NCBI RefSeq assembly: GCF_001429065.1
Contig: NZ_LMIB01000012.1
Span: 855,752 to 919,751, forward strand
DNA from: Sphingomonas sp. Root710
GTDB taxonomy: Bacteria > Pseudomonadota > Alphaproteobacteria > Sphingomonadales > Sphingomonadaceae
Direction: 5' to 3'
Length of the DNA stretch: 64,000 bases
Shown: positions 1 through 64,000 of the stretch, piece by piece
How positions within the stretch are numbered: position 1 is the first letter of the stretch
Layout of the letters: each line of letters begins with the position of its first letter
Program-made: the position numbers and the translations under genes
The notes under the pieces: model-generated
What the model saw: only the letters and a program-made list of their open reading frames with translations
Databases searched by the model: none
What the model was told of the DNA's origin: nothing

Positions 1-1
1 T

Positions 2-273
2 CAGCCACGGGATGATGGTCGTGCACGGCCATTCGGTTTCGGAGCAGATCGACATAAGATCGAACCGGATCGGGATCGACACCGGCGCCTATGCCACGGG
101 CAGACTCACAGCGATCGGCCTGCAAGCCGGGAGATCGGAAGAGCAGCCACGGGATGATGGTCGTGCACGGCCATTCGGTTTCGGAGCAGATCGACATAAG
201 ATCGAACCGGATCGGGATCGACACCGGCGCCTATGCCACGGGCAGACTCACAGCGATCGGCCTGCAAGCCGGG
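2..273. repeat. 130-bp exact tandem duplication (contig-end artefact)
   Basis: Bases 2-131 recur unchanged at 144-273, an offset of 142. The two copies are separated only by the adapter-like string at 132-144. Both copies encode the same C-terminal piece of a metallophosphoesterase, but the 142-base offset puts them in different frames, so this cannot be a functional internal repeat. Identity over the whole unit with no drift, plus the adapter at the junction, argues for chimeric reads at a contig end rather than biology. Confidence 0.85.
132..144 (+). other. Illumina adapter core left in assembly
   Basis: The 13 bases AGATCGGAAGAGC are the core shared by Illumina TruSeq adapters. They sit exactly between the two copies of the duplicated unit. 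A chance match of this length in 64 kb is unlikely, and its position at the junction makes contamination the simplest reading. Confidence 0.85.
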
Positions 274-297
274 GATCGCTGGTTCCTACAGAGCTGA
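145..297 (+). CDS. Metallophosphoesterase, 3' end only
   Basis: This is the last ~50 codons of a calcineurin-like serine/threonine phosphatase-type metallophosphoesterase, ending at TGA 295-297. The VVHGH motif supplies a metal-binding histidine (H of the family GHT/GHS motif), and the NRIGIDTGAYATGRLTAI stretch is the usual C-terminal strand of these enzymes. The N-terminal four-fifths is missing because the window starts here and the first copy of the sequence is an artefact. The true upstream sequence is unknown. Family members remove phosphate from proteins or small nucleotides, and the substrate cannot be told from this fragment. Confidence 0.7.
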   Translation, partial: SHGMMVVHGHSVSEQIDIRSNRIGIDTGAYATGRLTAIGLQAGDRWFLQS

Positions 298-300
298 CCG

Positions 301-606
301 GCAAACGGGCAACGAAGGTCGCGCTCGGACTTGATACGCGACAGCAAAGACTGAACTTCGGCGCATGTTCCCCCTCATCCTCTGCGTTCAGAATATATTG
401 CGAGAAAATTCATTGATCGTTGACCCAGGACGGGCGCGCTGCTCCAAATCGGCCGAAGTCGCGAACCAAGCCCGGCTGCTCTTCCCGCCAAGATCCGAGC
501 CCGCGCCAGCCGTTCGCGCCGGGCCGATGAACATTTGAAGCCCCTGAAAAGCGGAGCCCAGGTGGCTCACAGCTGTCGAGGCGCGAAAACTGGGATCAGA
601 CCGGGC
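301..606. other. No gene seen
   Basis: About 300 bases between the phosphatase end and the XRE gene. Short open frames exist on both strands but none has a recognisable product or a convincing ribosome binding site. Confidence 0.5.
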
Positions 607-834
607 CTAGGAATCGTCAGCGGGGCCGCTGGCGCGCAGCAGCTCGGTGGCGTCGACCTCCAGCACCGCGGCGATTCGTTCGAGAACGTCGATGCTTACG
701 CCATAAACACATCGCTCGAGCGCGCTCACATAGGTGCGGTCGATGTCGGCGCGATGCGCGAGCTCCTCCTGTGAAAGTCCCCGTGCCCGCCGCAGGTCTC
801 GCATATTCCGCGCGAAAATTTGCCGAATCCCCAT
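607..834 (-). CDS. XRE-family HTH regulator, 75 aa
   Basis: A small Cro/CI-type DNA-binding protein. Residues ~6-65 form one HTH_3 domain: RDLRRARGLSQEELAHRADI is helices 1-2, then DRTYVSALERCVYG is the recognition helix region, followed by the VLEVDATELL dimer strand. I start it at ATG 834 because the 30 codons further upstream do not look like protein and 75 aa is a normal length for restriction-controller or phage-type repressors. It lies divergently 150 bp from the serine recombinase gene, so it may control that gene, though the operator is not identified. Confidence 0.75.
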   Translation of the reverse strand: MGIRQIFARNMRDLRRARGLSQEELAHRADIDRTYVSALERCVYGVSIDVLERIAAVLEVDATELLRASGPADDS

Positions 835-983
835 CGCGCGAGTGATTGACCGTTGCAGAGTATACCACCACGGAGTATTCAATACATATGAGACCAACGC
901 TGAGCGAAGGGATGCCGTCAACCGCGCGCCATGAATTGGAACCTAGCGCTGTCACCGGCATTTTCCTGCGCTGCGGGCTTTGA

Positions 984-2603
984 ATGACGTCGGAAGCTCT
1001 GGGTGGTGCTTGGCCGCTCTCGCTGCGGCAGGCCGATCCGCATGGCCGCGGCGAGGCGGCCGTACCTGATGGCACTGAAAAATCCGCGCGGCCAGCGCGG
1101 GTACAGGCTGTTCAATATCTGCGGATGTCGACCGAACGCCAGGTCTATTCAACCGCCTATCAGGCCGAACGTATTGCCCGATATGCCGCCGAATGCGGGT
1201 TCGAGATTACGAAAACCTTCGCCGATGAAGGGCGCAGCGGACTGACATTACGCGGACGCCCGGCACTACAGCAAATGCTGTCGGAGGTGCTGTCGGGCAA
1301 GGCTGGGTTTCAGGCGATCCTGGTCTATGACGTCAGCCGATGGGGCCGTTTTCAAGACAGCGACGAGAGCGCGCATTATGAGTTTCTATGCCGGAAGGCG
1401 AATATCGCGGTCCATTACTGCGCTGAGCTTTTCGACAATGACGGCAGTGTGACGGCTTCGCTTCTCAAACATCTTAAGCGCGTAATGGCGGGAGAGTATA
1501 GCCGAGAGCTGTCGAGCCGGATCTTCGCCAGTCAAGCCCGGCTAGCCCGGATGGGCTACCGTGTCGGCGGGCGCGCGCCTCTCGGGCTGCGCCGGCTCCT
1601 GCTGGACAGCGCTAACAGTCCCAAGACGATTCTGGAGGAAGGAGAACATAAGTTCCTCCGATCGGACAAGATCGTGCTGGTGCCGGGACCGGATGACGAA
1701 ATCGAGACGGTCAGGCTGATCTTTGCGCTTGCCAGCGAGGGCAAAACTGACCGCCACATTGCCCGGGAACTTGACCGCCGCAACATTGGCCCGCCGCGCA
1801 CCGACCGGTGGAGCCCTTATACAATCGGCGCCATCGTCAGGAACGAAATCTATATCGGGACGCTAATCTATAATAAGCGATCCTATAAGCTGAAAGGCGC
1901 TGTTAAGCCCAATCCCCGCTCTGAATGGATACGACATGAAAACCACCTAATACCCTTAATAGATAAGGATTTATTTCAGCGCGCACAGTTGACCAGACGG
2001 CAACCCGCGCCATCCTTTGACCGTGCCGGGTTACTCCATGAACTGAAACATCTTCTATCAAAATATGGCTATCTGTCGCTCAGCCTGATCAGGCGTGAAT
2101 CGCCGATCAAAAGCGCAGACTGGTTTCGGGAATATTTCGGCTCGCTGCGCGCAGCCTATGCTGCCCTTGACTACGATCCGGGAGCAGGCCGCAATATTCC
2201 GCACCGCAAGCGATCGGAATTGGCTGCGCTGATGAACCGGACCCAAACCGCGTTGCGCCGCGAAGGCGCCGTGGTCGAGCGGCCTGACGCAGGGCCCGTG
2301 CTGGTGGTGGACGGCAAGGTCCGCTTGGGCGTGCTTCTGTCCTGGTGCCAGCCCGCGACGCGCCACTGCGCTCGCCACACGCGCCTCCTCAAAAATCTCA
2401 AAGCCGACCTGGTCGTCATCAAGCTTCCCAAACATATGGGCAGCTATTTCCTCTGCCCCACCGACGCCTTTCCAGAGAAGGGGGAGCTTCGTATCGGACC
2501 AACGACGCTCGAGCGGCTGTCGGCCTATCAAATGGCGCACCTCCAGCAAGCCTATGCGCGTATCCTCGCGTTCCGCTCGAACGCCGGACAGGCCGGAGGC
2601 TAG
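984..2603 (+). CDS. Large serine recombinase
   Basis: A 539-aa site-specific recombinase of the resolvase/invertase superfamily. The catalytic domain spans ~42-190: YLRMSTERQ carries the likely nucleophile Ser49, and YDVSRWGRF carries the DxSRxxR motif with active-site arginines. The recombinase domain follows at ~215-310 (IFALASEGKTDRHIARELDRRNI, then NEIYIGTLIYNKR). The last ~200 residues are an extension resembling DNA-binding parts of other large serine recombinases. It probably integrates or excises a mobile element, or did so in the past. It is convergent with the relaxase gene. The N-terminal ~40 residues are poorly conserved in style, and a start nearer Met48 is possible. Confidence 0.88.
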   Translation: MTSEALGGAWPLSLRQADPHGRGEAAVPDGTEKSARPARVQAVQYLRMSTERQVYSTAYQAERIARYAAECGFEITKTFADEGRSGLTLRGRPALQQMLSEVLSGKAGFQAILVYDVSRWGRFQDSDESAHYEFLCRKANIAVHYCAELFDNDGSVTASLLKHLKRVMAGEYSRELSSRIFASQARLARMGYRVGGRAPLGLRRLLLDSANSPKTILEEGEHKFLRSDKIVLVPGPDDEIETVRLIFALASEGKTDRHIARELDRRNIGPPRTDRWSPYTIGAIVRNEIYIGTLIYNKRSYKLKGAVKPNPRSEWIRHENHLIPLIDKDLFQRAQLTRRQPAPSFDRAGLLHELKHLLSKYGYLSLSLIRRESPIKSADWFREYFGSLRAAYAALDYDPGAGRNIPHRKRSELAALMNRTQTALRREGAVVERPDAGPVLVVDGKVRLGVLLSWCQPATRHCARHTRLLKNLKADLVVIKLPKHMGSYFLCPTDAFPEKGELRIGPTTLERLSAYQMAHLQQAYARILAFRSNAGQAGG

Positions 2604-2672
2604 AATCAGGCCGCTTCTTGACCGTGAAAATGCCGGCCAGCGGTACCCGGGTCGCTATCGGATATGCTGACC

Positions 2673-2694
2673 AAGCGATCGAAAGGGATCGCTT
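2673..2694. terminator. Hairpin between convergent genes
   Basis: AAGCGATC and GATCGCTT form an 8-bp stem around GAAAGG. The hairpin lies between the stops of the recombinase (+) and relaxase (-) genes. It has no U-tract, so it may be a bidirectional weak terminator or an mRNA 3'-end structure. Confidence 0.45.
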
Positions 2695-2757
2695 GCCCAC
2701 TGTGGATGTCGATATCCGAGAGGGCGCACCCTCTAATGCCGAGCCGCGCGCAACCGC

Positions 2758-4725
2758 TTACGATATCGCCGGACCATCCCGATACCGGCCCAGCCGCCAA
2801 TTTATCCCGTCCGACCGCATCAGCCCCGCGACTTTGGCCCCCATCTGCCGTTCAAGCATCGGCCGCCACGGCACCAGCGTGAACTCCATCGACTTCTCGA
2901 CCAGCGCGAACCGCCCGCCGGCCAGGTCGACGCGCCGTGCCAGCCGACCTTCGATGGCGCTGCCGATCCGTGCCTCGACGAAGGGCTTACCGAGTTCTGC
3001 AGCGAGCCGCTCGCCCGCGCCACGCAGTTCCCGACGTTGCAGCAGCAGGACCGCATTGGCGCGCAGCCGCACCTTGCCACCATCGATGTCGGCCAGTTCC
3101 TGTTCAATCAGCCATTGTCGCCGCGCATCGAGCGCGGAACGGACCTCGCGGCCGAACCCGGCATCGCGCACGGGCATCGGCGTCGCGGCGCCGATCTCCC
3201 GGTCGAGCCAGGTCGCGGCATCAATTGTCTTGAGCCGCGCGATAGGCAACGCCGAGAACGTCTCGATCTCGACGGGTCGGTCGCGCAGGCCGCGCGCCTC
3301 ATAGGCAGCAGCCTGGTCGAGATGATCGGCGCCGATCGTCCAGCTGCCGTCCGCCATCCGCTCCACCGTCATGCCCGCGCGCCGCATCGCCTCGAGCCGC
3401 CGGACATGGGCCTCGGCGAAGCCCTGGGTCGCGCCAGCGTCGTGCCGCAGATGCGCGTCGATCGAGTAGCGTCCGCCATTGCCCTGCGCGACCGCGGCGA
3501 CGGTCCGGTCGACCTCGCGCACGGCAGCGCTGCGCGGTGCGATGCGGACGATCGACTCCTCCGGCATGGGCTCGGTCAGGTCGCCGCGGCCGATGTCGAG
3601 ATAGTGTACCCGCCCGTCGATCCCGTCGACGATCAGATAATGGCGGTCGTGATGCTCGTCCGATAGGCCGCGATGCACGATCCGCCCGACAATCGGCTGA
3701 TCGAGCTGGTCGTGGATGCGCCGATCGACGCCGGCGCGATCGAGCTTGCGCGCGGTCAGTTCGCGCTGCATGGTCCTAATGATATCACCGCGCTCACCCA
3801 TGTGGCGCAGCGTGTCTTCGATACCATCGGCGAGCCGCCACCGCCCGCTGCCGAGATCTTCCGCCAGGCCCATCGCGCCGAGCTTGCGCAACCGGCCGGC
3901 CGCGACCGACTGCTGGAACGGGTCATTGCTCGCAGCGGTCACCTTCCGTTCGTCGTCCATCCGCCGGATCAACCGCCGGTCGATCGCGGTCAGCCGTTCC
4001 TGCTCGACGTCATGGCGCAGCCGACGCTCGATTTCGCGATCGGTGCGGGGGCCGAGATCTATCGTCGCCAGCTCGGCCGCGCGCTGGCGTAAGCCATGGG
4101 CGATATACTCGCGCGCGATGATCAGATTTTGACCGCGATCATCGACGCCGCGCAGCATGATGTGGGTATGTGGCTGGTCGGTGTTGAAATGGTCGACCGC
4201 GACCCAGTCGAGCTTGGTGCCGAGATCATGCTCGGCCTGGGTCATGAGGCGGCGGACATAGGGCTTGAGATCGGCATATTCGGCGCCGTCCTCGGCGGAC
4301 ACAATGAAGCGGAACTGATGACGGTCGCCGTCGCAGCGTTCGAGGAAAGCCTTGCCGTCGGCTTGGCCGGCCTCCGGGCCGTAGAGCTCGCCGGGCGCGC
4401 CCTCACGCGTGACGCCGTCGCGCTGGATGTAGCGCAGGTGCGCGCGAGCGCCGGACAGACCGCGTGCGCCCAGCCTGACGAGGCGCGTCTTCACGATCGC
4501 GCGGCGGCTGCGCAGGCCGGCGAACCGGTCACGGCTGGACAACAGCCGGCCGATGCTGGCGCCGCGGCCGATCCGGCTGCCGTCGAACCGCCGGCTGGCC
4601 ACCCCGGTCTTCGCCCCGGCGAGCCGGGCCGCGACGGCGATCCGGCTGGTAAAGCGCAGGGTCTCGTTGCCGTCCTTGCCCTTGGCGCGGCCGAGCTTGG
4701 GCGTGAACCCGTCATTATCGTCCAT
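2758..4725 (-). CDS. rlxS: Relaxase/mobilisation nuclease with DUF3363 (RlxS type)
   Basis: This 655-aa protein should nick the element's oriT and pilot the strand during conjugation. The N-terminal relaxase domain contains HLRYIQRDGVTREG, with a candidate catalytic tyrosine, and the metal-binding histidine motif DQPHTHIMLRG. The rest is the long DUF3363 region found in VirD2-like relaxases of alphaproteobacterial elements. I use ATG 4725 because GGAG lies 8 bases upstream, whereas ATG 4731 would be too close. The upstream genes (hypothetical, lytic transglycosylase, TraF-like peptidase) are in the same direction, as in related integrative elements. The symbol follows the Mesorhizobium symbiosis island usage and rests on family resemblance only. 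Confidence 0.88.
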   Translation of the reverse strand: MDDNDGFTPKLGRAKGKDGNETLRFTSRIAVAARLAGAKTGVASRRFDGSRIGRGASIGRLLSSRDRFAGLRSRRAIVKTRLVRLGARGLSGARAHLRYIQRDGVTREGAPGELYGPEAGQADGKAFLERCDGDRHQFRFIVSAEDGAEYADLKPYVRRLMTQAEHDLGTKLDWVAVDHFNTDQPHTHIMLRGVDDRGQNLIIAREYIAHGLRQRAAELATIDLGPRTDREIERRLRHDVEQERLTAIDRRLIRRMDDERKVTAASNDPFQQSVAAGRLRKLGAMGLAEDLGSGRWRLADGIEDTLRHMGERGDIIRTMQRELTARKLDRAGVDRRIHDQLDQPIVGRIVHRGLSDEHHDRHYLIVDGIDGRVHYLDIGRGDLTEPMPEESIVRIAPRSAAVREVDRTVAAVAQGNGGRYSIDAHLRHDAGATQGFAEAHVRRLEAMRRAGMTVERMADGSWTIGADHLDQAAAYEARGLRDRPVEIETFSALPIARLKTIDAATWLDREIGAATPMPVRDAGFGREVRSALDARRQWLIEQELADIDGGKVRLRANAVLLLQRRELRGAGERLAAELGKPFVEARIGSAIEGRLARRVDLAGGRFALVEKSMEFTLVPWRPMLERQMGAKVAGLMRSDGINWRLGRYRDGPAIS

Positions 4726-4985
4726 GACCATGACTCCGACCGCGGGAAATCTCGCTGAGATGGGACAAAAACGTCAGATTTCCGCCATTTTGAGACTGAC
4801 TGTCTCGCGCGGCCCAGTCCCTGTCTCCTGAAAAAACGATGTGCAGACAATCACTTGAGCAGGGTCGCGAGACACTGCCTTTATCTTGTTTTCCGGATAC
4901 CCCTTCCCCCTGCCCTTCCCGGCTCAAATAAGGGCGAGAAGCAGCGCCGGTCCGACGCTGCCGCTCCCCCGCAAGCGATGCGCGA

Positions 4986-5354
4986 TCAGTGCGCATCGGC
5001 CATCGCTGCACGCGCCGATTTACGCGACCGGCAGAAGCGCTTTCCCATCGCTGCGTGGGCCATTCCGTCGCCATCCACGAGCATCACGCTTGCGAACCAG
5101 CGGCCGTCGAACCGGCCGCAGATCGCGATCCGATCGAGCTCCAGGCCATCCTCGTCGCTGCTCTCATAGGATCCGAGCCAGCGCTCATCTATCCGCGCCT
5201 CCCAGAGGAAATCGCTCTCCTCGGCCTCGACGAAATGATGTGCCAGAACCTCTGCACCGCGCCCAAATTCGATTTCCAGGCCCGCCATCAGCGTCGCGAT
5301 CACGCGATCGTTGCTCCTCTCCGACGCCGTTCCGATGCACCGAACCATGCCCAT
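4986..5354 (-). CDS. Conserved-looking hypothetical protein in transfer operon
   Basis: A 122-aa acidic, soluble protein that I cannot place in a family. The start at ATG 5354 is fixed by GGGAGG five bases upstream. The longer open frame reaching 5681 runs through a structured non-coding stretch and is not protein-like. Features include an aromatic middle section (EESDFLWEARIDERWLGSYES) and a basic tail (GKRFCRSRKSARAAM). Its position between the lytic transglycosylase and relaxase genes suggests an accessory role in mobilisation, which is inference. Confidence 0.65.
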   Translation of the reverse strand: MGMVRCIGTASERSNDRVIATLMAGLEIEFGRGAEVLAHHFVEAEESDFLWEARIDERWLGSYESSDEDGLELDRIAICGRFDGRWFASVMLVDGDGMAHAAMGKRFCRSRKSARAAMADAH

Positions 5355-5403
5355 GATGACCTCCCAATCTCGCATTCTCACCATCGAGAACGGCGTTTGC
5401 GCG

Positions 5404-5531
5404 ACGGGTGGCGGAGCGGCTGTCAGGGCCGCGGCGCGAAGCGCAGCGCCGCGAAGCGGACGTGGGGGGAGCCGATTTTCGAAGAAAATGGGGGGGCACC
5501 CACGGGCCTTGAGAGCCGTTCCGCCACCCGT
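5404..5531. repeat. Long inverted repeat, candidate oriT or structured RNA
   Basis: An 18-base arm at 5404-5421 pairs with 5514-5531 with a single mismatch. The 92-base interval holds a GC-rich run and a perfect small hairpin, ATTTTC-GAA-GAAAAT (5475-5489), followed by seven Gs. No gene occupies this interval between the 122-aa ORF and the transglycosylase. Inverted repeats near a relaxase gene are typical of transfer origins. I see no nick site I can name. Confidence 0.5.
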
Positions 5532-5586
5532 CATACTGGGTCTGTCGAGACGAGCCTCCCCCCTCTCAGGGGACCGCAACCTCGCC

Positions 5587-6195
5587 TCATCGGCCGTCAT
5601 GACGCACCACGAAGAGCGAGGGCGGAGACGGTGCAGGCGCGGACGATTCCGACTGTCTCGGCGCCGGATACCGGACGGCAAACAGGGTTTCGCGCGGCGT
5701 CTCTATCGCCCGGCCGCCCGCGGCCGGCGGCACGCCGCCGACCGTCCGGAGATAGGTGGCCGTCTCGCCGGGAAGCGCGCCGCCAGTCGCGAGATGGGCC
5801 GCATAGCGCCCAGGCCCGGCATTGTAGGCGGCGAACAGGCCGGGATAGCCGAAGCGATCATACATCTGCCGCAGATAGAAGCTTCCGGCGAGAATATTGT
5901 CGCGCGGATCGTCGGGATCGTCGCCCAGGTCGATCCGTTGCCGCATCGCTGCCCATGTGCCCGGCATCAGCTGCATGAGGCCCATCGCGCCCGCGCGGCT
6001 GCGGATCGGACGCCCGTTGAGCCTCGTCTGCCCGTTGCTTTCTGCCCGCATGACCCGCTCGATCCAGCTGGCCGGTAGGCCGAAGCGGAGCGACGCCTCG
6101 GTGATGTAAGGCCGCCAGTCGGCGACGCGCTCGGCGCTTGCCGGCAGTTCCGCCAGGAGCGCAGCCGCACAGGCTATGTTCCTCAGCGGCGCCAC
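5587..6195 (-). CDS. Lytic transglycosylase (conjugation-associated)
   Basis: A 202-aa SLT-domain muramidase that cleaves peptidoglycan, in this context to open the wall for a transfer channel. A short N-terminal hydrophobic stretch (IACAAALLAELPASA) is a likely signal peptide. The SLT fold spans ~30-140: catalytic Glu is in MRAESNGQ, followed by GAMGLMQLMPGTW and AAYNAGPGRY, the standard transglycosylase motifs. The tail of ~60 residues is proline/serine-rich. The gene overlaps the end of the TraF-like gene by 13 bases, indicating one operon. Confidence 0.9.
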   Translation of the reverse strand: MAPLRNIACAAALLAELPASAERVADWRPYITEASLRFGLPASWIERVMRAESNGQTRLNGRPIRSRAGAMGLMQLMPGTWAAMRQRIDLGDDPDDPRDNILAGSFYLRQMYDRFGYPGLFAAYNAGPGRYAAHLATGGALPGETATYLRTVGGVPPAAGGRAIETPRETLFAVRYPAPRQSESSAPAPSPPSLFVVRHDGR

Positions 6196-6764
6196 AGCAG
6201 CCGTGCCTTTCCGATGACGGCGCGCGCCTCGGTCGCGCCGAAATAGCGGCCGTCAAACGAGGCCGGGTTATCCATGAGCAGAAAGAGCTGGCGGCCGTGC
6301 AGGCGGATGCAGCCCGACCATATTGGCATCGCCCGGCCCTGGCGGTCGGTATCGCGGCGGACCGCAACCGGACGGCCGTTCACAAAGATTCGGCCGTCCA
6401 GCGCGCAGATCTCGTCGCCGGCCAGAGCCGCGACGCGCTTCACCAGCGGCACGGTCGCCGGCAGATAGCGGCGTTCCGCCGCGAACCGCCGGAAGCGCTC
6501 GGGAATCCAAGCGATCACCATGTCGTGACGTTCGATCGGCGCGCCGGACGTGACGCGATAGAACCCCACCGGCGCACTCGCGCTCGCATTCCAGACGAGC
6601 CGCGGCGATGGCGGGAACATGATGGTGAGCCCGAGCAGGGCGATGCCGAAGCCGGTGATCGCGATGCGGCGACCGACACGCTGCCGGCGTCTTTTGGTCG
6701 CGCGAAGCTGGTCGCCCCAGTCGAGGAGCGGCGTCGCCGAGCGATCCCGGTCACGCCGCGCCAT
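6183..6764 (-). CDS. traF: S26-family peptidase, TraF-like
   Basis: A 193-aa signal-peptidase-fold serine protease of the conjugal TraF type, which in conjugative systems processes or cyclises the pilin. One membrane helix lies at ~36-52 (ITGFGIALLGLTIMF). The SASAPVGFYRV motif carries the catalytic Ser, and LVKRVAALAGDEI carries the catalytic Lys. DNPASFDGRYFGAT is the conserved box near the end. ATG 6764 is favoured by GGGAGG eight bases upstream. It overlaps the upstream HTH gene by 14 bases. No pilin gene (trbC) is present in this window, so its substrate must be encoded elsewhere or is lost. Confidence 0.85.
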   Translation of the reverse strand: MARRDRDRSATPLLDWGDQLRATKRRRQRVGRRIAITGFGIALLGLTIMFPPSPRLVWNASASAPVGFYRVTSGAPIERHDMVIAWIPERFRRFAAERRYLPATVPLVKRVAALAGDEICALDGRIFVNGRPVAVRRDTDRQGRAMPIWSGCIRLHGRQLFLLMDNPASFDGRYFGATEARAVIGKARLLWRR

Positions 6765-6990
6765 GGCCATCGCCTCCCCCCGACTGGGCTCTCGACCAGG
6801 CCTCGAGGTCATCGATATGATATTGGACGAAGCGGCTGTGGCGGCGGAACACCGGGCCCTTGCCCGCCCGCCGCAGCCGTTTCAGCAAGCGACTGGAAAA
6901 TTTCAGATAGGCCGCCGCCTGGTCGGTGTTGAGATAGGGCGACCCGCGCTTTGCCCGATTCGCGCGGGAAATGTCGTCGTCGCTGTCCAT
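6751..6990 (-). CDS. Helix-turn-helix protein, AlpA/excisionase-like
   Basis: A 79-aa protein with a winged-helix DNA-binding domain of the excisionase/HTH_17 kind: YLNTDQAAAYLKFSSRLLKRLRRAGKGPVFRR, then a YHIDDLEAWSRAQ wing and helix. Such proteins sit at the head of transfer operons in alphaproteobacterial elements and may act as regulators or recombination directionality factors. Start at ATG 6990 (AGGGA ten bases before); ATG 6999 is an alternative. Its 3' end overlaps the TraF-like gene. Confidence 0.75.
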   Translation of the reverse strand: MDSDDDISRANRAKRGSPYLNTDQAAAYLKFSSRLLKRLRRAGKGPVFRRHSRFVQYHIDDLEAWSRAQSGGGDGHGAA

Positions 6991-7314
6991 GATGGCCATC
7001 CCTGCCTGAAGCCAACGGCGACGTGCCGTTGCTGGCCCCGGGCATGGCGCGCCCGGCACCCGCTGCGCAGGGTCGAAAAAGCTGGCCGTGCTTTTCGACC
7101 CGGCAGGCCGCGTCCGGCTTGCGTTCGGCCGGTCCAGCGAGCGGGTGCGACGCGAGTAGCGGTGTGGGTTATGCCGGGCGGCACGGACATTTGCGATCCG
7201 TGCGGCGGAAAGCGGACACTGGCAAACGCCCCCGCCTGCCAGGTCCCTCGCGAGCTAGGGCAAATCCGGCGCACCGCGCGTGCCCCGCGCGCGATCGCGC
7301 GCGGGGCGTCCGGC
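6991..7314. other. Structured non-coding interval
   Basis: No gene seen. The stretch holds two strong hairpins: CCGGGC/GCCCGG near 7038-7056, and the 12-bp stem listed separately at 7070-7101. It also ends in a run of CGCG repeats just before the DUF736 stop. It probably contains the promoter of the HTH-traF-transglycosylase-relaxase operon. Confidence 0.5.
7070..7101. repeat. Perfect GGGTCGAAAA/TTTTCGACCC hairpin
   Basis: Ten-base perfect arms at 7070-7079 and 7092-7101. The stem extends inward by GC pairs with one bulged A. It lies ~70 bases upstream of the HTH gene start. It could be a terminator for DUF736 read on the - strand, a regulator site, or a transfer-origin element. Confidence 0.5.
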
Positions 7315-7614
7315 TCAGCGCGACCAGATGAGCTTGTGCTCGCCGTCGTCGCCCTGGGTCAGCGTCGCGTAGATGGGCGCCGGGAAGGATGGATCGTCGA
7401 GCTTGAGGCTCAGATATTCCGCCCCGGTGTCGCGCGCCGCCTTGGTCCAGCCCGCGCCGAACTCGACGCCGCCTGCGCTCACGCGATGGTCCGGCGCCTT
7501 GTCGTGCTCGCGCTCGACCGGCCGGATGCTGGCCTTGACGCGAAGGGTGAGGGTGCGGATCTCGCCCGTATAGACGCCGCCGTCGCCGCGGGTGAAGCTG
7601 CCGATCTGTGCCAT
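7315..7614 (-). CDS. DUF736 family protein
   Basis: A 99-aa member of DUF736, a small beta-rich family of unknown function that is almost always found next to conjugation genes in Alpha- and Betaproteobacteria. Diagnostic parts are the N-terminal [19 protein letters not shown], the central [18 protein letters not shown] and the C-terminal [23 protein letters not shown] 7614 follows GGAGG by five bases, and an in-frame ATG four codons earlier lacks a site. It is the only gene between 7.3 and 8.0 kb. Confidence 0.9.
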
Positions 7615-8001
7615 GATAACCTCCATTCCTTAGGTCGATGCCGCCCGATGCGGCTTCGATGCGGTTGTCAGGCCGCGGGCCTTCCGGCGCGCACCTTAAG
7701 GCCGGAGCGCAAGCGGAGGACGGCCGGAGCCGGGCTTCTTGGTGCGCGAGGAGGCGCGGGCTACCCGCGCCGGGGAAGAAGGTCGGCGAAGCCGTTGCGC
7801 GTCGAAGGAAGGCATGCGGCAAACCGCGATCGATCAAGGCCGCCGTGGCCGCATCGTCCGGAAAGGAGGTTGGCTGGCCCGCCCGATCGGTCCGCCGATG
7901 GCGATCACCAGGCTTCGGCCCCAGGCGGAATAGCCGGCCGTCAGCGAGAAGATTTGGCCTCTGGCCGGTCCCCCGCTAAACGGCGCGCAAAGGATAGAGC
8001 G
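7615..8001. other. No gene seen; upstream region of DUF736
   Basis: Nearly 390 bases without a convincing coding frame. It should contain the DUF736 promoter on the - strand and the promoter of the small zinc-motif gene on the + strand. Confidence 0.45.
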
Positions 8002-8220
8002 ATGACAATATCGGACGAGGTTCGCAGGCTGATCGAGCGGCTGTCGCCGGCGCCGATCTGCGATGACTGCATCAGCGAACGGCTCGGCCTGTCGGTCCGC
8101 CAGCACGCCAACCACAAGACCCGCGAACTCGCCGGCACAAAGGGTTTCGAACGCCGCAAGGATGCCTGCGCGATCTGCGGCGTGACCAAGCTCGTGATCC
8201 GCCACAGCGGACATTGCTGA
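8002..8220 (+). CDS. Small protein with paired CxxC motifs
   Basis: A 72-aa protein opening MTISDEVRRLIERLSP. It has CDDC near residue 20 and CAIC near 57, arranged so that four cysteines could bind one zinc. The middle (ERLGLSVRQHANHKTRELAG) looks like a small helix-turn-helix. AAGGAT lies upstream of the ATG. It is transcribed away from DUF736 and towards the parB gene. I infer a DNA- or RNA-binding regulator, but no family name can be given. The much longer frame that ends here is only open by chance upstream. Confidence 0.65.
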   Translation: MTISDEVRRLIERLSPAPICDDCISERLGLSVRQHANHKTRELAGTKGFERRKDACAICGVTKLVIRHSGHC

Positions 8221-8410
8221 GGCCGGATCGCTGCCGCGCTGTCTTCCCAGCTTTCCCGATGGCGCGATGGGCAGCAGGATTCACGCATGTCGTCCAGCAT
8301 CGGGTTGCGTGACATGGTGTGAGGACGACCAATTTTTCCGCGATGAACGCCCGCGCGCCGATGCCGGAACGGCGGAGGTGCACGGCCGGATTTAAGGGTC
8401 CGGAAAAGCC

Positions 8411-8430
8411 GGGCGGGGTTGCCCCCGCCC
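8411..8430 (-). terminator. Probable terminator of the ParB gene
   Basis: GGGCGGGG and CCCCGCCC pair in an 8-bp GC stem with a four-base loop, 9 bases past the ParB-gene stop on the - strand, followed by GGCTTTTCC. It is also positioned between this gene and the convergent 72-aa gene. Confidence 0.6.
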
Positions 8431-8438
8431 GCCTAGGA

Positions 8439-10226
8439 TCACGCCGCCCGGACGAAATGATCGGGCTCGCTCGCGGGGGCGGGTACGATCCGCGAATCGC
8501 ACGCGGCGACGGCCCTGGCATGGGCCGCGACGGTGCCGACACCGCCGCGCATGGTATAGGCGCTCGGCGGAAACCGCATCCAGCGCGGCACCCAGCGCTC
8601 GACCTTGGCGCGACCATCGGCCCCGGCCAGATGATCGCCGATGATCCGCTTCAACGTCTTCGACGGTTCGCTCGCATTGGCGGCGGCGACCGTCTCGCCT
8701 GCCACATCGGCGACGATCCGGCCCAGCAGTTCGCGGTCGCGGATCAGCCCGAACAGGGCATCGTCGGCCTGCCACCAGTCGGCCATGTCGATGCCGATCT
8801 CGGTGCCGACCGCCTCGACAGCGGCGCTGCCCGCCGCCAGCGTCTCGCCGATCACGACCGCAATGACGTCCATGACAGCGGGGTCCGGAAGCGCGAGCAG
8901 GCGCAGGAAGATCGCCGAAAGGCGATCTTCCGCCAAAGCGTAATCGCCCCCGCTGCCGCCGGTGACAGTCGGTTCCTCGGATGGGAAGCCGAGCAGGTCG
9001 AGCACGGCGCGGCGACGTTCGTCGAACACCGTCTCGCCGCGCGCGGTTTCGACGCTTTCGCGCACCGCGTCGTTGCGGGTGGTCTGCGGCTCGGGCCTTA
9101 TGGTCCAGAGGTGCGAGCCGACGACGGCGTGGGCGACCATCAGGCGCAGCGCCACCTCGGGGCGGGTCAGCAGCGCGGCGCGGACGGCGGCATGACGGTG
9201 CAGATCGACATAGGTCTGCAAGGCCGAGGTCAGTTCGGGGCGCTGCGGCTTCGGCCCTTCGGGAGCCTCGCCGCTCGCCGTGCGCCGCGCTTCCTTGCGG
9301 GTCAGATAGCCTTCGTGGAAGGTCACTTCGCCGGTCGAACGGACATCGATATAGATGCGCCCGCCCTTGCGCTTCGGGGCCTTTTCATATTCCCATGTAT
9401 GGAAATGCTCGGACGCGGGCACGATCACGACATCGCTCCAACCATGCTCCAGATAGGCTGCGCGCCGCGCCTCAATGGCGGCATATTGCGCGGTCCAGAA
9501 GGCGTCGGGATCCGCGAAATAGCGATCCTCGCCGAACAGGTCGGCGACGGTCGCACCGGGGTAAGCATCGAGGTCGAACAGCGCATGCCTTGCCGCGATC
9601 GGCTGCCCGCCAAGGACCCAAGCCTTTACCTGATGGCCGGTCGGCGCATAGGCGTCGGGGTCATCGTGAAGCGCCAGCCATGCACGTTGCTGGCGCTTGC
9701 TGGCAAGCGTCAGGTGGCGAACGGTGGTGCGGTCGATCTTCTCTTGCGTGTAGAGGGTGCGGATGCGCGGCAGCAGGTTGCCGAGCGCCAGCACGCGGCG
9801 GATGGTAAGATCGGGAAGCCCGAAGGTGGCGGCGATGTCGTCCACCGCGCGGCCTTCCTTGACCAGCCGGGTGAAGGTTTCCCACTGGGTCACCTCGTCG
9901 GGGTCGAGCCGCGCGATGTTCTCGATCAGCGAGGCTTCCAGCGCGGCGGCATCGTCGCCCGCCTCCATGATCGCGGACGGCACGCGGCCAAGCTCAGGGT
10001 CCGCGCCCTCGTCGGCCCGCGCGAGCCGCGCGGCATGAACGCGTCGTCTGCCCGCGACCAGTTCGAATCGACCCTCGGCGAGGCCGGGGCGCAGGATGAC
10101 GGGAACGATGATCCCGCGCCTGCGCACGGTCGGCAGGATATCCGAGACATCCGGGGCCTTCTTCCCGTGCCGCATGTTCACGGTGCTGTCGTCGATATTG
10201 CCAATGTCGATATATTCGAGTTTCAT
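8439..10226 (-). CDS. ParB/RepB/Spo0J family protein, long form
   Basis: A 595-aa ParB-like protein. The N-terminal ParB-N domain (~1-100) includes GIIVPVILRPG, ELVAGRRRVHAARLA and the ENIARLDPDEVTQWETFTRLV box. An HTH follows at ~115-160 (DIAATFGLPDLTIRRVLALGNLLPRI). The remaining ~430 residues are an alpha-helical extension seen in element-borne ParB proteins. AAGGAG lies nine bases before ATG 10226. No ParA neighbour exists, so it may act as a transcription factor or stabilisation factor for the excised element rather than in classical segregation. A 708-aa antisense open frame covers it and is a GC artefact. Confidence 0.88.
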   Translation of the reverse strand: MKLEYIDIGNIDDSTVNMRHGKKAPDVSDILPTVRRRGIIVPVILRPGLAEGRFELVAGRRRVHAARLARADEGADPELGRVPSAIMEAGDDAAALEASLIENIARLDPDEVTQWETFTRLVKEGRAVDDIAATFGLPDLTIRRVLALGNLLPRIRTLYTQEKIDRTTVRHLTLASKRQQRAWLALHDDPDAYAPTGHQVKAWVLGGQPIAARHALFDLDAYPGATVADLFGEDRYFADPDAFWTAQYAAIEARRAAYLEHGWSDVVIVPASEHFHTWEYEKAPKRKGGRIYIDVRSTGEVTFHEGYLTRKEARRTASGEAPEGPKPQRPELTSALQTYVDLHRHAAVRAALLTRPEVALRLMVAHAVVGSHLWTIRPEPQTTRNDAVRESVETARGETVFDERRRAVLDLLGFPSEEPTVTGGSGGDYALAEDRLSAIFLRLLALPDPAVMDVIAVVIGETLAAGSAAVEAVGTEIGIDMADWWQADDALFGLIRDRELLGRIVADVAGETVAAANASEPSKTLKRIIGDHLAGADGRAKVERWVPRWMRFPPSAYTMRGGVGTVAAHARAVAACDSRIVPAPASEPDHFVRAA

Positions 10227-10311
10227 GACGTCACTCCTTGTGGGTGCCGGTCCGTCGTTCTTTGTGGGAGGGCGGACCGGCTTAGGGATCGGCGGCAAAC
10301 GGCCGCCCGCG

Positions 10312-10734
10312 TCATCCGGCCCCGTCAGGACTTGGGGGCGGAAGCTGGTTGGCTCCGGCGCGGCGGAGTTCCTGTTGGGCTGACAGGATCGATCCGGTTC
10401 GGCGGGCGGCATCCGCCCAAACCGACAGCGCGTGCGGCGTCTTGAAAGCGATATCGCGCTCGATGCCGAGGTCAAACGGCAGGCGAACCGAGGCGATCTC
10501 GGACAGGCTGAAATAACCAAGTTCTGGGCAGCCGAAACCGAGGTCGGCAAGGCCGAACAGGGTGTCGTCGTCCTCGTCCAATTCGGTCGCCAGCCATGTC
10601 GCTGCGCCCACCGGATTGAACAGTTTGAGTACCGGCAGCGGATCGGGCTCGGGCTTGTCGTCGCGCTGGGCGGCGCGATGATTGATCGCGTTCGCGCGCA
10701 GCGCGGAGCGAAGCTCGGGGGTCAGGAGGTTCAT
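10312..10734 (-). CDS. DUF2958 family protein
   Basis: A 140-aa DUF2958 protein: N-terminal MNLLTPELRSALRANAINH, then PLPVLKLFNPVGAATWLATELDEDDDTLFGLADLGFGCPELGYFSL. The family is a frequent companion of conjugation and ParB genes, with no established activity. The start codon overlaps the stop of the upstream 69-aa gene (ATGA), so translation is probably coupled. It is followed by the ParB gene 85 bases downstream in the same direction. Confidence 0.9.
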   Translation of the reverse strand: MNLLTPELRSALRANAINHRAAQRDDKPEPDPLPVLKLFNPVGAATWLATELDEDDDTLFGLADLGFGCPELGYFSLSEIASVRLPFDLGIERDIAFKTPHALSVWADAARRTGSILSAQQELRRAGANQLPPPSPDGAG

Positions 10735-10940
10735 GCCGCGAGCCTCCCTGCGATGCGCGCTTCCTGGGCTTGCGCGTAGCGGGCGAGCAGCCATTTAACG
10801 GCCTTTGTCGCGGCGCTGGCGGCGCGGAAGATGGCGCTTCCTCGCGCCCCATCGGTCCCCCGGACCGCCGGGTTTCCGTTCAAGTCCTGCTGATCCTGCG
10901 CCGCCAAGCGGCGGGCGCTGCGCTTCGATGCTCTGGGCAC
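10731..10940 (-). CDS. Small basic protein coupled to DUF2958
   Basis: A 69-aa basic protein starting at GTG 10940, chosen because GAGGAGG sits six bases upstream. The sequence runs PRASKRSARRLAAQDQ, then NPAVRGTDGARGSAIFRAAS and a helical end (ATKAVKWLLARYAQAQEARI). Its TGA overlaps the DUF2958 ATG by four bases. No family is recognised. The tight coupling and strong ribosome site make it a genuine gene, probably part of the element's core set. Confidence 0.65.
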   Translation of the reverse strand: MPRASKRSARRLAAQDQQDLNGNPAVRGTDGARGSAIFRAASAATKAVKWLLARYAQAQEARIAGRLAA

Positions 10941-11328
10941 ACCTGTCCTCCTCGCCACCCCAAAAAAGCACAGGGCCTCCCCGCGACGGCGGGGGTGGGC
11001 AGCGAGACGCGACCAAAAGGCCCGGCTCAAGCGGGCGAAGACACCGTAAGGGCGGAACGACAGTGGAGCACCCCGAAGGGGTTGGCTTCGCCCGGGGCGG
11101 GCCTAGCCGGGCGCGCCGCCCGCACCCGCCGTAATGGGAGCCCCCAAAAGCGCCGCCGCATACGCGGCGACCGCGCGCGGGCCTGATCCGCGCCTGCGGC
11201 CATGTGCGGAAGCGAGCGGCGGCGCAGGAGGCGCTCGCATCTGTTGCCGCCTATCGGCCAACGCGCCGGAACATTAAGCCCGTTCAGCGATTAGTGCACT
11301 TAGCGACATATTGGGGTCGGGGGACCAC
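10941..11328. other. Non-coding, palindrome-rich upstream region
   Basis: About 390 bases without a gene between divergent transcription units. It contains ACCCC-GAA-GGGGT (11070-11082), followed by GC-rich palindromes such as GCCCGGGGCGGGC. It likely holds the promoter of the 69-aa/DUF2958/ParB operon. Confidence 0.45.
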
Positions 11329-11514
11329 ATGGAAACCGAGGAACTGCTCGCGAAGATGCGCGGGCGCGTGGAGCAGTGCCGCAGGCTTGCGAGAGCCATA
11401 ACCGATCAGAAGGCGGTCGACGTCCTAAACCAGATGGCCGATGAAGGCGAAGCCGACATTGCGCGCCTCATCGCAGAAAATGGCCCGCGCGCACGGTCCG
11501 GGGACGCCAACTGA
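11329..11514 (+). CDS. Small helical hypothetical protein, 61 aa
   Basis: METEELLAKMRGRVEQCRR is followed by a second helix (DVLNQMADEGEADIARLIAE) and a short polar tail. GGGGGA precedes ATG 11329 by four bases. The heptad pattern suggests a two-helix hairpin or coiled-coil dimer. No family assigned. It lies between the element core genes and the sulfide locus. Confidence 0.55.
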   Translation: METEELLAKMRGRVEQCRRLARAITDQKAVDVLNQMADEGEADIARLIAENGPRARSGDAN

Positions 11515-11647
11515 GGCTGCTCGCCGAGGCCGGCCGTCCCTGGCGAAGGACCGACAGCACCCATCGCACCGCGATCATTGCGCTCGCTCACGCCTTAGCG
11601 GCACCCGCTTTGGCCTGCCACGGCTATCTTCCCGGCGCATGAGCGGG

Positions 11648-12427
11648 TCACATGGACGATGCGCTGACATATAGGCCCACCGCGATCACGACAGCGGCAA
11701 AGCCGCGCTCCAGCAGCCCCTTGCAGGCGCCAAGCGCCTTGCCCAAGGCGATCCCCGCGATCGTGCCGCCGACCCCGCCTGCGACCAGCAAGGCGGTGAC
11801 GGCCCAATCGACCAGCCCCGATGCGGCATAGGACAGGGCAGTCGTCAGTCCCAGCGCGCTGACGACGACCAGCGAGGTGCCGATCGCATAGGGCAGCGGC
11901 ATCGCCGTGGCCGTAATCAGTCCCGGTACGATGAGGAACCCCCCGCCAATCCCGAAGAAACCGGCGGCAAGGCCGACGCCGAGGCCAATCGGCACGAGAC
12001 GCGGCAGTAGGGCCGCCGCGCTGCCCAAGGTCAGGCGGACATCCGGGGCCTCCGCCGTCCGGCGCCGGCGCAGCATCGACAGACCGACGCCGATCATCAG
12101 CAGTCCGAACAGGACGAGTAGCCGCCTGCCGTCGAACGCCTTGCCCAGTTCCGCGCCGAGCGCCGCGCCGATCATGCCTGCCGCCGCGAACACGCTGGCG
12201 CAGCGCCACTTGACCCGGCCGGCGCGCGCGTGGCCGACGAGGCTGGCGAGCGCGTTGACGGTGACGGCAACCGCCGCCGTGCCGATCGCGGCGTGCGGCG
12301 ATCCGACCCCGACGACATAAATCAGCAGCGGTACGGCGAGGATCGACCCGCCGCCGCCCACCAATCCGAGGATCAGTCCGATCACCCCGCCCGAGGCGAG
12401 CGCGGCAACGATGGTGGCACCGTCCAT
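11648..12427 (-). CDS. TauE/SafE-type sulfite exporter
   Basis: A 259-aa inner-membrane protein with two repeats of about four helices each. The repeats are headed by GLILGLVGGGGSILAVPLLIYVVG and GVGLAAGFFGIGGGFLIVPGLI, whose glycine-rich GGG(S/F)I/LAVP motifs define the TauE/SafE/YfcA family. In BigR-type operons this protein removes sulfite made by persulfide oxidation. It is the last gene of a - strand set with the rhodanese and ArsR genes (10-bp and 4-bp gaps), which supports that role. Start ATG 12427. Confidence 0.88.
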   Translation of the reverse strand: MDGATIVAALASGGVIGLILGLVGGGGSILAVPLLIYVVGVGSPHAAIGTAAVAVTVNALASLVGHARAGRVKWRCASVFAAAGMIGAALGAELGKAFDGRRLLVLFGLLMIGVGLSMLRRRRTAEAPDVRLTLGSAAALLPRLVPIGLGVGLAAGFFGIGGGFLIVPGLITATAMPLPYAIGTSLVVVSALGLTTALSYAASGLVDWAVTALLVAGGVGGTIAGIALGKALGACKGLLERGFAAVVIAVGLYVSASSM

Positions 12428-12437
12428 GGCCGTCGCC

Positions 12438-12956
12438 TCAGGCCGCCGCGCGCCGATTCCACGGCATCGTCCGCAGCAGGCTCGCCATGCCACACCATCC
12501 GGTCGCGCCGGCGAAGATCAGCCCGGCGCCGACGAACGCCGACAGCCCGAAGAAGCCGGGCGTGACGAACAGGCCGAGCAGCACCCCGGCCAGCACCAGC
12601 GCGCCGGCGGCGATCTGCACCTGCCGCATGATCTCCAGAGGCTGCGACCGATCGGCGATGGTGGCCTGTCCCGCGCCGCGCCACCCATCGATTCCGCCCG
12701 ACAGGATATAGGCCGGCGCGCCGCGCGCCGCCGCCGCAAGCCGTGCGGCGTTGGCCGAGGTGCGCATTCCCGACCTGCAATGGAAGACCAGCGGGCGGCC
12801 ATCGCCCAGCAGATCGCCTATCCTGTCGAGCGGCAGGTTCACCGCGCCGGGGATATGTTCGCGCGCATGTTCGTCGGCGCCGCGGATATCGATCAGCCGC
12901 GCGCCGGCGTCGATCGCGGCGCGCGCATCAACAGGCGAAAGGGTCACAAGCGTCAT
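12438..12956 (-). CDS. Rhodanese with two-helix membrane tail
   Basis: A 172-aa single rhodanese domain (residues ~5-105). The active-site loop VFHCRSGMRTSANA contains the persulfide-carrying Cys, and LIDIRGADEHAREHIPGAVNLP is the usual rhodanese signature. Residues ~115-165 form two hydrophobic helices of the DUF2892/YgaP type, anchoring the domain to the inner membrane. It should move sulfane sulfur between thiols and sulfite. It starts five bases after the ArsR stop and is followed by the exporter, consistent with one operon. The open frame upstream to 13124 is out of register with any protein. Confidence 0.9.
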   Translation of the reverse strand: MTLVTLSPVDARAAIDAGARLIDIRGADEHAREHIPGAVNLPLDRIGDLLGDGRPLVFHCRSGMRTSANAARLAAAARGAPAYILSGGIDGWRGAGQATIADRSQPLEIMRQVQIAAGALVLAGVLLGLFVTPGFFGLSAFVGAGLIFAGATGWCGMASLLRTMPWNRRAAA

Positions 12957-12960
12957 CGCG

Positions 12961-13275
12961 TCAGTCCTTGCAATAGAGTTGATAGAGGGTGGCGAGCAGC
13001 GCTTCGACACGGGGATCGGCGATCGCATACCACAGGGTCTGGCTTTCGCGCCGATAGGCGACGAGCTTCTCGTCCCGCATCCTGGCCAGATGCTGCGAGC
13101 AGGCGGATTGCGACAGGCCGACATCGCGGGCGAGGTCGGTGACCGTCATCTCGCCATGCTCGACCAGCTTGCACAGCAGCATCAGGCGCCGGGCATTGCC
13201 GATCGCCTTCAGCGTGTCGGCGACGTGGGTCGCCTTTGTTTCAAACGTCGCCAGGTCCATCGGTGGCTTGAGCAT
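12961..13275 (-). CDS. bigR: ArsR-family sulfide/persulfide sensor, BigR/SqrR type
   Basis: A 104-aa winged-helix repressor: TVTDLARDVGLSQSACSQHLARMRDEKLVAYRRESQ is helices 3-4 and the wing. The cysteines at positions 35 (MLLCKL) and 102 (LYCKD) match the places of the redox pair that forms a tri- or tetrasulfide link in BigR/SqrR and releases DNA. Classic metal-binding CxC of ArsR is absent. Neighbours are exactly those of the BigR regulon: rhodanese, TauE exporter and a divergent persulfide dioxygenase. It presumably represses both directions from the AT-rich intergenic site at 13290-13320. Symbol by homology of residues and context. Confidence 0.82.
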   Translation of the reverse strand: MLKPPMDLATFETKATHVADTLKAIGNARRLMLLCKLVEHGEMTVTDLARDVGLSQSACSQHLARMRDEKLVAYRRESQTLWYAIADPRVEALLATLYQLYCKD

Positions 13276-13287
13276 GTTGCGCTTCCA

Positions 13288-13320
13288 TTAGGTATTGCTA
13301 ATATAGCATAAGCTAATATA
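13288..13320. promoter_or_regulatory. Probable BigR operator/promoter
   Basis: The AT-rich stretch between bigR and the dioxygenase gene contains GCTAATATA twice (13297-13305 and 13312-13320) and the palindrome TGCTA-ATA-TAGCA (13296-13308). It is strikingly AT-rich for this genome and overlaps where both divergent promoters must lie. Confidence 0.6.
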
Positions 13321-13345
13321 TTTGCAAGGCACAATGGAGACGATC

Positions 13346-14230
13346 ATGGCGCAGCCGTTCATCGAGGCCTTTTTCGACGAGCCCACCAACACGATCAGCT
13401 ATCTCGTCGGCGATCCGGCGACGCGGACGGCAGCGGTGATCGACCCGGTGCTCGACTTCGACATGGCGAGCGGAGTCGCCGACACAGGCTCGGCGGAACG
13501 GATCATCGCGTTCGCGCAGGCGCATGACTGGCGGATCGCCATGGTGCTGGAAACGCATGCCCATGCCGACCACCTGTCGGCGGCGCCGTTCATCAAGGCG
13601 CATAGCGGTGCATGGATCGGCATCGGCGCGCATATCCGCGACGTGCAGAAGATATTCCGTCCGGTGTTCGCGATGGACGACCTAAAGACCGACGGCTCGG
13701 ACTTCGACCGGCTGTTCGCGGATGGCGAGCGCTTCGCGATCGGCGGATTGGACGTCGAGGTGCTGCATGTCCCGGGGCACACCCCCGCCGATGTCGCCTA
13801 TCTGATCGGCGATGCCGCGTTCGTCGGCGACACCCTGTTCATGCCCGACTATGGCACGGCGCGCGCCGACTTCCCCGGAGGCGACGCGCGCACATTATAT
13901 CGTTCGATCCGCCGTCTGCTGGCCCTGCCCGACAAGACGCGGCTGTTTCTGTGCCACGACTATAAGGCGCCGGGACGGGACGATTATCGATGGGAGACGA
14001 CGGTGGGCGAACAGCGCCGCGACAGCGTGCACGTCCATGACGGCGTCAGCGAGGATGATTTCGTGGCGATGCGCCAGCAGCGCGACGCGGGCCTGTCGGT
14101 CCCCAAGCTGCTGCTGCCCTCGATACAGGTCAACATCCGCGCCGGCCGTTTCGCCGAGGCGGAAGCGAACGGCGTCAGCTTTCTGCGCATTCCGCTGAAG
14201 TGGAAGAACGGCGGGGATCGCCAAAGCTGA
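13346..14230 (+). CDS. Persulfide dioxygenase-like MBL-fold hydrolase (Blh/ETHE1 type)
   Basis: A 294-aa metallo-beta-lactamase-fold protein. Metal ligands are visible in ETHAHADHL (HxHxDH), GHTPAD and FVGDTLFMPDYGTARADFPGG, the last being the ETHE1/persulfide dioxygenase signature. FLCHDY holds the final His. It oxidises glutathione or protein persulfide to sulfite with one ferrous iron. ATG 13346 is preferred, with GGAG eight bases before it; ATG 13334 is an alternative. It is divergent from bigR and shares its operator region. The product sulfite would leave by the TauE-type exporter. Confidence 0.88.
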   Translation: MAQPFIEAFFDEPTNTISYLVGDPATRTAAVIDPVLDFDMASGVADTGSAERIIAFAQAHDWRIAMVLETHAHADHLSAAPFIKAHSGAWIGIGAHIRDVQKIFRPVFAMDDLKTDGSDFDRLFADGERFAIGGLDVEVLHVPGHTPADVAYLIGDAAFVGDTLFMPDYGTARADFPGGDARTLYRSIRRLLALPDKTRLFLCHDYKAPGRDDYRWETTVGEQRRDSVHVHDGVSEDDFVAMRQQRDAGLSVPKLLLPSIQVNIRAGRFAEAEANGVSFLRIPLKWKNGGDRQS

Positions 14231-14533
14231 CGCGCTCCAGGCGAGCAGCCCGGTCGATCGCCGGTTCCACGACAGCCGGGAGCACCACGTCATCAGCCCG
14301 CGCCAGCGATCGTTCTTTAACAGCGGGGTTTAGGTCAAGGGTAGAATCGACACGCCTTGCCTATTGGGTTCTGGTGGCAGGCCTCGACCCAATTCGGTCA
14401 TCATGCCGCGTGATAGCGAAGCCTATTATCTGCTATGAAACCCTCCAAATTGGACAGTTCTCATTCCAAATCGGTTGCTGCACGCTGGGAAAGCCATTAG
14501 CTTTAATCAAACAATCGAGCGATGATGAGGACC
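14231..14533. other. No gene seen
   Basis: About 300 bases of falling GC content between the dioxygenase and the secreted protein gene. It probably holds the promoter of the latter. No clear -35/-10 pair is assigned. Confidence 0.4.
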
Positions 14534-15187
14534 ATGAACTGGCAAAACCTTACTGCACTCGCAGTTTGCGTTATAAATGTCGGGATGGTCGCTGCGGCCC
14601 CACCTACATCATTCATTTTCTCAGATAACCGAATCGCAGGTGAAGATCGGCCGAGGACGCTGTCTCTTCTTATAACTTCCTGCCAATATGGTATCCGCGT
14701 CCTAAGTGATGAGGGTCGATCCCGAGATCGGATAACCGCCCTCAAAACTGCACTAGCAGAGGAACTTGGGACCGCGCTCGACGGACATACATTGAATATC
14801 CTATCGTATCAGATTTACTTCAACAACGCGGCGGTTGCAGCGAATTCTGCCGCCGGTGTTGTTGGTGGTGTTGCTGGAGCGCTTTTGACAAAAGATTCGA
14901 CCCACGCAAAATGCAGTCATGAGAAAACGCCGGAAGGCTGGTTCGAAGCTGCAGAAACCACCAACGGCAATACCCCATTCGTGATACAGATCAGGGCTCA
15001 GTTCGATGAAGTTTTGGTCGAAACACGCAGTGTGTACTCCCCTTCAATCCTTCTTCGCCTGCCGCCGACGGCCTTTGCTAGCAGAGCGAAGGTCAATTTC
15101 GCGGATGCCGTGGCCGCTCCAGAAGTCGATGCGGCTATCAACAAAGCTAATCTTGATCTTATCAAAAAACTTCGAGTGCGCCTTTAG
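14534..15187 (+). CDS. Secreted hypothetical protein of unusual composition
   Basis: A 217-aa protein I do not recognise. Residues 1-22 (MNWQNLTALAVCVINVGMVAAAP) are a good signal peptide. A glycine-rich hydrophobic segment at ~105-120 (AANSAAGVVGGVAGALL) could span or insert into a membrane. One cysteine pair is possible (SC near 50, KC near 125). ATG 14534 follows GAGG; two further ATGs lie just upstream. Its GC content and codon use (many A/T-ending codons) differ clearly from the flanking genes, suggesting recent acquisition. It sits directly beside the IS110 element. Confidence 0.65.
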   Translation: MNWQNLTALAVCVINVGMVAAAPPTSFIFSDNRIAGEDRPRTLSLLITSCQYGIRVLSDEGRSRDRITALKTALAEELGTALDGHTLNILSYQIYFNNAAVAANSAAGVVGGVAGALLTKDSTHAKCSHEKTPEGWFEAAETTNGNTPFVIQIRAQFDEVLVETRSVYSPSILLRLPPTAFASRAKVNFADAVAAPEVDAAINKANLDLIKKLRVRL

Positions 15188-15524
15188 CAGTCTGGAAAAC
15201 CCCTGCCAGTAGCGAAGATGTCCACGGAACTGAGCCTCTCCATCGCAGCCCTTTGATAAGGTTACGGCAGCACTGCGTCCAACGACAACAAAAGTGGACG
15301 GCCATCTATCCAGTACAAATCGCCATCCTGATCGAGATCATCGTTGCCGGGCTCGTCGTTCTTTCCGAGGTCGGCTGCCGCCGCCTCACTATGGGCTACG
15401 TCGGTTAGATGCCTCATCGTTACCCGCGTGGTCCAAGGCCACAACGATCGCTGCGAGGTCATCAGCCCCATCGTCCCGGCCGGACGATCTGCTCAGGCGA
15501 GCAGAACTGGGAGGATCAATGGTC
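15188..15524. other. No gene seen; flank of IS110 element
   Basis: Open frames on both strands are short and unlike proteins. The stretch probably includes the outer end of the IS110-family element, whose termini have no recognisable inverted repeats. Confidence 0.4.
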
Positions 15525-16554
15525 TCAAGCTTCGGCGGTTTGGGCTGCCCATTCGAACTCCGTGCCATCAACCCAAATACAATGGAGGATTACCGCAATC
15601 TTTCGTGCGACGGCAATCCTGGCCTTTTTTTAAACCGACTCGTTTGGTCAATCGCACGCCCCACGCCTTCAGGGCGGACCATCGCTCGATGCGCCCTACG
15701 AGCACTGACGCCGCCTCGAACAGATACGTCCGCGCGAGACCGTCCCCCAATCTCGATATGCGGCCAGACCAGTCCATCTCTCCAGACTGGTGTCGACGCG
15801 GCGTAAGGCCGAGATAGGCGCCGACATCGGTAGATCGCTTGAACCGCGCCGGATCGTCGATCGCGCTCATGAATGCGAGAGAGGTAAGGGCACCGACACC
15901 CGGCACCGTCATAAGCCGCTTAGCGGTCTCGTCCCTCCGCGCAATGCCGAGTAGCAATCGGTCATATTCCTTGATCTGATCGCGGATCGTGGCGACGACC
16001 TTCAGGAGTGGCATGCACATCGCCGCCAAAACTTCGTTCCGCTCGCACGCGGCTCGAACACGATTGCTGAAGCCCCGCCCGGCCGTGCTGCCCAACATTG
16101 TGCCAGTCGTCTTCATGATATTGCGCGCCTGGTTTTCGAGGTCTCGCCGCATATTGATAAGCCGCTGCCGCGCAAGGAGAAGGGATCCGCGGCGATGCGC
16201 CTCGACCGATTTCGCATGGGCGGCTTTATACCATCCGACCCGCATCAGCTCCGCAAGCCCCCTTGCATCGTTCCGATCTGTCTTGTTGATGTGCATGGAG
16301 AGAGCACGGTGCGCATGCCGGGCCTCCATATGAACCACCCGCAAGCCTTGGCTCCGCAGTTCTCGACATAACCAGCTGCTCGACCCACCAGCTTCCAGCC
16401 CAATGCGCTCGGCATCCCGCGCATGCTTCGCTAGGTAACGCCCGATCGCCTCTGGATCGGTTTGGACCTTCCCCTCCCGTACAAGACCGCCGTCTCGATC
16501 CATAATACAAACGCTGGTCTCGGCTACCGAGACGTCCAATCCCACAAAGAGCAT
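15525..16554 (-). pseudogene. IS110-family transposase with a frameshift
   Basis: A DEDD recombinase of the IS110 family. The RuvC-like N-terminal domain has D7 (FVGLDVS), E54 (GLEAGGS), D93 and D96 (NKTDRNDARGL). The C-terminal Tnp20 domain has KRSTDVGAYLGLTP with Ser241 at the expected nucleophile position. After residue ~310 a run of seven A (coding strand; T at 15625-15631) shifts the frame and the open frame ends at 15568. Dropping one A restores the family C-terminus ([20 protein letters not shown]...), ending at TGA 15525-15527. The intact product would be 342 aa. Either an inactivating indel, a homopolymer error or slippage is possible. Confidence 0.85.
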
Positions 16555-16721
16555 GACCTGACCTCCAATTACAGAAGAAGATTATGCTCCGCTCCGGTGA
16601 GTCGGCGACGCCCCGCTGTCACCGGATGGCCGAGACCCGGCGCGGGACTCGGCGGAGACCGCCTACAGCGGTCGGAGTAGAGCGCGGCCGGCCGCTACCA
16701 GCGGCCGGGGCGCCCGGCTGC
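16555..16721 (-). ncRNA. Candidate bridge RNA region of the IS110 element
   Basis: In IS110-group elements a bridge RNA is encoded in the non-coding stretch before the transposase. Here 167 bases upstream of the start codon hold palindromes such as GCGGCCGGCCGC and CCGCTACCAGCGGCCGG. Placement and GC-rich pairing fit, but loops complementary to target and donor were not identified. Confidence 0.35.
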
Positions 16722-17633
16722 TCAGGCGGCTTCCGCCAGCCTCTCCAATCGCGCCTCGCAGAGACCTCGGACCAGCTCGCCGAGCAGACCGACCCGCTCG
16801 GCCAGCCAGGCAAGCTCTTCGGCCGAAATCCGATATTCGTCGGAATAGCGCGCCTTCACATAGGCGGCGCGGAGCAGCTCATAACAGCGGCGCTCGAACT
16901 TGGCGCCATTAGGCCAGACCTGCTTGAGGCCCGGTTCGATCTCCTCGGAGAGGTTACGCAGCCGGTTGAGATTATGGGTCTTGGGACTGTAGAGCGTCCG
17001 GACCAGGAACAGGCAGTGATAGAAGCGCTCTGCGGCTTGGTGAAGCAGGAAAGCAGCCTCCTTCTCCCACCCGCGAGCAATATTGTCCTGAGCGTTCACG
17101 TAAAAGCGTGAAGCACTCTCAAACCACTCGTCAAAATAGCCGCGCGTCTCCTGCAGCGCCGCCTCGGCCGACAGGGACGTCGGCCGCACGAAAGGGTGGC
17201 CGGGCTCGGCGTGGAGCAGGATACCTTCGCGCAGGATGTCGAGGAAGAAATAGCGGCCGCGCGCGAGCTTGTCGTTCACGGTCGCGAGACTGTCGACGAT
17301 GAAGTTGACCGGGGTGCGCAGCACATCGCCGGCGGCCAGGTCCGCCAATAGCCGGGCGTCGGTGTCGAGCCAGAATTCGGGAATGTCGGCAAGGTCGTCA
17401 TGGTTGACGACGATGAGGATGTCATAGTCGGAGAAATAGCGGCCGATCGGATCGTCGACCCAGTCACCGCGCGCATAGGATCCGAACAGGATGATCTTGA
17501 GGATCTGGCCATCGCGGAAGCGATCGGCGCGGCGACCCGCGATCGCCTCGGCGAAACCGCTGCGCAGCCGCTCGACGACATGCGCGATTTCACGCCGCTT
17601 GGCTTCGGGCAGATGATCGAGACGCCGCTTCAT
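16722..17633 (-). CDS. Fused nucleotidyltransferase-HEPN protein
   Basis: A 303-aa single polypeptide. Residues ~25-130 form a minimal nucleotidyltransferase: LFGSYARGDWVDD (Gly51-Ser52) and FSDYDILIVV, giving Asp69/Asp71 as metal ligands. Residues ~150-290 form a HEPN-type four-helix domain, with ARGWEKEAAFLLHQAAERFYHCLFLV at its core. In two-gene MNT/HEPN toxin-antitoxins the nucleotidyltransferase modifies and silences the HEPN ribonuclease. Here they are joined, so the protein may be self-regulated or act in another way. ATG 17633 is preferred, and ATG 17669 is also in frame. It follows the fseA-like gene in the same direction. Confidence 0.82.
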   Translation of the reverse strand: MKRRLDHLPEAKRREIAHVVERLRSGFAEAIAGRRADRFRDGQILKIILFGSYARGDWVDDPIGRYFSDYDILIVVNHDDLADIPEFWLDTDARLLADLAAGDVLRTPVNFIVDSLATVNDKLARGRYFFLDILREGILLHAEPGHPFVRPTSLSAEAALQETRGYFDEWFESASRFYVNAQDNIARGWEKEAAFLLHQAAERFYHCLFLVRTLYSPKTHNLNRLRNLSEEIEPGLKQVWPNGAKFERRCYELLRAAYVKARYSDEYRISAEELAWLAERVGLLGELVRGLCEARLERLAEAA

Positions 17634-17699
17634 AAACTCAAGACTCGCGCGAAAGCACGCCGATGCCAAGCCGAAACTGCTCCGCGATCGTATCGCCGG

Positions 17700-18504
17700 T
17701 CATTCCCGGCGCAGCAGCGCGCGGTAGCCACCGGCGGCGAGACGGCGGGCCTCGCGCACCAGCCGGCGGACCTTGAGGCGCATATGATCGGAAAGGCCGC
17801 GCCATTCGGCGGCGACCCGCCCGGCGCCGAACAGCGCCACGGCGAGGTCGCGCTGCGACGCCCCGGCGCGAAGCCCGTCGAGCAGCTGGACCATCTGCGC
17901 CAAGCGCGCCGCGCGCCGGGATCGCGGGCGCAACGCCGGCGGCAGCACGCCACGATGCGACAGGCCGGCGAGACGGCGCAGGGTCAGTAGTGGGGGCGCG
18001 AGGCCATCGATACCCAGCAGGATGACGCGCGGCACGACCGGACCTTCGAGGACGGTGCCCATGGCGACGTCGAGCCGCAACTGCACGCCGTCCCGCCGCA
18101 GCAACACCCGTTCGCCGCCGGTGCCATCAGGCTGAACGAAGAGGTCGCCGCCGAGCCGTGTGAAATCGATCGCGGGCACCCCCGGCATGGTGCCTGGCAG
18201 CGCTTCGAGCGACACGACATGCGGGTCGGCCGCCGCGGTCCAGAAGAGGCGCGCCTGGTCGGCGCGCCGCCGTGGATCCTCAGCGAAAGGACAGCCCCCA
18301 GGGTTCGCCGCCGGGAAAGCCGCCGGGCAGGATGTTGGTCCCGGCCCGCGTGTCCCCCGAAACGGTGCCAAGCTTCATCGCCGCCGCACGATAGTCGGCA
18401 TTGCGCCGCACGAACTCCCAGGCGAGCCCGGCATGGTCGAAGCCGGTGAGCGGCTGATAGAGGCGGCTGTCCTGCCAGTTGGGCGTCACATCGGAATCGG
18501 TCAT
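17700..18504 (-). CDS. fseA: FseA-like DUF6499/DUF2285 protein made by +1 frameshift
   Basis: Two frames encode one protein. Frame one (18280-18504, 74 aa) starts at ATG 18504 after GGAGAC and carries the DUF6499 domain (LTGFDHAGLAWEFVRRNADYRAAA). It stops at TGA just after TCC-TTT-CGC. Skipping one base after TTT (18286-18288) continues as ...LSF-AEDPRRRADQARLFW into DUF2285, ending at 17700, for a 267-aa fusion. Known case: in the Mesorhizobium symbiosis island the excision activator FseA is made from two DUF reading frames by a programmed +1 ribosomal frameshift. The matching split, domain order and shift direction suggest the same control here. A simple indel cannot be excluded. Confidence 0.8.
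18280..18291 (-). promoter_or_regulatory. Candidate +1 frameshift site
   Basis: On the coding strand TCC TTT CGC TGA: a phenylalanine codon, a CGC codon and a UGA stop. A +1 slip on TTT reads GCT GAG GAT and enters the DUF2285 frame. A stop one codon beyond a slippery UUU is typical of programmed +1 sites. Confidence 0.6.
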
Positions 18505-19128
18505 GGCGTCTCCTGTCTCCCCCGCCCCGATGGTGCGCGCGGCAGCCGAAAAAGCCGCGCATGACGGCGCTACATGCGGCGCTAGCCGGAACCTCCGATG
18601 AGCTTTTCCGAGTCGGCGGCGGGACATGGCGAGCGTTCGGCAGAATCTGGCGGAGTTCGCACGAGAAACTGGTGCGTTGCCCCCGCTGCACCGCGCGTGC
18701 CGGCGACTCGCCGCCCGGCCGTCATCGGTACGGGGCATCGCTGCCCCACACGGCATCGCAGCGCCGCGCAGCGGCGCGTTGCCTGACCGGGCAGCTTTGC
18801 CCTAGGGAAAGCATCGTCGGGCGCCGCAGCATAGGAGCGTGGCTGGAGCCAGGGGACGCGGTCGACACCGCGTCGGCAGCGCCACCCTCCCAAATCGCGG
18901 GCCTTTGCACAAAGGTTCCAACGCCCGACCCCTTGCCCTGTCGTCCGGTCGGGCCCAGTCTTGCCCATGTCGCCGGCGCCGGCCGGCGGCAGGGGCGTGG
19001 AAACCCCTGTGCAGGCGAGCAGGCATGTCGCGGACATGGCTGCCTTACCCGTTCGTTTCGGCGACATGGCCGCTTCATGGCAAGCGGATCTGACAGGTTC
19101 CAGCCCTTCGCACTGAGCGGAGGCGACG
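18505..19128. other. No gene seen; divergent promoter region
   Basis: About 620 bases between the fseA-like gene (-) and fecI (+). Open frames here are GC-driven and contain no domain. It marks the seam between the conjugative module and the lasso-peptide cluster. Confidence 0.5.
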
Positions 19129-19653
19129 GTGGAAGACGAGGATGAGGATGACGGCCGGAATGCGGTGGGAGTCGGGACACGCGTCGATGCGCTCTTTCGC
19201 CGGCATGCGGGTTGGCTGCAGCGGACCTTGCGCCACCGCTTCGGCGCCGCCGCCGATGAAGCCGAGGATCTCGTACAGGAGGCCTATCTGCGCATCGCGC
19301 GCTATGCCGAGGCTGGGCGCGATCATCATCCCAGGGCGCTGCTGCTGGCGATCGCGCGCAACCTGCTGCGCGACACGCGCCGCAGCGCAGCGCACCGCCA
19401 TCGCTGGACACCGGCCTGGCGCGCGGTCGAGCCCGGCGAACTGCTGCCGGTCGAACCCGACCAGGCCGAGCAACTGCTGCTCAAGCAGGTCATCCTCGGC
19501 ATGCCGCCGGCCTATCGCGACGTCTTCATCCTCTCGCGGTTCACGCCGATGAGCTATGCGGATATCGCCCGCCATTATGGCCTCTCGATCAAGACGGTCG
19601 AATGGCGAATGCGCAAGGCGCTCGAACATTGCGCGGCGCAGCTGCGCTATTAG
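19129..19653 (+). CDS. fecI: ECF sigma factor, FecI type
   Basis: A 174-aa extracytoplasmic-function sigma factor. Sigma region 2 lies at ~20-85 (DALFRRHAGWLQRTL... AEDLVQEAYLRIARY). Region 4 lies at ~115-170 (LLLKQVILGMPPAYRDVFILSRFTPMSYADIARHYGLSIKTVEWRMRKALEHC), where the final HTH reads the -35 element. It starts at GTG 19129, five bases after GGAGG. It is followed by fecR and a TonB receptor with an STN signalling domain, the standard surface-signalling trio. It should switch on receptor and isopeptidase genes, and possibly lasso biosynthesis, when the receptor binds its ligand. Confidence 0.9.
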   Translation: MEDEDEDDGRNAVGVGTRVDALFRRHAGWLQRTLRHRFGAAADEAEDLVQEAYLRIARYAEAGRDHHPRALLLAIARNLLRDTRRSAAHRHRWTPAWRAVEPGELLPVEPDQAEQLLLKQVILGMPPAYRDVFILSRFTPMSYADIARHYGLSIKTVEWRMRKALEHCAAQLRY

Positions 19654-19664
19654 GACGGACCGCG

Positions 19665-20627
19665 ATGCGCGAAGAGAATGACCAGGACGATCCGGAAGCG
19701 CAGGCCGCCTTATGGCTGAGCCGGCTCAACGAGATGTCGGTGTCGACCGAGCTGCTCGAGCAATTCTATGTGTGGCGCCGCGATCCGGTGAACGGCGAGG
19801 CGTTCGGGCGGATCGAATATCTCTGGGATCGCGCGGCGGCGCTGGGCGGCGATCCCGACATCGCCACGGCGGTGCAGGCGGCGCTGACGCGCGAGCCGCC
19901 ACGGCGACGCCTGGCCCCCTGGCTGACGACGCGCCGCGCGGTGATCGCCGGCGGCATCGGGCTGGCGGGTGCGGCCGGGCTCGGCTGGGGGCTGTACGAT
20001 CCCCGTTACGCCACCGCGGTCGGCGAACAGCGCACGGTCATGCTCGACGACGGCAGCAAGGTCATCCTCAACACCGACAGCGCGGTCAGCGTCGCGATGA
20101 GCACCCGCGCGCGGCGGGTCCGGCTGGAGCGCGGCGAGGCCTGGTTCGAGGTCGCGCACGACCGCGACCGGCCCTTTTCGGTCGAGGCCGACGGCGCGGT
20201 CGTCACCGCGCTCGGCACGAGCTTCTCGGTCCGCCGCCAGGGAAACCTGCAGCGGATCGTGCTCGCCGAAGGCCAGGTCTCGGTGGCAGGCGCCGCCGCG
20301 CCAGCGCAACGGCTCGCGCCCGGGCAGAGCATCGAGGTCCGCGACGGCCGGCCCGGACCGATCCGGCCGGTCGATATCGGCGCCGAGCTGGCATGGCGCG
20401 CAGGGCGGCTTTCGTTCAAGGACGTGCCGCTCGGGGCGGCGATCGCCGAGGTCAATCGCTATGCCCGCCGGCCGGTGCGGCTCGAGGTCCCGGCGCTCAG
20501 CCAGGTTCCGGTCAACGGCACCTTCGACACCGGCGACGCCCAGAGCTTCGCGTCGGCGGTGACCGCGCTGTTCCCCCTGGAGGCCCGCACCGGCGATGAC
20601 GGCGAGATCATTCTCACCGAACGTTAG
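19665..20627 (+). CDS. fecR: FecR-family anti-sigma/sigma regulator
   Basis: A 320-aa inner-membrane regulator. The cytoplasmic DUF4880 part (~10-60, AALWLSRLNEMSVSTELLEQFYVWRRDPVNGEAF) binds the sigma factor. A single membrane helix lies at ~90-108 (RAVIAGGIGLAGAAGLGWGL). The periplasmic FecR domain (~115-225) includes VGEQRTVMLDDGSKVILNTDSAVSV, and the C-terminal DUF4974 contacts the receptor STN domain. ATG 19665 lies 11 bases after the fecI stop. The last helix pattern (FKDVPLGAAIAEVNRY) matches DUF4974. Confidence 0.9.
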   Translation: MREENDQDDPEAQAALWLSRLNEMSVSTELLEQFYVWRRDPVNGEAFGRIEYLWDRAAALGGDPDIATAVQAALTREPPRRRLAPWLTTRRAVIAGGIGLAGAAGLGWGLYDPRYATAVGEQRTVMLDDGSKVILNTDSAVSVAMSTRARRVRLERGEAWFEVAHDRDRPFSVEADGAVVTALGTSFSVRRQGNLQRIVLAEGQVSVAGAAAPAQRLAPGQSIEVRDGRPGPIRPVDIGAELAWRAGRLSFKDVPLGAAIAEVNRYARRPVRLEVPALSQVPVNGTFDTGDAQSFASAVTALFPLEARTGDDGEIILTER

Positions 20628-20646
20628 CCGCCCCACCCCCGCGGCC

Positions 20647-20660
20647 CGAAAATATTTTCG
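20647..20660. promoter_or_regulatory. CGAAAATATTTTCG palindrome before receptor gene
   Basis: A perfect 14-base AT-rich palindrome in the 139-base gap between fecR and the TonB receptor. It is followed by an AGGGTG/CACCCT hairpin (20669-20685). It could be an operator or an RNA processing/terminator structure that separates regulator and receptor expression. Confidence 0.4.
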
Positions 20661-20766
20661 ATGCCACCAGGGTGGCGGTCACCCTGCTCCGTTTCCCGTC
20701 CCATCGCCACGCAGGCGCGCAAGCGCCGTGGCCCAGGGACAGTAACCGGGACAGGGGAACATCATC

Positions 20767-23700
20767 ATGACCGACCAGCAACAACGCCATGGCAGCACGC
20801 GTCTAAAGCTGCCGGCGATCGCGCTCGCCGCGGCGCTCGCCGCGATGCCGGCCGAAGGCGCCGGGCCCCGCCTCGCCTTCCACCAGGCCGCCGCACCGCT
20901 CGACGATGCGCTGCAACTCTACGCCGCGCAGACGGGCCGACAGATGCTCTATACCAGCGCGCTGGTCGCGGGACTGCGCGCGCCGGCGATCGAGGGCCGG
21001 CTCGATGCCGATACCGCGCTGCGCCGCCTCCTGGCCGGAACGCCGGTCACGATCGTGCGGCGCGAAGGCCGGCTGGTCGTGCTCGGCGAACGCGCGAAGC
21101 CGGTTGCGAGGCGGCCGAAGCCGGTGCCGCGCGCGGACCGCAAGGCGCCGGCCAAGCCAGTGGTGCCCGACGCGACGCCCGATGCCGCCGAAATCATCGT
21201 GACCGGCTCGAACATCCGCGGCCAAGCGGCGATCGCACCGGTGCTCAAGCTCGACGCCACGGACATCGCGCGGTCGGGCTTTGGCACGGTCAGCGAGGCG
21301 ATCGCGGCCTTGCCGCAGAATTTCGGCGGCACCGCCACCGAGGACAGCGTCGCGACGGCGTCAGATCGCAGCTTCCCCAACACCGGCTTCGGCGCGGGGG
21401 TCAACCTGCGCGGGCTGGGATCGGATGCGACACTGGTGCTCGTCAATGGCCGACGTGTCGCGGGGGCGGGCGGGCGCGGCGACTTTACCGACCTGTCATC
21501 GATCCCGGTCGGCGCGATCGCGCGAATCGAGATACTCACCGACGGCGCCTCGGCGATCTACGGCTCAGACGCGGTGGGCGGCGTGGTCAACATGATCCTG
21601 AAGAAGGACTATGAGGGCGCCGAGACCCGGCTCAGGCTCGGCGGGGTCACCAAGGGCGGTGCGCGCGACTATCAGTTCGGCCAGCTCGCCGGACTGCGCT
21701 GGCCGACCGGCCATGTCTTCGCGTCCTATGAGTTCTCGCGACGCGAGGCGCTGCCCAGCGCGGCGCGGCGCTATACCGCGACCTCCGACCTGCGCGCGCT
21801 CGGCGGCAACGACTATCGGGTGCCCTATGCGATGCCCGGCAATGTGCTGCGGTTCGACGCGGCGCTCGGTACCTATGTGGCCGCCTTCGCGATCCCCGAC
21901 GGGCAGGACGGAACCGGGCTGACCGCGGCGAGCTTCCGGCCCGGCGGCAATCTCAACAATCAGCGCGCCGGCACCGACATCCTGCCGCGCCAGACCCGCC
22001 ATATCGGCTATGCCTATGCCGAGCAGCAGGCGGGCGACGATGTCACGCTGTTCGCGGAAGGGCGCTATGCCCGCCGCCGCTTCCATCTGCTGCTCGCCTC
22101 GACCTACACCGCCTTTCCGATCAGCGCCACCAACCCCTATTTCGTCAGCCCGACCGGGGCGGCCTCGGATATCATCGGCTATAGCTTCCTGCGCGAACTC
22201 GGCCCGAGCCGCAACGCTGGCACTGTCAGGACCTGGAGCGCCGCGGCCGGCGGCACGGTCAAACTCGGCGGCGACTGGCGGCTCGACGTCTATGGCGCAC
22301 GCGCGGTCGAACACACCTTCTACCGCAACGACAACACGATCAATTCGACCTATTTCTACGAGGCGCTGGGCGTCACCCCTGACAATGTCGCGACCGCCTA
22401 TGATCCGCGGCGTGACGGCTATTTCAATCCCTATGGCAGCGGCCACTCGAACAGCGCGGCGCTGCTCGCTTTCATCAACCAGGGCTATAGCGTCGAATAT
22501 GACGATGCCCGGGTCGACGATATCGTCGCCAAGGCCGACGGCGCGCTCGTCGACCTGCCCGGCGGCACGGTGCGGCTGGCGGTCGGAGCGGGCCTGCGCT
22601 GGGAGCATTTCGCGCGCCATGGCGAGACCTTCTACGACGGGGTAGCGCCGACGCCGCTGATCCCAACCGATGCGACGCGGCGGATCGGGTCGGCCTTCGC
22701 CGAATTATCGCTGCCGCTGGTCGGCGCAGACAACGCCGTGTGGGGCGTCCGCCGGCTGCTGCTGACGGCGGCGGTGCGGCACGAACATTATCAGGATGTC
22801 GGCAGCACCACCAATCCGAAGCTGGGTCTCGCCTGGGAGCCGGCGAACGGGCTGAGCTTGCGGGGGAGCTGGGGGACCTCGTTCCGCGCGCCCTCGATCA
22901 AAGAGGTGACCGATCCGCTGCGGGTTTCGACCGCGCAATATCCCAATGCCAGCGGCGGGCGAACGCCGGTGCTGGCGCTGAGCGGCGGCAATCCCGGCCT
23001 CAAGCCGGAGACGGCGCGGACCTGGTCATTGGGCGCGGCCTTGGCCCCGACCGCACTCAAGGGCCTGCGCGTCGAGGCGAACTGGTTTCAGACGCGCTTT
23101 CGCGACCGGATCGGGCGGCCCGCTTTCGAGAATCCGACCCGGGCGCTGCGCGACCCGAGCTATGCGCCGTTCATCACCCTGCTCGATCCCGTCAACAATC
23201 CGGCCGATGCCGCCCGGCTGCAAGCGCTGCTCGACACGCCCGGCGCGGTCTCCTCGGTGCTGCTGCCGGTCAGCTCACTGCGCGGCATCGTCGATGGGCG
23301 TTACGTCAATACCGCGAAGACGGTGGTACAGGGCGTCGACCTGCTGCTCAGCCAGGCGCTCACGCTCGGAACCAGCAGCCTCCAGCTCAGCGCCAACGGC
23401 ACTTGGCTGATCGACTATAAGAGCCAGGTGACGCCGGCGGCGGCGCTGGTCGAACGGGTCGCGACGGTCGGCAATCCCAGCGATTTCCGCAGCCGGGCGA
23501 CCATCAGCTGGGACCGCGGGCCGCTCGGCGCAACGCTCACTGCCAATTATGTCCATGGCTATCGCGACGACATCAGCGTGCCGAACCGCCATATCGCCAG
23601 CTGGACGACGCTCGACGCGCAGCTGCGCTACAGCCCGCAAGGGCCCGGCTGGGCCAAGGGGCTCACCGTCTCGCTCAGCATCACCAATCTGCTCGCCACC

Positions 23701-23802
23701 GACCCGCCCTTCGTCAATATGGCGACGGGCTATGGCTATGATCCGGCCAACGCCGATCCGCTCGGCCGCTTCGCGGCGCTCCAGATCAGCAAGAAATGGT
23801 GA
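20767..23802 (+). CDS. TonB-dependent receptor with STN domain (lasso-peptide uptake)
   Basis: A 1011-aa outer-membrane transducer receptor. It has a signal peptide (~12-32, LKLPAIALAAALAAMPAEG) and an STN domain at ~35-105 that talks to FecR. A TonB-box-like EIIVTGSNIRG is followed by a plug (~140-260, TDGASAIYGSDAVGGVVNMILKK) and a 22-strand barrel ending in ALQISKKW with a C-terminal Trp. The gene lies 28 bases before the lasso isopeptidase gene. Known lasso clusters of this type carry a receptor thought to re-import the peptide. Ligand assignment is inferred from context. GGGGAAC precedes ATG 20767. Confidence 0.9.
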   Translation: MTDQQQRHGSTRLKLPAIALAAALAAMPAEGAGPRLAFHQAAAPLDDALQLYAAQTGRQMLYTSALVAGLRAPAIEGRLDADTALRRLLAGTPVTIVRREGRLVVLGERAKPVARRPKPVPRADRKAPAKPVVPDATPDAAEIIVTGSNIRGQAAIAPVLKLDATDIARSGFGTVSEAIAALPQNFGGTATEDSVATASDRSFPNTGFGAGVNLRGLGSDATLVLVNGRRVAGAGGRGDFTDLSSIPVGAIARIEILTDGASAIYGSDAVGGVVNMILKKDYEGAETRLRLGGVTKGGARDYQFGQLAGLRWPTGHVFASYEFSRREALPSAARRYTATSDLRALGGNDYRVPYAMPGNVLRFDAALGTYVAAFAIPDGQDGTGLTAASFRPGGNLNNQRAGTDILPRQTRHIGYAYAEQQAGDDVTLFAEGRYARRRFHLLLASTYTAFPISATNPYFVSPTGAASDIIGYSFLRELGPSRNAGTVRTWSAAAGGTVKLGGDWRLDVYGARAVEHTFYRNDNTINSTYFYEALGVTPDNVATAYDPRRDGYFNPYGSGHSNSAALLAFINQGYSVEYDDARVDDIVAKADGALVDLPGGTVRLAVGAGLRWEHFARHGETFYDGVAPTPLIPTDATRRIGSAFAELSLPLVGADNAVWGVRRLLLTAAVRHEHYQDVGSTTNPKLGLAWEPANGLSLRGSWGTSFRAPSIKEVTDPLRVSTAQYPNASGGRTPVLALSGGNPGLKPETARTWSLGAALAPTALKGLRVEANWFQTRFRDRIGRPAFENPTRALRDPSYAPFITLLDPVNNPADAARLQALLDTPGAVSSVLLPVSSLRGIVDGRYVNTAKTVVQGVDLLLSQALTLGTSSLQLSANGTWLIDYKSQVTPAAALVERVATVGNPSDFRSRATISWDRGPLGATLTANYVHGYRDDISVPNRHIASWTTLDAQLRYSPQGPGWAKGLTVSLSITNLLATDPPFVNMATGYGYDPANADPLGRFAALQISKKW

Positions 23803-23829
23803 TCGCCGGCCGCTGATCGGACCCGGACG

Positions 23830-26241
23830 ATGCTAACCCTCGCAAAGACGCTCGTACGTGTCTGGCTGCTGCTGTACGCCGGACTGGCGCCGGCCAAGCC
23901 CTTCTCGGTCGACGCGATGCTGCGCAATCAGAGCTATGGCCATGTCTGGGTCGATCCGGACGAAAGCTGGGCGGTGGTCGAGCGCCGCGCGCGCTATGAT
24001 AGCGCAAGCGACTATGGCCTCGGCAGCTTCACCACCCGCCAGCTATCGAAGCTGTGGCGGATCGATCTCGTCCGGGGCGCCGCCGCGACGCCGCTGTTCG
24101 ACCAGCGCACCGACACCGGCTATTGGGCGGAAGGCTTCTCGCCTTCAGGCCGCTATCTCGCGGTGATGGCGCTCCGCGACCGGCGGCTGCGGCTCGGCCT
24201 GTTCGACATGCGCAGCGGCAGCCTGCGCTGGCTCGCCGGCACGCCCGACATGCCTTTCGCGCAGCCGGGACCCTTATGGCTCAGTGACGACCGACTCATT
24301 CGCGTGCAGCTCAGCTCGCCGCAGCTGCCGCGGCTGCTCGACGGCACGAGCGGCGCCGCCGACCGGGTCGCCGCCGGCTGGCAGCGTCAGGCGGGCGGGC
24401 ACGAAAGCTCGCTGAGCTGGCTGTCCTCGACGCATGCCACGGCGGGTGACAGCAGGCGCGAGGTGCGTCTGCAGGATCTTACGAGCGGCAGCGACCGGCT
24501 GTTATGGCGCGGTGAGCTCAGCGACGTCGCGCTGTCGGCCGACCGGCGGTTCATCGCCATCGTGTCGCTGACCGGGCTGCGGCGCCCGCGCGGCGACGAA
24601 CCGCTCGGGCTGGATTTCCAGAGCCGCGGACGGACGCTCACGATCATCGAGGTCGCCAGCGGCCGCAGCTGGCACCCTTGTCTCGCCTGCGATTTCGCGC
24701 CCAACCTGCTGCGCTGGTCACCGACCGGCGCGGCGCTGCTGGTCTTCGCGCGCGGCCATAGCGACAGCGGATGGCAGACCGGCCGGCTGCTGCGGCTGGA
24801 GCCCGCCGCGCGCCGCATCGTCCGCTGTTCGCCGCCCGGGCTCGACGCGGTGACTGGCGCGGGCGACGCCGGCAGCGGGCTCGTCGTCGCCGCCAGCTGG
24901 GCGGGCAGGATGCCCTTGCTGTTCGCCAGACGCGGAAGCGCGCGCGCCGACTGGTATGCGCTGGAACCGGGCAGCCCCCGGCCGCTGACGACAATGATGC
25001 GCTCGCCGCCATCGGCGTTGGTCAGCAGCACGGCCGGGGGGATCGCCCTGCTCGGCGACGGCGCCTATTGGCGGATCGGACTCGACGGGGCGGTGCGCGC
25101 GCGGACCGCCGGCATCGTCTCGGCCGGATCGACCACGCTTGACCCCTATCATTTCGGCGGACGCGGCATGTTCAACATGCCACCCTTCACGCCGCAGCCG
25201 CTGATTCGTCGCCTGTCCGAAGGCGTGGCGACGCTACACGGCCGCGCCCGCGAGGCGCTGCTCGACCTCCCGCCCGGCCGGCAATTGCTGGCATGGGCGC
25301 CGCGAAGCCGGCGCGCGGTGCTGCTCATTCGCCACGAGGCCGGCGATGCCGAACTGGCCCTATTGGCGGCGGGCCAGGTGCCCAGGGTGGTCGACCGGAT
25401 CAACATGCATCTGGCGGGGCTCGATCGCGCCCGGGCCGTGGCGCTCGCGGCGACCGCACCCGACGGAAGCGCGATGACGCACTGGCTGTTGCTCCCGGCG
25501 CAGCCGGCGTCGACGCCGCCGCCGCTGGTGGTGGTCCCCTATCCCGGCAGCGTCTTCGGCCGCGACCACGCGCCGTCCCCCGGCGCGGACCGGATCTTCG
25601 CCGAGACCAATGGGCTGCTGCTCGCGGCGCACGGCTATGCGGTGCTCTATCCGAGCCTGCCGCTGGCCGCCGACAACCATGAACCCGCCGCCGCCATCGC
25701 CGCAGGCGTCGACCGGGCGGTCGACGCCGCGATCGCCAGCGGTCGGATCGACCCGCAGAGGATCGCGCTGTGGGGGCATAGCTATGGCGGCTATGCGGCG
25801 CTCGTCGTCGCGGCAAGCAGCCGGCGCTATCGCGCGATCGTCGCGTCGGCGGCGCCAAGCAACCTGCTCGCGCTCCATGGGACGCTGGTGCCGCGCACCG
25901 ACAGCGACAGCGCTGCGCACTATCTGGCGATGCCCGGCGCGACCGAAGGCGGCCAGTTTCGCATGGGCGCACCGCCCTGGGCGGCGCCCGAGCGCTATCT
26001 CCGCAACAGCCCGGCACTGGCGGCCGACAAGATCGAGACACCATTGTTGCTCGTCCAGGGCGATCTCGACTTCATCCCGCTGGCCCAATCGGAGGCGCTG
26101 TTCACCGCGCTCTACCGCCGCGACCGTCCGGTCGAGCTGCTCCGCTATCGCGGCGAGAATCATATGCTCGCCTCGCCGGCCAATATCCGCGAGATGCTCG
26201 GCCATGTCCTCGCCTGGCTCGACGAAAGGCTTGGCCGATAG
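23830..26241 (+). CDS. Lasso peptide isopeptidase (S9 family)
   Basis: An 803-aa prolyl-oligopeptidase-like hydrolase. Residues 1-22 are a signal peptide (VWLLLYAGLAPAKP), and a beta-propeller-type region follows to ~530. The alpha/beta-hydrolase domain has the nucleophile Ser651 in GHSYGGYAAL, Asp747 in GDLDFIPL and His778 in GENHML. Enzymes of this subgroup (astexin isopeptidase AtxE2 type) hydrolyse the Gly-Asp/Glu isopeptide bond that closes the lasso ring. The secretion signal places it in the periplasm, where it would meet peptide brought in by the receptor. Its stop is 2 bases from that of the macrocyclase gene on the other strand. Confidence 0.87.
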   Translation: MLTLAKTLVRVWLLLYAGLAPAKPFSVDAMLRNQSYGHVWVDPDESWAVVERRARYDSASDYGLGSFTTRQLSKLWRIDLVRGAAATPLFDQRTDTGYWAEGFSPSGRYLAVMALRDRRLRLGLFDMRSGSLRWLAGTPDMPFAQPGPLWLSDDRLIRVQLSSPQLPRLLDGTSGAADRVAAGWQRQAGGHESSLSWLSSTHATAGDSRREVRLQDLTSGSDRLLWRGELSDVALSADRRFIAIVSLTGLRRPRGDEPLGLDFQSRGRTLTIIEVASGRSWHPCLACDFAPNLLRWSPTGAALLVFARGHSDSGWQTGRLLRLEPAARRIVRCSPPGLDAVTGAGDAGSGLVVAASWAGRMPLLFARRGSARADWYALEPGSPRPLTTMMRSPPSALVSSTAGGIALLGDGAYWRIGLDGAVRARTAGIVSAGSTTLDPYHFGGRGMFNMPPFTPQPLIRRLSEGVATLHGRAREALLDLPPGRQLLAWAPRSRRAVLLIRHEAGDAELALLAAGQVPRVVDRINMHLAGLDRARAVALAATAPDGSAMTHWLLLPAQPASTPPPLVVVPYPGSVFGRDHAPSPGADRIFAETNGLLLAAHGYAVLYPSLPLAADNHEPAAAIAAGVDRAVDAAIASGRIDPQRIALWGHSYGGYAALVVAASSRRYRAIVASAAPSNLLALHGTLVPRTDSDSAAHYLAMPGATEGGQFRMGAPPWAAPERYLRNSPALAADKIETPLLLVQGDLDFIPLAQSEALFTALYRRDRPVELLRYRGENHMLASPANIREMLGHVLAWLDERLGR

Positions 26242-26243
26242 GC

Positions 26244-28085
26244 TCATGACCAGCGGCGCAGCCAGGCCTCGACGCCGGCGTAGAAGATGAGCACCCGCGC
26301 ATGAGGCTCGGTCATCAGCCGGTCCTCATCGAGCATGGCCGCGAGCCGCGCACGATCGAGCAGCCCGCGCCGCACCAGCTCTCCGGCGAGGAGATGATCG
26401 CGCAGGAAGGCGAGATTGGCGACGAGCGCCCGGTTCGAATAGCGGCTGCTCTCGCCCTTGCCGGCGCGCGCGACGATCGCGGCGGGCAGGCGGCCGGAGA
26501 AGGCGTCGCGTGCCAGCGAGCGATCGCGCGCATCGGCCGACAGCAGAAAGACCGGCAGTGCGAGGCAATATTCGATCAGCGGCTGCGACAGCAGCGGATG
26601 GACCAGCGCGATGCGGCGCCCGCGGGCCGTGGGCGACAGATAGACCAGCGCGTTGACGATCGCCTCGAGCTGGCGCTGCTTGGCCGGCGGCAGCGCTTCG
26701 GCGCCATCGAGCCAGGGATGCCGCCCGGCCCGGTCGGCGATCAGTCCGCGCGCATGGTCGGTCAGGAAACCAGCGCCATAGGCCGCCGCCGCGGGTGGGC
26801 GATGGCGGTACCCGAGCTGGTCGGCGGCCATCGTCCCCCAGATCCGCCAGATCGAACATTGCGCGCGCCGGGCTATCGTCCACGGGAAGGCCGAAACATA
26901 GGCCCTCGCGCCGAGGGCGCGCCGATAATCGACCGCCATTTCGGGATAGGGCATCTGGAAGAAGACCGCGTCGCCGCCCTGTCCGGTCCAGAGCGCGGTG
27001 ATCCCCTTATCGCGGGCAAAGGCGGCGAGCATCGCCTCCTGCTGGACATCGAGCCCGTAAAGCCGCGGCGCTGCAAGCGCCGCGGCCGGGACCAGCTGCG
27101 ACATATCCACATTATCGGCGGCGAGTTGACGCTCCGCGAGCCCGACACCATGGCATTCGGCGGCCGCGCGCGCATAGCCGCGCTCGTCGCCCTCGCGGTG
27201 ACGCACGTGGAGATTGATCGCGAGGATATCTGCAGGTGGTATGGCAGCGGCCAGACTGGAGAGCACGATCGCTGAATCGAGGCCGCCGGACAGTTGCAGC
27301 CCGACGCGGGGTAAATCGCTCGCCCAGGCACGGCAGACGCGGTCGACGATATCGACCAGGCCGGCCCCAGCCGCCTCTGCCGAGCCGGACCATGGCTGGG
27401 ATGCGAAGGCCAGCGGCGACCAGCTTGCGACCGGCGCGGCGAGATTGTCGAGCGCATGGAGGCGGCCAGGCTTAAGCAGGGTCGTCCCGGCGATTGCACT
27501 CCTGAACAGCGGCACGATCGGATCAGCGAGCAGGGCGGCGACGCTGGCGTCATCGACGGACAGGCGAAGCGATGCCGCGCCGCAAAGCCAGGCCGGCCAG
27601 GAAGGCGACAACAGCACGATCCCATCGGCTTCGGCGGCATAGAGGACGATGCCCCCTATCGGGTCGCGCAGGACGTGGCCAGGCCGCCTGGTTGCCGGAT
27701 CGCTGAACAGCGCGACATAGCGCCCCCAGGCGAGGCGGGTCAGCGCGGTTGCGCGCGAAGCCGGAGCAGGGCCCGCGCCGGACAGCAGCGCCCCCAGGCG
27801 ATCCCCCCCGATGCGAAGGCCGTCACGATCGAACAGGTCGCCGATGACGATCGCCTGCCGGTCCGGCGACGATGTCACCGTCATATGCCGCGGGTCACCC
27901 CAAAGCGTCCAGTGGGCGCCGGTGGCCAAGCAGGTCAGGCGGTCGCCGCCATGCGCGTCGACCATCGCGCGGAGATGCGCTTCCCGCCGCCGCGTGCCGT
28001 CGTCGTCCCGCAAGCGCAGGACGATCAGCAGGTCGAGGTCGGGATCCGGTTCAGGTGACGAGGATCGGGGTGAACCAGCGGACAT
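26244..28085 (-). CDS. Lasso macrocyclase C (asparagine-synthetase-like)
   Basis: A 613-aa ATP-dependent ring-forming enzyme. The N-terminal ~200 residues are a degenerate glutamine-amidotransferase-like domain with no catalytic Cys at position 2. The C-terminal domain holds the PP-loop LQLSGGLDSAIVLSSLAA that adenylates the acceptor Asp/Glu side chain, then LWTGQGGDAVFFQ. It joins the freed alpha-amine of Gly1 of the core to that side chain. I start it at ATG 28085, which overlaps the B gene by 35 bases; the frame remains open upstream but is not protein-like. Translational coupling with B is likely. Length is normal for proteobacterial lasso C proteins. Confidence 0.87.
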   Translation of the reverse strand: MSAGSPRSSSPEPDPDLDLLIVLRLRDDDGTRRREAHLRAMVDAHGGDRLTCLATGAHWTLWGDPRHMTVTSSPDRQAIVIGDLFDRDGLRIGGDRLGALLSGAGPAPASRATALTRLAWGRYVALFSDPATRRPGHVLRDPIGGIVLYAAEADGIVLLSPSWPAWLCGAASLRLSVDDASVAALLADPIVPLFRSAIAGTTLLKPGRLHALDNLAAPVASWSPLAFASQPWSGSAEAAGAGLVDIVDRVCRAWASDLPRVGLQLSGGLDSAIVLSSLAAAIPPADILAINLHVRHREGDERGYARAAAECHGVGLAERQLAADNVDMSQLVPAAALAAPRLYGLDVQQEAMLAAFARDKGITALWTGQGGDAVFFQMPYPEMAVDYRRALGARAYVSAFPWTIARRAQCSIWRIWGTMAADQLGYRHRPPAAAAYGAGFLTDHARGLIADRAGRHPWLDGAEALPPAKQRQLEAIVNALVYLSPTARGRRIALVHPLLSQPLIEYCLALPVFLLSADARDRSLARDAFSGRLPAAIVARAGKGESSRYSNRALVANLAFLRDHLLAGELVRRGLLDRARLAAMLDEDRLMTEPHARVLIFYAGVEAWLRRWS

Positions 28086-28719
28086 GTTCGAGTGTGTCGG
28101 TAAGGACGATGCCATCATATTCCACCCAGCAATGCGCCTCGAACGGATGGGTCCGGACGCCGAACACCCATTGGGCGTCAGCACCGCACAGGCGCAGATA
28201 TTCGAGCAGCAGGAAGGAGCGGACCAGACAGCGGCCCGACCGTGGCACGAGCGGCCGCAGCCGATCGACCCGGCGCGCGCACTCGCATAGCATCTCGCGG
28301 CCGGCACTTGATCGCCGTGGCCGCCGCGCCCGCCGGGCCTGCCGCTCGGCGAACCAGCGGGCGGGCGATCCCGCCCGCAGCGCGCTGGCGACCCGGCCGG
28401 CAGCGACGATCAGCCTGGCGAGGTCGGCTGCGCCGAGCCGCGACGGCGGATCGCGGCCGAGGTCGGCCTGCGCGGTCTCGGCGACCCGCCCCGCCCAGGG
28501 TGCCGGGTTGGCCTGTTCGACAAGCAGACGCTCGGCGATCAGCGCATCGAGGATCTCGTGCGAGTCGGTGCAGGAAGCGTCCATTGCCAGTGCCGCCAAC
28601 ACGGCGGCGCCGTGGCGGCGCGCGACGCACAGATATTGGTCCGAGGCGGCATCAAGGAAGACGAGATCGCCATCGACGACGGCAAGATGGACGTCGGGCG
28701 CGAGGCTGACAGCGCGCAT
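28051..28719 (-). CDS. Lasso B protein, fused B1 (RRE) and B2 (leader protease)
   Basis: A 222-aa protein. Residues 1-80 form a PqqD-like recognition domain (VHLAVVDGDLVFLDAASDQYLCV) that binds the leader. Residues ~95-222 form the transglutaminase-like cysteine protease, with triad candidates Cys164 (SGRCLVRS), His196 (EAHCWVEY) and Asp208 (VLTDTLEH). It removes the leader just before Gly1. Start ATG 28719 leaves 43 bases after the precursor stop, filled by a strong hairpin. No good Shine-Dalgarno is visible, so translation may be modest. Many lasso clusters split B1 and B2; here they are one chain. Confidence 0.87.
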   Translation of the reverse strand: MRAVSLAPDVHLAVVDGDLVFLDAASDQYLCVARRHGAAVLAALAMDASCTDSHEILDALIAERLLVEQANPAPWAGRVAETAQADLGRDPPSRLGAADLARLIVAAGRVASALRAGSPARWFAERQARRARRPRRSSAGREMLCECARRVDRLRPLVPRSGRCLVRSFLLLEYLRLCGADAQWVFGVRTHPFEAHCWVEYDGIVLTDTLEHVRWFTPILVT

Positions 28720-28728
28720 ATGGAAATA

Positions 28729-28754
28729 GGAGCGGCGGCCGAAGCCGCCGCTCC
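28729..28754 (-). terminator. Hairpin between precursor and B genes
   Basis: On the coding strand GGAGCGGCGGC-TTCG-GCCGCCGCTCC: an 11-bp perfect stem capped by a stable UUCG tetraloop, with no U-tract. It starts 8 bases after the precursor stop. It should protect the precursor message or cut read-through, giving more A than B and C. Confidence 0.7.
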
Positions 28755-28762
28755 CTTCACGA

Positions 28763-28882
28763 TCAGCCGACGGGACGGAACAGCGGCGAGCTGTCGAGCT
28801 CGTCGGCGCCGATCGGGCTGACGCCACGGGTCTCGGCCTTGACCGACCCCAGCCGGGTCACCCGGGTTTTGGTCTTCGTCAT
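28763..28882 (-). CDS. Lasso peptide precursor A
   Basis: A 39-aa precursor starting at ATG 28882 (GAGGAG 8 bases before). The 19-residue leader MTKTKTRVTRLGSVKAETR ends in Thr-Arg, giving the threonine at -2 that lasso proteases and cyclases require. The 20-residue core is GVSPIGADELDSSPLFRPVG (bases 28766-28825). Gly1 can bond to Asp8 (8-residue ring) or Glu9 (9-residue ring). The C-terminal SSPLFRPVG would thread, with Phe16 and Arg17 as likely plugs. By my hand calculation the dehydrated monoisotopic mass is 1994.01 Da. The core matches no lasso peptide I can recall, but resembles the family of sphingomonad peptides. Confidence 0.88.
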   Translation of the reverse strand: MTKTKTRVTRLGSVKAETRGVSPIGADELDSSPLFRPVG

Positions 28883-28959
28883 CGATTGTCTCCTCGTCAA
28901 AGCTGCCACTGTGCAGCCTCGCCAAGGTCCATCCCGCGCCGACGATATTCCACCTATAC

Positions 28960-29562
28960 TCACAATATATTATCGCCCGCAGCGCAGCGAACAATCTGCT
29001 CGCAGCGCTGAATCCGGCGGCGGATGTGCTGGCCGGCGATGCGGCGGATCTGCGCGGTGGCGTCGGCATCGATCGCGGCGAGGAGCGCGCGCAGCGCCGC
29101 ATGTTCGGCCATGTCGGGCGCAGCCTCGCAACGCCGATAGGGCAGCAGCCGATGGTCGCTATAGGCCCATATCGCCGCGAGCGCGCCGTCGCCGGCCGCG
29201 TTGACGAGGCTGGCGAGCAGCGGATCGATCGCGTGCCAAGGGCCGATCGGCGCCCGACGCGCGGGGACGGACGCCGCCGGACCGACTGGAGACGTGACCG
29301 CCGCGCTGACCAGCAGCAGCCGCAGCCGATAGATTTCAGTCAGCTGATGGGCGTGAAGCCTCGGCACGAAATAGCCGGCGCCCGGCCGCTCGGCGAGCAG
29401 CCCCTCGCCGGCGAGCCGCGACAAGGTCTCGCGGACCGGAATCGGGCTGATCCGCAGACGCTCCGCCAGCGGCGCGATCCTGAGTGGCGCCCCCGGCGAG
29501 GCCGCGCCCGAGCGGATGGCGGTGACCACCAGGCGCCGGACATCGTCAGCGTGGCCGGTCAT
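28960..29562 (-). CDS. GntR-family regulator
   Basis: A 200-aa regulator of the FadR/FCD-like layout. The N-terminal winged helix has APLAERLRISPIPVRETLSRLAGEGLLAERPGAGYFVPRL, the classic GntR recognition helix. A helical C-terminal ligand domain follows. GAGGAAGGA lies before ATG 29562. It is 77 bases upstream of, and codirectional with, the precursor gene, so it may control the lasso operon or be co-transcribed with it. The ligand is unknown. The upstream frame to 29682 is not protein-like. Confidence 0.85.
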   Translation of the reverse strand: MTGHADDVRRLVVTAIRSGAASPGAPLRIAPLAERLRISPIPVRETLSRLAGEGLLAERPGAGYFVPRLHAHQLTEIYRLRLLLVSAAVTSPVGPAASVPARRAPIGPWHAIDPLLASLVNAAGDGALAAIWAYSDHRLLPYRRCEAAPDMAEHAALRALLAAIDADATAQIRRIAGQHIRRRIQRCEQIVRCAAGDNIL

Positions 29563-29880
29563 CGTCCTTCCTCTTCGGCCTGCACGTGCTGAAGTCCACG
29601 CTACGCGCGACGCCGCGGAGCCGGATATATTCGTCGGATTTGGAGTAATGCGGGGTCGACATCCGCGATTTTTTGGCGGCATCTTACACTGTTATGCCAA
29701 CTTACGGCGGATTTTGCGGGCTTGGCCCCATTGCTTTGCGGCTTCACCACCAAGCGGGCGGGCAACGCGCCCAAAGCGCCGTGCGAGGTTGGTTCGCCAT
29801 TGCGCGCCGATCCTCTGCACGGGATGGCGCAATGATTGCCGGGCGCTGGATCGCCTGGGACCACGCCCGGTGAGTCCGCC
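29563..29880. other. No gene seen
   Basis: About 320 bases between divergent regulators (GntR on -, XRE on +). No domain-bearing frame. Promoters for both should be here. Confidence 0.4.
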
Positions 29881-30387
29881 ATGAACGTAACTGGCACCGA
29901 CAAGAGCGAGGAACGCGCGCAGGCGGCGCTGATCGCGAAGGCGTTGCGGTCAATACGCAAGGCGCGACGCATGAAACCGTCGGAAGTCGCCGCGGCGATG
30001 GGGATGCCGGTGAGGACCTATGAGCATTTCGAAGCCGGAACCGGTCGGATCACCTATGCCCGGCTGGCCCGGTTCGCCCAGGCGACCGACAGCGATCCGG
30101 TCGCCATTCTTGCCGTGATTCCCCTTCGCTCAGCGGAGTTCGCCTTGCGCTGTGCCGACAACAAGCTGATGACGATCGTGACGGCGGCGCTGCGGGAGCT
30201 CAACGAAGAACTTGGTCCCGATCTCGAATATCTGAACGTCAGGACGTTGATCGGCGCGATGGACAAGCTCGGCAAGGAGCTCACCGAGCATGTTCGGCGG
30301 CGTGACCTGTTCGCCGAACGCTGGATGGAGGAAAAAGCCTCCAAGGTGGAGGGCGTGACGATACCGCCCAAGCGCAAATTCCCCTGA
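29881..30387 (+). CDS. XRE-family HTH regulator, 168 aa
   Basis: An N-terminal Cro/CI HTH at ~15-80 (IAKALRSIRKARRMKPSEVAAAMGMPVRTYEHFEAGTGRITYARLARFAQAT), followed by a helical C-terminal half (NKLMTIVTAALRELNEELG) that may dimerise or bind a partner. Start ATG 29881 follows GGTGAG. No obvious operon partner. It stands between the lasso cluster and the ion-stress block and could belong to either. Confidence 0.8.
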   Translation: MNVTGTDKSEERAQAALIAKALRSIRKARRMKPSEVAAAMGMPVRTYEHFEAGTGRITYARLARFAQATDSDPVAILAVIPLRSAEFALRCADNKLMTIVTAALRELNEELGPDLEYLNVRTLIGAMDKLGKELTEHVRRRDLFAERWMEEKASKVEGVTIPPKRKFP

Positions 30388-30740
30388 GCAGCTCGGAGCG
30401 TTCCAGGCCATCGGGAAGGGGACCATGCCGCGCCGGTCGAGGTGCGCCGGCACGGGCGCGACACAAGGGCGGATGGCCTCGTCGTTTCCCGTCACACGAG
30501 CCGCTGCAATTGCCAGGCTGCGAAGCTGGGGGAATCCGTCAGCTAATGCGTCCAGCACGAGATCTGGTTGATGCGGTGATCGGCACCGGTTCGCCTCATG
30601 AGACGCTATCCACGTTGCCAAGGCACCGCAATGCTCGCGAGATGGACGCCCGCTCGACGTCGCGCGCGATGGCCCGGCAAGGCTGGATCGAACAGGGCCG
30701 GAACCTTTGCGCCGGCCGACGCGTCACGATAGGGTAGGCG
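30388..30740. other. No gene seen
   Basis: About 350 bases. A short frame at 30510-30737 is open but has no recognisable content. It likely holds the promoter of the KdpD-like gene. Confidence 0.4.
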
Positions 30741-32042
30741 ATGAAAACAGGTCCAAATAGTTCATTATCCGCGGCCGCCAGCCATCGATCGAGGCCCGCT
30801 GCAAGCCACCTCGTGGTGGCTGTGAGCGGTGGACGCGAGACGGCCGGGTTGCTGGACCATGCAGAGCGGCTTGCGACCGCCTTGGGCATCGGCTGGGAAG
30901 CCCTCCACGTGGAGACGCCGGAACAGGAGCATGACCCGGATCGCGTTAGGGGCGTCGCCGAGGCCCTGAGCAGGGCCGCTGCATTGGGTGCATCGATCGC
31001 GACGATAGCAGCGGCGACGGTCGGCGATGGGCTAAGCGCGCATCTCCGATCGTCACGGGCGGATCATCTCGTCATCGGCGCTGCGCGCTCCGATGGATCA
31101 TGGCGTCGGTCCAGCGACAAGCTGGCTGCTACCGTGTCCAGGGACATAGCCGATATAGCTTTGCACATTTATCCGACGGCCGGCGCGAAGCCGGCGCGAC
31201 GCAGTTTGGCAGCCCCCTCGCCGGCGCTGACGGTCTGCCCCCGTCACGTCGCCCTGGCGAGCCTTGCGGTCGCTGCCACCTTGCTCATCGCCGAAGGCCT
31301 GCAGCTGTGGATGAGCAGCCGCTCGCTCGATCTGCTCTTTCTCTTTCCCGTCATCGCAATGTCGGCGCGCTACGGCTTCATTCCCGGGCTGACCGCCGCG
31401 TTCCTGTCCGTGCTGTGCTACAATTTCTTCCTACTGAGACCGGCATTCAGTTTTGATCCGGCGGCGCCGCAAAATGTGGTGATGGGCGTCGTGCTCGCGG
31501 TGGTCAGCGTGTATACAGGGGTGATGACCCATCGCCTGCGGAGCAGGCTGGTGCTGAGCGACCGCAGCGCCCAGGAGAATGCGAGCCTCGCGGCCTTTGC
31601 ACAACGATTGACCGGCGATGCGAGTTGGGAAGCGACGGCGGCAACGGTATGCGAGCATGTTCATCGCCTTTTGAACGTCCACACGGTGCTGTTGCGTGAA
31701 GTTGGAGGCGAGTTGGAGGTCGCCGCCGCAGCGCCCGCGTTCGAGGAGATCGGTCCGGTCGACCGTGCAGCGCTCGACTGGGCGTGGCAGCATGGCACGG
31801 CAACCGGTGCGGGAACCGCGACATTGGCTTCGGCCAACTGGCAGTTCCAGCCACTCAAGACATCTCTCGGCATTCTGGCCGTCCTGGGACTGGCGCGCGC
31901 CGATGGTCGCGACCCCACGCCGCCACATCAACAGCTAATGCTGTCCACCATCCTGGCCCAGGCCGCGCTGGCGCATGAACGCCTGAGGCTTGAGGACGAC
32001 ATGAAAGCATCTCGTCCGCCGGCCGACGAGCAGCGAGACTGA
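30741..32042 (+). CDS. KdpD-like sensor without histidine kinase (USP-DUF4118-GAF)
   Basis: A 433-aa membrane protein. Residues ~22-150 form a universal-stress-protein-like nucleotide domain (LVVAVSGGRETAGLLDHAERLATALG ... DHLVIGAARSDG). Residues ~165-280 form the four-helix DUF4118 module of KdpD (LLFLFPVIAMSARYGFIPGLTAAFLSVLCYNFFL). Residues ~285-415 form a GAF-like domain. The dimerisation and ATPase domains that should follow are absent; the protein ends 20 residues later at a proper stop. No KdpFABC or KdpE gene is nearby. It could be a stand-alone sensor that modulates a kinase encoded elsewhere, or a remnant. Confidence 0.82.
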   Translation: MKTGPNSSLSAAASHRSRPAASHLVVAVSGGRETAGLLDHAERLATALGIGWEALHVETPEQEHDPDRVRGVAEALSRAAALGASIATIAAATVGDGLSAHLRSSRADHLVIGAARSDGSWRRSSDKLAATVSRDIADIALHIYPTAGAKPARRSLAAPSPALTVCPRHVALASLAVAATLLIAEGLQLWMSSRSLDLLFLFPVIAMSARYGFIPGLTAAFLSVLCYNFFLLRPAFSFDPAAPQNVVMGVVLAVVSVYTGVMTHRLRSRLVLSDRSAQENASLAAFAQRLTGDASWEATAATVCEHVHRLLNVHTVLLREVGGELEVAAAAPAFEEIGPVDRAALDWAWQHGTATGAGTATLASANWQFQPLKTSLGILAVLGLARADGRDPTPPHQQLMLSTILAQAALAHERLRLEDDMKASRPPADEQRD

Positions 32043-32296
32043 GCCAGGGACGCGGAGGCGACCGGCAGTGGCGCAACGCGCTACACGCGCCGCCGCCGGC
32101 GGATCGGGGGCAATGCCGAGCGCCGACTCAGGCGGAGCTGCCGGCGACCCCGCCCTCACCCACCGGACCCAGGCTTTCATGATATGGCCGCGCGACGCCA
32201 AACCGGAGTGGGTCACGAACGTCCAGGCCATTGTTCCGGCGGATCAGGACGTGAAGACCAAGCCGAACATGTCCGGTCCGATCTGCCGCGGCCAGC

Positions 32297-32575
32297 TCAA
32301 TCGAGATCAAGAGCCGTGACCAGAATATGTGGCAGATCGCGGTCGCCACCTGCTTCGAAAGACTGATCGTCGAACAGCCGTTCGGCGGCTTCGGCGATCG
32401 CGCCATAATGGTCGTCGACGATATTTTGGTGGTTCGAGACCGAACCCCGACCCGCCAGTTTCATGCAAGCCGCATTGTCAACCTCGACCAGAACCGGCTC
32501 CGTTCCGATCATCCCGAACAGAATCAAATGGTGCGGATCCCGGCTTTGATGTTCCAACACTATGCGATCGGCCAT
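32297..32575 (-). CDS. Small hypothetical protein, 92 aa
   Basis: An acidic, soluble protein opening MADRIVLEHQSRDPHHLILFGMIG, with a VLVEVDNAACMKLAGRGS centre and an ERLFDDQSFEAG end. Start ATG 32575 has GAGGAG upstream at a slightly long distance. Family not recognised. It stands alone in a poorly coding stretch. Confidence 0.5.
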   Translation of the reverse strand: MADRIVLEHQSRDPHHLILFGMIGTEPVLVEVDNAACMKLAGRGSVSNHQNIVDDHYGAIAEAAERLFDDQSFEAGGDRDLPHILVTALDLD

Positions 32576-33045
32576 TCTGCACAATCTCCTCACTGGGGGG
32601 CGGTTCGGGCCCCGCACGTTTCGGGTCGACATGGTCGGGGCTTGCCGCGGATCGAAACACCGGAGCAATCATCCATTTCGGAGGCGGCAGCTTACCGCGC
32701 TGGCGGTCTGGAGATCGAGGGCTCGGAAATATCCTGCTCGACACCGTCACATCCTTCCGAGGAAGAAGCCGACATTTTACATCGTAACACGATATTTTCA
32801 ACCCCGCGGATGCAAGATATGGGCTGCTTGCAGCCCGGACACCGGCAGGCCGGCGACCGGAGTCATCGCGCGGTCCCGGGCGATCGGGCCGGAGAATATC
32901 GGTCCGTCAGCGAGTCGGCGCACCGTCAGCCGGCGATGAGCAACGTGCCGATCCTAGCGGTCATGAGCCTCATCGCAGCGCAAAAGGGAGGGCCGGATCA
33001 GCTCCGTCATCGGCGCCAACCGCGACACCGCCGCGAGATATTCGG
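32576..33045. other. No gene seen
   Basis: About 470 bases with no convincing gene on either strand. It holds a CTGGGGGGCGGTT string (32593-32605) and an ATCG-TAACA-CGAT inverted repeat (32782-32794). Both have near copies at 39.6 kb. Confidence 0.4.
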
Positions 33046-34356
33046 TCAAAAGGGAAAAGCATAACCGATCGCCATAATTGCGACGGCGAAGGTGATGATG
33101 TTCAGTGGCAACCCGATCCGGACAAAGTCCATGTAGCGATAGCCGCCCATCTGATACACGATCACGTTGGTCTGATAGCCAAAGGGGGTGGCGAAGGCGG
33201 CGCTTGCCGCCATCATCACCGCCACCAGAAACGGTCGCGGGCTGACCCCAAGGCTCTCGGCAAGCGCGACCGCCACCGGCGTCACGAGCACCGCGACCGT
33301 CGCGTTAGAGAGCAATTCGGTCAACACCATCGTCAGGAGGTAGAGCACGGCCAGGGCTGCCATCGGACTCAAGCCATGGACACTGGCGATGAGCAACCTG
33401 GACGCGCTCGCGGCAAGCCCGCTTTCATCCATCGCTATGCCGATGACGACCATGCCGGCGATGAGGATAAGGATCTCGGGCTTAAGGCCGCTATAGGCCT
33501 CGTCGGCACTGATCACGCGTAACAATATAAGTAGCACCGCGCCGGCGAACGCCGTCGCCGCGATCGGTGCAACGCCGATCGTGGCAAGCGCCACGGCCCC
33601 GAGAAAGATCGTCAACGCACTGATCGCCTTGCGCCAGACAAGCGGCCGCCTCTCGGCAAAGACGGCAGCATCGCCTACTTGGGCGCTGTGTATCTGGAGC
33701 GGTTCGATCGCCGCGATGGCGCCTTCCGGCATCTGATCCTCATGGCGACCACCCAGAAGCCGGCCGCTGACCAGAAACAGATAGACGCCCCCGGCTATGG
33801 CCATGGGAAGACCCACCGGCGTAACCTCGAACATGCCGAAGCGCGGCTGCCCGGAAACGCTCGCCATGTCGTCGACGAGAAGATTTGTCGACGTCCCGAT
33901 CAGCGTGCAGCAGCCGGTCAGGATGGTCACATAGGACAAGGGGATCAGGAATCGCCTTGGCGACAGCTTCAACGTGGTGGCGACGTCGCGCACCACCGGG
34001 GCCCCCAGCACCACGATCGGTGTCGAGTTGAGGAAACAGGAAACCGATCCGATCATCGCCAGCAGCATCCAAATTCCGATGGCGCCGAAACGGCGACACA
34101 TCGACACCGCCGCCGCAATGGCACGGTCGAGCAGACCGGAAAGCTCCAAGGCATAGGCAATGACGAAAAGCGATGCGAGGGCGATGATGGCGGGACTCGC
34201 GAACGCGCCCTGGACATCGACCGGCCGCACGACACCGGTCATCAACAGGACCGCCGCGCCACTGAGCGCGACGACGTCAGCGCGAATCCTGTCCCAGATG
34301 AGCGCCGCGACAACCGCGGCAAGAACAACCAAGGTAAGAATCTGGTCGACCGTCAT
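33046..34356 (-). CDS. SLC13-family (DASS/ArsB-like) permease
   Basis: A 436-aa ion-coupled anion permease with about eleven helices and two inverted halves. Hallmarks are NSTPIVVLGAPVVRD and LIGTSTNLLVDD in the first half, and LLSNATVAVLVTPVA and ATPFGYQTNVIVYQMGGY in the second, which are the sodium and substrate loops of the SLC13/DASS group. There are no TrkA_C regulatory domains, unlike many bacterial members. The substrate could be a dicarboxylate or sulfate; this cannot be told from sequence. ATG 34356 is the natural start. It is divergent from the secreted hypothetical at 34456. Confidence 0.87.
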   Translation of the reverse strand: MTVDQILTLVVLAAVVAALIWDRIRADVVALSGAAVLLMTGVVRPVDVQGAFASPAIIALASLFVIAYALELSGLLDRAIAAAVSMCRRFGAIGIWMLLAMIGSVSCFLNSTPIVVLGAPVVRDVATTLKLSPRRFLIPLSYVTILTGCCTLIGTSTNLLVDDMASVSGQPRFGMFEVTPVGLPMAIAGGVYLFLVSGRLLGGRHEDQMPEGAIAAIEPLQIHSAQVGDAAVFAERRPLVWRKAISALTIFLGAVALATIGVAPIAATAFAGAVLLILLRVISADEAYSGLKPEILILIAGMVVIGIAMDESGLAASASRLLIASVHGLSPMAALAVLYLLTMVLTELLSNATVAVLVTPVAVALAESLGVSPRPFLVAVMMAASAAFATPFGYQTNVIVYQMGGYRYMDFVRIGLPLNIITFAVAIMAIGYAFPF

Positions 34357-34455
34357 CGCCGTGCTGCGTCGGCTGCTATCGCCGGAGTGTCAACGCTCGA
34401 TAAGAAATTTCTCTTTGGGACTGGAGGATAGGCGCGATCTTGCTATCTATCGGTA

Positions 34456-35295
34456 ATGCGCGAACCCAGCATCAGGACCAGCCGGATCGCCATTGCGGCT
34501 GGACTGGCGGCCGTGCTCGCCGTCGGCGGCGGCGGCTTCTTTCTCGGTCGCGCGTCGGCCCCGCGCGTCGAGCAAGCGCTGCCTGAACCAACGCCTCAAG
34601 CGCCGACCGTGACCCGCACCGAACCAGCCAAGCCCCTGGGAAGAGCCGACCTCATAGGGTTGGCACAGCAGGCATCGGACGCGCAAGCGTCTGGAACCCC
34701 GCTGCCGCCGACTGTCACAGGCGCAGCCGGCAGTCGATTCGATGTCGTGCTTCCCTTTGGCTGCGCCGGTCCCTCGGAGGACGGCAGCACCCCGTCCATG
34801 CGGTGGCGCTACGACGCGGCGACCGAGGCACTGCGCATTTCGGTGACGCCCGTCCTATGGAAGGCTCAGGATTGGGGTTTCGAAGAAGGAAAGGGCCCTC
34901 GAGCGGAAGGGTTCTGGATTGCCAGGCCCTGGACTTCAAGCGAGCGTTGCCCCCCGTCTCCCGTCCCGGCCGGCCCATCGGGTATCGAACCAGTGACCCT
35001 TCCCGGGCAGACCTTGGCGATTACGCAGTTTTCCGACGACGCCAAGGCCGGGCTGTCGCGCGACGGCAAGCCGTTCAACATCGTCAAACGCGTCAGGTCC
35101 GACGACTTCGACGGGTCACAGGGCTTCCGTCTGCGGATCAAAGGCCGCGTCGATCGGGATTATGGACCGGTTCGCTGCATTCAGCCCGCGGGCGTGGAGC
35201 AGCGCCCGATCTGTGCCGTCAGCGCTCGCATCGATGAAATCAGGATCGAGAATCCCGCAACTGACGAAGTGCTCGCCAGCTGGCCCATCCGCTAG
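34456..35295 (+). CDS. Membrane-anchored periplasmic hypothetical protein
   Basis: A 279-aa protein with an N-terminal anchor helix (~10-30, IAIAAGLAAVLAVGGGGFFLGRAS) and a proline-rich linker (ALPEPTPQAPTVTRTEPAKP). The ~200-residue periplasmic domain carries four cysteines (FGCAGPSE, SERCPPS, VRCIQP, RPICAVS), which could pair as two disulfides. No family is recognised, although the layout is common in sphingomonads. It sits within the ion/envelope-stress block. Confidence 0.7.
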   Translation: MREPSIRTSRIAIAAGLAAVLAVGGGGFFLGRASAPRVEQALPEPTPQAPTVTRTEPAKPLGRADLIGLAQQASDAQASGTPLPPTVTGAAGSRFDVVLPFGCAGPSEDGSTPSMRWRYDAATEALRISVTPVLWKAQDWGFEEGKGPRAEGFWIARPWTSSERCPPSPVPAGPSGIEPVTLPGQTLAITQFSDDAKAGLSRDGKPFNIVKRVRSDDFDGSQGFRLRIKGRVDRDYGPVRCIQPAGVEQRPICAVSARIDEIRIENPATDEVLASWPIR

Positions 35296-35635
35296 ACCGA
35301 TGTCGAGCGGTCGGTGTTGATGGTCCTAACGCGTCACTGCGCAGGGCGACGCCGATCGGTGGCTGGGGCTCAATCTGGACAGGTTCCAAGGGCTTAGCCG
35401 CCCATGTCACGATATGTCCGGCGCACCGCCGACCGCCTTGGCCGTCCGGCTGCCGTGGCAATGGGACGCCGTTGATCACGCCGGTGCTGGTGGCCGGCTC
35501 CGCCGCGCCGCTGCGTCGTACCGAGCGCCTCCATCATGGCGGCTATCAGACGCCCGCCGATCGAGTGTGGCCAGCGGCTTTCAATTCGCAAGCGGCCGGA
35601 TCCGGGCGTTCCCAGAACGATGGCCGCGGCGGCGT
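35296..35635. other. No gene seen
   Basis: About 340 bases between the convergent ends of the 279-aa gene and the DUF1134 gene. Nothing recognised. Confidence 0.4.
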
Positions 35636-36400
35636 TTAAAATGGCAATGTTCGCGGCGTCCTGGAGAATGCGCGATACCCGACATTTACGCCGAGGCGCC
35701 AGCCGACTCCGAGGCGTATCGGAATCAGTACCACATCCCCTCGGCGCAAATAGGTGGCCGTAAAGCCGCCAACGACATAGGCCGCGCCCTCCGCAGCTGG
35801 ATAGCGTTCGAAGATATCGGCTGTGTCGTACAGATTATAGACCAGCACGAAGCTCTTGGCGCCGTTCGCACCGATGTCGAACCCGAGCGACGGGCCCGTC
35901 CAATAAATCGGCTGCTGCCCCTCGACCTTATGAAAAAGCGTCCCCGACCCATAGCGAAGACCGACGATGAACGCTCCGCCCGCCTCCCTCCCAGCGATAT
36001 AGGCATTGGGCCGCCCCTGTTTGGCGAGGATCTTCTCGATAATATCCGCTAGTCCAGCGGCACCCTTCCCAAAGACCCCCTCCGCCGCACTGAGCACATC
36101 GTCCTCGGCATAGCTGTTGTCGATGACGGCGGCGGTCGCATCCTCGCGAGGGCTCGACGCTGGAGCAGCGATCTCGTTCGGCGGCGATGCGGGCCCGTCT
36201 GCGTCGCTCGTCGATGGTGGGGACGGTATGTTCGGCAGCGACCCTGTTGTCGGTGGCGAGTCCGTCCCGTGCAGCGCTCCCGATGACGCGGCGATGTCGC
36301 CAGCGCGGTTCGGATCGATGGTGCGCGTTTGGGCAAAAGCAACGCGCCCCATCGAAATCTCGATCAAAGCCACACCAGCTATGAGATATCCCAACCGCAT
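35636..36400 (-). CDS. DUF1134 periplasmic protein (EipA-like)
   Basis: A 254-aa exported protein: signal peptide (~1-23, YLIAGVALIEISMGRVAFAQ), a disordered Ser/Pro/Asp region to ~95, then the DUF1134 beta-barrel domain (~100-250, KGAAGLADIIEKILAKQGRPNAYIAGREAGGAF). In Brucella the DUF1134 protein EipA supports envelope integrity, and these folds are small periplasmic barrels. An unusual palindrome lies 68 bases before the start (36468-36488). Placement beside an MscS channel fits an envelope role. Confidence 0.85.
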   Translation of the reverse strand: MRLGYLIAGVALIEISMGRVAFAQTRTIDPNRAGDIAASSGALHGTDSPPTTGSLPNIPSPPSTSDADGPASPPNEIAAPASSPREDATAAVIDNSYAEDDVLSAAEGVFGKGAAGLADIIEKILAKQGRPNAYIAGREAGGAFIVGLRYGSGTLFHKVEGQQPIYWTGPSLGFDIGANGAKSFVLVYNLYDTADIFERYPAAEGAAYVVGGFTATYLRRGDVVLIPIRLGVGWRLGVNVGYRAFSRTPRTLPF

Positions 36401-36874
36401 AGTACCTCTCCTGGATCCCGCTGAAAGCCTGGCCCCGTCGAGCCGCTATTGCGGAGGACCTGCTACAATATATCGTAGAACGATATATATCTGTCGAACG
36501 TAAGCGCGCAACTCGGTGAACATCGGTCTATCGCAAGGTCGAGTGAGATCAGCGTTGACCGGCGCTTCCAGCGCGCGGTCGGCCGTTTGACCCAGGGGTG
36601 ATCGGGCGCCGGCCATGCTGCTCGGCCTGCAAGGAGGTCGCCGCAAAGGGTGACGGATTTCCACGGCATCGGTCGGGCTTAGACCGTTTTCGCAGCATTC
36701 CCGCAGACAGGAACCGGCGACAACGAAAGCGGCATCCAATTCGTTGACGGCGGCCGCCGGCTCTTTCCGATGTGTTTGGGGCTGGGCCAGAACCTACCAG
36801 TCCGATCATCCTCGCGAGGGAGTGCGCGATCGCGCAAATTCGTCCTCGCTTGAACAGACTTATGTCGGACCTCC
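36401..36874. other. No gene seen; contains promoter palindrome
   Basis: About 470 bases upstream of the DUF1134 gene and downstream of the MscS gene on the same strand. Its one clear feature is the ATATATCGT/ACGATATAT palindrome. Confidence 0.45.
36468..36488. promoter_or_regulatory. Operator-like palindrome ATATATCG-N5-CGATATAT
   Basis: Perfect 9-base arms (ATATATCGT/ACGATATAT) around AGA, 68 bases before the DUF1134 gene. The same half-sites with the same N5 spacing recur at 39219-39237 before another pair of envelope-type genes, so a shared regulator is likely. Confidence 0.65.
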
Positions 36875-37975
36875 TCAATGCGCTTCGGCGTGAGAGATAT
36901 CACCACCGGCATAGGCATTGAGGCGGAGTCGCACAATCGCTTCGGGCATTTCGCGTGCGATGAAGCCGACCAGTGCCTCGCGCACGTCACAGCGAAGGTC
37001 GAACGCCTTCGAGGCGTCGGCGGCGGTGACCAGAACACGTAGCTCGACACTGTCCGGTTTGGTGTCCGTGACTTGGAGGTTCCAGAACCGGCGATCCCAT
37101 TTCTCATTTGCTTCGACGATAGCCTTGGCCGCGGTTCGGATGCGCGATACATCGGTTGCAGGATCGACGAACAGGAAAACCGAACCGAGCAATTGCGACG
37201 AGGCACGGGTCCAGTTCTGGAAGCTTTCCTCCAGAAATTTGCTTACCGGCACGACCAGCCGTCGATCGTCCCAGATGCGGATCACCACGAAGGTCAGCCG
37301 GATATCTTCGATCCTGCCCCACTCGCCGTCGACAATGACCACGTCATCGATGCGGATCGGCTCGGTAAAGGCGAGTTGGGCACCTGCGATCAGGTTTTTC
37401 AGGGCTGGCTGCGCAGCGGCGCCGACCGCGAGGCCGGCCAAGCCCGCTGACGCCATCAGGGTCACCCCGACGCTGCGGATGCCGGGTATGCTGAGCAGCA
37501 TCATGCAGACTGTCAGGAAAACCGCGAGGAAGATGGCGATGCGCGTCAATATGGTGACGCGTGTGCGACGGCGCCGTGCCTGCAGATTGTCGGCTACGCT
37601 GATGTCGCTTCTCGCGATGGTGATGTCACTCATGGCATGAATGATGGCGATCGCCAGCCAGCCGATGAGCCCCGGCAGGATGAACCCTGCCGCCTGTTGC
37701 CAAAGGCCTTCGACCCAATTGCTGAGCGCGAGGCTGCGCTGGCTGAAACTGAGCGCGATAGCGATCGCGATCCATCGGGTCGGCGACGCGATCCGGGATA
37801 GGATGACATCGTCAGAGCGGCCAGCGGTCCGTTGTGCGAGGCGCCTGAGCGCGGCCAGAGCCATTGCGTGTAGGCCTAGTGCGATCGCCGCAGCGATGGC
37901 AATAGCGATCGCTGCGGCGAATAGCTGACCAAGGCCTGGGGTGATGCCCATTGACCCGAAGACATTTTCTATCAT
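36875..37975 (-). CDS. MscS-family mechanosensitive channel (first)
   Basis: A 366-aa small-conductance mechanosensitive channel. Four to five helices fill the first ~190 residues, and the pore helix is SVGVTLMASAGLAGLAVGAAAQPALKNLIAGAQLAF. The beta domain follows (EPIRIDDVVIVDGEWGRIEDIRLTFVVIRIWDDRRLVVPVSKFLEESFQNW). It opens on membrane stretch to release osmolytes in hypo-osmotic shock. ATG 37975. A second, different MscS gene lies 2.3 kb downstream on the other strand. Confidence 0.9.
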   Translation of the reverse strand: MIENVFGSMGITPGLGQLFAAAIAIAIAAAIALGLHAMALAALRRLAQRTAGRSDDVILSRIASPTRWIAIAIALSFSQRSLALSNWVEGLWQQAAGFILPGLIGWLAIAIIHAMSDITIARSDISVADNLQARRRRTRVTILTRIAIFLAVFLTVCMMLLSIPGIRSVGVTLMASAGLAGLAVGAAAQPALKNLIAGAQLAFTEPIRIDDVVIVDGEWGRIEDIRLTFVVIRIWDDRRLVVPVSKFLEESFQNWTRASSQLLGSVFLFVDPATDVSRIRTAAKAIVEANEKWDRRFWNLQVTDTKPDSVELRVLVTAADASKAFDLRCDVREALVGFIAREMPEAIVRLRLNAYAGGDISHAEAH

Positions 37976-38038
37976 CGCGTCTCTCTGAAATTAAGCTTTG
38001 CTTGCCGCGCAACCGGACTTGAAATCGCTTCGAGCCGC

Positions 38039-38230
38039 TCAGGGATGCTGAAAGATCAAATGCCGGGTGAAGAGCAGCGCGATGCCAGCGACGGCGGGAA
38101 GGAGCGACAGCAGGATGAGCAGGATGAGGGTCCGAGAGCGTTGAAGACGTCCGCTGTCCATCAGCAGGACGATCAGCCGGATGAGAATCGCGCTCAGCGC
38201 AAGCAGGATTATGGCACCGAGGTAAATCAT
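38039..38230 (-). CDS. Small membrane protein, 63 aa
   Basis: Two helices: YLGAIILLALSAILIRLIVLLM and TLILLILLSLLPAVAGIALLF, joined by a short basic loop (DSGRLQRSR), giving a hairpin with a cytoplasmic loop. It lies 63 bases upstream of the MscS start in the same direction. The ribosome site is weak. Possibly a channel partner; this is conjecture. Confidence 0.5.
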   Translation of the reverse strand: MIYLGAIILLALSAILIRLIVLLMDSGRLQRSRTLILLILLSLLPAVAGIALLFTRHLIFQHP

Positions 38231-38299
38231 CGCGATTCTCGCCGTGTCGACATTTCCCGCTGGCCGGCAGTGAATGGTTCACGACGAGGGCGGTTCCGG

Positions 38300-38668
38300 T
38301 TACAGGTCGAGACTTTCGCGCATGACGAGGTCCCGCACGCGTCTTCGCAAGTCGGGCGTCCGCTCGATGGCGGCACTGATCTGATTGAAGCTGGCAGGAG
38401 TGAACCCGTGCCGCGCGAGCACCTCATAGATAGCACGTTGCGATTGGACCTTGAGGCCTGCTCGTTCGGTCGGCCCCGCTGTCTTCCAGGCGCGATCAGC
38501 AACTTGGCGGATCTCGAGCACCTTCACGAGCGTGCTGGCATAATTGCGGATGTCCCGCTGAAAGACATGGTCAGGCAGGGGCGTGACCGGCGCCGCCCCG
38601 GAGGCCGCAGAGCCAAAAGCCAGCAGAGCCGCCAACCCGATGATCGCGCCAGTTCGACGAAGCCGCAT
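38300..38668 (-). CDS. Secreted helical hypothetical protein, 122 aa
   Basis: A signal peptide (~1-25, AIIGLAALLAFGSAASGAAP) is followed by a ~95-residue helical domain (YASTLVKVLEIRQVADRAWK ... FNQISAAIERTPDLRRRVRDLV). This resembles the small DUF4168-type periplasmic helical proteins, but I would not fix the family. Codirectional with the 38678-39190 gene (9-bp gap), so probably one operon. Confidence 0.65.
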   Translation of the reverse strand: MRLRRTGAIIGLAALLAFGSAASGAAPVTPLPDHVFQRDIRNYASTLVKVLEIRQVADRAWKTAGPTERAGLKVQSQRAIYEVLARHGFTPASFNQISAAIERTPDLRRRVRDLVMRESLDL

Positions 38669-38677
38669 TGCCGTTTC

Positions 38678-39190
38678 CTATTGCGTTGACTTCACGGCCG
38701 CTTCGAACTCCGCGGCGGTCATACCCACGATCAATCCTTTCGGACCGCTTCCGATAGATGCGATGGGCAGGCGCGCGTCACCATGCCCGGACGCAAGCAC
38801 GACGAGGTCGCCATCAATGGCCTTCACCGTGCCGAGCGGATTGCCTTGCGCGCCGCTGATCATCACGCCAGGGATGATCTGCGCGCGCAACGCCGCAGCA
38901 GCGTTTTCGGCGGCCTTAGCAGCGGCGGCATCGAGCTCGGTTTTCGTCAGTCCGATCACGGCGCCCTTGTCGTTCTTGGCAAAGGAGGCAAGCGGCAGCG
39001 CCACTTTATGGGTGCCCGTGGCGACGACGGCGGTCTCGCCTGTCACGCTGTCGATCGTGCCGACCGCGCCTCCGGCCGGATCGGAAACGGTCATCCCTGC
39101 TGTAAGCGCAGGCGGGGCACCGATCGCCTGACCGCCGGCGAGTGCCAGAACGCCGACGCTGAGGGCACGCATGAACCGGGGTTGCTTCAA
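38678..39190 (-). CDS. Secreted protein with two repeated beta modules
   Basis: A 170-aa exported protein. After the signal peptide (RALSVGVLALAGGQAIGAPP) come two copies of a ~55-residue unit: GMTVSDPAGGAVGTIDSVTGETAVVATGTHKVALPLASFAKNDKG... and GVMISGAQGNPLGTVKAIDGDLVVLASGHGDARLPIASIGSGPKG.... They are separated by an alanine-rich helix (TELDAAAAKAAENAAAAL). The fold recalls PRC-barrel-like small beta proteins. I use TTG 39190, eight bases after AGGAG; ATG 39172 is the alternative. The palindrome at 39219 controls this gene and probably the one facing it. Confidence 0.68.
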   Translation of the reverse strand: MKQPRFMRALSVGVLALAGGQAIGAPPALTAGMTVSDPAGGAVGTIDSVTGETAVVATGTHKVALPLASFAKNDKGAVIGLTKTELDAAAAKAAENAAAALRAQIIPGVMISGAQGNPLGTVKAIDGDLVVLASGHGDARLPIASIGSGPKGLIVGMTAAEFEAAVKSTQ

Positions 39191-39218
39191 GGGTAACTCT
39201 CCTGATTCCGAAGACAAC

Positions 39219-39238
39219 TATATCGTTATCCGATATAT
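39219..39238. promoter_or_regulatory. Operator-like palindrome TATATCG-N5-CGATATA
   Basis: Arms TATATCG (39219-39225) and CGATATA (39231-39237) around TTATC. It lies between the divergent secreted-protein gene and the 35-aa membrane-protein gene. It matches the site at 36468 in half-site and spacing. Confidence 0.65.
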
Positions 39239-39260
39239 ATGCGGGAACAGGAGATTCGCA

Positions 39261-39368
39261 ATGCCGCGGACCGAAAAGATTGAACTTCTCGCAGGATTGG
39301 CGCTGTTTGCAGCGATAGTGGCAGCCGTAACGATTGGCGTCAGGTGGTTGCTCCACCTGTTGATCTGA
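39261..39368 (+). CDS. 35-aa single-helix membrane protein
   Basis: MPRTEKIELLAGLALFAAI then VAAVTIGVRWLLHLLI: a charged start and one long membrane helix. AGGAG is 8 bases before ATG 39261. It shares the operator region with the divergent 38678-39190 gene, which supports it as a real small gene. Function unknown. Confidence 0.6.
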   Translation: MPRTEKIELLAGLALFAAIVAAVTIGVRWLLHLLI

Positions 39369-39756
39369 CCGATCCTACCCTGTCCGAGACGTGAAAGCAG
39401 ATCGGTCAGCGTGAACCGCATACGCCGCACTTCGCCGAGATGGGTTTTGGACATTTTGCCGAGCGCGGTCCTCGATTGGGGCGTCAAACCTGGTCGCACG
39501 CGACGTCGATCGGTTAGCGAGGACCGCCGCTTCAGCCATCCAACAGCGATCATGCGATCGGCATCGCGCTTGGCGCGACCCGTTTTGGTGCGGTTGTGCG
39601 GATGGCACCGGCATAAGCGTTGCCTTTCATGTCGTAACCCGATACTTCGAGAGGGTCGGACGCTGGGGGGCGGTTAGCGGCATTTCACAGGGGGGCGGCC
39701 CGTGCCGAGCGAGGCTCGGCACGGGTTTTGCCGCAGCACAGGAGTGTTTCAGGACG
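39369..39756. other. No gene seen; G-rich motifs
   Basis: About 390 bases before the response regulator. It holds CTGGGGGGCGGTT (39663-39675), a second GGGGGGCGG (39690 area) and a TCG-TAACC-CGATA element near 39632. These resemble strings at 32.6-32.8 kb. Confidence 0.4.
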
Positions 39757-40137
39757 GTGAAGTCCATCCTGATCGTAGAAGATGATCCTCTCATCCGTAT
39801 GATGTTGGAAGACGGACTGAGGCGTGCCGGCTTCGACGTGCTTCTGGCGGCATCGTCTGAAGCTGCGGTTGCCGCCATTTCTGCTCGTGCCGAGCAGTTA
39901 TGCGCCTTGGTTACGGATATCCAGCTCGGCGATCGGACATCGGGCTGGGAACTTGCCCGCTTTGCTCGCGAGTGCAACCCAGAGATCCCGATCGTGTACA
40001 CGAGCGGCACATGCGGTACCAACTGGCCGGCGCAGGGCGTGCCCGCAAGCCAGTTTGTCGGAAAACCCTTCACGAATGACGATATATTGGGCGCCCTCAC
40101 AGCGCTCCTGAACGATCCGGGGAAGCACGCCGCGTGA
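39757..40137 (+). CDS. Single-domain response regulator
   Basis: A 126-aa receiver domain only. Acidic pocket Glu8-Asp9-Asp10 (ILIVEDDPLIRMML), phosphoacceptor Asp54 (LVTDIQLG), Thr/Ser82-83 (YTSGT) and Lys103 (FVGKPF) are all present, so it should be phosphorylated. It has no output domain and no adjacent kinase. Start GTG 39757. It resembles the CheY-like regulators that many Alphaproteobacteria use downstream of orphan HWE kinases. Confidence 0.87.
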   Translation: MKSILIVEDDPLIRMMLEDGLRRAGFDVLLAASSEAAVAAISARAEQLCALVTDIQLGDRTSGWELARFARECNPEIPIVYTSGTCGTNWPAQGVPASQFVGKPFTNDDILGALTALLNDPGKHAA

Positions 40138-40308
40138 TGGATTCGGCCGGCCCGGCTTGTGCGGTGACGTCCACGCCTGCGTTACGGATTACGAGCCGAG
40201 CTCCGTTTCCAACTGGATAAAGAGCATGCCGCAAGGGGGGCGGCTGGCCTGACCACCACAGCCGCGCTACCGATATGTCCCTTGGCATCTTTTCAAGCTG
40301 GACGTGCA

Positions 40309-41577
40309 ATGGAATTTTTCCTGCTGCCGGGACTCGGCGACCGTGCCGTCCAGCAAGCGCTGGCTGTCGCGCTAATCAGCCTGGCATCCTTCGCGCTCGC
40401 CGAGCTGATCGCACGGCGGCTGACCCCGCCCCTCATCGCGCGCTGGCCTTCACCGGATAACGGACAGAGCGCGCAGGGAACGCCCGGGATTTGCGCCCTC
40501 CTCCGTTGGGCCGTCGCGCTCATGCTTCTCGTAGCGGCGAGTATGATAGGATTTGAGGCGCTCGCGGCCCAACTCATCCTGTCGGCCGCCATGGGGTCGG
40601 CCGCCGGACTTTTCGTCCACCGTCTCGCGCGCACTGCCGGTGCTGGCCCCTTGGCCATACCGCTCGGCATTACCGCCTTTACCGGAACGGTGGTGGGCGC
40701 GCTGCAAGGCCTGGAGCCCTTGCTCGCAGGATTGAACGCAGCGAGTGTTTCTGTCGGTTCCCGCCAGATAAGCTTGCTCGGTGTGTTGAACGGCGTCGTC
40801 GTTATCGCACTCCTCTTCATGGGGACCCGCATCGCCATCCGCCTCATCGGGCGCTCGATCGATCAGGTCGGCGGTCTCGACCGCTATCAACGCGTCCTGA
40901 TCCAGAAACTCGTCGCTGTCGCGTTCGTCGTCATCGCCGCGCTGATGGGCATCGACCTTCTCGGAATCGATCTGACCGCGCTCGCAGTCTTCTCGGGCGC
41001 CTTCGGATTGGCGGTCGGCTTTGGCCTGCAAAAGACGTTCGGTAACCTGCTGTCGGGCCTGATCCTGCTCATGGATCGGTCGGTCAAACCCGGCGACGTC
41101 ATCGTCGTGGGCGACACATTTGGCTGGGTCAACAAGATCGGTGTGCGCGCGGTATCCGTGGTCACGCGGGATGGAAAGGAGCATCTCATTCCCAATGAGT
41201 TGCTGATGACGGAACGAGTCGAAAACTGGTCATTTTCAAGCCGCGACGTCCGGATTCGCATGCCATTAGCCGTTGCCTATGACAGCGACCTCGAGCTTGC
41301 GGAGCGCCTGATGATCCAAGCCGCCACCGAATGTCCGCGGGTCTTGTCGACACCGCAGCCCAATGTCTGGTTGCGCAGCTTCGGCGAACGTGGTGTCGAA
41401 TATGACATTCTGGTGTGGATCAGCGATCCCGAACAGGGCGTCGGCAACGTTCAATCTGACATTCTGGGGCGGATCTGGCGATTGTTTCGCGATCACAATG
41501 TCGAGATTCCGCTGCCGCAGCGCGACATTCACATCAAATCCTGGCCGCTGAGAGGTCGTGACAGAAGCACAGGGTGA
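40309..41577 (+). CDS. MscS-family mechanosensitive channel (second)
   Basis: A 422-aa channel with about six helices before the pore, so longer at the N-terminus than the gene at 36875. The pore helix and beta domain read LAVFSGAFGLAVGFGLQKTFGNLLSGLILLMDRSVKPGDVIVVGDTFGWVNKIGVRAVSVVTRDGKEHLIPN, a textbook MscS motif of the YnaI/YbdG kind. ATG 40309 is preferred to the TTG codon that opens the frame. Transcribed with nhaA downstream after a 165-base gap. Confidence 0.9.
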   Translation: MEFFLLPGLGDRAVQQALAVALISLASFALAELIARRLTPPLIARWPSPDNGQSAQGTPGICALLRWAVALMLLVAASMIGFEALAAQLILSAAMGSAAGLFVHRLARTAGAGPLAIPLGITAFTGTVVGALQGLEPLLAGLNAASVSVGSRQISLLGVLNGVVVIALLFMGTRIAIRLIGRSIDQVGGLDRYQRVLIQKLVAVAFVVIAALMGIDLLGIDLTALAVFSGAFGLAVGFGLQKTFGNLLSGLILLMDRSVKPGDVIVVGDTFGWVNKIGVRAVSVVTRDGKEHLIPNELLMTERVENWSFSSRDVRIRMPLAVAYDSDLELAERLMIQAATECPRVLSTPQPNVWLRSFGERGVEYDILVWISDPEQGVGNVQSDILGRIWRLFRDHNVEIPLPQRDIHIKSWPLRGRDRSTG

Positions 41578-41742
41578 ACCAGATAAGCGACATGCGTCTG
41601 CCTTGACCACGGCCTCCGGGTTGTGCGCTGCCCTACCGTCTGCGATAGGAAAAAGCTCGGGTGCTCGCTTCCCGACTGCAGCGAGCAGGTATCTGTGCTG
41701 GTCGGGCCGCCAGCAGGGCTTATCGACACCCGGGATCCCGTG

Positions 41743-42930
41743 ATGAATCCCTTGCGCGTTCTTCATCCTAGCGCCATCCGCCGCTTTCTCGACAGCCAAT
41801 CTTCTGCCGGACTCGTGCTGATCGGGGCAGCCGCCCTTGCCATGATCCTGGCCAACTCTCCGGGGCAGACCGCTTATGAGAGTGTCCTCCATGCCAGTCT
41901 AGGCCCGCTCTCGCTTCAGCACTGGATCAATGACGGCCTCATGGCAGTTTTTTTCCTGCTCGTGGGGCTGGAAATAAAAAGGGAGGTGCTGGACGGGCGG
42001 CTATCAACCTGGCCTCGCCGCATCTTACCAGGAGTCGCCGCGCTGGGCGGGATGGTCGTACCAGCACTCCTGTACCTGGCCTTCAATCACGGTCCGACGG
42101 CGGCTGGCTGGGCCATCCCGGCAGCAACCGATATCGCTTTTGCTCTGGGGATCATGGGGTTGCTCGGAGACCGCGTGCCGGCGTCGCTGCGGGTTTTCCT
42201 CGCCGCACTCGCGATCATCGACGACCTCGGGGCCGTGGTGATCATCGCGATCTTCTACACCGCCAAACTTTCGCTGCCTGATGCCGGCGGAGCAGTGGCC
42301 GTGATCGGCCTGCTGATCGCGCTCAATCGCGCGGGAGTCCGCAAGCTGGCTCCCTATCTCTTGATGGCGCCATTGCTCTGGATTCTGGTCTATCGATCCG
42401 GCATCCATGCGACGCTGGCCGGTGTCGCGTTCGCGCTGACCATCCCTATGGATCGTACACCAAGCCGACCAGATGCCAACATCGACAGTCCGCTGCACCG
42501 GCTTGAACATGCCTTATATCTGCCCGTTGGCTTTTTGATCGTCCCGATATTCGGTCTGGCGAACGCAGGCGTCTCCGTCGTCTCGCTGACTATGCAGGCG
42601 TTTGTGGCGCCGGTTACCCTCGGCGTAGCGCTGGGTTTGCTTATCGGAAAGGTGACAGGCGTGCTGGGCTTCGCGATGCTTGCGATCCGTCTCGGCTTTG
42701 CCGACATGCCTTCGCACGCTACCAGGCATCATATGGTCGGCGTCGCCCTCCTCTGCGGCATCGGTTTCACCATGAGCATCTTCATTGCCCTGCTCGCTTT
42801 TCCAAGCGATCCGATCTTGCAAAGGGAAGCGAAGCTCGGGGTGATGGCCGGCTCCCTGCTGGCAGGACTTCTCGGTTATGCGGTGCTCGCCAAAGCCGCC
42901 CAAAGCCGCCATAAAAGAGGGGACAGCTAA
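41743..42930 (+). CDS. nhaA: Na+/H+ antiporter NhaA
   Basis: A 395-aa antiporter with twelve helices. The ion-binding pair is Asp160-Asp161 in LAIIDDLGAVVIIAIFYT, matching the D163/D164 pair of E. coli NhaA. AIPAATDIAFALGIMGLLG and LVGLEIKREVLDG are other family landmarks. It expels Na+ or Li+ in exchange for protons at high pH and salt. ATG 41743 is the family start; the 40 codons open upstream are not NhaA-like. Confidence 0.93.
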   Translation: MNPLRVLHPSAIRRFLDSQSSAGLVLIGAAALAMILANSPGQTAYESVLHASLGPLSLQHWINDGLMAVFFLLVGLEIKREVLDGRLSTWPRRILPGVAALGGMVVPALLYLAFNHGPTAAGWAIPAATDIAFALGIMGLLGDRVPASLRVFLAALAIIDDLGAVVIIAIFYTAKLSLPDAGGAVAVIGLLIALNRAGVRKLAPYLLMAPLLWILVYRSGIHATLAGVAFALTIPMDRTPSRPDANIDSPLHRLEHALYLPVGFLIVPIFGLANAGVSVVSLTMQAFVAPVTLGVALGLLIGKVTGVLGFAMLAIRLGFADMPSHATRHHMVGVALLCGIGFTMSIFIALLAFPSDPILQREAKLGVMAGSLLAGLLGYAVLAKAAQSRHKRGDS

Positions 42931-43099
42931 CACCGAGTAGGCTGCGCTGAGTTCGGAGAAAAAGATCGATCATAGCTGCCCACTGGTTCCAAATGTCGAT
43001 CCGAGACGGCTTGGTAGGCCGCGAGTCACCTTTCGTTCAGGCCAGTGTCTTCACTCCCCGTCGGCCTCCACTTCGGCCGCGCTTCACAGGAGGGCCAGT

Positions 43100-43273
43100 A
43101 TCGACCGTTCCGAAATTCTGCTGTTCGTAAAACTGATCGGACTAGCCGCGGCCCTGCTGGTGTCGATCAGTATAGCGACCCGGGCTCAGTCGGGTCTGAT
43201 GGCCGCGCTGTCGATTGCTTCATCGGTTTTACTGTTAGCCATTCTGGGGCAGCTGATCGCGCGACAGGACTGA
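43100..43273 (+). CDS. 57-codon membrane protein with no standard start codon
   Basis: A frame read from ATC 43100 gives DRSEILLFVKLIGLAAALL followed by a second hydrophobic helix (LMAALSIASSVLLLAILGQLI) and stop TGA 43271. AGGAGG lies six bases before the ATC, at ideal spacing. No ATG, GTG or TTG is in frame upstream within 70 bases, and the overlapping + strand frame has a poorer product. It ends 28 bases before the ClC gene. Possible AUC initiation, a decayed start codon or a sequencing error. Confidence 0.4.
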   Translation: MDRSEILLFVKLIGLAAALLVSISIATRAQSGLMAALSIASSVLLLAILGQLIARQD

Positions 43274-43301
43274 CCGATATGCTTTCGACCGATACCTGCA
43301 G

Positions 43302-45041
43302 ATGCTGAGGCCTACCTCGCTCCTTCGTCTCACTCGACGGCGCCTGCGCTCGAGCGAGGGCTTTTTCATTCTTCTCGCGGTAGGCGTGGGCATTGCTGCC
43401 GGTCTTATCGCTGCGGCGCTCAGCGGCCTGACCCATCTCCTGCAGTCCATGCTTTATGATCTGAATTCCGATGCCCGTCTGAGCGGCCTCGCCACCTTAT
43501 CACCCATGCGATTGCTCGCTCTGCCGCTAGGCGGCGCGCTATTGGGGGGAACCATCCTGATTGTGGGCAAGCGCAAGCGCACCGCAATCGACGTGGTCGA
43601 AGCTAACGCTCTGCACGGCGGTCGAATCCCATTTCGCGACACGCTGCTGGTGTCCGGTCAGACTCTGATTTCCAACGGCTGTGGGGCATCGGTCGGCTTG
43701 GAGGCGGCTTATGCGCAGGCCGGCGGCGGGATGGCTTCACTGATCGGACAATGGTTCAACCTGCGTCGCAGCGATCTACGCGTGCTACTGGGCGCTGGAG
43801 CGGGCGCGGCGGTCGGCGCGGCCTTCGGCGCTCCGCTCGCTGGTGCCTTCTATGCTTTCGAGATCGTCATCGGGGCTTATACTCCAGCCAGCATCGCGCC
43901 CGTCGTAGCCGCTACCATTGCCGCTGTGATCACTGCTCGAACGCTGGGCGCGACACCCTATCTGATCGCCGCGACCAGCAGCCAGAACCTCGCCACGGTC
44001 GATTACCTTCTCTACGCCACACTGGGGTTGATCGCGGCCGAGATTGGTATCGCGCTCATGCGTCTCGTTTCGGTGGCCGAGACAGTCGTTCGGCGAAGCA
44101 GGTTACCGGAATGGTCGCGACCTATTTTAGGTGGCGCCATCCTTATTCCTATCGCTTTTGTCTCGCCACATGCGCTGTCCGCCGGCCATGGCGCGCTGCA
44201 TCTGACCATTGGGAGCTCGCTTGCTCTCAGTGCGCTCGTCTTGATTTTCCTCCTCAAATCACTCGCATCGATCGTCTCGCTGGGATTCGGCTTTCGTGGC
44301 GGACTGTTCTTTGCATCCCTGTTCCTCGGAGCTCTGCTCGGCGAAATTCTTGCCGGTCTATGGGCTCTTCTGCCAAGCGCCATCATACTCTCACCCGTCG
44401 ATGCCGCGTTGGTCGGCATGGCGGCGCTCGCGGTTGCCGTTGTCGGCGGTCCGATGACCATGTCGCTGCTGGTACTTGAGGCTACCCATGATTTTGGGAT
44501 CACGGCGGTCGTTTTGACCGCCACCTTATGTTCCAGCGCGCTGGTTCGGGAACGTTTCGGCTATTCTTTCTCGACGTGGCGTCTGCATCTGCGCGGTGAG
44601 GTGATCAAGAGCGCCCGCGATGTCGGATGGGTACGCCTGCTTACAGCGCGGCGGATGATGCGTCCCGCGCCAGCCACCGCCTCGCCAGCCTTGACCCTGT
44701 CGGCATTCAAAGCGCTTTTTCCTCTCGGCTCCACGAGTCGTGTGCTGCTGGAGGATGAAGCCGGACATTATGCCGGCCTGGTACCCACCGCCGCCGTCTA
44801 CGCCGACACCGGTGCCGATGACCGTCTCATCGCCGAATTGTCGATCCTAAAGGATGTCACCTTGTCTCCGGACATGCCGATCAGCGCGATCATGGTGCGC
44901 TTCGACAAGAGCGAGGCGGACGATCTAGCGGTTGTCGATGCGGAGGGCCGGATTCTCGGCATGCTCACCGAGAAATATGTCCGTAAACGCTACGCTGACG
45001 AGGTCGACCGGTCCCAGCGCGAGCTTTACGGAGAGGATTAG
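43302..45041 (+). CDS. ClC-family chloride channel/antiporter
   Basis: A 579-aa protein with the ClC membrane domain (~20-440) and a C-terminal region with CBS-like sequence (LTLSAFKALFPLGSTSRVLLED ... ISAIMVRFDKSEADDLAVVDAEGRILGMLTEKYVRKRY). Anion-path motifs: NGCGASVGLEAAYAQ near 125-140 (the Glu of the gating motif is retained), GFGFRGGLFFAS near 325-337, and GGPMTMSLLVLEAT near 388. It moves chloride, probably with proton exchange, in acid or osmotic stress. ATG 43302. Confidence 0.9.
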   Translation: MLRPTSLLRLTRRRLRSSEGFFILLAVGVGIAAGLIAAALSGLTHLLQSMLYDLNSDARLSGLATLSPMRLLALPLGGALLGGTILIVGKRKRTAIDVVEANALHGGRIPFRDTLLVSGQTLISNGCGASVGLEAAYAQAGGGMASLIGQWFNLRRSDLRVLLGAGAGAAVGAAFGAPLAGAFYAFEIVIGAYTPASIAPVVAATIAAVITARTLGATPYLIAATSSQNLATVDYLLYATLGLIAAEIGIALMRLVSVAETVVRRSRLPEWSRPILGGAILIPIAFVSPHALSAGHGALHLTIGSSLALSALVLIFLLKSLASIVSLGFGFRGGLFFASLFLGALLGEILAGLWALLPSAIILSPVDAALVGMAALAVAVVGGPMTMSLLVLEATHDFGITAVVLTATLCSSALVRERFGYSFSTWRLHLRGEVIKSARDVGWVRLLTARRMMRPAPATASPALTLSAFKALFPLGSTSRVLLEDEAGHYAGLVPTAAVYADTGADDRLIAELSILKDVTLSPDMPISAIMVRFDKSEADDLAVVDAEGRILGMLTEKYVRKRYADEVDRSQRELYGED

Positions 45042-45114
45042 CGTCCAATTCTCTGACGCGCGAGCGAATGCAATTGCCGCTGCCTGCCCGACCATCGGCG
45101 ACCCCTTAGCTCTA

Positions 45115-45127
45115 CGCAGGGCCTGCG
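45115..45127. terminator. CGCAGG-G-CCTGCG hairpin
   Basis: A 6-bp palindrome lying between the convergent ClC and integrase genes, inside a longer GGCC/GGCC pairing. Weak candidate for a bidirectional terminator. Confidence 0.3.
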
Positions 45128-45191
45128 GAGGCCGTTAATGATCGGTTCCATCGACCTGCATATCGACCGTCTCAGGCTGAAGCCGTCAATT

Positions 45192-46439
45192 TTAAATCGC
45201 CCGGCTAATGACGCCAATCTTGCCATCAAGCGCGCCAGCAATTTCCTCGGAAACTTGATCGGCGGCAAGAACCAGCGCTCGATCGAGATGGATATAGCGC
45301 TGAGTCACCCCGCGACCTGCATGACCGAGAAGGCCAGCAATTGTGAGCTCAGAAAAGCCCATGTCTCCGGCAACGCTCGCGAAAGTGTGCCGCAGGACAT
45401 GCGGAGTGACGCCTTCTATCCTTGCGATCGCACATAGGCGGTCTAGCACTCGCACCACCCCGACGAAATGTCCGTCGCTAATCTCGCTCGGGAACATGAA
45501 TGGATTGCCGCGCCGCGCGACCTGCGCGGCGAGCACGCGCACCGCAGCCGATCCGATAGCGCGAACCTGCTTGCCCGATTTTGTCATTGGGAAATCGACT
45601 GAAGAGTGGTCGAGTTGCGCCCAAGAGCGATGAAGCCCTAACGCTTCCATCCGCCGGAAGCCCGTCAGGAGCATAAACCGTATCGCGTCTAGTGCGACCG
45701 GCGGCTCTTCGGTCGCCGCACGCAATGCGACGCCCAGACGACCGATTTCCTCGAGGGAGAGGCGACGCTCTCGTTTGTTATCAACCGAAATTTTGCGCAC
45801 GCCTCGCGCGGGATTGCGCTCGACAATCCCCCAGCGCGCAGCTTGCTCGAAAATAGTGTGCAGCATACCAACGGCGCGTCCAGCGACCCCGGCGCCGCCC
45901 GTCGTTTTACCGCCGCGCCCCTTCCAGGCCTTTGCCGTCTTGCCCGACGATACATCGGCCTGAAACTTCTCTAGGTCGGCGATCGTCAGGCTGTCGACGC
46001 GACGATTGCCGATCAGTGGTTTCACATGGATGTCGATGCGGCTTTTGTCGAGCGCGAGCGTCGCCTTAGCGATCGGCCGCCGGCGACGACCAAGCAGTTC
46101 TCCACTCTCCGACGCGTCAATGTACCAATCGCAAACTTCTGAGACGGTAGGCTTGCGGCGAGCGGCCTGCCTCACTTCCGCCGGGTCACCACCTTGCGTT
46201 ATCTCAGCGAGCTTTTGGATGGCGAGTTTACGCGCAGCATCGGGGGTAAGGACTGATGCTGACCCGAGGGTCAGTCGCCGACTGCGGCCTTCCGCATTAC
46301 GATACTGCAGAACAAATGCTCGAGCGCCTGACGGCTTTATTCGTACACCGAAGCCTCGAAGCTCGCCGTCCCACGCCATCACGTCCCGCCCGGCGATGGG
46401 TCTGAGCTGATCGAGTATTTGCTTAGTGAGCTTCGCCAC
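45192..46439 (-). CDS. int: Tyrosine-type integrase (tRNA-Gly island)
   Basis: A 415-aa phage/island integrase. The DUF4102-like arm-binding N-terminus (AWDGELRGFGVRIKPSGARAFVLQYR) is followed by a SAM-like core-binding domain. The catalytic domain has Arg in LLTGFRRMEAL, His-x-x-Arg in TPHVLRHTFAS, His in LLGHAGRG, and the nucleophile Tyr in VTQRYIHLDR. Start GTG 46439 lies seven bases after AGGAGA. It ends at the island's right margin, 180 bases from a tRNA-Gly 3' fragment, which identifies its likely target. Repeats upstream may be arm sites. Confidence 0.9.
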   Translation of the reverse strand: MAKLTKQILDQLRPIAGRDVMAWDGELRGFGVRIKPSGARAFVLQYRNAEGRSRRLTLGSASVLTPDAARKLAIQKLAEITQGGDPAEVRQAARRKPTVSEVCDWYIDASESGELLGRRRRPIAKATLALDKSRIDIHVKPLIGNRRVDSLTIADLEKFQADVSSGKTAKAWKGRGGKTTGGAGVAGRAVGMLHTIFEQAARWGIVERNPARGVRKISVDNKRERRLSLEEIGRLGVALRAATEEPPVALDAIRFMLLTGFRRMEALGLHRSWAQLDHSSVDFPMTKSGKQVRAIGSAAVRVLAAQVARRGNPFMFPSEISDGHFVGVVRVLDRLCAIARIEGVTPHVLRHTFASVAGDMGFSELTIAGLLGHAGRGVTQRYIHLDRALVLAADQVSEEIAGALDGKIGVISRAI

Positions 46440-46450
46440 CGTCACTCTCC

Positions 46451-46497
46451 TGCTTACCCGAGCCCAACATAGCAGTCGGGTAAGCAATGGGTAAGCA
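46451..46497. repeat. GGTAAGCA repeats upstream of int
   Basis: TGCTTACCCGA (46451-46461) and TCGGGTAAGCA (46476-46486) form an 11-bp inverted repeat. A third copy GGGTAAGCA follows directly (46489-46497), and CGTAAGCAG recurs near 46551. This is the layout of integrase arm or regulator sites in an attachment region. Confidence 0.6.
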
Positions 46498-46616
46498 GAT
46501 AATAGCAATCTCAGGCGTCCGCAGTGGTAAAGCGGACCCGTAACGTTTTACGTAAGCAGTTGTTTTATAATGTTTCTTATTAGTCTATCGCAGCCAGGCG
46601 AAATTCCCGGAGCCAA

Positions 46617-46661
46617 TTGCCAAGGTTGGGGTCGAGGGTTCGAATCCCTTCGCCCGCTCCA
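46617..46661 (+). other. attR: 3' fragment of tRNA-Gly(GCC)
   Basis: These 45 bases match tRNA-Gly(GCC) from the anticodon loop TTGCCAA through the stem GGTTG, variable loop, T arm (GAGGG-TTCGAAT-CCCTT), acceptor CGCCCGC, discriminator T and CCA. The 5' half of the tRNA is absent, as the bases to the left do not fold as D arm or acceptor. A 3' tRNA half beside an integrase gene is the usual island end. Because the fragment runs 5' to 3' rightwards, the element lies to its left. Confidence 0.85.
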
Positions 46662-47359
46662 GTTTTCCGGACTGAATTTGGGTAGCTTCGTGCTCACCCA
46701 GCCGGATTGCGTTAGCCGGATAAGCGAGGCTAAGCTCCGTCGATCCAGCTCGGGCGTGCGGATGAAGTTCGCGCCCTACCCGCTGGCGGTCGAATTGCCC
46801 CCTAACATTGCTCGGGTTCCTCGCTACGCCGTGTCACGGCTGCCGTGATCCGCATATCCGTTCCATCGGAGGATACGCGACGATCCATCTGAGGCCGACC
46901 CTCACGATTTTGTCCAATGTGCACGTTACGAGCAGTCTTAACCCGTCGCCGCGCACGCTCGAAACGCTTCGTGTAGTGAGCGGAGGGCAGGCTCGCCGAC
47001 GAGCAGCATATACGCGATCGCTATGTCTGGAACGCCCTTCAGCTTTCCGAGCTATATGCATTCGATAAGAGCGGCAAATGCAGACCGAGGGGACTCGCGT
47101 CGCCCGGCGGCCGTGGTCGCGGCTCGAGTGCAGATTGCATTCAGCCGAGCGCGCCACCCGCCCGGTTGTCTAGACGGGCAACTTGATGAAAGCGGCCTTC
47201 GACCGGTTCAAATAGCCGGCGAAGAAGTGCTCAAGCAGCTTTCCGCTTGGTTTAGTCATGAAGCGCGCATCAGCCGTTTCCGGCCCATGCTGCGCGTTCT
47301 TAAAGCGTGGCGCCCGCTCTGCACGATGCGATCGGCAGAGCGGGCACCCATCCCGCCGG
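46662..47359. other. Chromosomal side of island boundary; no gene seen
   Basis: About 700 bases. The overlapping open frames (46808-47068, 47023-47454) do not look like protein. Possibly decayed sequence flanking the island. The TonB receptor terminator lies at its right edge. Confidence 0.45.
47312..47345 (-). terminator. Terminator of the TonB receptor gene
   Basis: GCCCGCTCTGC and GCAGAGCGGGC make an 11-bp stem with a 12-base loop, 14 bases past the receptor stop on the - strand. No long U-tract follows. Confidence 0.6.
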
Positions 47360-49783
47360 TCAATAATGGAAACGAACGTCCACGCCGACGCGGCGAGGCG
47401 TCAGCACGCCGAGGGCGTAATAGCGTTCCACGACATTGGTGCGGACCTGGTTGAACGAGCTCTTGTCGTTGCCGATCGCCGTAACCGCATATTTGTCGAA
47501 GATATTGTCGGCGAACAGCATGACCTCGAAGGCCTTGGCCCTGTAGGTCACCGAAGCACGGTGCGTCACATAACCCGGAATGACCTCGCCATTGCCGCGC
47601 AGGCCGACCCGCGAATAGATGTTGCCCGTATAGAGCGCGGTCCAGTTCGCCTCGATGCTGCGATCGTCGCCGAGCGGCATGGTGTAGGTCGCCTGCAACG
47701 TCCCCGAATTCTTGGTCGAGCCGGGCAGACGATCGCCGTCAAAGGCCGCGAATTTAGTGCCCTGGCTGACGACCAGTCCCGGCGCATCCCGCGTGAGATG
47801 GGCGTCATTATAGGCATAGGTGCCTTGCAGGAGAAGGTTCGGAGTGACCTGAAGCGCGGCCGACCCCTCGATGCCGCTTGAGACCGCCTTGCCGGCAGCC
47901 GCAGTGATGCCGACGCCGCCGTTCACGGTGCGGCTGGGCACCTGGATGTCGGTCCATGCGATGTCGAACGCGCTCAGCGTGAAGCGGAGCCTGCGATCGA
48001 ACAGCGCGCCCCTGATGCCAAGCTCCATGTTGCGGGTCTTGTCGGGGCCGAATTCCAGCTCGTCGGGCAGCGCGCAGACATTCTGGCCCGGCGGCAGCGG
48101 CTGGACGCAAGGCGCGACCCGATTCACGCCGCCGACGCGATAGCCGGTGCTGTAGGTGAAATAAGCCATCAGGTCGGAGCTGAACTTGTAAGAGGTGTTC
48201 AGCTTCCACACCATGCCGTCATCCCGCGTATCGCCCGAGCGGATCTGGCTCGGGTCCACCGCCGTCGACGGATAGGGTGTGCGGGCTATGCCGCCGCCAA
48301 ACAGCGGAGTATCCGCGCCGCCGGAAACCGAGGCGTCATATTTGAAATAGCGCAGACCGCCGGTCACCTGCCAGGCGTCGGTCAGCTTGTAGCTGAGTTC
48401 GCCATAGATCGCCTTTTCCTTGGTCTTGTTGTCGACCACGGTGATATATTCGAGATCGTCCGGCCGGTTGACCCCGGCGAAGGCCGCGAAGCCGGGCGTA
48501 TATTCGAAATAATCGGCGGCATATTTCAGCTTGTTGTAGAAAGCGCCAACCACCCAGCTGAATGGCCCGCCATGGGTCGAGACCAGCCGGATCTCCTGAT
48601 CGAACTGCTTATAGTCCTCGTCGAGGTTACTGTAGGACGAGAAGGCCGGGAACGCCTCATAGCCATAGTTCAGGTCGAGCAAATTATCGGTGTTGTCGCG
48701 GGTGGTGCGGATATTCTGCCGCGTATAGGCGGTCGTGCTGACCAGCTGCGCCACCTCGCCCAGGTTGATGTAGACTTCGGCCGAATAGAGGCTGGAATCG
48801 CGGTTCACCGGCTCGCGATAGCGCCATGGCCCTTCATAGCGCCCGGTGCCGAGAACACCGGCGCCATTGGCCTGGCGCCCATCGGTGTTAGTCTTCTGAT
48901 AGGCGTAGGTCAGATAGGCTTTGATATCTGGATTGGCCTGAAGCAGCAGCGTGTTGCGCGTGGTGAAGGTATGTTCGAAGTTCAGGTCGCGCCCGCGCTT
49001 GAAGTTGGCCGCATAATCGGCCGGCGTTCCGAACGAGCCCTGCGCCGCGGTGGGGCCGCGAACCGGCTGCGGATTGGAAACGCCCGGCTGTTGGAGCAGA
49101 TAGTTATAATCGATGAAGCCGGGATTGTCGTAATAGCCGACGACCGACCGGAACGCGATGTGGTCCGCGACGATCGGCACGTTGACGGTCGCGTCCCCGG
49201 TCAGGCCGATGTCCTTGCTGTGGGACTCGGCGAAGGTGCGGCCATGAAGATCGACGCTGAGCCGATTGGTGTTGGGACGGCCGGGGATATAGCGGACTGC
49301 GCCCGCCAGCGTTCCAAGGCCATAGAGCGTGCCCTGCGGCCCCTGCAGCACCTCGACGCGGTCGATATCGATCAGCTTGAAGTCCAGATAGAGCGGGACT
49401 TCGCCGAGATAGACGCCCACCGAGGTGTTCGAGCTCGCGCCGCTGACCGAGACGCTGCTGGAATTGGCGGCGGAAATACCGCGAAGGATGATGTTGCCCG
49501 TGGAAGACGGACCGGTGTCGACGACGGTTACGCCGGGCGTCAGCGCCGCCAGCGAGCGGACGTCATCGGCGCGCTGCCTGGACAGATCATCGGAGGTCAC
49601 GGCGGTGATGTTGATCGGCGCATCCTTCAGGGCGACCGAGCGGCGCGTCGCCGTCACGACGATCTCGTCGGGGGCCACGACCTTATCCTGGCTGTCCGCG
49701 GCTTGATCCTGGGCCAGCGCGGGCGCAGCGAGCCCGGCGAGGATCGTCGCTCCGAGCAAAGACGCCTTGTAGAAACCGATCAT
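47360..49783 (-). CDS. TonB-dependent receptor
   Basis: An 807-aa outer-membrane transporter. Signal peptide ~1-24 (ASLLGATILAGLAAPALAQ); TonB box near DEIVVTATRRS; plug with LRGISAANSSSVSVSG and RVEVLQGPQGTLYGLGTLAGAVRY; barrel to the C-terminal RFHY. There is no STN domain, so it does not signal through FecR. With the LysR, sulfotransferase, peptidase and OPT genes to its right it probably imports a peptide or peptide-like substrate, by context only. Start ATG 49783. Confidence 0.9.
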   Translation of the reverse strand: MIGFYKASLLGATILAGLAAPALAQDQAADSQDKVVAPDEIVVTATRRSVALKDAPINITAVTSDDLSRQRADDVRSLAALTPGVTVVDTGPSSTGNIILRGISAANSSSVSVSGASSNTSVGVYLGEVPLYLDFKLIDIDRVEVLQGPQGTLYGLGTLAGAVRYIPGRPNTNRLSVDLHGRTFAESHSKDIGLTGDATVNVPIVADHIAFRSVVGYYDNPGFIDYNYLLQQPGVSNPQPVRGPTAAQGSFGTPADYAANFKRGRDLNFEHTFTTRNTLLLQANPDIKAYLTYAYQKTNTDGRQANGAGVLGTGRYEGPWRYREPVNRDSSLYSAEVYINLGEVAQLVSTTAYTRQNIRTTRDNTDNLLDLNYGYEAFPAFSSYSNLDEDYKQFDQEIRLVSTHGGPFSWVVGAFYNKLKYAADYFEYTPGFAAFAGVNRPDDLEYITVVDNKTKEKAIYGELSYKLTDAWQVTGGLRYFKYDASVSGGADTPLFGGGIARTPYPSTAVDPSQIRSGDTRDDGMVWKLNTSYKFSSDLMAYFTYSTGYRVGGVNRVAPCVQPLPPGQNVCALPDELEFGPDKTRNMELGIRGALFDRRLRFTLSAFDIAWTDIQVPSRTVNGGVGITAAAGKAVSSGIEGSAALQVTPNLLLQGTYAYNDAHLTRDAPGLVVSQGTKFAAFDGDRLPGSTKNSGTLQATYTMPLGDDRSIEANWTALYTGNIYSRVGLRGNGEVIPGYVTHRASVTYRAKAFEVMLFADNIFDKYAVTAIGNDKSSFNQVRTNVVERYYALGVLTPRRVGVDVRFHY

Positions 49784-50003
49784 AATTCCCCCTTACCTCC
49801 CTTATGGCGGCAGTTCGGCAAGCAGAGCGCCAGCCGTCGCGGCCGAGATCGAATTAAGCCGGCAGCCCGCCCCGTATGACGTTATTGGCTTGGGGTAGAC
49901 GTGGGCGATCCCGATCAAGGCACAGTCGCAATCGCTACTGTTGGGCAAGGTGTTTGTGTATTCCAGCTTATAATACTAAACCCTATTAAGGAGGGCTAAA
50001 CCG

Positions 50004-50909
50004 ATGCTGGACTACGCCTCGCTGGCAGCCGTCGCCCGGATCGTGCGGGATGGAAGCTTCGAACGGGCTGCGACCAGCCTGGGCGTCACCACGTCTGCGA
50101 TATCCCAGCGCGTCCGCGCGCTGGAGGAACGGCTCGGTACGGTGCTGATCGTCCGTGGGCAGCCCTGCAAGGCGACCGAGCTCGGCCGCCGGCTCTGCGC
50201 CCATTTCGAACGCGTCAGCCTGCTGGAAGACGAACTGATAACCGACCTGCCCGATCTGTCGAGCTTGTCGCGCCAGGCACCGACGATCAGGATCGCGGTC
50301 AATGCTGACAGCCTGGCCGCCTGGTTCCTGCCCGCCGCCGCGGCCTTCTACGGGGCGACCGGGGCTTTGGTCGATCTGGTCAAGGATCGCGAGGAACTCA
50401 CCGCAGAATATCTTCGCCGGGGCGAGGTCTTCGCGGCGGTCACGAGCGATCAGACGCCGATCCAGGGGTGCAAGCGGTCGGCCCTGGGCGCGTTGCGCTA
50501 TGTCGCGACGGCGACGCCCGAATTCGTGGACAGATGGTTCGCCGAGGGTGTCAACGAGGCCTCGCTCTCGACCGCGCCGATGTTGCGCTTCGATCCGCGG
50601 GACAGGCTGCAATCCCGATGGCTCGGCAAGGGAGCCGGTCTCGACTTCACGGCGCCGACCCACTTCATCTCCTCGCCGCATGGCTATGTCGAAGCCTCGC
50701 TGCTGGGCATGGGGTGGGGCATGAATCCGCTGGAGCTCGTCCGGGATCACCTTAGCGAAGGCCGGTTGGTCGAACTGACGCCGGGCCGATATATCGACAT
50801 CGATCTATATTGGCATTGGGCGCGCGTGGGCGGGCGGCTGCTCGACGAACTGACCGAAAAGGTCCGCCAGCGCGCCGGCAAGTCGCTGATCCCGCCCAAG
50901 CGCAGCTGA
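50004..50909 (+). CDS. LysR-family regulator, ArgP type
   Basis: A 301-aa regulator. The N-terminal winged helix reads LAAVARIVRDGSFERAATSLGVTTSAISQRVRALEERLGTVLIVRGQPCKATELGRRL; the phrase RGQPC is characteristic of the ArgP/IciA subgroup. The co-inducer domain follows. ArgP normally drives the amino-acid exporter LysE, but no LysE gene is adjacent. It is divergent from the TonB receptor and may regulate it in response to an amino acid released from the imported peptide. Start ATG 50004. Confidence 0.85.
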   Translation: MLDYASLAAVARIVRDGSFERAATSLGVTTSAISQRVRALEERLGTVLIVRGQPCKATELGRRLCAHFERVSLLEDELITDLPDLSSLSRQAPTIRIAVNADSLAAWFLPAAAAFYGATGALVDLVKDREELTAEYLRRGEVFAAVTSDQTPIQGCKRSALGALRYVATATPEFVDRWFAEGVNEASLSTAPMLRFDPRDRLQSRWLGKGAGLDFTAPTHFISSPHGYVEASLLGMGWGMNPLELVRDHLSEGRLVELTPGRYIDIDLYWHWARVGGRLLDELTEKVRQRAGKSLIPPKRS

Positions 50910-50930
50910 ACGATCCGTCCGACAGGGCGG

Positions 50931-52508
50931 CTATTCGACAGCTATGCCCTGCTGCTCGAAGAAACGCCTGACCGGTTCCAACGCGGCCGCGTGACGGCGC
51001 CACTTGCCCATCGAGTCGCGATAGATGGGCCGCCGCACCTGGGCGGCGCTCGGCGTCGAGACGGCCGCGCTGTTGGCATGGAAGGACAGGCAGGCGTCCG
51101 ACCAGGGAAGTTCGCAATGCTCCAGGAGACGCCGGGTTTCGCTTTCCTGATCGTCGACCAGCTTTTCGTACTGCACCTCGAGGATCCGGCCGGGAAACAG
51201 GTCGCGCCACAACCGCATCAGGCGGTCGAACCTCCGATAATAGGCCGCGATGTCCAACAGGCTATAGCTATAGTCATAATAGCGGGACGAAATCGCGAAC
51301 AGGTTCCGGAAATTGGCGAACACCGTGTCCATCGGATTGCGGCGCAGGCAGATGATCGGCGCATCGGGCAGGGCCTGCGCAATGAAGCTCACATACAGGA
51401 AGTTTCCCGGAAATTTGTCGACGAAGCGCTTATCCGGCTGGCGGCGATGCGCCTTCGCCTTCTCCATGTAGAGGCGGCCGATATCGGCATGATCCGCCAA
51501 GGCGGCGGCGCTGAGCGTGGCGGCGTCGAGGACTGTGCGGCTGGGCGTTCCGGAAACGGCCTTCACCGCGAGCGGCATGGCCTGAAGCTCGCCCGCGCTC
51601 TCCACGTCGGGATGGGAGGACAGGATGCGATCGACCAGCGTTGTCCCCGTTCTCGGCATGCCGATGATGAAGATCGGCGCGGATTCCCGACCGGGGGCCG
51701 CCGTCCGCCTGGCCGCCGTCCGTTCGACCGCGTCGAAAATCTCTGCGTCGCGTGAGAAATCATAGGACAGGGCACGACGATGATCGTCATTCACCTGACG
51801 AAGGGTTTCAAACGCCCCGGAGTGATCGTCGAGATCTTCGAGTTCCTTGGCCAGGGCGTAGCCAAGCTGCAGGCGATCGACCGGATCGGCAGCCGTCCGC
51901 AGTGCAGCGCGCAAGGGTGCGACATGGTTGGCCGCCGCGGTCTGCCTGCGCAGGCCCGACAGCAGATGATAGGCGCGTCCATTGCCCGGCGAGAGCGCCA
52001 GCAGCTTTGCCAATGTCCCCTCGGCATCGGCAGTGCGGCCGACGAAGCTCAAGGCCGCCGCATGATTGTAGAGAAAGGCGACGTTGCCAGGCGCCAATCG
52101 TACGGCTTCGGCAAAATGCGGCAGCGAAGCCGGATGGTCGCCCAGCCGGGCATAGACGCAGCCGATCGTGTCCAGGCTCAAGGCATCCTCGGGCAGCGCC
52201 TGTTCCGCGCGACGCAGCGCCGCCGCCGCATCCTCGTCCTGGCGCACCAACACATATAGCCTGGCCAGTTGCGCCAGATATTCGCCCCGGCCGTCGAGAA
52301 GCGCGGCTGTCTCGATCGATGCGATTGCCGAGCGGATGCGCCCCGTTTCGGCATCGGCCAGCCCCAGCAGGAAATGCCCCTCTGCAGCGTCGGGTTCGGC
52401 CGCTACCCATTGGGCGGCGCGATCCCGGGCGGATTGCCAATCCGCGCGAGCGATCATGCCGCGGATCGAAACCGCCGACGTCGAGGGTGCATTGTTCATA
52501 AAAGTCAT
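50931..52508 (-). CDS. TPR-containing sulfotransferase
   Basis: A 525-aa two-part protein. Residues ~10-240 contain several TPR units (AEGHFLLGLADAETGRIRSAIASIETAALL, LDTIGCVYARLGDHPASLPHFAEAVRLAPG). The C-terminal sulfotransferase has the 5'-phosphosulfate loop IFIIGMPRTGTTLVDRILSSHP and the 3'-phosphate region ICLRRNPMDTVFANF. Such proteins often accompany TonB receptors in sphingomonads, but the acceptor is unknown. Start ATG 52508 chosen by a weak GGA; ATG 52520 also fits. Confidence 0.85.
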   Translation of the reverse strand: MTFMNNAPSTSAVSIRGMIARADWQSARDRAAQWVAAEPDAAEGHFLLGLADAETGRIRSAIASIETAALLDGRGEYLAQLARLYVLVRQDEDAAAALRRAEQALPEDALSLDTIGCVYARLGDHPASLPHFAEAVRLAPGNVAFLYNHAAALSFVGRTADAEGTLAKLLALSPGNGRAYHLLSGLRRQTAAANHVAPLRAALRTAADPVDRLQLGYALAKELEDLDDHSGAFETLRQVNDDHRRALSYDFSRDAEIFDAVERTAARRTAAPGRESAPIFIIGMPRTGTTLVDRILSSHPDVESAGELQAMPLAVKAVSGTPSRTVLDAATLSAAALADHADIGRLYMEKAKAHRRQPDKRFVDKFPGNFLYVSFIAQALPDAPIICLRRNPMDTVFANFRNLFAISSRYYDYSYSLLDIAAYYRRFDRLMRLWRDLFPGRILEVQYEKLVDDQESETRRLLEHCELPWSDACLSFHANSAAVSTPSAAQVRRPIYRDSMGKWRRHAAALEPVRRFFEQQGIAVE

Positions 52509-52679
52509 GCTTCCATCCATCGGACGACTTCGAACCTTGCTGGGTCCGGCAGGCGATTGCCATTTAGATCCGCTTAATGTGCTTTAGCCTTTTTAGATCG
52601 ACGGCGCAGGACTGAGCCGGTCAGACCCGCTAGATAGCCTTGGGCGATCTGCGGCGCCTTGCAAGATTAAGGATGGACG

Positions 52680-54113
52680 ATGCCGGAATCAAAACACGAA
52701 GAAGCTCGTATCCTGATCGATGGCATCTGGGACGAAGAGATCGTTCCGATCCTCGCCGATTATATCCGCATCCCCAACAAGTCGCCCGCCTTCGATGCCG
52801 ACTGGGCGGCGCATGGCTATATGGACCAGGCGGTCGCCTTATTCGCGGACTGGGCGCGGGAAAAACTCGTCCATTTTCCCGGCGCCACACTCGACATCGT
52901 CCGCCTCGAAGGACGCACACCGCTGATCTTCATCGACGTGCCGGGCGCCTCCTCCGGTACGATCCTCATGTACGGTCATCTCGACAAGCAACCGGAAATG
53001 GAAGGCTGGGCGGAGGGCATGGGCCCGTGGCAGCCGGTCATCAAGGACGGCAAGCTCTATGGCCGAGGCGGCGCCGATGACGGCTATGCCTTGTTCGCAT
53101 CACTCACCGCGCTGCTGGCGGCAAAGCGCCAGGGGATTGCACACGCCCGCACAGTGATCCTGATCGAGGCAAGCGAGGAATCGGGTTCGCCCGACCTGCC
53201 CGCCTACATCCATCACCTCAAGGATAGGATCGGCACGCCCGATCTCGTCATCTGCCTCGATTCGAGTTGCGGCAATTATGAGCAGATGTGGCTGACGACC
53301 AGTCTTCGCGGCCTCGTCATGGGGAATCTGAGCGTCAGAGTGCTGCGCGAAGGCCTTCATAGCGGCGCGGTGAGCGGGATCGTCCCTTCGTCCTTCCGCA
53401 TCCTGCGCAGCCTGATCGAACGGATCGAGAGCGCGGCGACGGGTGAAATCCTTCTGCCCGAACTCATCGCGGAAATCCCCGAGGGGCGGCGTAGCGAGGC
53501 GCGGCAGGCCGCGGCGATCTTGGCCGATCAGGTCTGGTCGGAACTGCCCCTGGCCGGATCGACCCGGCCGATGGGAGACGACAATGCCGCGCTGATCCTG
53601 GCGCGCAGCTGGAAGCCGCAGCTCGCCGTGACCGCGATCGACGGCTATCCGAAACCGGCGGACGGCGGCAACGTCCTCCTGCCCTTTTCGGTTGCGAAAC
53701 TCAGCATGCGGCTGCCGCCGACGGTCGATGCGGCCCGCGCTGTGGAAGCCCTGAAGACCGAGCTGGAGCGCGATCCGCCCTATGGCGCATCGGTGAGCTT
53801 CGATATCGTCGATGTGGACAATGGCTGGAGCGCACCCGAACTCGCCGATTGGCTGAGGCGGGCGCTGGATGAAGCGAGCCTCGACTGTTTCGGCGCGCCC
53901 ACCGCCTTTCACGGCGAGGGCGGATCGATCCCTTTCATGGGTATGCTGGGCGAGAAATTTCCCGGCACCCAATTCGTCGTCACCGGCGTTCTCGGGCCGC
54001 AATCCAACGCGCATGGCCCCAACGAATTCCTGCACATCGCCTTCGCGAAGAAACTCACTTTGGCGATCTCGTTGCTGATCGGCTTCCATGCCGACCAGAA
54101 GCAGGGCGATTGA
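52680..54113 (+). CDS. M20-family dipeptidase (first)
   Basis: A 477-aa zinc metallopeptidase of the M20/carnosinase-like group. Metal ligands and catalytic residues: MYGHLDKQPE (His, Asp), GRGGADDGYALF (bridging Asp), EASEESGSPD (catalytic and ligand Glu), VICLDSSCG (Asp). A lid domain lies at ~210-330. No signal peptide, so it is cytoplasmic and would cleave dipeptides or similar amides after transport. Convergent with the gamma-glutamyltransferase gene (21-base gap). Confidence 0.88.
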   Translation: MPESKHEEARILIDGIWDEEIVPILADYIRIPNKSPAFDADWAAHGYMDQAVALFADWAREKLVHFPGATLDIVRLEGRTPLIFIDVPGASSGTILMYGHLDKQPEMEGWAEGMGPWQPVIKDGKLYGRGGADDGYALFASLTALLAAKRQGIAHARTVILIEASEESGSPDLPAYIHHLKDRIGTPDLVICLDSSCGNYEQMWLTTSLRGLVMGNLSVRVLREGLHSGAVSGIVPSSFRILRSLIERIESAATGEILLPELIAEIPEGRRSEARQAAAILADQVWSELPLAGSTRPMGDDNAALILARSWKPQLAVTAIDGYPKPADGGNVLLPFSVAKLSMRLPPTVDAARAVEALKTELERDPPYGASVSFDIVDVDNGWSAPELADWLRRALDEASLDCFGAPTAFHGEGGSIPFMGMLGEKFPGTQFVVTGVLGPQSNAHGPNEFLHIAFAKKLTLAISLLIGFHADQKQGD

Positions 54114-54134
54114 TCCGAGCGCAGGCGACGCCGG

Positions 54135-55982
54135 TTAGAAGCCCGCCGCCTGCCCATCCTTTCGGTGATCGGAGCCGGCGCGATAGACATGGGGCCCATC
54201 CTTGCCCTCCGGACGCTGGACTATGATCGCCTGGAACCCGCCGACGCCGGTGCTGCTCGGTGGCCCGAGGACATGGCCCATCGCAGCGAGATCCTTGCCG
54301 ACAAGATCATAGAGGCCCTGTTCGAGAACGAGGCGGTTCGGCACCTGGCTGTGGCGGAAACGCGCCATGTCGGTCGCCATCTGCACATTGGCGCCTAGGT
54401 CGAAGATGTTGACCAGCACCTGCGCATGGCCCTGCGCCTGCATATCGCCGCCCATCAGCAGGAGCGACATTAGCGGCTGGTCGCCGTCCATGACGAACCC
54501 GGCGGACAAAGTGTTATAGGGCCGCTTGTGCGGCGCGATCACGTTGGGAGAGCGCGGATCGAGGCTGAAAAGTCCGCCGCGATTATGCAGGGTGAACCCA
54601 TAGCCCGGCACGGTCAGGCCCGATCCGAAATTGTCGAAGCTCGAATTGACCAACGCGACCATATTGCCCTGGTCGTCAGCGGTCGACAGCACGACGGTGT
54701 CGCCCGCCCCGGTGTCCGCCCCGCGCGGGCCGGTGGTCGAGGCACGTTTCGGATCGACTTTCGCGCATAGCGAACGGGCATGGTCTTTCGACAGCAGCCG
54801 GTCGACAGGGACCTTCACCCGATCGGGATCGGCATTGAAGGAGATCAGATCGGCGAAGGCGAGCTTCTTGGCTTCGACCATGAGATGCCAATATTGCGGA
54901 TCACGCGGGCCCATGCTGGCAAGCGTCCGGCCCGGCGTCCAGACCGGCACGCAGGCCTCCAGGATATTGATCATCTCCAGCGCCGCCCACGCCTGCGACG
55001 GCGGCGGCAGCTCATAGACGTCATGCCCATGATAGGTGGTGTGCGCCAGCTCGACCCATTCGCCCCTGTAGCCGGCGAGGTCCTCCATGGTCATCGTGCC
55101 GCCCTCGGCCGTCGACTTCGCGATCAGGGCGCGAGCGATCTCCCCGCGATAGAAAGCCTGGGCACCCTCGGCCTGCAGGAGGCGCAGCGTCTTCGCCATG
55201 TCCGGACTTCGATAGATTTCCCCAGCCACGGGGGGACGGCCGTCGACATACCAGGCGGCGACCGAGTCGGGATCGAGCTTGGTGCAGCAGCCTTTGAGCG
55301 GCAGCGCCGGCGACAGCACCCATTCCGCGGCGACGCGCTGGCTGATCGGGAAGCCTTCCCGCGCATAGGCCTCGGCGGGGGCCAGCACCTGCTTGAAGTC
55401 CATGGTGCCGAACCGCTTGACCAGCGCGTCCCATCCCCAGACCGAACCGGGAACGGTGACCGGCAGGATACCGCCGGGCGGCATTCCGGAGCCCGGCCCC
55501 CAGTTCGCGGGATCGGCGCGGTAGCCAAGCTTGGCGAAACGCTCAGGCGTGGCGCCGGTCGGCGCCGTGCCGCTGGCGTTCAGCGCATAGAGCTTACGTT
55601 CCTTCGCGACATAGACGATCGCGAACAGATCCCCGGCGACGCCGACGTTCATCGGCTCCACCACGGTCAGCACGGAGGCCGCCGCGACCGCGGCATCGAT
55701 GGCGTTGCCGCCCTTCTTCAAAATTTCGATGCCGGCCTGGGCTGCCAGCGGCTGACTGGTCGTGACCATGCCGTGCTGGGCGAGAACCTCAGCGCGGGAC
55801 TGCGCTTTCCAGCCTTCCGATCGATCGCCACGCACCGCCGTGCAGGCCGGCTGCGCATCGGCCTTCGTGCAAGTGGAGAGTGCGGGAGCCTGCTGGCCCA
55901 AGACCGGAGCGAGCGCCATCCCCGTGGCGCCGAACGCAAATGCCGTCAAAACCCACGACCACCGCGCTTTCCCAATCTTCAT
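54135..55982 (-). CDS. Gamma-glutamyltransferase family protein
   Basis: A 615-aa N-terminal nucleophile hydrolase precursor. The signal peptide (~8-29, WSWVLTAFAFGATGMALAPVLG) sends it to the periplasm. MVTTSQPLAAQAGIEILKKGGNAIDAAVAAASVLTVVEP is the large-subunit start. Self-cleavage should occur before Thr429 (GAGDTVVLSTADDQGNMVAL), which becomes the nucleophile. It splits gamma-glutamyl amides such as glutathione or similar conjugates. It heads a - strand operon read away from the iminopeptidase, MFS and M20 genes. Confidence 0.88.
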   Translation of the reverse strand: MKIGKARWSWVLTAFAFGATGMALAPVLGQQAPALSTCTKADAQPACTAVRGDRSEGWKAQSRAEVLAQHGMVTTSQPLAAQAGIEILKKGGNAIDAAVAAASVLTVVEPMNVGVAGDLFAIVYVAKERKLYALNASGTAPTGATPERFAKLGYRADPANWGPGSGMPPGGILPVTVPGSVWGWDALVKRFGTMDFKQVLAPAEAYAREGFPISQRVAAEWVLSPALPLKGCCTKLDPDSVAAWYVDGRPPVAGEIYRSPDMAKTLRLLQAEGAQAFYRGEIARALIAKSTAEGGTMTMEDLAGYRGEWVELAHTTYHGHDVYELPPPSQAWAALEMINILEACVPVWTPGRTLASMGPRDPQYWHLMVEAKKLAFADLISFNADPDRVKVPVDRLLSKDHARSLCAKVDPKRASTTGPRGADTGAGDTVVLSTADDQGNMVALVNSSFDNFGSGLTVPGYGFTLHNRGGLFSLDPRSPNVIAPHKRPYNTLSAGFVMDGDQPLMSLLLMGGDMQAQGHAQVLVNIFDLGANVQMATDMARFRHSQVPNRLVLEQGLYDLVGKDLAAMGHVLGPPSSTGVGGFQAIIVQRPEGKDGPHVYRAGSDHRKDGQAAGF

Positions 55983-56015
55983 GTGCCGTCCCTCGATCGA
56001 CGAAAAAGCCGCGCC

Positions 56016-57248
56016 CTATTTCGAAAATCCGGGCCACGTCCGATAGCCGGTCTGTTTCCGCATGATCGGCTCGCTGAAATCCAACAGGCTGCGCAGGATC
56101 AAACCCGGCTGCTCGGTGAACATCATGTGCGCGGCATCGGGCAAACTGACCTTCTTCTTCACCGGCGCGCGGATCGCCGCGAACCATTGGTCCGCCACGC
56201 GGTGATTGGTGATCAGATCATGCTCCCCCACCAGCAGCAGCAATGGGACCTTGATGACCTTGGGCGCGTCGCGATCGACCCGATCGCTTTGGCCATTGAG
56301 GTGCTCGACGCTGAACCTGACACCTTTAAGCCACGCTTCCTGCTCCTCAGCCGTATAGTCGGGGCTGGCACGCACGAGATTGCGATAGGTGACACTCAGG
56401 CTGTCAGCATCCCGCGCGGCCGGATCGTAGATCATGCCGCCATAATAGCGGGCATATCGGTTGATCAGCCCGGCATTGCGGGAGATGGACGCGGGGTCGC
56501 GGTTGATCCCGGCAAGGGCGTCGGCCACGGTCGTGTCGTTGGCGGCGCGGGCCAGCGCCTCGACCTCCGCCGCGGTCGCCGCCAGCGACCGATCGCCGTC
56601 GACGGCCTGCCCCGCGCCGATATAGGCATAGAGCAAATCGGGGCGCCGCGCCGCCATGTACAGGCCCAGCGACGATCCCCAGCTATGCCCGATCAGGAAT
56701 ATCTTGCGCTGCCCCGTCATCAGGCGAAGTTGCTCGATGAGTGCGATGCCGTCGTCGACCATCGTGTCGAACTTCATCGTGGGCGCCACGGCCTGCGGAT
56801 CATTGGCCAGAAAGGTCTTCCCAGCCCCGCGCTGGTCCCACTGGACCACCGTGAAGAAATCCTCGAACGGCGCTTGCCAGGCCCAGGCGGCGGGCATCAT
56901 CGTATATCCCGGCCCGCCATGCAGGAACAGCAGCACCGGATTGCGCCGGTCCTTGCCGCGGATCGATATCCATTGATCGATGCCGTTGATGCGCAGCTTG
57001 CGCAGTTCGGCGATCCCCTGCGGGCTGCCGATCCTGTTCACCTGCCCGATGACGTCCTTAGCCGCCACCGGCGCCGACATCGGCAGCTTCATGGCCGCAT
57101 CGGTGGCGGCGACATGTGGCGGATCGGGAAGCGTGGCCGTCATATCCTGCGCGGCATGGGCCGTCATCGCATTGGCCAGGAACAGCGCCGCCGCGATCCT
57201 GGAGATCGGACGGAGTTTGCTCAAAGCCGGGTGCGCAGGGTCGCCCAT
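56016..57248 (-). CDS. Alpha/beta hydrolase, proline iminopeptidase-like
   Basis: A 410-aa exported hydrolase. After a hydrophobic leader (ISRIAAALFLANAMTAHAAQ) and ~70 linker residues comes an S33-type fold: oxyanion loop LFLHGGPGYTMMP, nucleophile in LIGHSWGSSLGL, acid in LVGEHDLITN and His in LPDAAHMMF. It would release N-terminal proline or a similar residue from short peptides in the periplasm. ATG 57248 follows AAGGGAG. It lies between GGT and MFS genes with short gaps, so one operon. Confidence 0.85.
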   Translation of the reverse strand: MGDPAHPALSKLRPISRIAAALFLANAMTAHAAQDMTATLPDPPHVAATDAAMKLPMSAPVAAKDVIGQVNRIGSPQGIAELRKLRINGIDQWISIRGKDRRNPVLLFLHGGPGYTMMPAAWAWQAPFEDFFTVVQWDQRGAGKTFLANDPQAVAPTMKFDTMVDDGIALIEQLRLMTGQRKIFLIGHSWGSSLGLYMAARRPDLLYAYIGAGQAVDGDRSLAATAAEVEALARAANDTTVADALAGINRDPASISRNAGLINRYARYYGGMIYDPAARDADSLSVTYRNLVRASPDYTAEEQEAWLKGVRFSVEHLNGQSDRVDRDAPKVIKVPLLLLVGEHDLITNHRVADQWFAAIRAPVKKKVSLPDAAHMMFTEQPGLILRSLLDFSEPIMRKQTGYRTWPGFSK

Positions 57249-57259
57249 CTCACACTCCC

Positions 57260-58540
57260 TTATCGCAGCCCCAACCGCGAGCGCATCATGGCGATGGCGA
57301 ACAGACTGATGACGGCAGAGATCACCAGATAGATTCCCGGCGCGAAGGCGCTGTGGGTCAGCGCGACCAGGGCGGCGATGATGACCGGGGTGAAGCCGCC
57401 GAAGACGGTGGTCCCGATATTGTAGCTCAGCGCCAGCCCCGTCGCGCGGGTGCGGGGCGGGAAGCTTTCGGACATCAGCGCCGGCAGAGCGCCGAAATAG
57501 GTCGCCTTCAGGAAACCCAGCCACGTCATCAGCAGGATCAGCGATGCGGTGCCCGGATAGCCGTTGAGCATCAGGAAGCCCGGAATGATCGTTATCGCAT
57601 AGGCGATAGCTGACCATGTCATGATCTTCAGCCTTCCCAGCCGATCGGACAAGTGGCCGACGATCGGCGTGACGAGCGTCAGCACCACGCCGCCGGCAAG
57701 AGTCGCAGCGAAGCCGGACGTCGCGTCCAGATGCAGCTCCTTCACGGCATAGGTCGGGATATAGAGAATGAGATAGCCCGCCACCGTCGACATGACGAGC
57801 GCACCGACCGCCATGGCGATCCGCGCTTTCTGCGTGCCGATCAGATCCCGGATCGGACGCTCGGTGCGTTCAACCGTCCGGAATTCGCCGCCCTCTTCGA
57901 CATATTTGCGGATGTAGATGCCGACCGGCCCGATCAGCAGGCCGAAGAAGAACGGAATCCGCCATCCCCAGGCATCGAGATTCTCGGGCGACAGCTGCGT
58001 CGACAGGACGAGGCCGAAGATCGACGCCATCACCGTGGTCAGCCCCTGGCTTGCGAACTGCCAGCTCGACATGAACCCGCGCCGCTCGGGCGCATGTTCG
58101 ACCAGCAGCGCCGTCGCGCTGCCGAACTCTCCGCCCGCGGAAAAGCCTTGCAGCAGGCGCGCGAACAATATGCCGAGCGGCGCGACGATGCCGATCGCCG
58201 CATAAGGCGGCATGACCGCGATCATCAGCGTGCCGACCATCATCAGGCTCAGCGAAATGAGCATCGAGCTTTTCCGGCCGACACGATCGGCATAGGCGCC
58301 CAGCACGAGCGCGCCGACGGGACGGATGATGTAGGACACACCGAAGGTTCCGAGCGCGAGCAGGACCGACAGCGACTCATTATCGGTCGGAAAAAACGCC
58401 TTGGAGATCGACAGCGCGAAGAAGCCGTAGATGACGAGGTCGAACCATTCGAGCGCATTGCCGATCGACGCGGCGATGATCACCCGGCGGATCGTGGCGG
58501 GCGAATGGGGCTGCGGTGCAGCGGTGCTCAACGTTGCCAT
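57260..58540 (-). CDS. MFS transporter, metabolite:H+ symporter type
   Basis: A 426-aa carrier with twelve helices, of the MHS group (ProP/ShiA/KgtP-like): IGNALEWFDLVIYGFFALSISKAFF, RPVGALVLGAYADRVGRKSSM, and ARLLQGFSAGGEFGSATALLVEHAPERRGFMSSWQ. The group imports organic acids or zwitterions with protons. ATG 58540 follows GGGGGA. It overlaps the upstream M20 gene by 13 bases and precedes the hydrolase gene by 11 bases, placing all three in one transcript. Confidence 0.9.
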   Translation of the reverse strand: MATLSTAAPQPHSPATIRRVIIAASIGNALEWFDLVIYGFFALSISKAFFPTDNESLSVLLALGTFGVSYIIRPVGALVLGAYADRVGRKSSMLISLSLMMVGTLMIAVMPPYAAIGIVAPLGILFARLLQGFSAGGEFGSATALLVEHAPERRGFMSSWQFASQGLTTVMASIFGLVLSTQLSPENLDAWGWRIPFFFGLLIGPVGIYIRKYVEEGGEFRTVERTERPIRDLIGTQKARIAMAVGALVMSTVAGYLILYIPTYAVKELHLDATSGFAATLAGGVVLTLVTPIVGHLSDRLGRLKIMTWSAIAYAITIIPGFLMLNGYPGTASLILLMTWLGFLKATYFGALPALMSESFPPRTRATGLALSYNIGTTVFGGFTPVIIAALVALTHSAFAPGIYLVISAVISLFAIAMMRSRLGLR

Positions 58541-59979
58541 GCTTCGATCCCCCGATATCCGTGCCGCCCCCCGGGCGCATCCCAATCCGTCGCGGCCGCG
58601 CCGCCATAGGGGCCACCTTCGCCGAGGTCCCAGAAAAGGCCGGCCATGATCTGCAGCCCCTCACGCGCCACGCTGCCGAGCAGATGCTCGTTTGGTGCGT
58701 GCTGGGCGCACGCCGCATAAGAATGCGGAATCCAGATCGTCGGCAGGTTCAGCGTTTCAGAAAAGACATTGTTCGGCAACGTGCCGCCGAAATTGGGCAG
58801 AACCGCGGCCGGCTTGCCGGTCGTCCGCTCGATCGAGGCGGCCGTCCAGCGCGCCCATGGATCATCGGGATCGAGACGCGATGCGGGCGCACCGAGTGCG
58901 ACCGACAGCTGCACCATCGTCAGACCGCTTTCATCGAAGCGCTGCCTGAGCTGCGTCTCGATCCGATCGATGTCGGTGCCGACCACGAAACGGAGCTGGC
59001 AATGCGCGACCGCCGTGGGGGGAATGGCGCCGATCGGATTTTCGACATCGCCCGATTGCATAGCCAGCACATCGAAGCTGTTCCACGCGAACAGCCTTTC
59101 GCCGGGCGACATGCCCGGCTCGCCCCAACCGGCGTCCAGCATGGGATCGTTCGGCGCTCCGCCCACGGGCAACGCAGCCAGCGCTGCCCTGGTCGAGGCT
59201 GCGGCCAGCGGCGGCCGCATGGCATCGACAAGGATGACGCCGTCGGCGTCGACGATATGGTTGATGGCGGCGGCGAGCGTGGTCGCCGGATTACGCAGGA
59301 TCCCGCCCCAATTGCCGCTATGGTGCGCGCCCTGACGCAGGTCGAGCCAGAGCTTGATCAGCATGATGCCGCGCGAGCCGAGGAAGATCGTCGGTTTGTC
59401 CGGCTGCAGCCGGGGTCCGTCAGAGGCGATCAGGACGTCAGCGGCCAGTTCTTCGGCGTGACGCGCGCAGGTCTCGTTCAGGCCGGGCGATCCGCGCTCC
59501 TCGCCCATTTCGATCAGCAGCTTGGCATTGAAGCCGAGTGAGCCCCGCGTCGCGAGCACGCTCTGCAACGCGCCGAGATTGATCGAATGCTGGCCTTTGT
59601 TGTCCGCGGTGCCGCGGCCATAGAGACGATCGCCCTCCACATGGATCGTCCATGGCGACAGCCCTTCGCGCCACCGGTCCGCCTGGCCACGCACGACATC
59701 GCCATGACCATAGATGAGCACGGTCGGCAGATCGGACGATTCATGCCGCTCGGCGATCAGCATCGGCGGCGCGCCGGGCGCGGCATTGTCCAGCATGCGA
59801 ACCGTGAACCCCATCGCGTCCAGCGCCGGGGTGAGATCATCCAGATAGTCGCGCAATAACTCCGGAGCGACGTCGCCCTGGCTTTCGGACCGCAGCGCAA
59901 CCCGTCTTTCCAGGTCGCGCAGAAACGCGCCGGAATCGTAATAGCGATTGGCACGCTCAATGGCGTCGATCCGGGTCAC
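58528..59979 (-). CDS. M20-family dipeptidase (second)
   Basis: A 483-aa M20 metallopeptidase distinct from the gene at 52680. Zinc site: LIYGHGDVVRGQ, GRGTADNKGQHSINL, EMGEERGSPGLNE and IASDGPRL; it ends with HAPNEHLLGSVAREG carrying the last His ligand. Cytoplasmic. The start is uncertain: GTG 59979 (GAGAAG nearby) is preferred over TTG 60006. It is the first gene of the - strand operon with MFS, iminopeptidase and GGT genes, facing a LysR regulator across a palindromic promoter. Confidence 0.87.
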   Translation of the reverse strand: MTRIDAIERANRYYDSGAFLRDLERRVALRSESQGDVAPELLRDYLDDLTPALDAMGFTVRMLDNAAPGAPPMLIAERHESSDLPTVLIYGHGDVVRGQADRWREGLSPWTIHVEGDRLYGRGTADNKGQHSINLGALQSVLATRGSLGFNAKLLIEMGEERGSPGLNETCARHAEELAADVLIASDGPRLQPDKPTIFLGSRGIMLIKLWLDLRQGAHHSGNWGGILRNPATTLAAAINHIVDADGVILVDAMRPPLAAASTRAALAALPVGGAPNDPMLDAGWGEPGMSPGERLFAWNSFDVLAMQSGDVENPIGAIPPTAVAHCQLRFVVGTDIDRIETQLRQRFDESGLTMVQLSVALGAPASRLDPDDPWARWTAASIERTTGKPAAVLPNFGGTLPNNVFSETLNLPTIWIPHSYAACAQHAPNEHLLGSVAREGLQIMAGLFWDLGEGGPYGGAAATDWDAPGGRHGYRGIEAWQR

Positions 59980-60037
59980 CAGCTTCTCGCGTCCTGCTCT
60001 TTTCAAATATGCCGGCTAGGTTTACGAGCGGAAGCCT

Positions 60038-60076
60038 TTGGCACAATAGCCGACAAAGCAACTTTGCTTTGCCAAA
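60038..60076. promoter_or_regulatory. Nested palindrome, LysR operator candidate
   Basis: CAAAGCAA-CT-TTGCTTTG (60054-60071) is a perfect 18-base palindrome nested within TTTGGC/GCCAAA (60038-60043/60071-60076). It lies between the M20 operon and the LysR gene, where a LysR tetramer would bind. Confidence 0.65.
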
Positions 60077-60088
60077 AGGACAAAGTTC

Positions 60089-61012
60089 ATGAAATCAGTG
60101 CTCCACAGCATTGGCTTACGCTACTTCGTGGAAGTGGCACGCACCGGATCGGTCAGCGCGGCCTCCGAGGCGCTGCATGTCGACATCTCCGCCATCAGCC
60201 GGCAGATTTCGAAGCTGGAACAGGAACTTCGCTGTATCCTGTTCGACCGGCTCCCGCGCGGCATGGTGTTGACCGAGGGCGGCCGCAAGTTGATGAGCTT
60301 TGCCGTGCGCAGCCTTCTCGATGCCGAACAGATCGGCCGCGAGTTGCAGGAGGTCAGCGATTTCCGCGGCAGGACGTTGCGGATCGCCAGTTCCCACGGC
60401 TTCGCTTACGAGGCGCTGCCCGAAGCCATAGCGAGTTTCTCGCTCGACCATCCCGGCATCAGCTTCGACGCCTATGTCGGCTTGCCGATGGATATTTCCG
60501 AGCGGGTGCGCGACGGGGAAGCCGATATCGGCCTGACGTTCACCCTGTCTCCGATATCCGGCGTTCGCACCGAATTCCGCCAGCCATCACCCATCCACGT
60601 GCTGGTTCGTCACGACGACAAGCTTGCCGGCCGTAAGGCGCTCAGCCTGAAGGCACTGGAAGGGCGCGACGTACTGGTGCCGGGCAAGGGGGCTACGCTG
60701 CGCGAATTGATCGACATCAGCGCAGGCGTGGCCGGCGTCACGCTCAATCCGGTGATGGAGAGCGACAACGGCCAGCTTCTCTACCGCATCGCGCAGATGA
60801 CCGGCGCCCTGCTGTTCACATCGATGATATCGGTCAGCCGACGCTATCGGTCCGACGGCTTCGTCGCCATTCCGCTCACCGATCGCATCCTGCGCCAGCG
60901 CAGCGTGGAGCTTCAGACGATGGCCGGACGAAATCTGCCCCCGCCGGTGCGGAAATTCTGCGATCATCTGGCGAAGGCACTCAATCGTCCTTATTCTGCG
61001 GAGCGCCACTGA
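60089..61012 (+). CDS. LysR-family regulator
   Basis: A 307-aa regulator: HTH at ~8-65 (LRYFVEVARTGSVSAASEALHVDISAISRQISKLEQELRCILFDRLPRGMVLTEGG), then a PBP2-type effector domain. It is transcribed divergently from the M20-MFS-hydrolase-GGT operon and 13 bases after the nested palindrome, so it likely controls that operon and itself. Its 3' end overlaps the OPT gene by 32 bases on the opposite strand. Confidence 0.9.
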   Translation: MKSVLHSIGLRYFVEVARTGSVSAASEALHVDISAISRQISKLEQELRCILFDRLPRGMVLTEGGRKLMSFAVRSLLDAEQIGRELQEVSDFRGRTLRIASSHGFAYEALPEAIASFSLDHPGISFDAYVGLPMDISERVRDGEADIGLTFTLSPISGVRTEFRQPSPIHVLVRHDDKLAGRKALSLKALEGRDVLVPGKGATLRELIDISAGVAGVTLNPVMESDNGQLLYRIAQMTGALLFTSMISVSRRYRSDGFVAIPLTDRILRQRSVELQTMAGRNLPPPVRKFCDHLAKALNRPYSAERH

Positions 61013-62990
61013 TGCCGGATTTGGAGGTGCCGGTTCCGGGAAGTCCTGCAGCGACCCGAAGCGTGCGGCGATAGAGCAGCACCGTCATCCCCGCGAACAG
61101 CACGAGCCCGACGGCCACGGCGGATGTACCGAAATCGTCGCCGGCAAGTGCAAGCGGAGCAGCCTTGCCGCTGGCCACGATCAACCCCGCAAGCCCGACA
61201 TTGAACAGCCCATCACCGACGATGAAGCCGGACGCGAGCAAGACGCCCATACGCTTGGTCGCCTGGCTTTTCGCGCGCCGCTCGTAAAGATGCCCGAGCA
61301 GCCCGCCGATTATCAATGGAAGCGTCGCGCCCATCGGCAGGTAGATGCCGAGACCCACGGCCAGCGGCGGACAACCAGGCCGCCCCTTTCGTGAGAGGGC
61401 CGTATCGGCGGCGATCAGCAACACGCCAAGCCCGGCGCCGGCCCCGATCATGCTCCAGTCGAGGCCCACGCCCAGAATGCCGGTGCTCAGCGCGCTGACC
61501 AGGGTGGCCTGTGGCGCGGCGAGCGCATGAGGCGGCGTGATCCCGCTGAGCGGCGCAAACCCATAGGCCTTGTTGAGAAGGTCCAGAGTGAAGGGCGTGA
61601 CGAGCGCCGCCGCAATCACCCCGATCATCAAGGCGACCTGTTGTTTCCACGGCGTGGCACCGACGAGTTGTCCGGTCTTGAGATCCTGCAGATTGTCATT
61701 GGCGATACTTGCAGTCGAATAGATGATCGAGGTGGCGAAAATGGCGAAGGCCACCAATTGTGCGTGCGCGCCCGACGGCAGGTTCGGCTGGACGAAGACC
61801 GCCAGCAGGAGAGCAGCCCCTACGATCGCGAGAATGCCCACACCCGAAATGGGGCTGTTCGACGAGCCAATCAGACCCGCCATATAGCCGCAAACCGCTG
61901 CCACGATCGGCCCGGCAAGCAGGACATAGCCCAACGCGCCGATCGTGAGCGCCGCCGCATAGACCGATAGCGGGCCGCTGATCAGGAAATTCCAGAAGAG
62001 CATCGCGGTAGGAATGGTGACGGCGATGAGGCCGATGCCGAGCCAGCCGATCGGCAGGTCCCGCTCAGCCACCGTCAGCGACAGGCCACCCCGCTTGCGT
62101 TCGCGGGATGATGCGAGAGAATCGCGCAATCCTTTCCCGATCGGCAACATGAGCTGCAACAGCGTCCAGATCGCCGCCACGCCGATCACGCCTGCGCCAA
62201 AGAAGCGGACGTGGCTTAGCCACACAGCCTCGGCCGCAGCTGGCGTGGCCAACAGCCAGGCGAGATAGGGCGTTACGATCCCGAAGCCGATCAACAACCC
62301 GACCAGCAGGGCGATGCCGATGGAAAGACCCACGAGGTGCCCGGCGCCGATCAGCGCGAATTGAAGCGTGACGTCGACGACCGAACCGTAGGGGCCGATG
62401 CGGAACCACTTGGTCACCCCGGCGGCGGCAAGCTGGGTTGCCGCGAGAGCGGAATAGGCGGCTGCGGCGATCGCGCCGACGATGATCGTCCGCAGGCCTG
62501 CCCGGCTCTCTTCGCTGCCCCGGCTTTCGTTGCTGCCGACCTTGAGCACTTCGGCCGCCGCCACCCCTTCGGGATAAGGCAGATTCGACCCGATCACCAG
62601 CGCACGCCTCAACGGTCCGGAAAACAGAACCCCGAGCAAACCGCCGGTCGTGCATATCCAGAAAGTCGGCCAGAAGGAGAAGTCCTGCCACCAGCCGACC
62701 ATGATCAAACCGGGCAGGACGAAGCCGATCGCCGAGAGCGCTCCGGCCGACGACGTGATCGTCTGAACGATGTTGCTCTCAAGGATGTTGCTGGTGCGGA
62801 ATGCCCGTAGCGCCGCCATGGAGATCACCGCGGCCGGAATCGAGGTAGCGAAGGTGAGGCCGATGCGCAGCCCCAGCGACAAGTTCGCCGCGGTAAACAA
62901 GAAGGTCATAACGCAGCCGAGAACGATGCCGCGGACGGTGAACTGCGGATAGGAAGGGCCAGCTTTCGTCAAAGCCCCCTCACCCCGCAT
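60981..62990 (-). CDS. OPT-family oligopeptide transporter
   Basis: A 669-aa carrier with about sixteen helices. QFTVRGIVLGCVMTFLFTAANLSLGLRIGLTFATSIPAAVIS is the OPT start. NLPYPEGVAAAEVLKVG is the family's NPxPxG-like substrate loop, and DNLQDLKTGQLVGATPWKQQVALMIG is the second signature. OPT proteins import oligopeptides, glutathione or metal-peptide complexes with protons. ATG 62990 overlaps the end of the malonyl-CoA ligase gene by 11 bases, so they form one transcript. Confidence 0.9.
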   Translation of the reverse strand: MRGEGALTKAGPSYPQFTVRGIVLGCVMTFLFTAANLSLGLRIGLTFATSIPAAVISMAALRAFRTSNILESNIVQTITSSAGALSAIGFVLPGLIMVGWWQDFSFWPTFWICTTGGLLGVLFSGPLRRALVIGSNLPYPEGVAAAEVLKVGSNESRGSEESRAGLRTIIVGAIAAAAYSALAATQLAAAGVTKWFRIGPYGSVVDVTLQFALIGAGHLVGLSIGIALLVGLLIGFGIVTPYLAWLLATPAAAEAVWLSHVRFFGAGVIGVAAIWTLLQLMLPIGKGLRDSLASSRERKRGGLSLTVAERDLPIGWLGIGLIAVTIPTAMLFWNFLISGPLSVYAAALTIGALGYVLLAGPIVAAVCGYMAGLIGSSNSPISGVGILAIVGAALLLAVFVQPNLPSGAHAQLVAFAIFATSIIYSTASIANDNLQDLKTGQLVGATPWKQQVALMIGVIAAALVTPFTLDLLNKAYGFAPLSGITPPHALAAPQATLVSALSTGILGVGLDWSMIGAGAGLGVLLIAADTALSRKGRPGCPPLAVGLGIYLPMGATLPLIIGGLLGHLYERRAKSQATKRMGVLLASGFIVGDGLFNVGLAGLIVASGKAAPLALAGDDFGTSAVAVGLVLFAGMTVLLYRRTLRVAAGLPGTGTSKSGISGAPQNKDD

Positions 62991-64000
62991 CAGGAGCGTC
63001 AGCCTGCGGCGCGAAGAGCCCGGCATAGGCTTCCCGCAATTCCTTCTTCTGGATCTTTCCCATCACGTTGCGAGGCAGCTCATCGACAAGGACGATCCGG
63101 CGAGGCTGCTTGAACCGCGCGAGATCGTCGTTGATCGCCGCGATGATCCCGGTCTGCTCGATGGTCGCGCCGGCCACTGGCTTCACCACCGCGACCACCG
63201 CCTCTCCGAGATCGCGGTGCGGCACACCGATCACCGCGCATTCCGCGACGCCGTCGAGTGCCTCGATCACGGCTTCAACCTCGGCCGGATAGACGTTGAA
63301 ACCGCCGGAAATAATGAGGTCCTTGGCGCGGCCGACGATGAATACATAGCCTCGTTCATCGATATGTCCGAGATCGCCGGTAATGAAGAAACCGTCCGGC
63401 CGGAAATCCTCGGCGGTCTTTTCGGGACGCCGCCAATAGCCCTTGAAGACATTGGGGCCGCGTACCTCGATCACGCCGGTTTCCCGGTGGAGGACGCGGC
63501 CCGTCTCCGGGTCCGTCACCCGCAATGCGATGCCGGGCAGCGGAAAGCCGACACTACCGGGAATACGCTCGCCCTCATAGGGGTTGGAGCTATTCATATT
63601 GGTCTCGGTCATACCGTATCGTTCGAGGATCGCATGACCAGTGCGTTCGCGGAACGCCTTGTGCGTTTCGGCACTCAGCGGCGCGGATCCCGACACGAAC
63701 AGCCGGATATGCGCGGCGAGATCGGGCGTGAAGTCGGGCCTGTCGAGCAGCCGGACATAGAAGGTCGGCACACCCATCATGACGGTCGCTTCGGGCATAT
63801 GGCGCACGAGTTCGCCAGCGTCGAAACGCGGAAGGAAGATCATCGAAGCGCCGGCGGCCAGCGTCACATTCGTTGCGACGAACAGCCCGTGCGTGTGGAA
63901 TATGGGCAGGGCGTGCAGCAGCCTGTCCTCCGCGGTGAAGCGCCAATATTCGCGCAGCGTCTCGGCGTTGGACCGCAGATTGCCGTGGGTCAGCATCGCC
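62980..64000 (-). CDS. matB: Malonyl-CoA ligase (MatB-like), 5' end beyond window
   Basis: The C-terminal ~340 residues of an acyl-adenylate-forming CoA ligase. Core motifs are LERYGMTETNMNSSNPYEGERIPGSVG (the MatB-specific version of the A5 box), FFITGDLGHIDERGYVFIVGRAKDLIISGGFNVYP and a catalytic Lys in PRNVMGKIQKKEL. MatB joins malonate and CoA using ATP. The N-terminal third, including the P-loop, is outside the window. Its linkage with an OPT transporter is unusual for matB, which commonly sits with malonyl-CoA decarboxylase. Confidence 0.83.
   Translation of the reverse strand, partial: AMLTHGNLRSNAETLREYWRFTAEDRLLHALPIFHTHGLFVATNVTLAAGASMIFLPRFDAGELVRHMPEATVMMGVPTFYVRLLDRPDFTPDLAAHIRLFVSGSAPLSAETHKAFRERTGHAILERYGMTETNMNSSNPYEGERIPGSVGFPLPGIALRVTDPETGRVLHRETGVIEVRGPNVFKGYWRRPEKTAEDFRPDGFFITGDLGHIDERGYVFIVGRAKDLIISGGFNVYPAEVEAVIEALDGVAECAVIGVPHRDLGEAVVAVVKPVAGATIEQTGIIAAINDDLARFKQPRRIVLVDELPRNVMGKIQKKELREAYAGLFAPQADAPDAG

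Follow-up and report, generated by a model that had tools for sequence, protein, structure and literature searches.

A predicted isopeptidase-type lasso peptide cluster of the caulonodin and caulosegnin kind in Sphingomonas sp. Root710

Analysis of a 64,000-nucleotide stretch of the Sphingomonas sp. Root710 genome (the window) indicates with high confidence that it holds a complete isopeptidase-type lasso cluster of the caulonodin IV-VII/caulosegnin kind, including the genes for biosynthesis of the peptide. The original prediction of a lasso-peptide operon consisting of a precursor gene A and the maturation genes B and C was borne out, as B and C score above the cut-offs of their families and precursor-like reading frames recur in the relatives. 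The interval given there for the operon, 28051-28882, spans A and B only and leaves C mostly outside. The domain searches ruled out a bare A-B-C operon and revealed a nine-gene isopeptidase-type cluster instead (Table 1).

As had been anticipated, the core was absent from the full texts searched, and therefore the predicted peptide looks unreported, while its kind of cluster is well known. The cluster provides one more predicted peptide, and both the mass and the ring size of this peptide can be tested. Of greater use is the branch of lasso clusters to which the cluster belongs, with its own regulator, its own family of S9 peptidases and a near-universal hairpin between precursor and enzyme genes. 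These three features are handles on the purpose of isopeptidase-type lasso peptides.

Gene content and maturation enzymes

Gene content, catalytic residues, leader motif and conservation of the cassette were read directly from the sequence.

Table 1. Features of the predicted lasso cluster (positions refer to the window).
Feature	Position	Strand	Remarks
A, lasso precursor	28763-28882	-	39 codons plus stop; leader MTKTKTRVTRLGSVKAETR, core GVSPIGADELDSSPLFRPVG
A-B hairpin	28728-28755	-	12-bp stem, TTCG loop, directly 5' of the B start codon
B, N-terminal RRE fused to C-terminal cysteine protease	28051-28719	-	NCBIfam, catalytic residues, fold
C, Asn-synthetase-like macrolactam synthetase	26244-28085	-	Pfam Asn_synthase, PP-loop SGGLDS
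GntR-family regulator	28960-29562	-	upstream of A, same strand; Pfam GntR
XRE/HTH regulator	29881-30387	+	divergent from GntR; Pfam HTH_31/HTH_3
S9 (prolyl-oligopeptidase) peptidase	23830-26241	+	convergent with C; presumed lasso isopeptidase, divergent family
TonB-dependent outer-membrane receptor	20767-23802	+	STN signalling domain, plug, barrel (Pfam)
FecR-like anti-sigma factor	19602-20627	+	domain search
FecI-type ECF sigma factor	19129-19653	+	Sigma70_r2 and Sigma70_r4_2

The precursor A has the features of a lasso precursor: it is short, with Thr at -2 and an acidic residue within core positions 7-9. Translation confirmed the predicted length, the Thr at -2 and the core sequence. The leader of 19 aa is basic, contains the motif RLGSxxxxT and ends with Arg at -1, and the core comprises 20 aa. 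Against the benenodin precursor model NF033522 the protein reached 12.2 bits, below the cut-off of 33.

Protein B (222 aa from the ATG at 28719) contains Cys164, His196 and Asp208 as predicted. In 17 aligned B sequences Cys164 and His196 are invariant and the column of Asp208 is occupied by Asp in 12 and by Glu in 5 cases. The score against the NCBIfam model lasso_biosyn_B2 was 71.8 bits (cut-off 33). A sequence profile of B found no match in the PDB, and therefore the RRE was checked using a predicted model (mean pLDDT 90, from 17 sequences) and a fold search. The best Foldseek match of the model was TbiB1, a leader-bound lasso RRE (5v1v; E 0.015, probability 1.00), and no match was obtained at E 0.001 or better. 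The presence of an RRE in B is supported by the predicted fold, not by sequence.

Protein C, predicted as Asn-synthetase-like with a PP-loop, comprises 613 aa and was confirmed as such by a score of 95 bits against Pfam Asn_synthase (cut-off 21) and by the sequence SGGLDS at residues 266-271, in which every residue except Leu269 is strictly invariant in 17 aligned sequences. None of the NCBIfam lasso-cyclase models was matched at its cut-off. With the start codon chosen as the probable one, C overlaps B by 35 bases. The GntR regulator scored 43 bits against Pfam GntR (cut-off 27) and is also present in the clade relatives; ATG 29562 is its presumed start, the frame is open to 29682, and the query used for the searches covered 28963-29592.

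The combination of a TonB receptor carrying an STN domain with FecR and FecI is the plan of siderophore sensing. The order of the genes agrees with the plan of isopeptidase-type clusters, as GntR precedes A, the TonB receptor and the sigma/anti-sigma pair lie beyond the peptidase, and an ABC exporter was found neither in the cassette nor among the 30 ORFs of the window that were scanned. This lack of an exporter distinguishes the cluster from the microcin J25 type, with which it has the chemistry of B and C in common. The available text of a published account places GntR ahead of the precursor and the TonB and sigma/anti-sigma genes beyond the isopeptidase, and contains no mention of an XRE gene (PMC9266682).

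Relatives, the XRE regulator and the A-B hairpin

Of 397 genomes in the family, 26 (among them the window's own) contain a relative of C at E <= 1e-40. One of these 26, G262, contains two lasso clusters (L020 and L029) on two contigs; their C scores are equal and their precursors are identical. XRE, GntR, B, C, the long S9 and TonB were all present, in variable order, in 16 of 20 fetched stretches of up to 20 kb, and the remaining four (L048, L050, L051 and L052) hold another type of cluster. The scan of named genomes contributed 80 loci, the best-scoring ones among 130 relatives.

A tree was calculated by a quick method from 96 C proteins, leaving out loci whose C score did not exceed 200 as well as L053, L084 and L126 (taken as the genomes of L034, L038 and L040). 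The window was located in this tree inside a clade of 35 rows with an SH-aLRT support of 100, next to L033. The genera of this clade include Caulobacter, Phenylobacterium, Brevundimonas, Sphingobium and Sphingomonas. Assignment to the caulonodin IV-VII/caulosegnin type is based on the clade shared with L064 and L128, which stand in for the published strains, as the C proteins of these strains are not among the rows of the tree. L064 encodes the exact core of caulonodin VI and a core near caulonodin VII, and L128 encodes three cores near caulosegnins I-III, judged by the cores in the available text of PMC12427821.

With caulonodins IV-VII of Caulobacter sp. K31 and caulosegnins I-III of C. segnis the window shares, besides the C clade of L064 and L128, a basic leader (RLGxxxxxT) and an acid at core position 9, which in caulosegnin I is found at 8 instead; both stand-in loci also contain the long S9, TonB and FecR. 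In contrast to these systems, the window has a different core sequence and a single precursor instead of two or three, and its core starts with Gly1 and not with Ser or Ala as in caulonodins IV-VII. In the 41 distinct cores of the clade the first residue is Ala in 19, Gly in 18, Ser in 3 and Asp in 1, and the Ala and Ser starts agree with those of caulonodins IV-VII. The Asp start, unusual for a lasso peptide, belongs to L069 from Brevundimonas, where the assignment of the core is putative. The clade leaders are basic, with a net charge of +2 to +8. Clusters of the benenodin/astexin/sphingopyxin type likewise combine GntR, A, B and C with a convergent S9, TonB, FecR and FecI, but the S9 proteins of these clusters group in a clade of their own, no XRE gene turned up next to them, their leaders are mostly acidic and their cores mostly have an acidic tail end.

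The nearest relative, L033 in genome G003 of the same genus, has the same gene set as the window and the core SILPFGVEEFSGAPLYRPAV, which by eye agrees at 7 of 20 positions. Identity between the two loci is 47% for C, 60% for B and 51% for S9, and the XRE regulator, with 71%, is conserved above these enzymes.

Outside caulonodin/caulosegnin-type lasso clusters the XRE gene is almost absent. Matches to it were obtained in 31 of the 35 rows of the clade, including the window, and in 0 of the 61 rows outside the clade, some being short contigs. Two of the clade rows lacking a match, L059 and L065, end before its place. L070 and L075 include the place and show no XRE match; about 1.4 kb are present beyond GntR in L070, and the genes of L075 are split in the assembly. 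Across the family the gene occurs in 19 of 397 genomes at 20 places, 18 of them adjoining a lasso cluster. The exceptions are an orphan copy on an 11.9-kb contig of G006 (L133, 3320-3985), a genome of the same genus as the window, and a 53-residue fragment with a stop in G211. In Sphingomonas melonis AS2.3 (L063, 17002) the XRE gene is located between TonB and FecR and not beside GntR. When the upstream regions of 31 XRE genes were searched for a common operator, no word stood out clearly against shuffled sequences. No description of an XRE regulator of lasso clusters was found in the literature searched, which lay outside most subscription papers, including the one on caulonodins IV-VII.

In 32 of the 33 clade members compared, L061 being the exception, the last precursor is followed by a stem of at least 9 pairs, counted with one mismatch and G-T pairs permitted; such a stem occurs in 24% of 660 control windows taken from these loci. 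In the window, no good ribosome-binding site was found between the hairpin and the ATG of B. We infer that the hairpin may set the level of the enzymes below that of the precursor. According to the available text of PMC6092494, a strong ribosome-binding site placed in the A-B gap increased yields 1.8- to 84.5-fold, part of the gain perhaps resulting from the loss of extra precursors, and removal of the hairpin is mentioned for astexin-1 in the accessible part of PMC7549694. Because of this earlier engineering of gap and hairpin the element is not new in kind. A search of Rfam identified no RNA family within the cluster.

The S9 peptidase

Lasso isopeptidases belong to the S9 superfamily. The S9 protein of the cluster represents a divergent family and is presumed to be such an isopeptidase. 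Its Ser651 and His778 are invariant in 17 sequences and an S9 fold was matched. Because the protein is far from AtxE2, with 66.4 bits against the Atxe2 family model NF033523 and a curated cut-off of 400, its isopeptidase role is inferred. It could instead be a general peptidase which trims the linear product or degrades material imported by the receptor, an explanation to which we give about one chance in five. Besides the low score, this reading is favored by the profile of the clade S9 proteins, which matched a Geobacillus S9 peptidase with 136.6 bits and AtxE2 with 58.7 bits. The fold search with the model gave the same order, general S9 enzymes coming first and AtxE2 and SpI-IsoP ranking 44th and 47th among the 50 matches listed; as a test for isopeptidases it was discarded, since it cannot separate these from other S9 enzymes.

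To the same side belongs a tree of 81 S9 proteins, calculated by a quick method from 23 long proteins (22 and that of the window), 25 of 26 short proteins (all but that of L068, which could not be located) and 33 general proteins drawn, out of 73 matched places, from six genomes. The long family forms one clade with support 100 and the 25 AtxE2-like proteins form another with support 99, and a common origin of both families apart from the general S9 proteins received support 0. The AtxE2-like family includes the A. benevestitus locus and a locus that encodes what we take to be the sphingopyxin I core. Against a general peptidase stand the Atxe2 model, which is nonetheless the best NCBIfam model of the protein, its position in the cassette, which matches that of known isopeptidases, and the long-S9 clade itself, in which none of the 33 sampled general proteins was found. 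In addition, caulosegnin I is already named among the clusters with a lasso-specific isopeptidase in the available text of PMC5067487.

Ring closure and the proposed cycle

The original prediction left the ring to be closed at Asp8 or Glu9. The relatives favor Glu9, and Asp8 stays an alternative as the core of the window has acids at both positions. Among the 41 distinct cores, which stem from 33 clade rows including the window (L065 and L070 contributed no precursor, and the precursors of L047 and L049 were taken from L019 and L030 at the same places), position 9 is acidic in 38 (36 Glu, 2 Asp) and position 8 in 9. Position 9 without 8 is acidic in 32 cores, 8 without 9 in 3, and both in 6; the two Asp9 cores also carry Glu8. 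As the extraction of precursors demanded an acid near positions 7-9, which biases the absolute frequencies and affects the contrast between 9 and 8 less, the weight is placed on this contrast. On these frequencies the ring is probably closed between Gly1 and Glu9, and not at Asp8. An eight-residue ring closed at Asp8 by the same lasso cluster appears unlikely. Against it stand the frequencies above and the nearest relative L033, in which positions 8 and 9 are both Glu. In its favor, Asp8 is present in the core, and benenodin-1, with its ring of eight residues, offers a precedent. Asp8 is also conceivable because the caulosegnin enzymes make rings of both 8 and 9 residues, the ring of caulosegnin I having 8, according to the available text of PMC13352647.

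For the lasso form the predicted [M+H]+ of 1995.018 was calculated correctly. The value of about 2012.02 given for the linear peptide is its neutral mass, and the corresponding [M+H]+ is 2013.029. Because the S9 gene adjoins the operon, linear peptide in the native host would still be compatible with a lasso product. At the proposed plug Phe16-Arg17, L033 has Tyr16-Arg17, which fits such a plug without proving it.

That the cluster is degenerate and silent and that no peptide is made is very improbable: of the 14 congeneric genomes searched, only 3 have a relative of C (E <= 1e-20), one being the window's own and one of another type, and the cluster is therefore accessory, but all nine reading frames are open, B, C and S9 retain their catalytic residues, and a good ribosome-binding site (AGGAG, 7 bases 5' of the ATG) precedes A.

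For the isopeptidase-type cluster with a nine-residue ring, characterised relatives suggest how cleavage, ring closure, threading, uptake, signalling and linearisation may proceed. The RRE of B would bind the basic leader at RLGSxxxxT and the cysteine protease of B would cut after Arg19. C would then activate the side-chain acid, most likely Glu9, and join it to Gly1, while the tail would be threaded and held by the bulky residues around Phe16/Arg17. The TonB receptor may take the peptide back up, perhaps with bound cargo, its STN domain would signal to FecR and FecI and so raise the receptor's own operon, and the S9 peptidase would then open the ring. Uptake, sensing and linearisation form a likely cycle, held with less confidence than biosynthesis. 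Published hypotheses, in the available text of PMC9266682, are carriage and release of cargo or control of the peptide level.

We tentatively propose, as a possibility with the odds clearly against it, that caulonodin/caulosegnin-type clusters represent a distinct regulatory system, in which the clade-specific XRE regulator, conserved above the enzymes, acts with GntR and STN-FecR-FecI, a separately recruited S9 peptidase opens the ring, and the peptide, as a messenger or carrier, is retrieved, its return being detected and subsequently erased. In a Sphingomonas, loss of a B gene has been linked to lost use of phenanthrene, with a precursor of the other, acidic type (available text of PMC11006600).

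On the far side of the cluster, at 984-17669, the window contains genes of the mobile-element kind, for a serine recombinase, an IS110 transposase, a DUF3363 protein and a HEPN protein, and an integrase gene is located at 45192-46508. A KdpD-like protein encoded at 30741-32042 has DUF4118 and GAF matches and no match to a Pfam kinase domain. At 41659-41715 an nhaA-I riboswitch (Rfam RF03057, 53.7 bits) fronts the gene of a Na+/H+ antiporter, whose ORF, listed from 41623, probably starts later.
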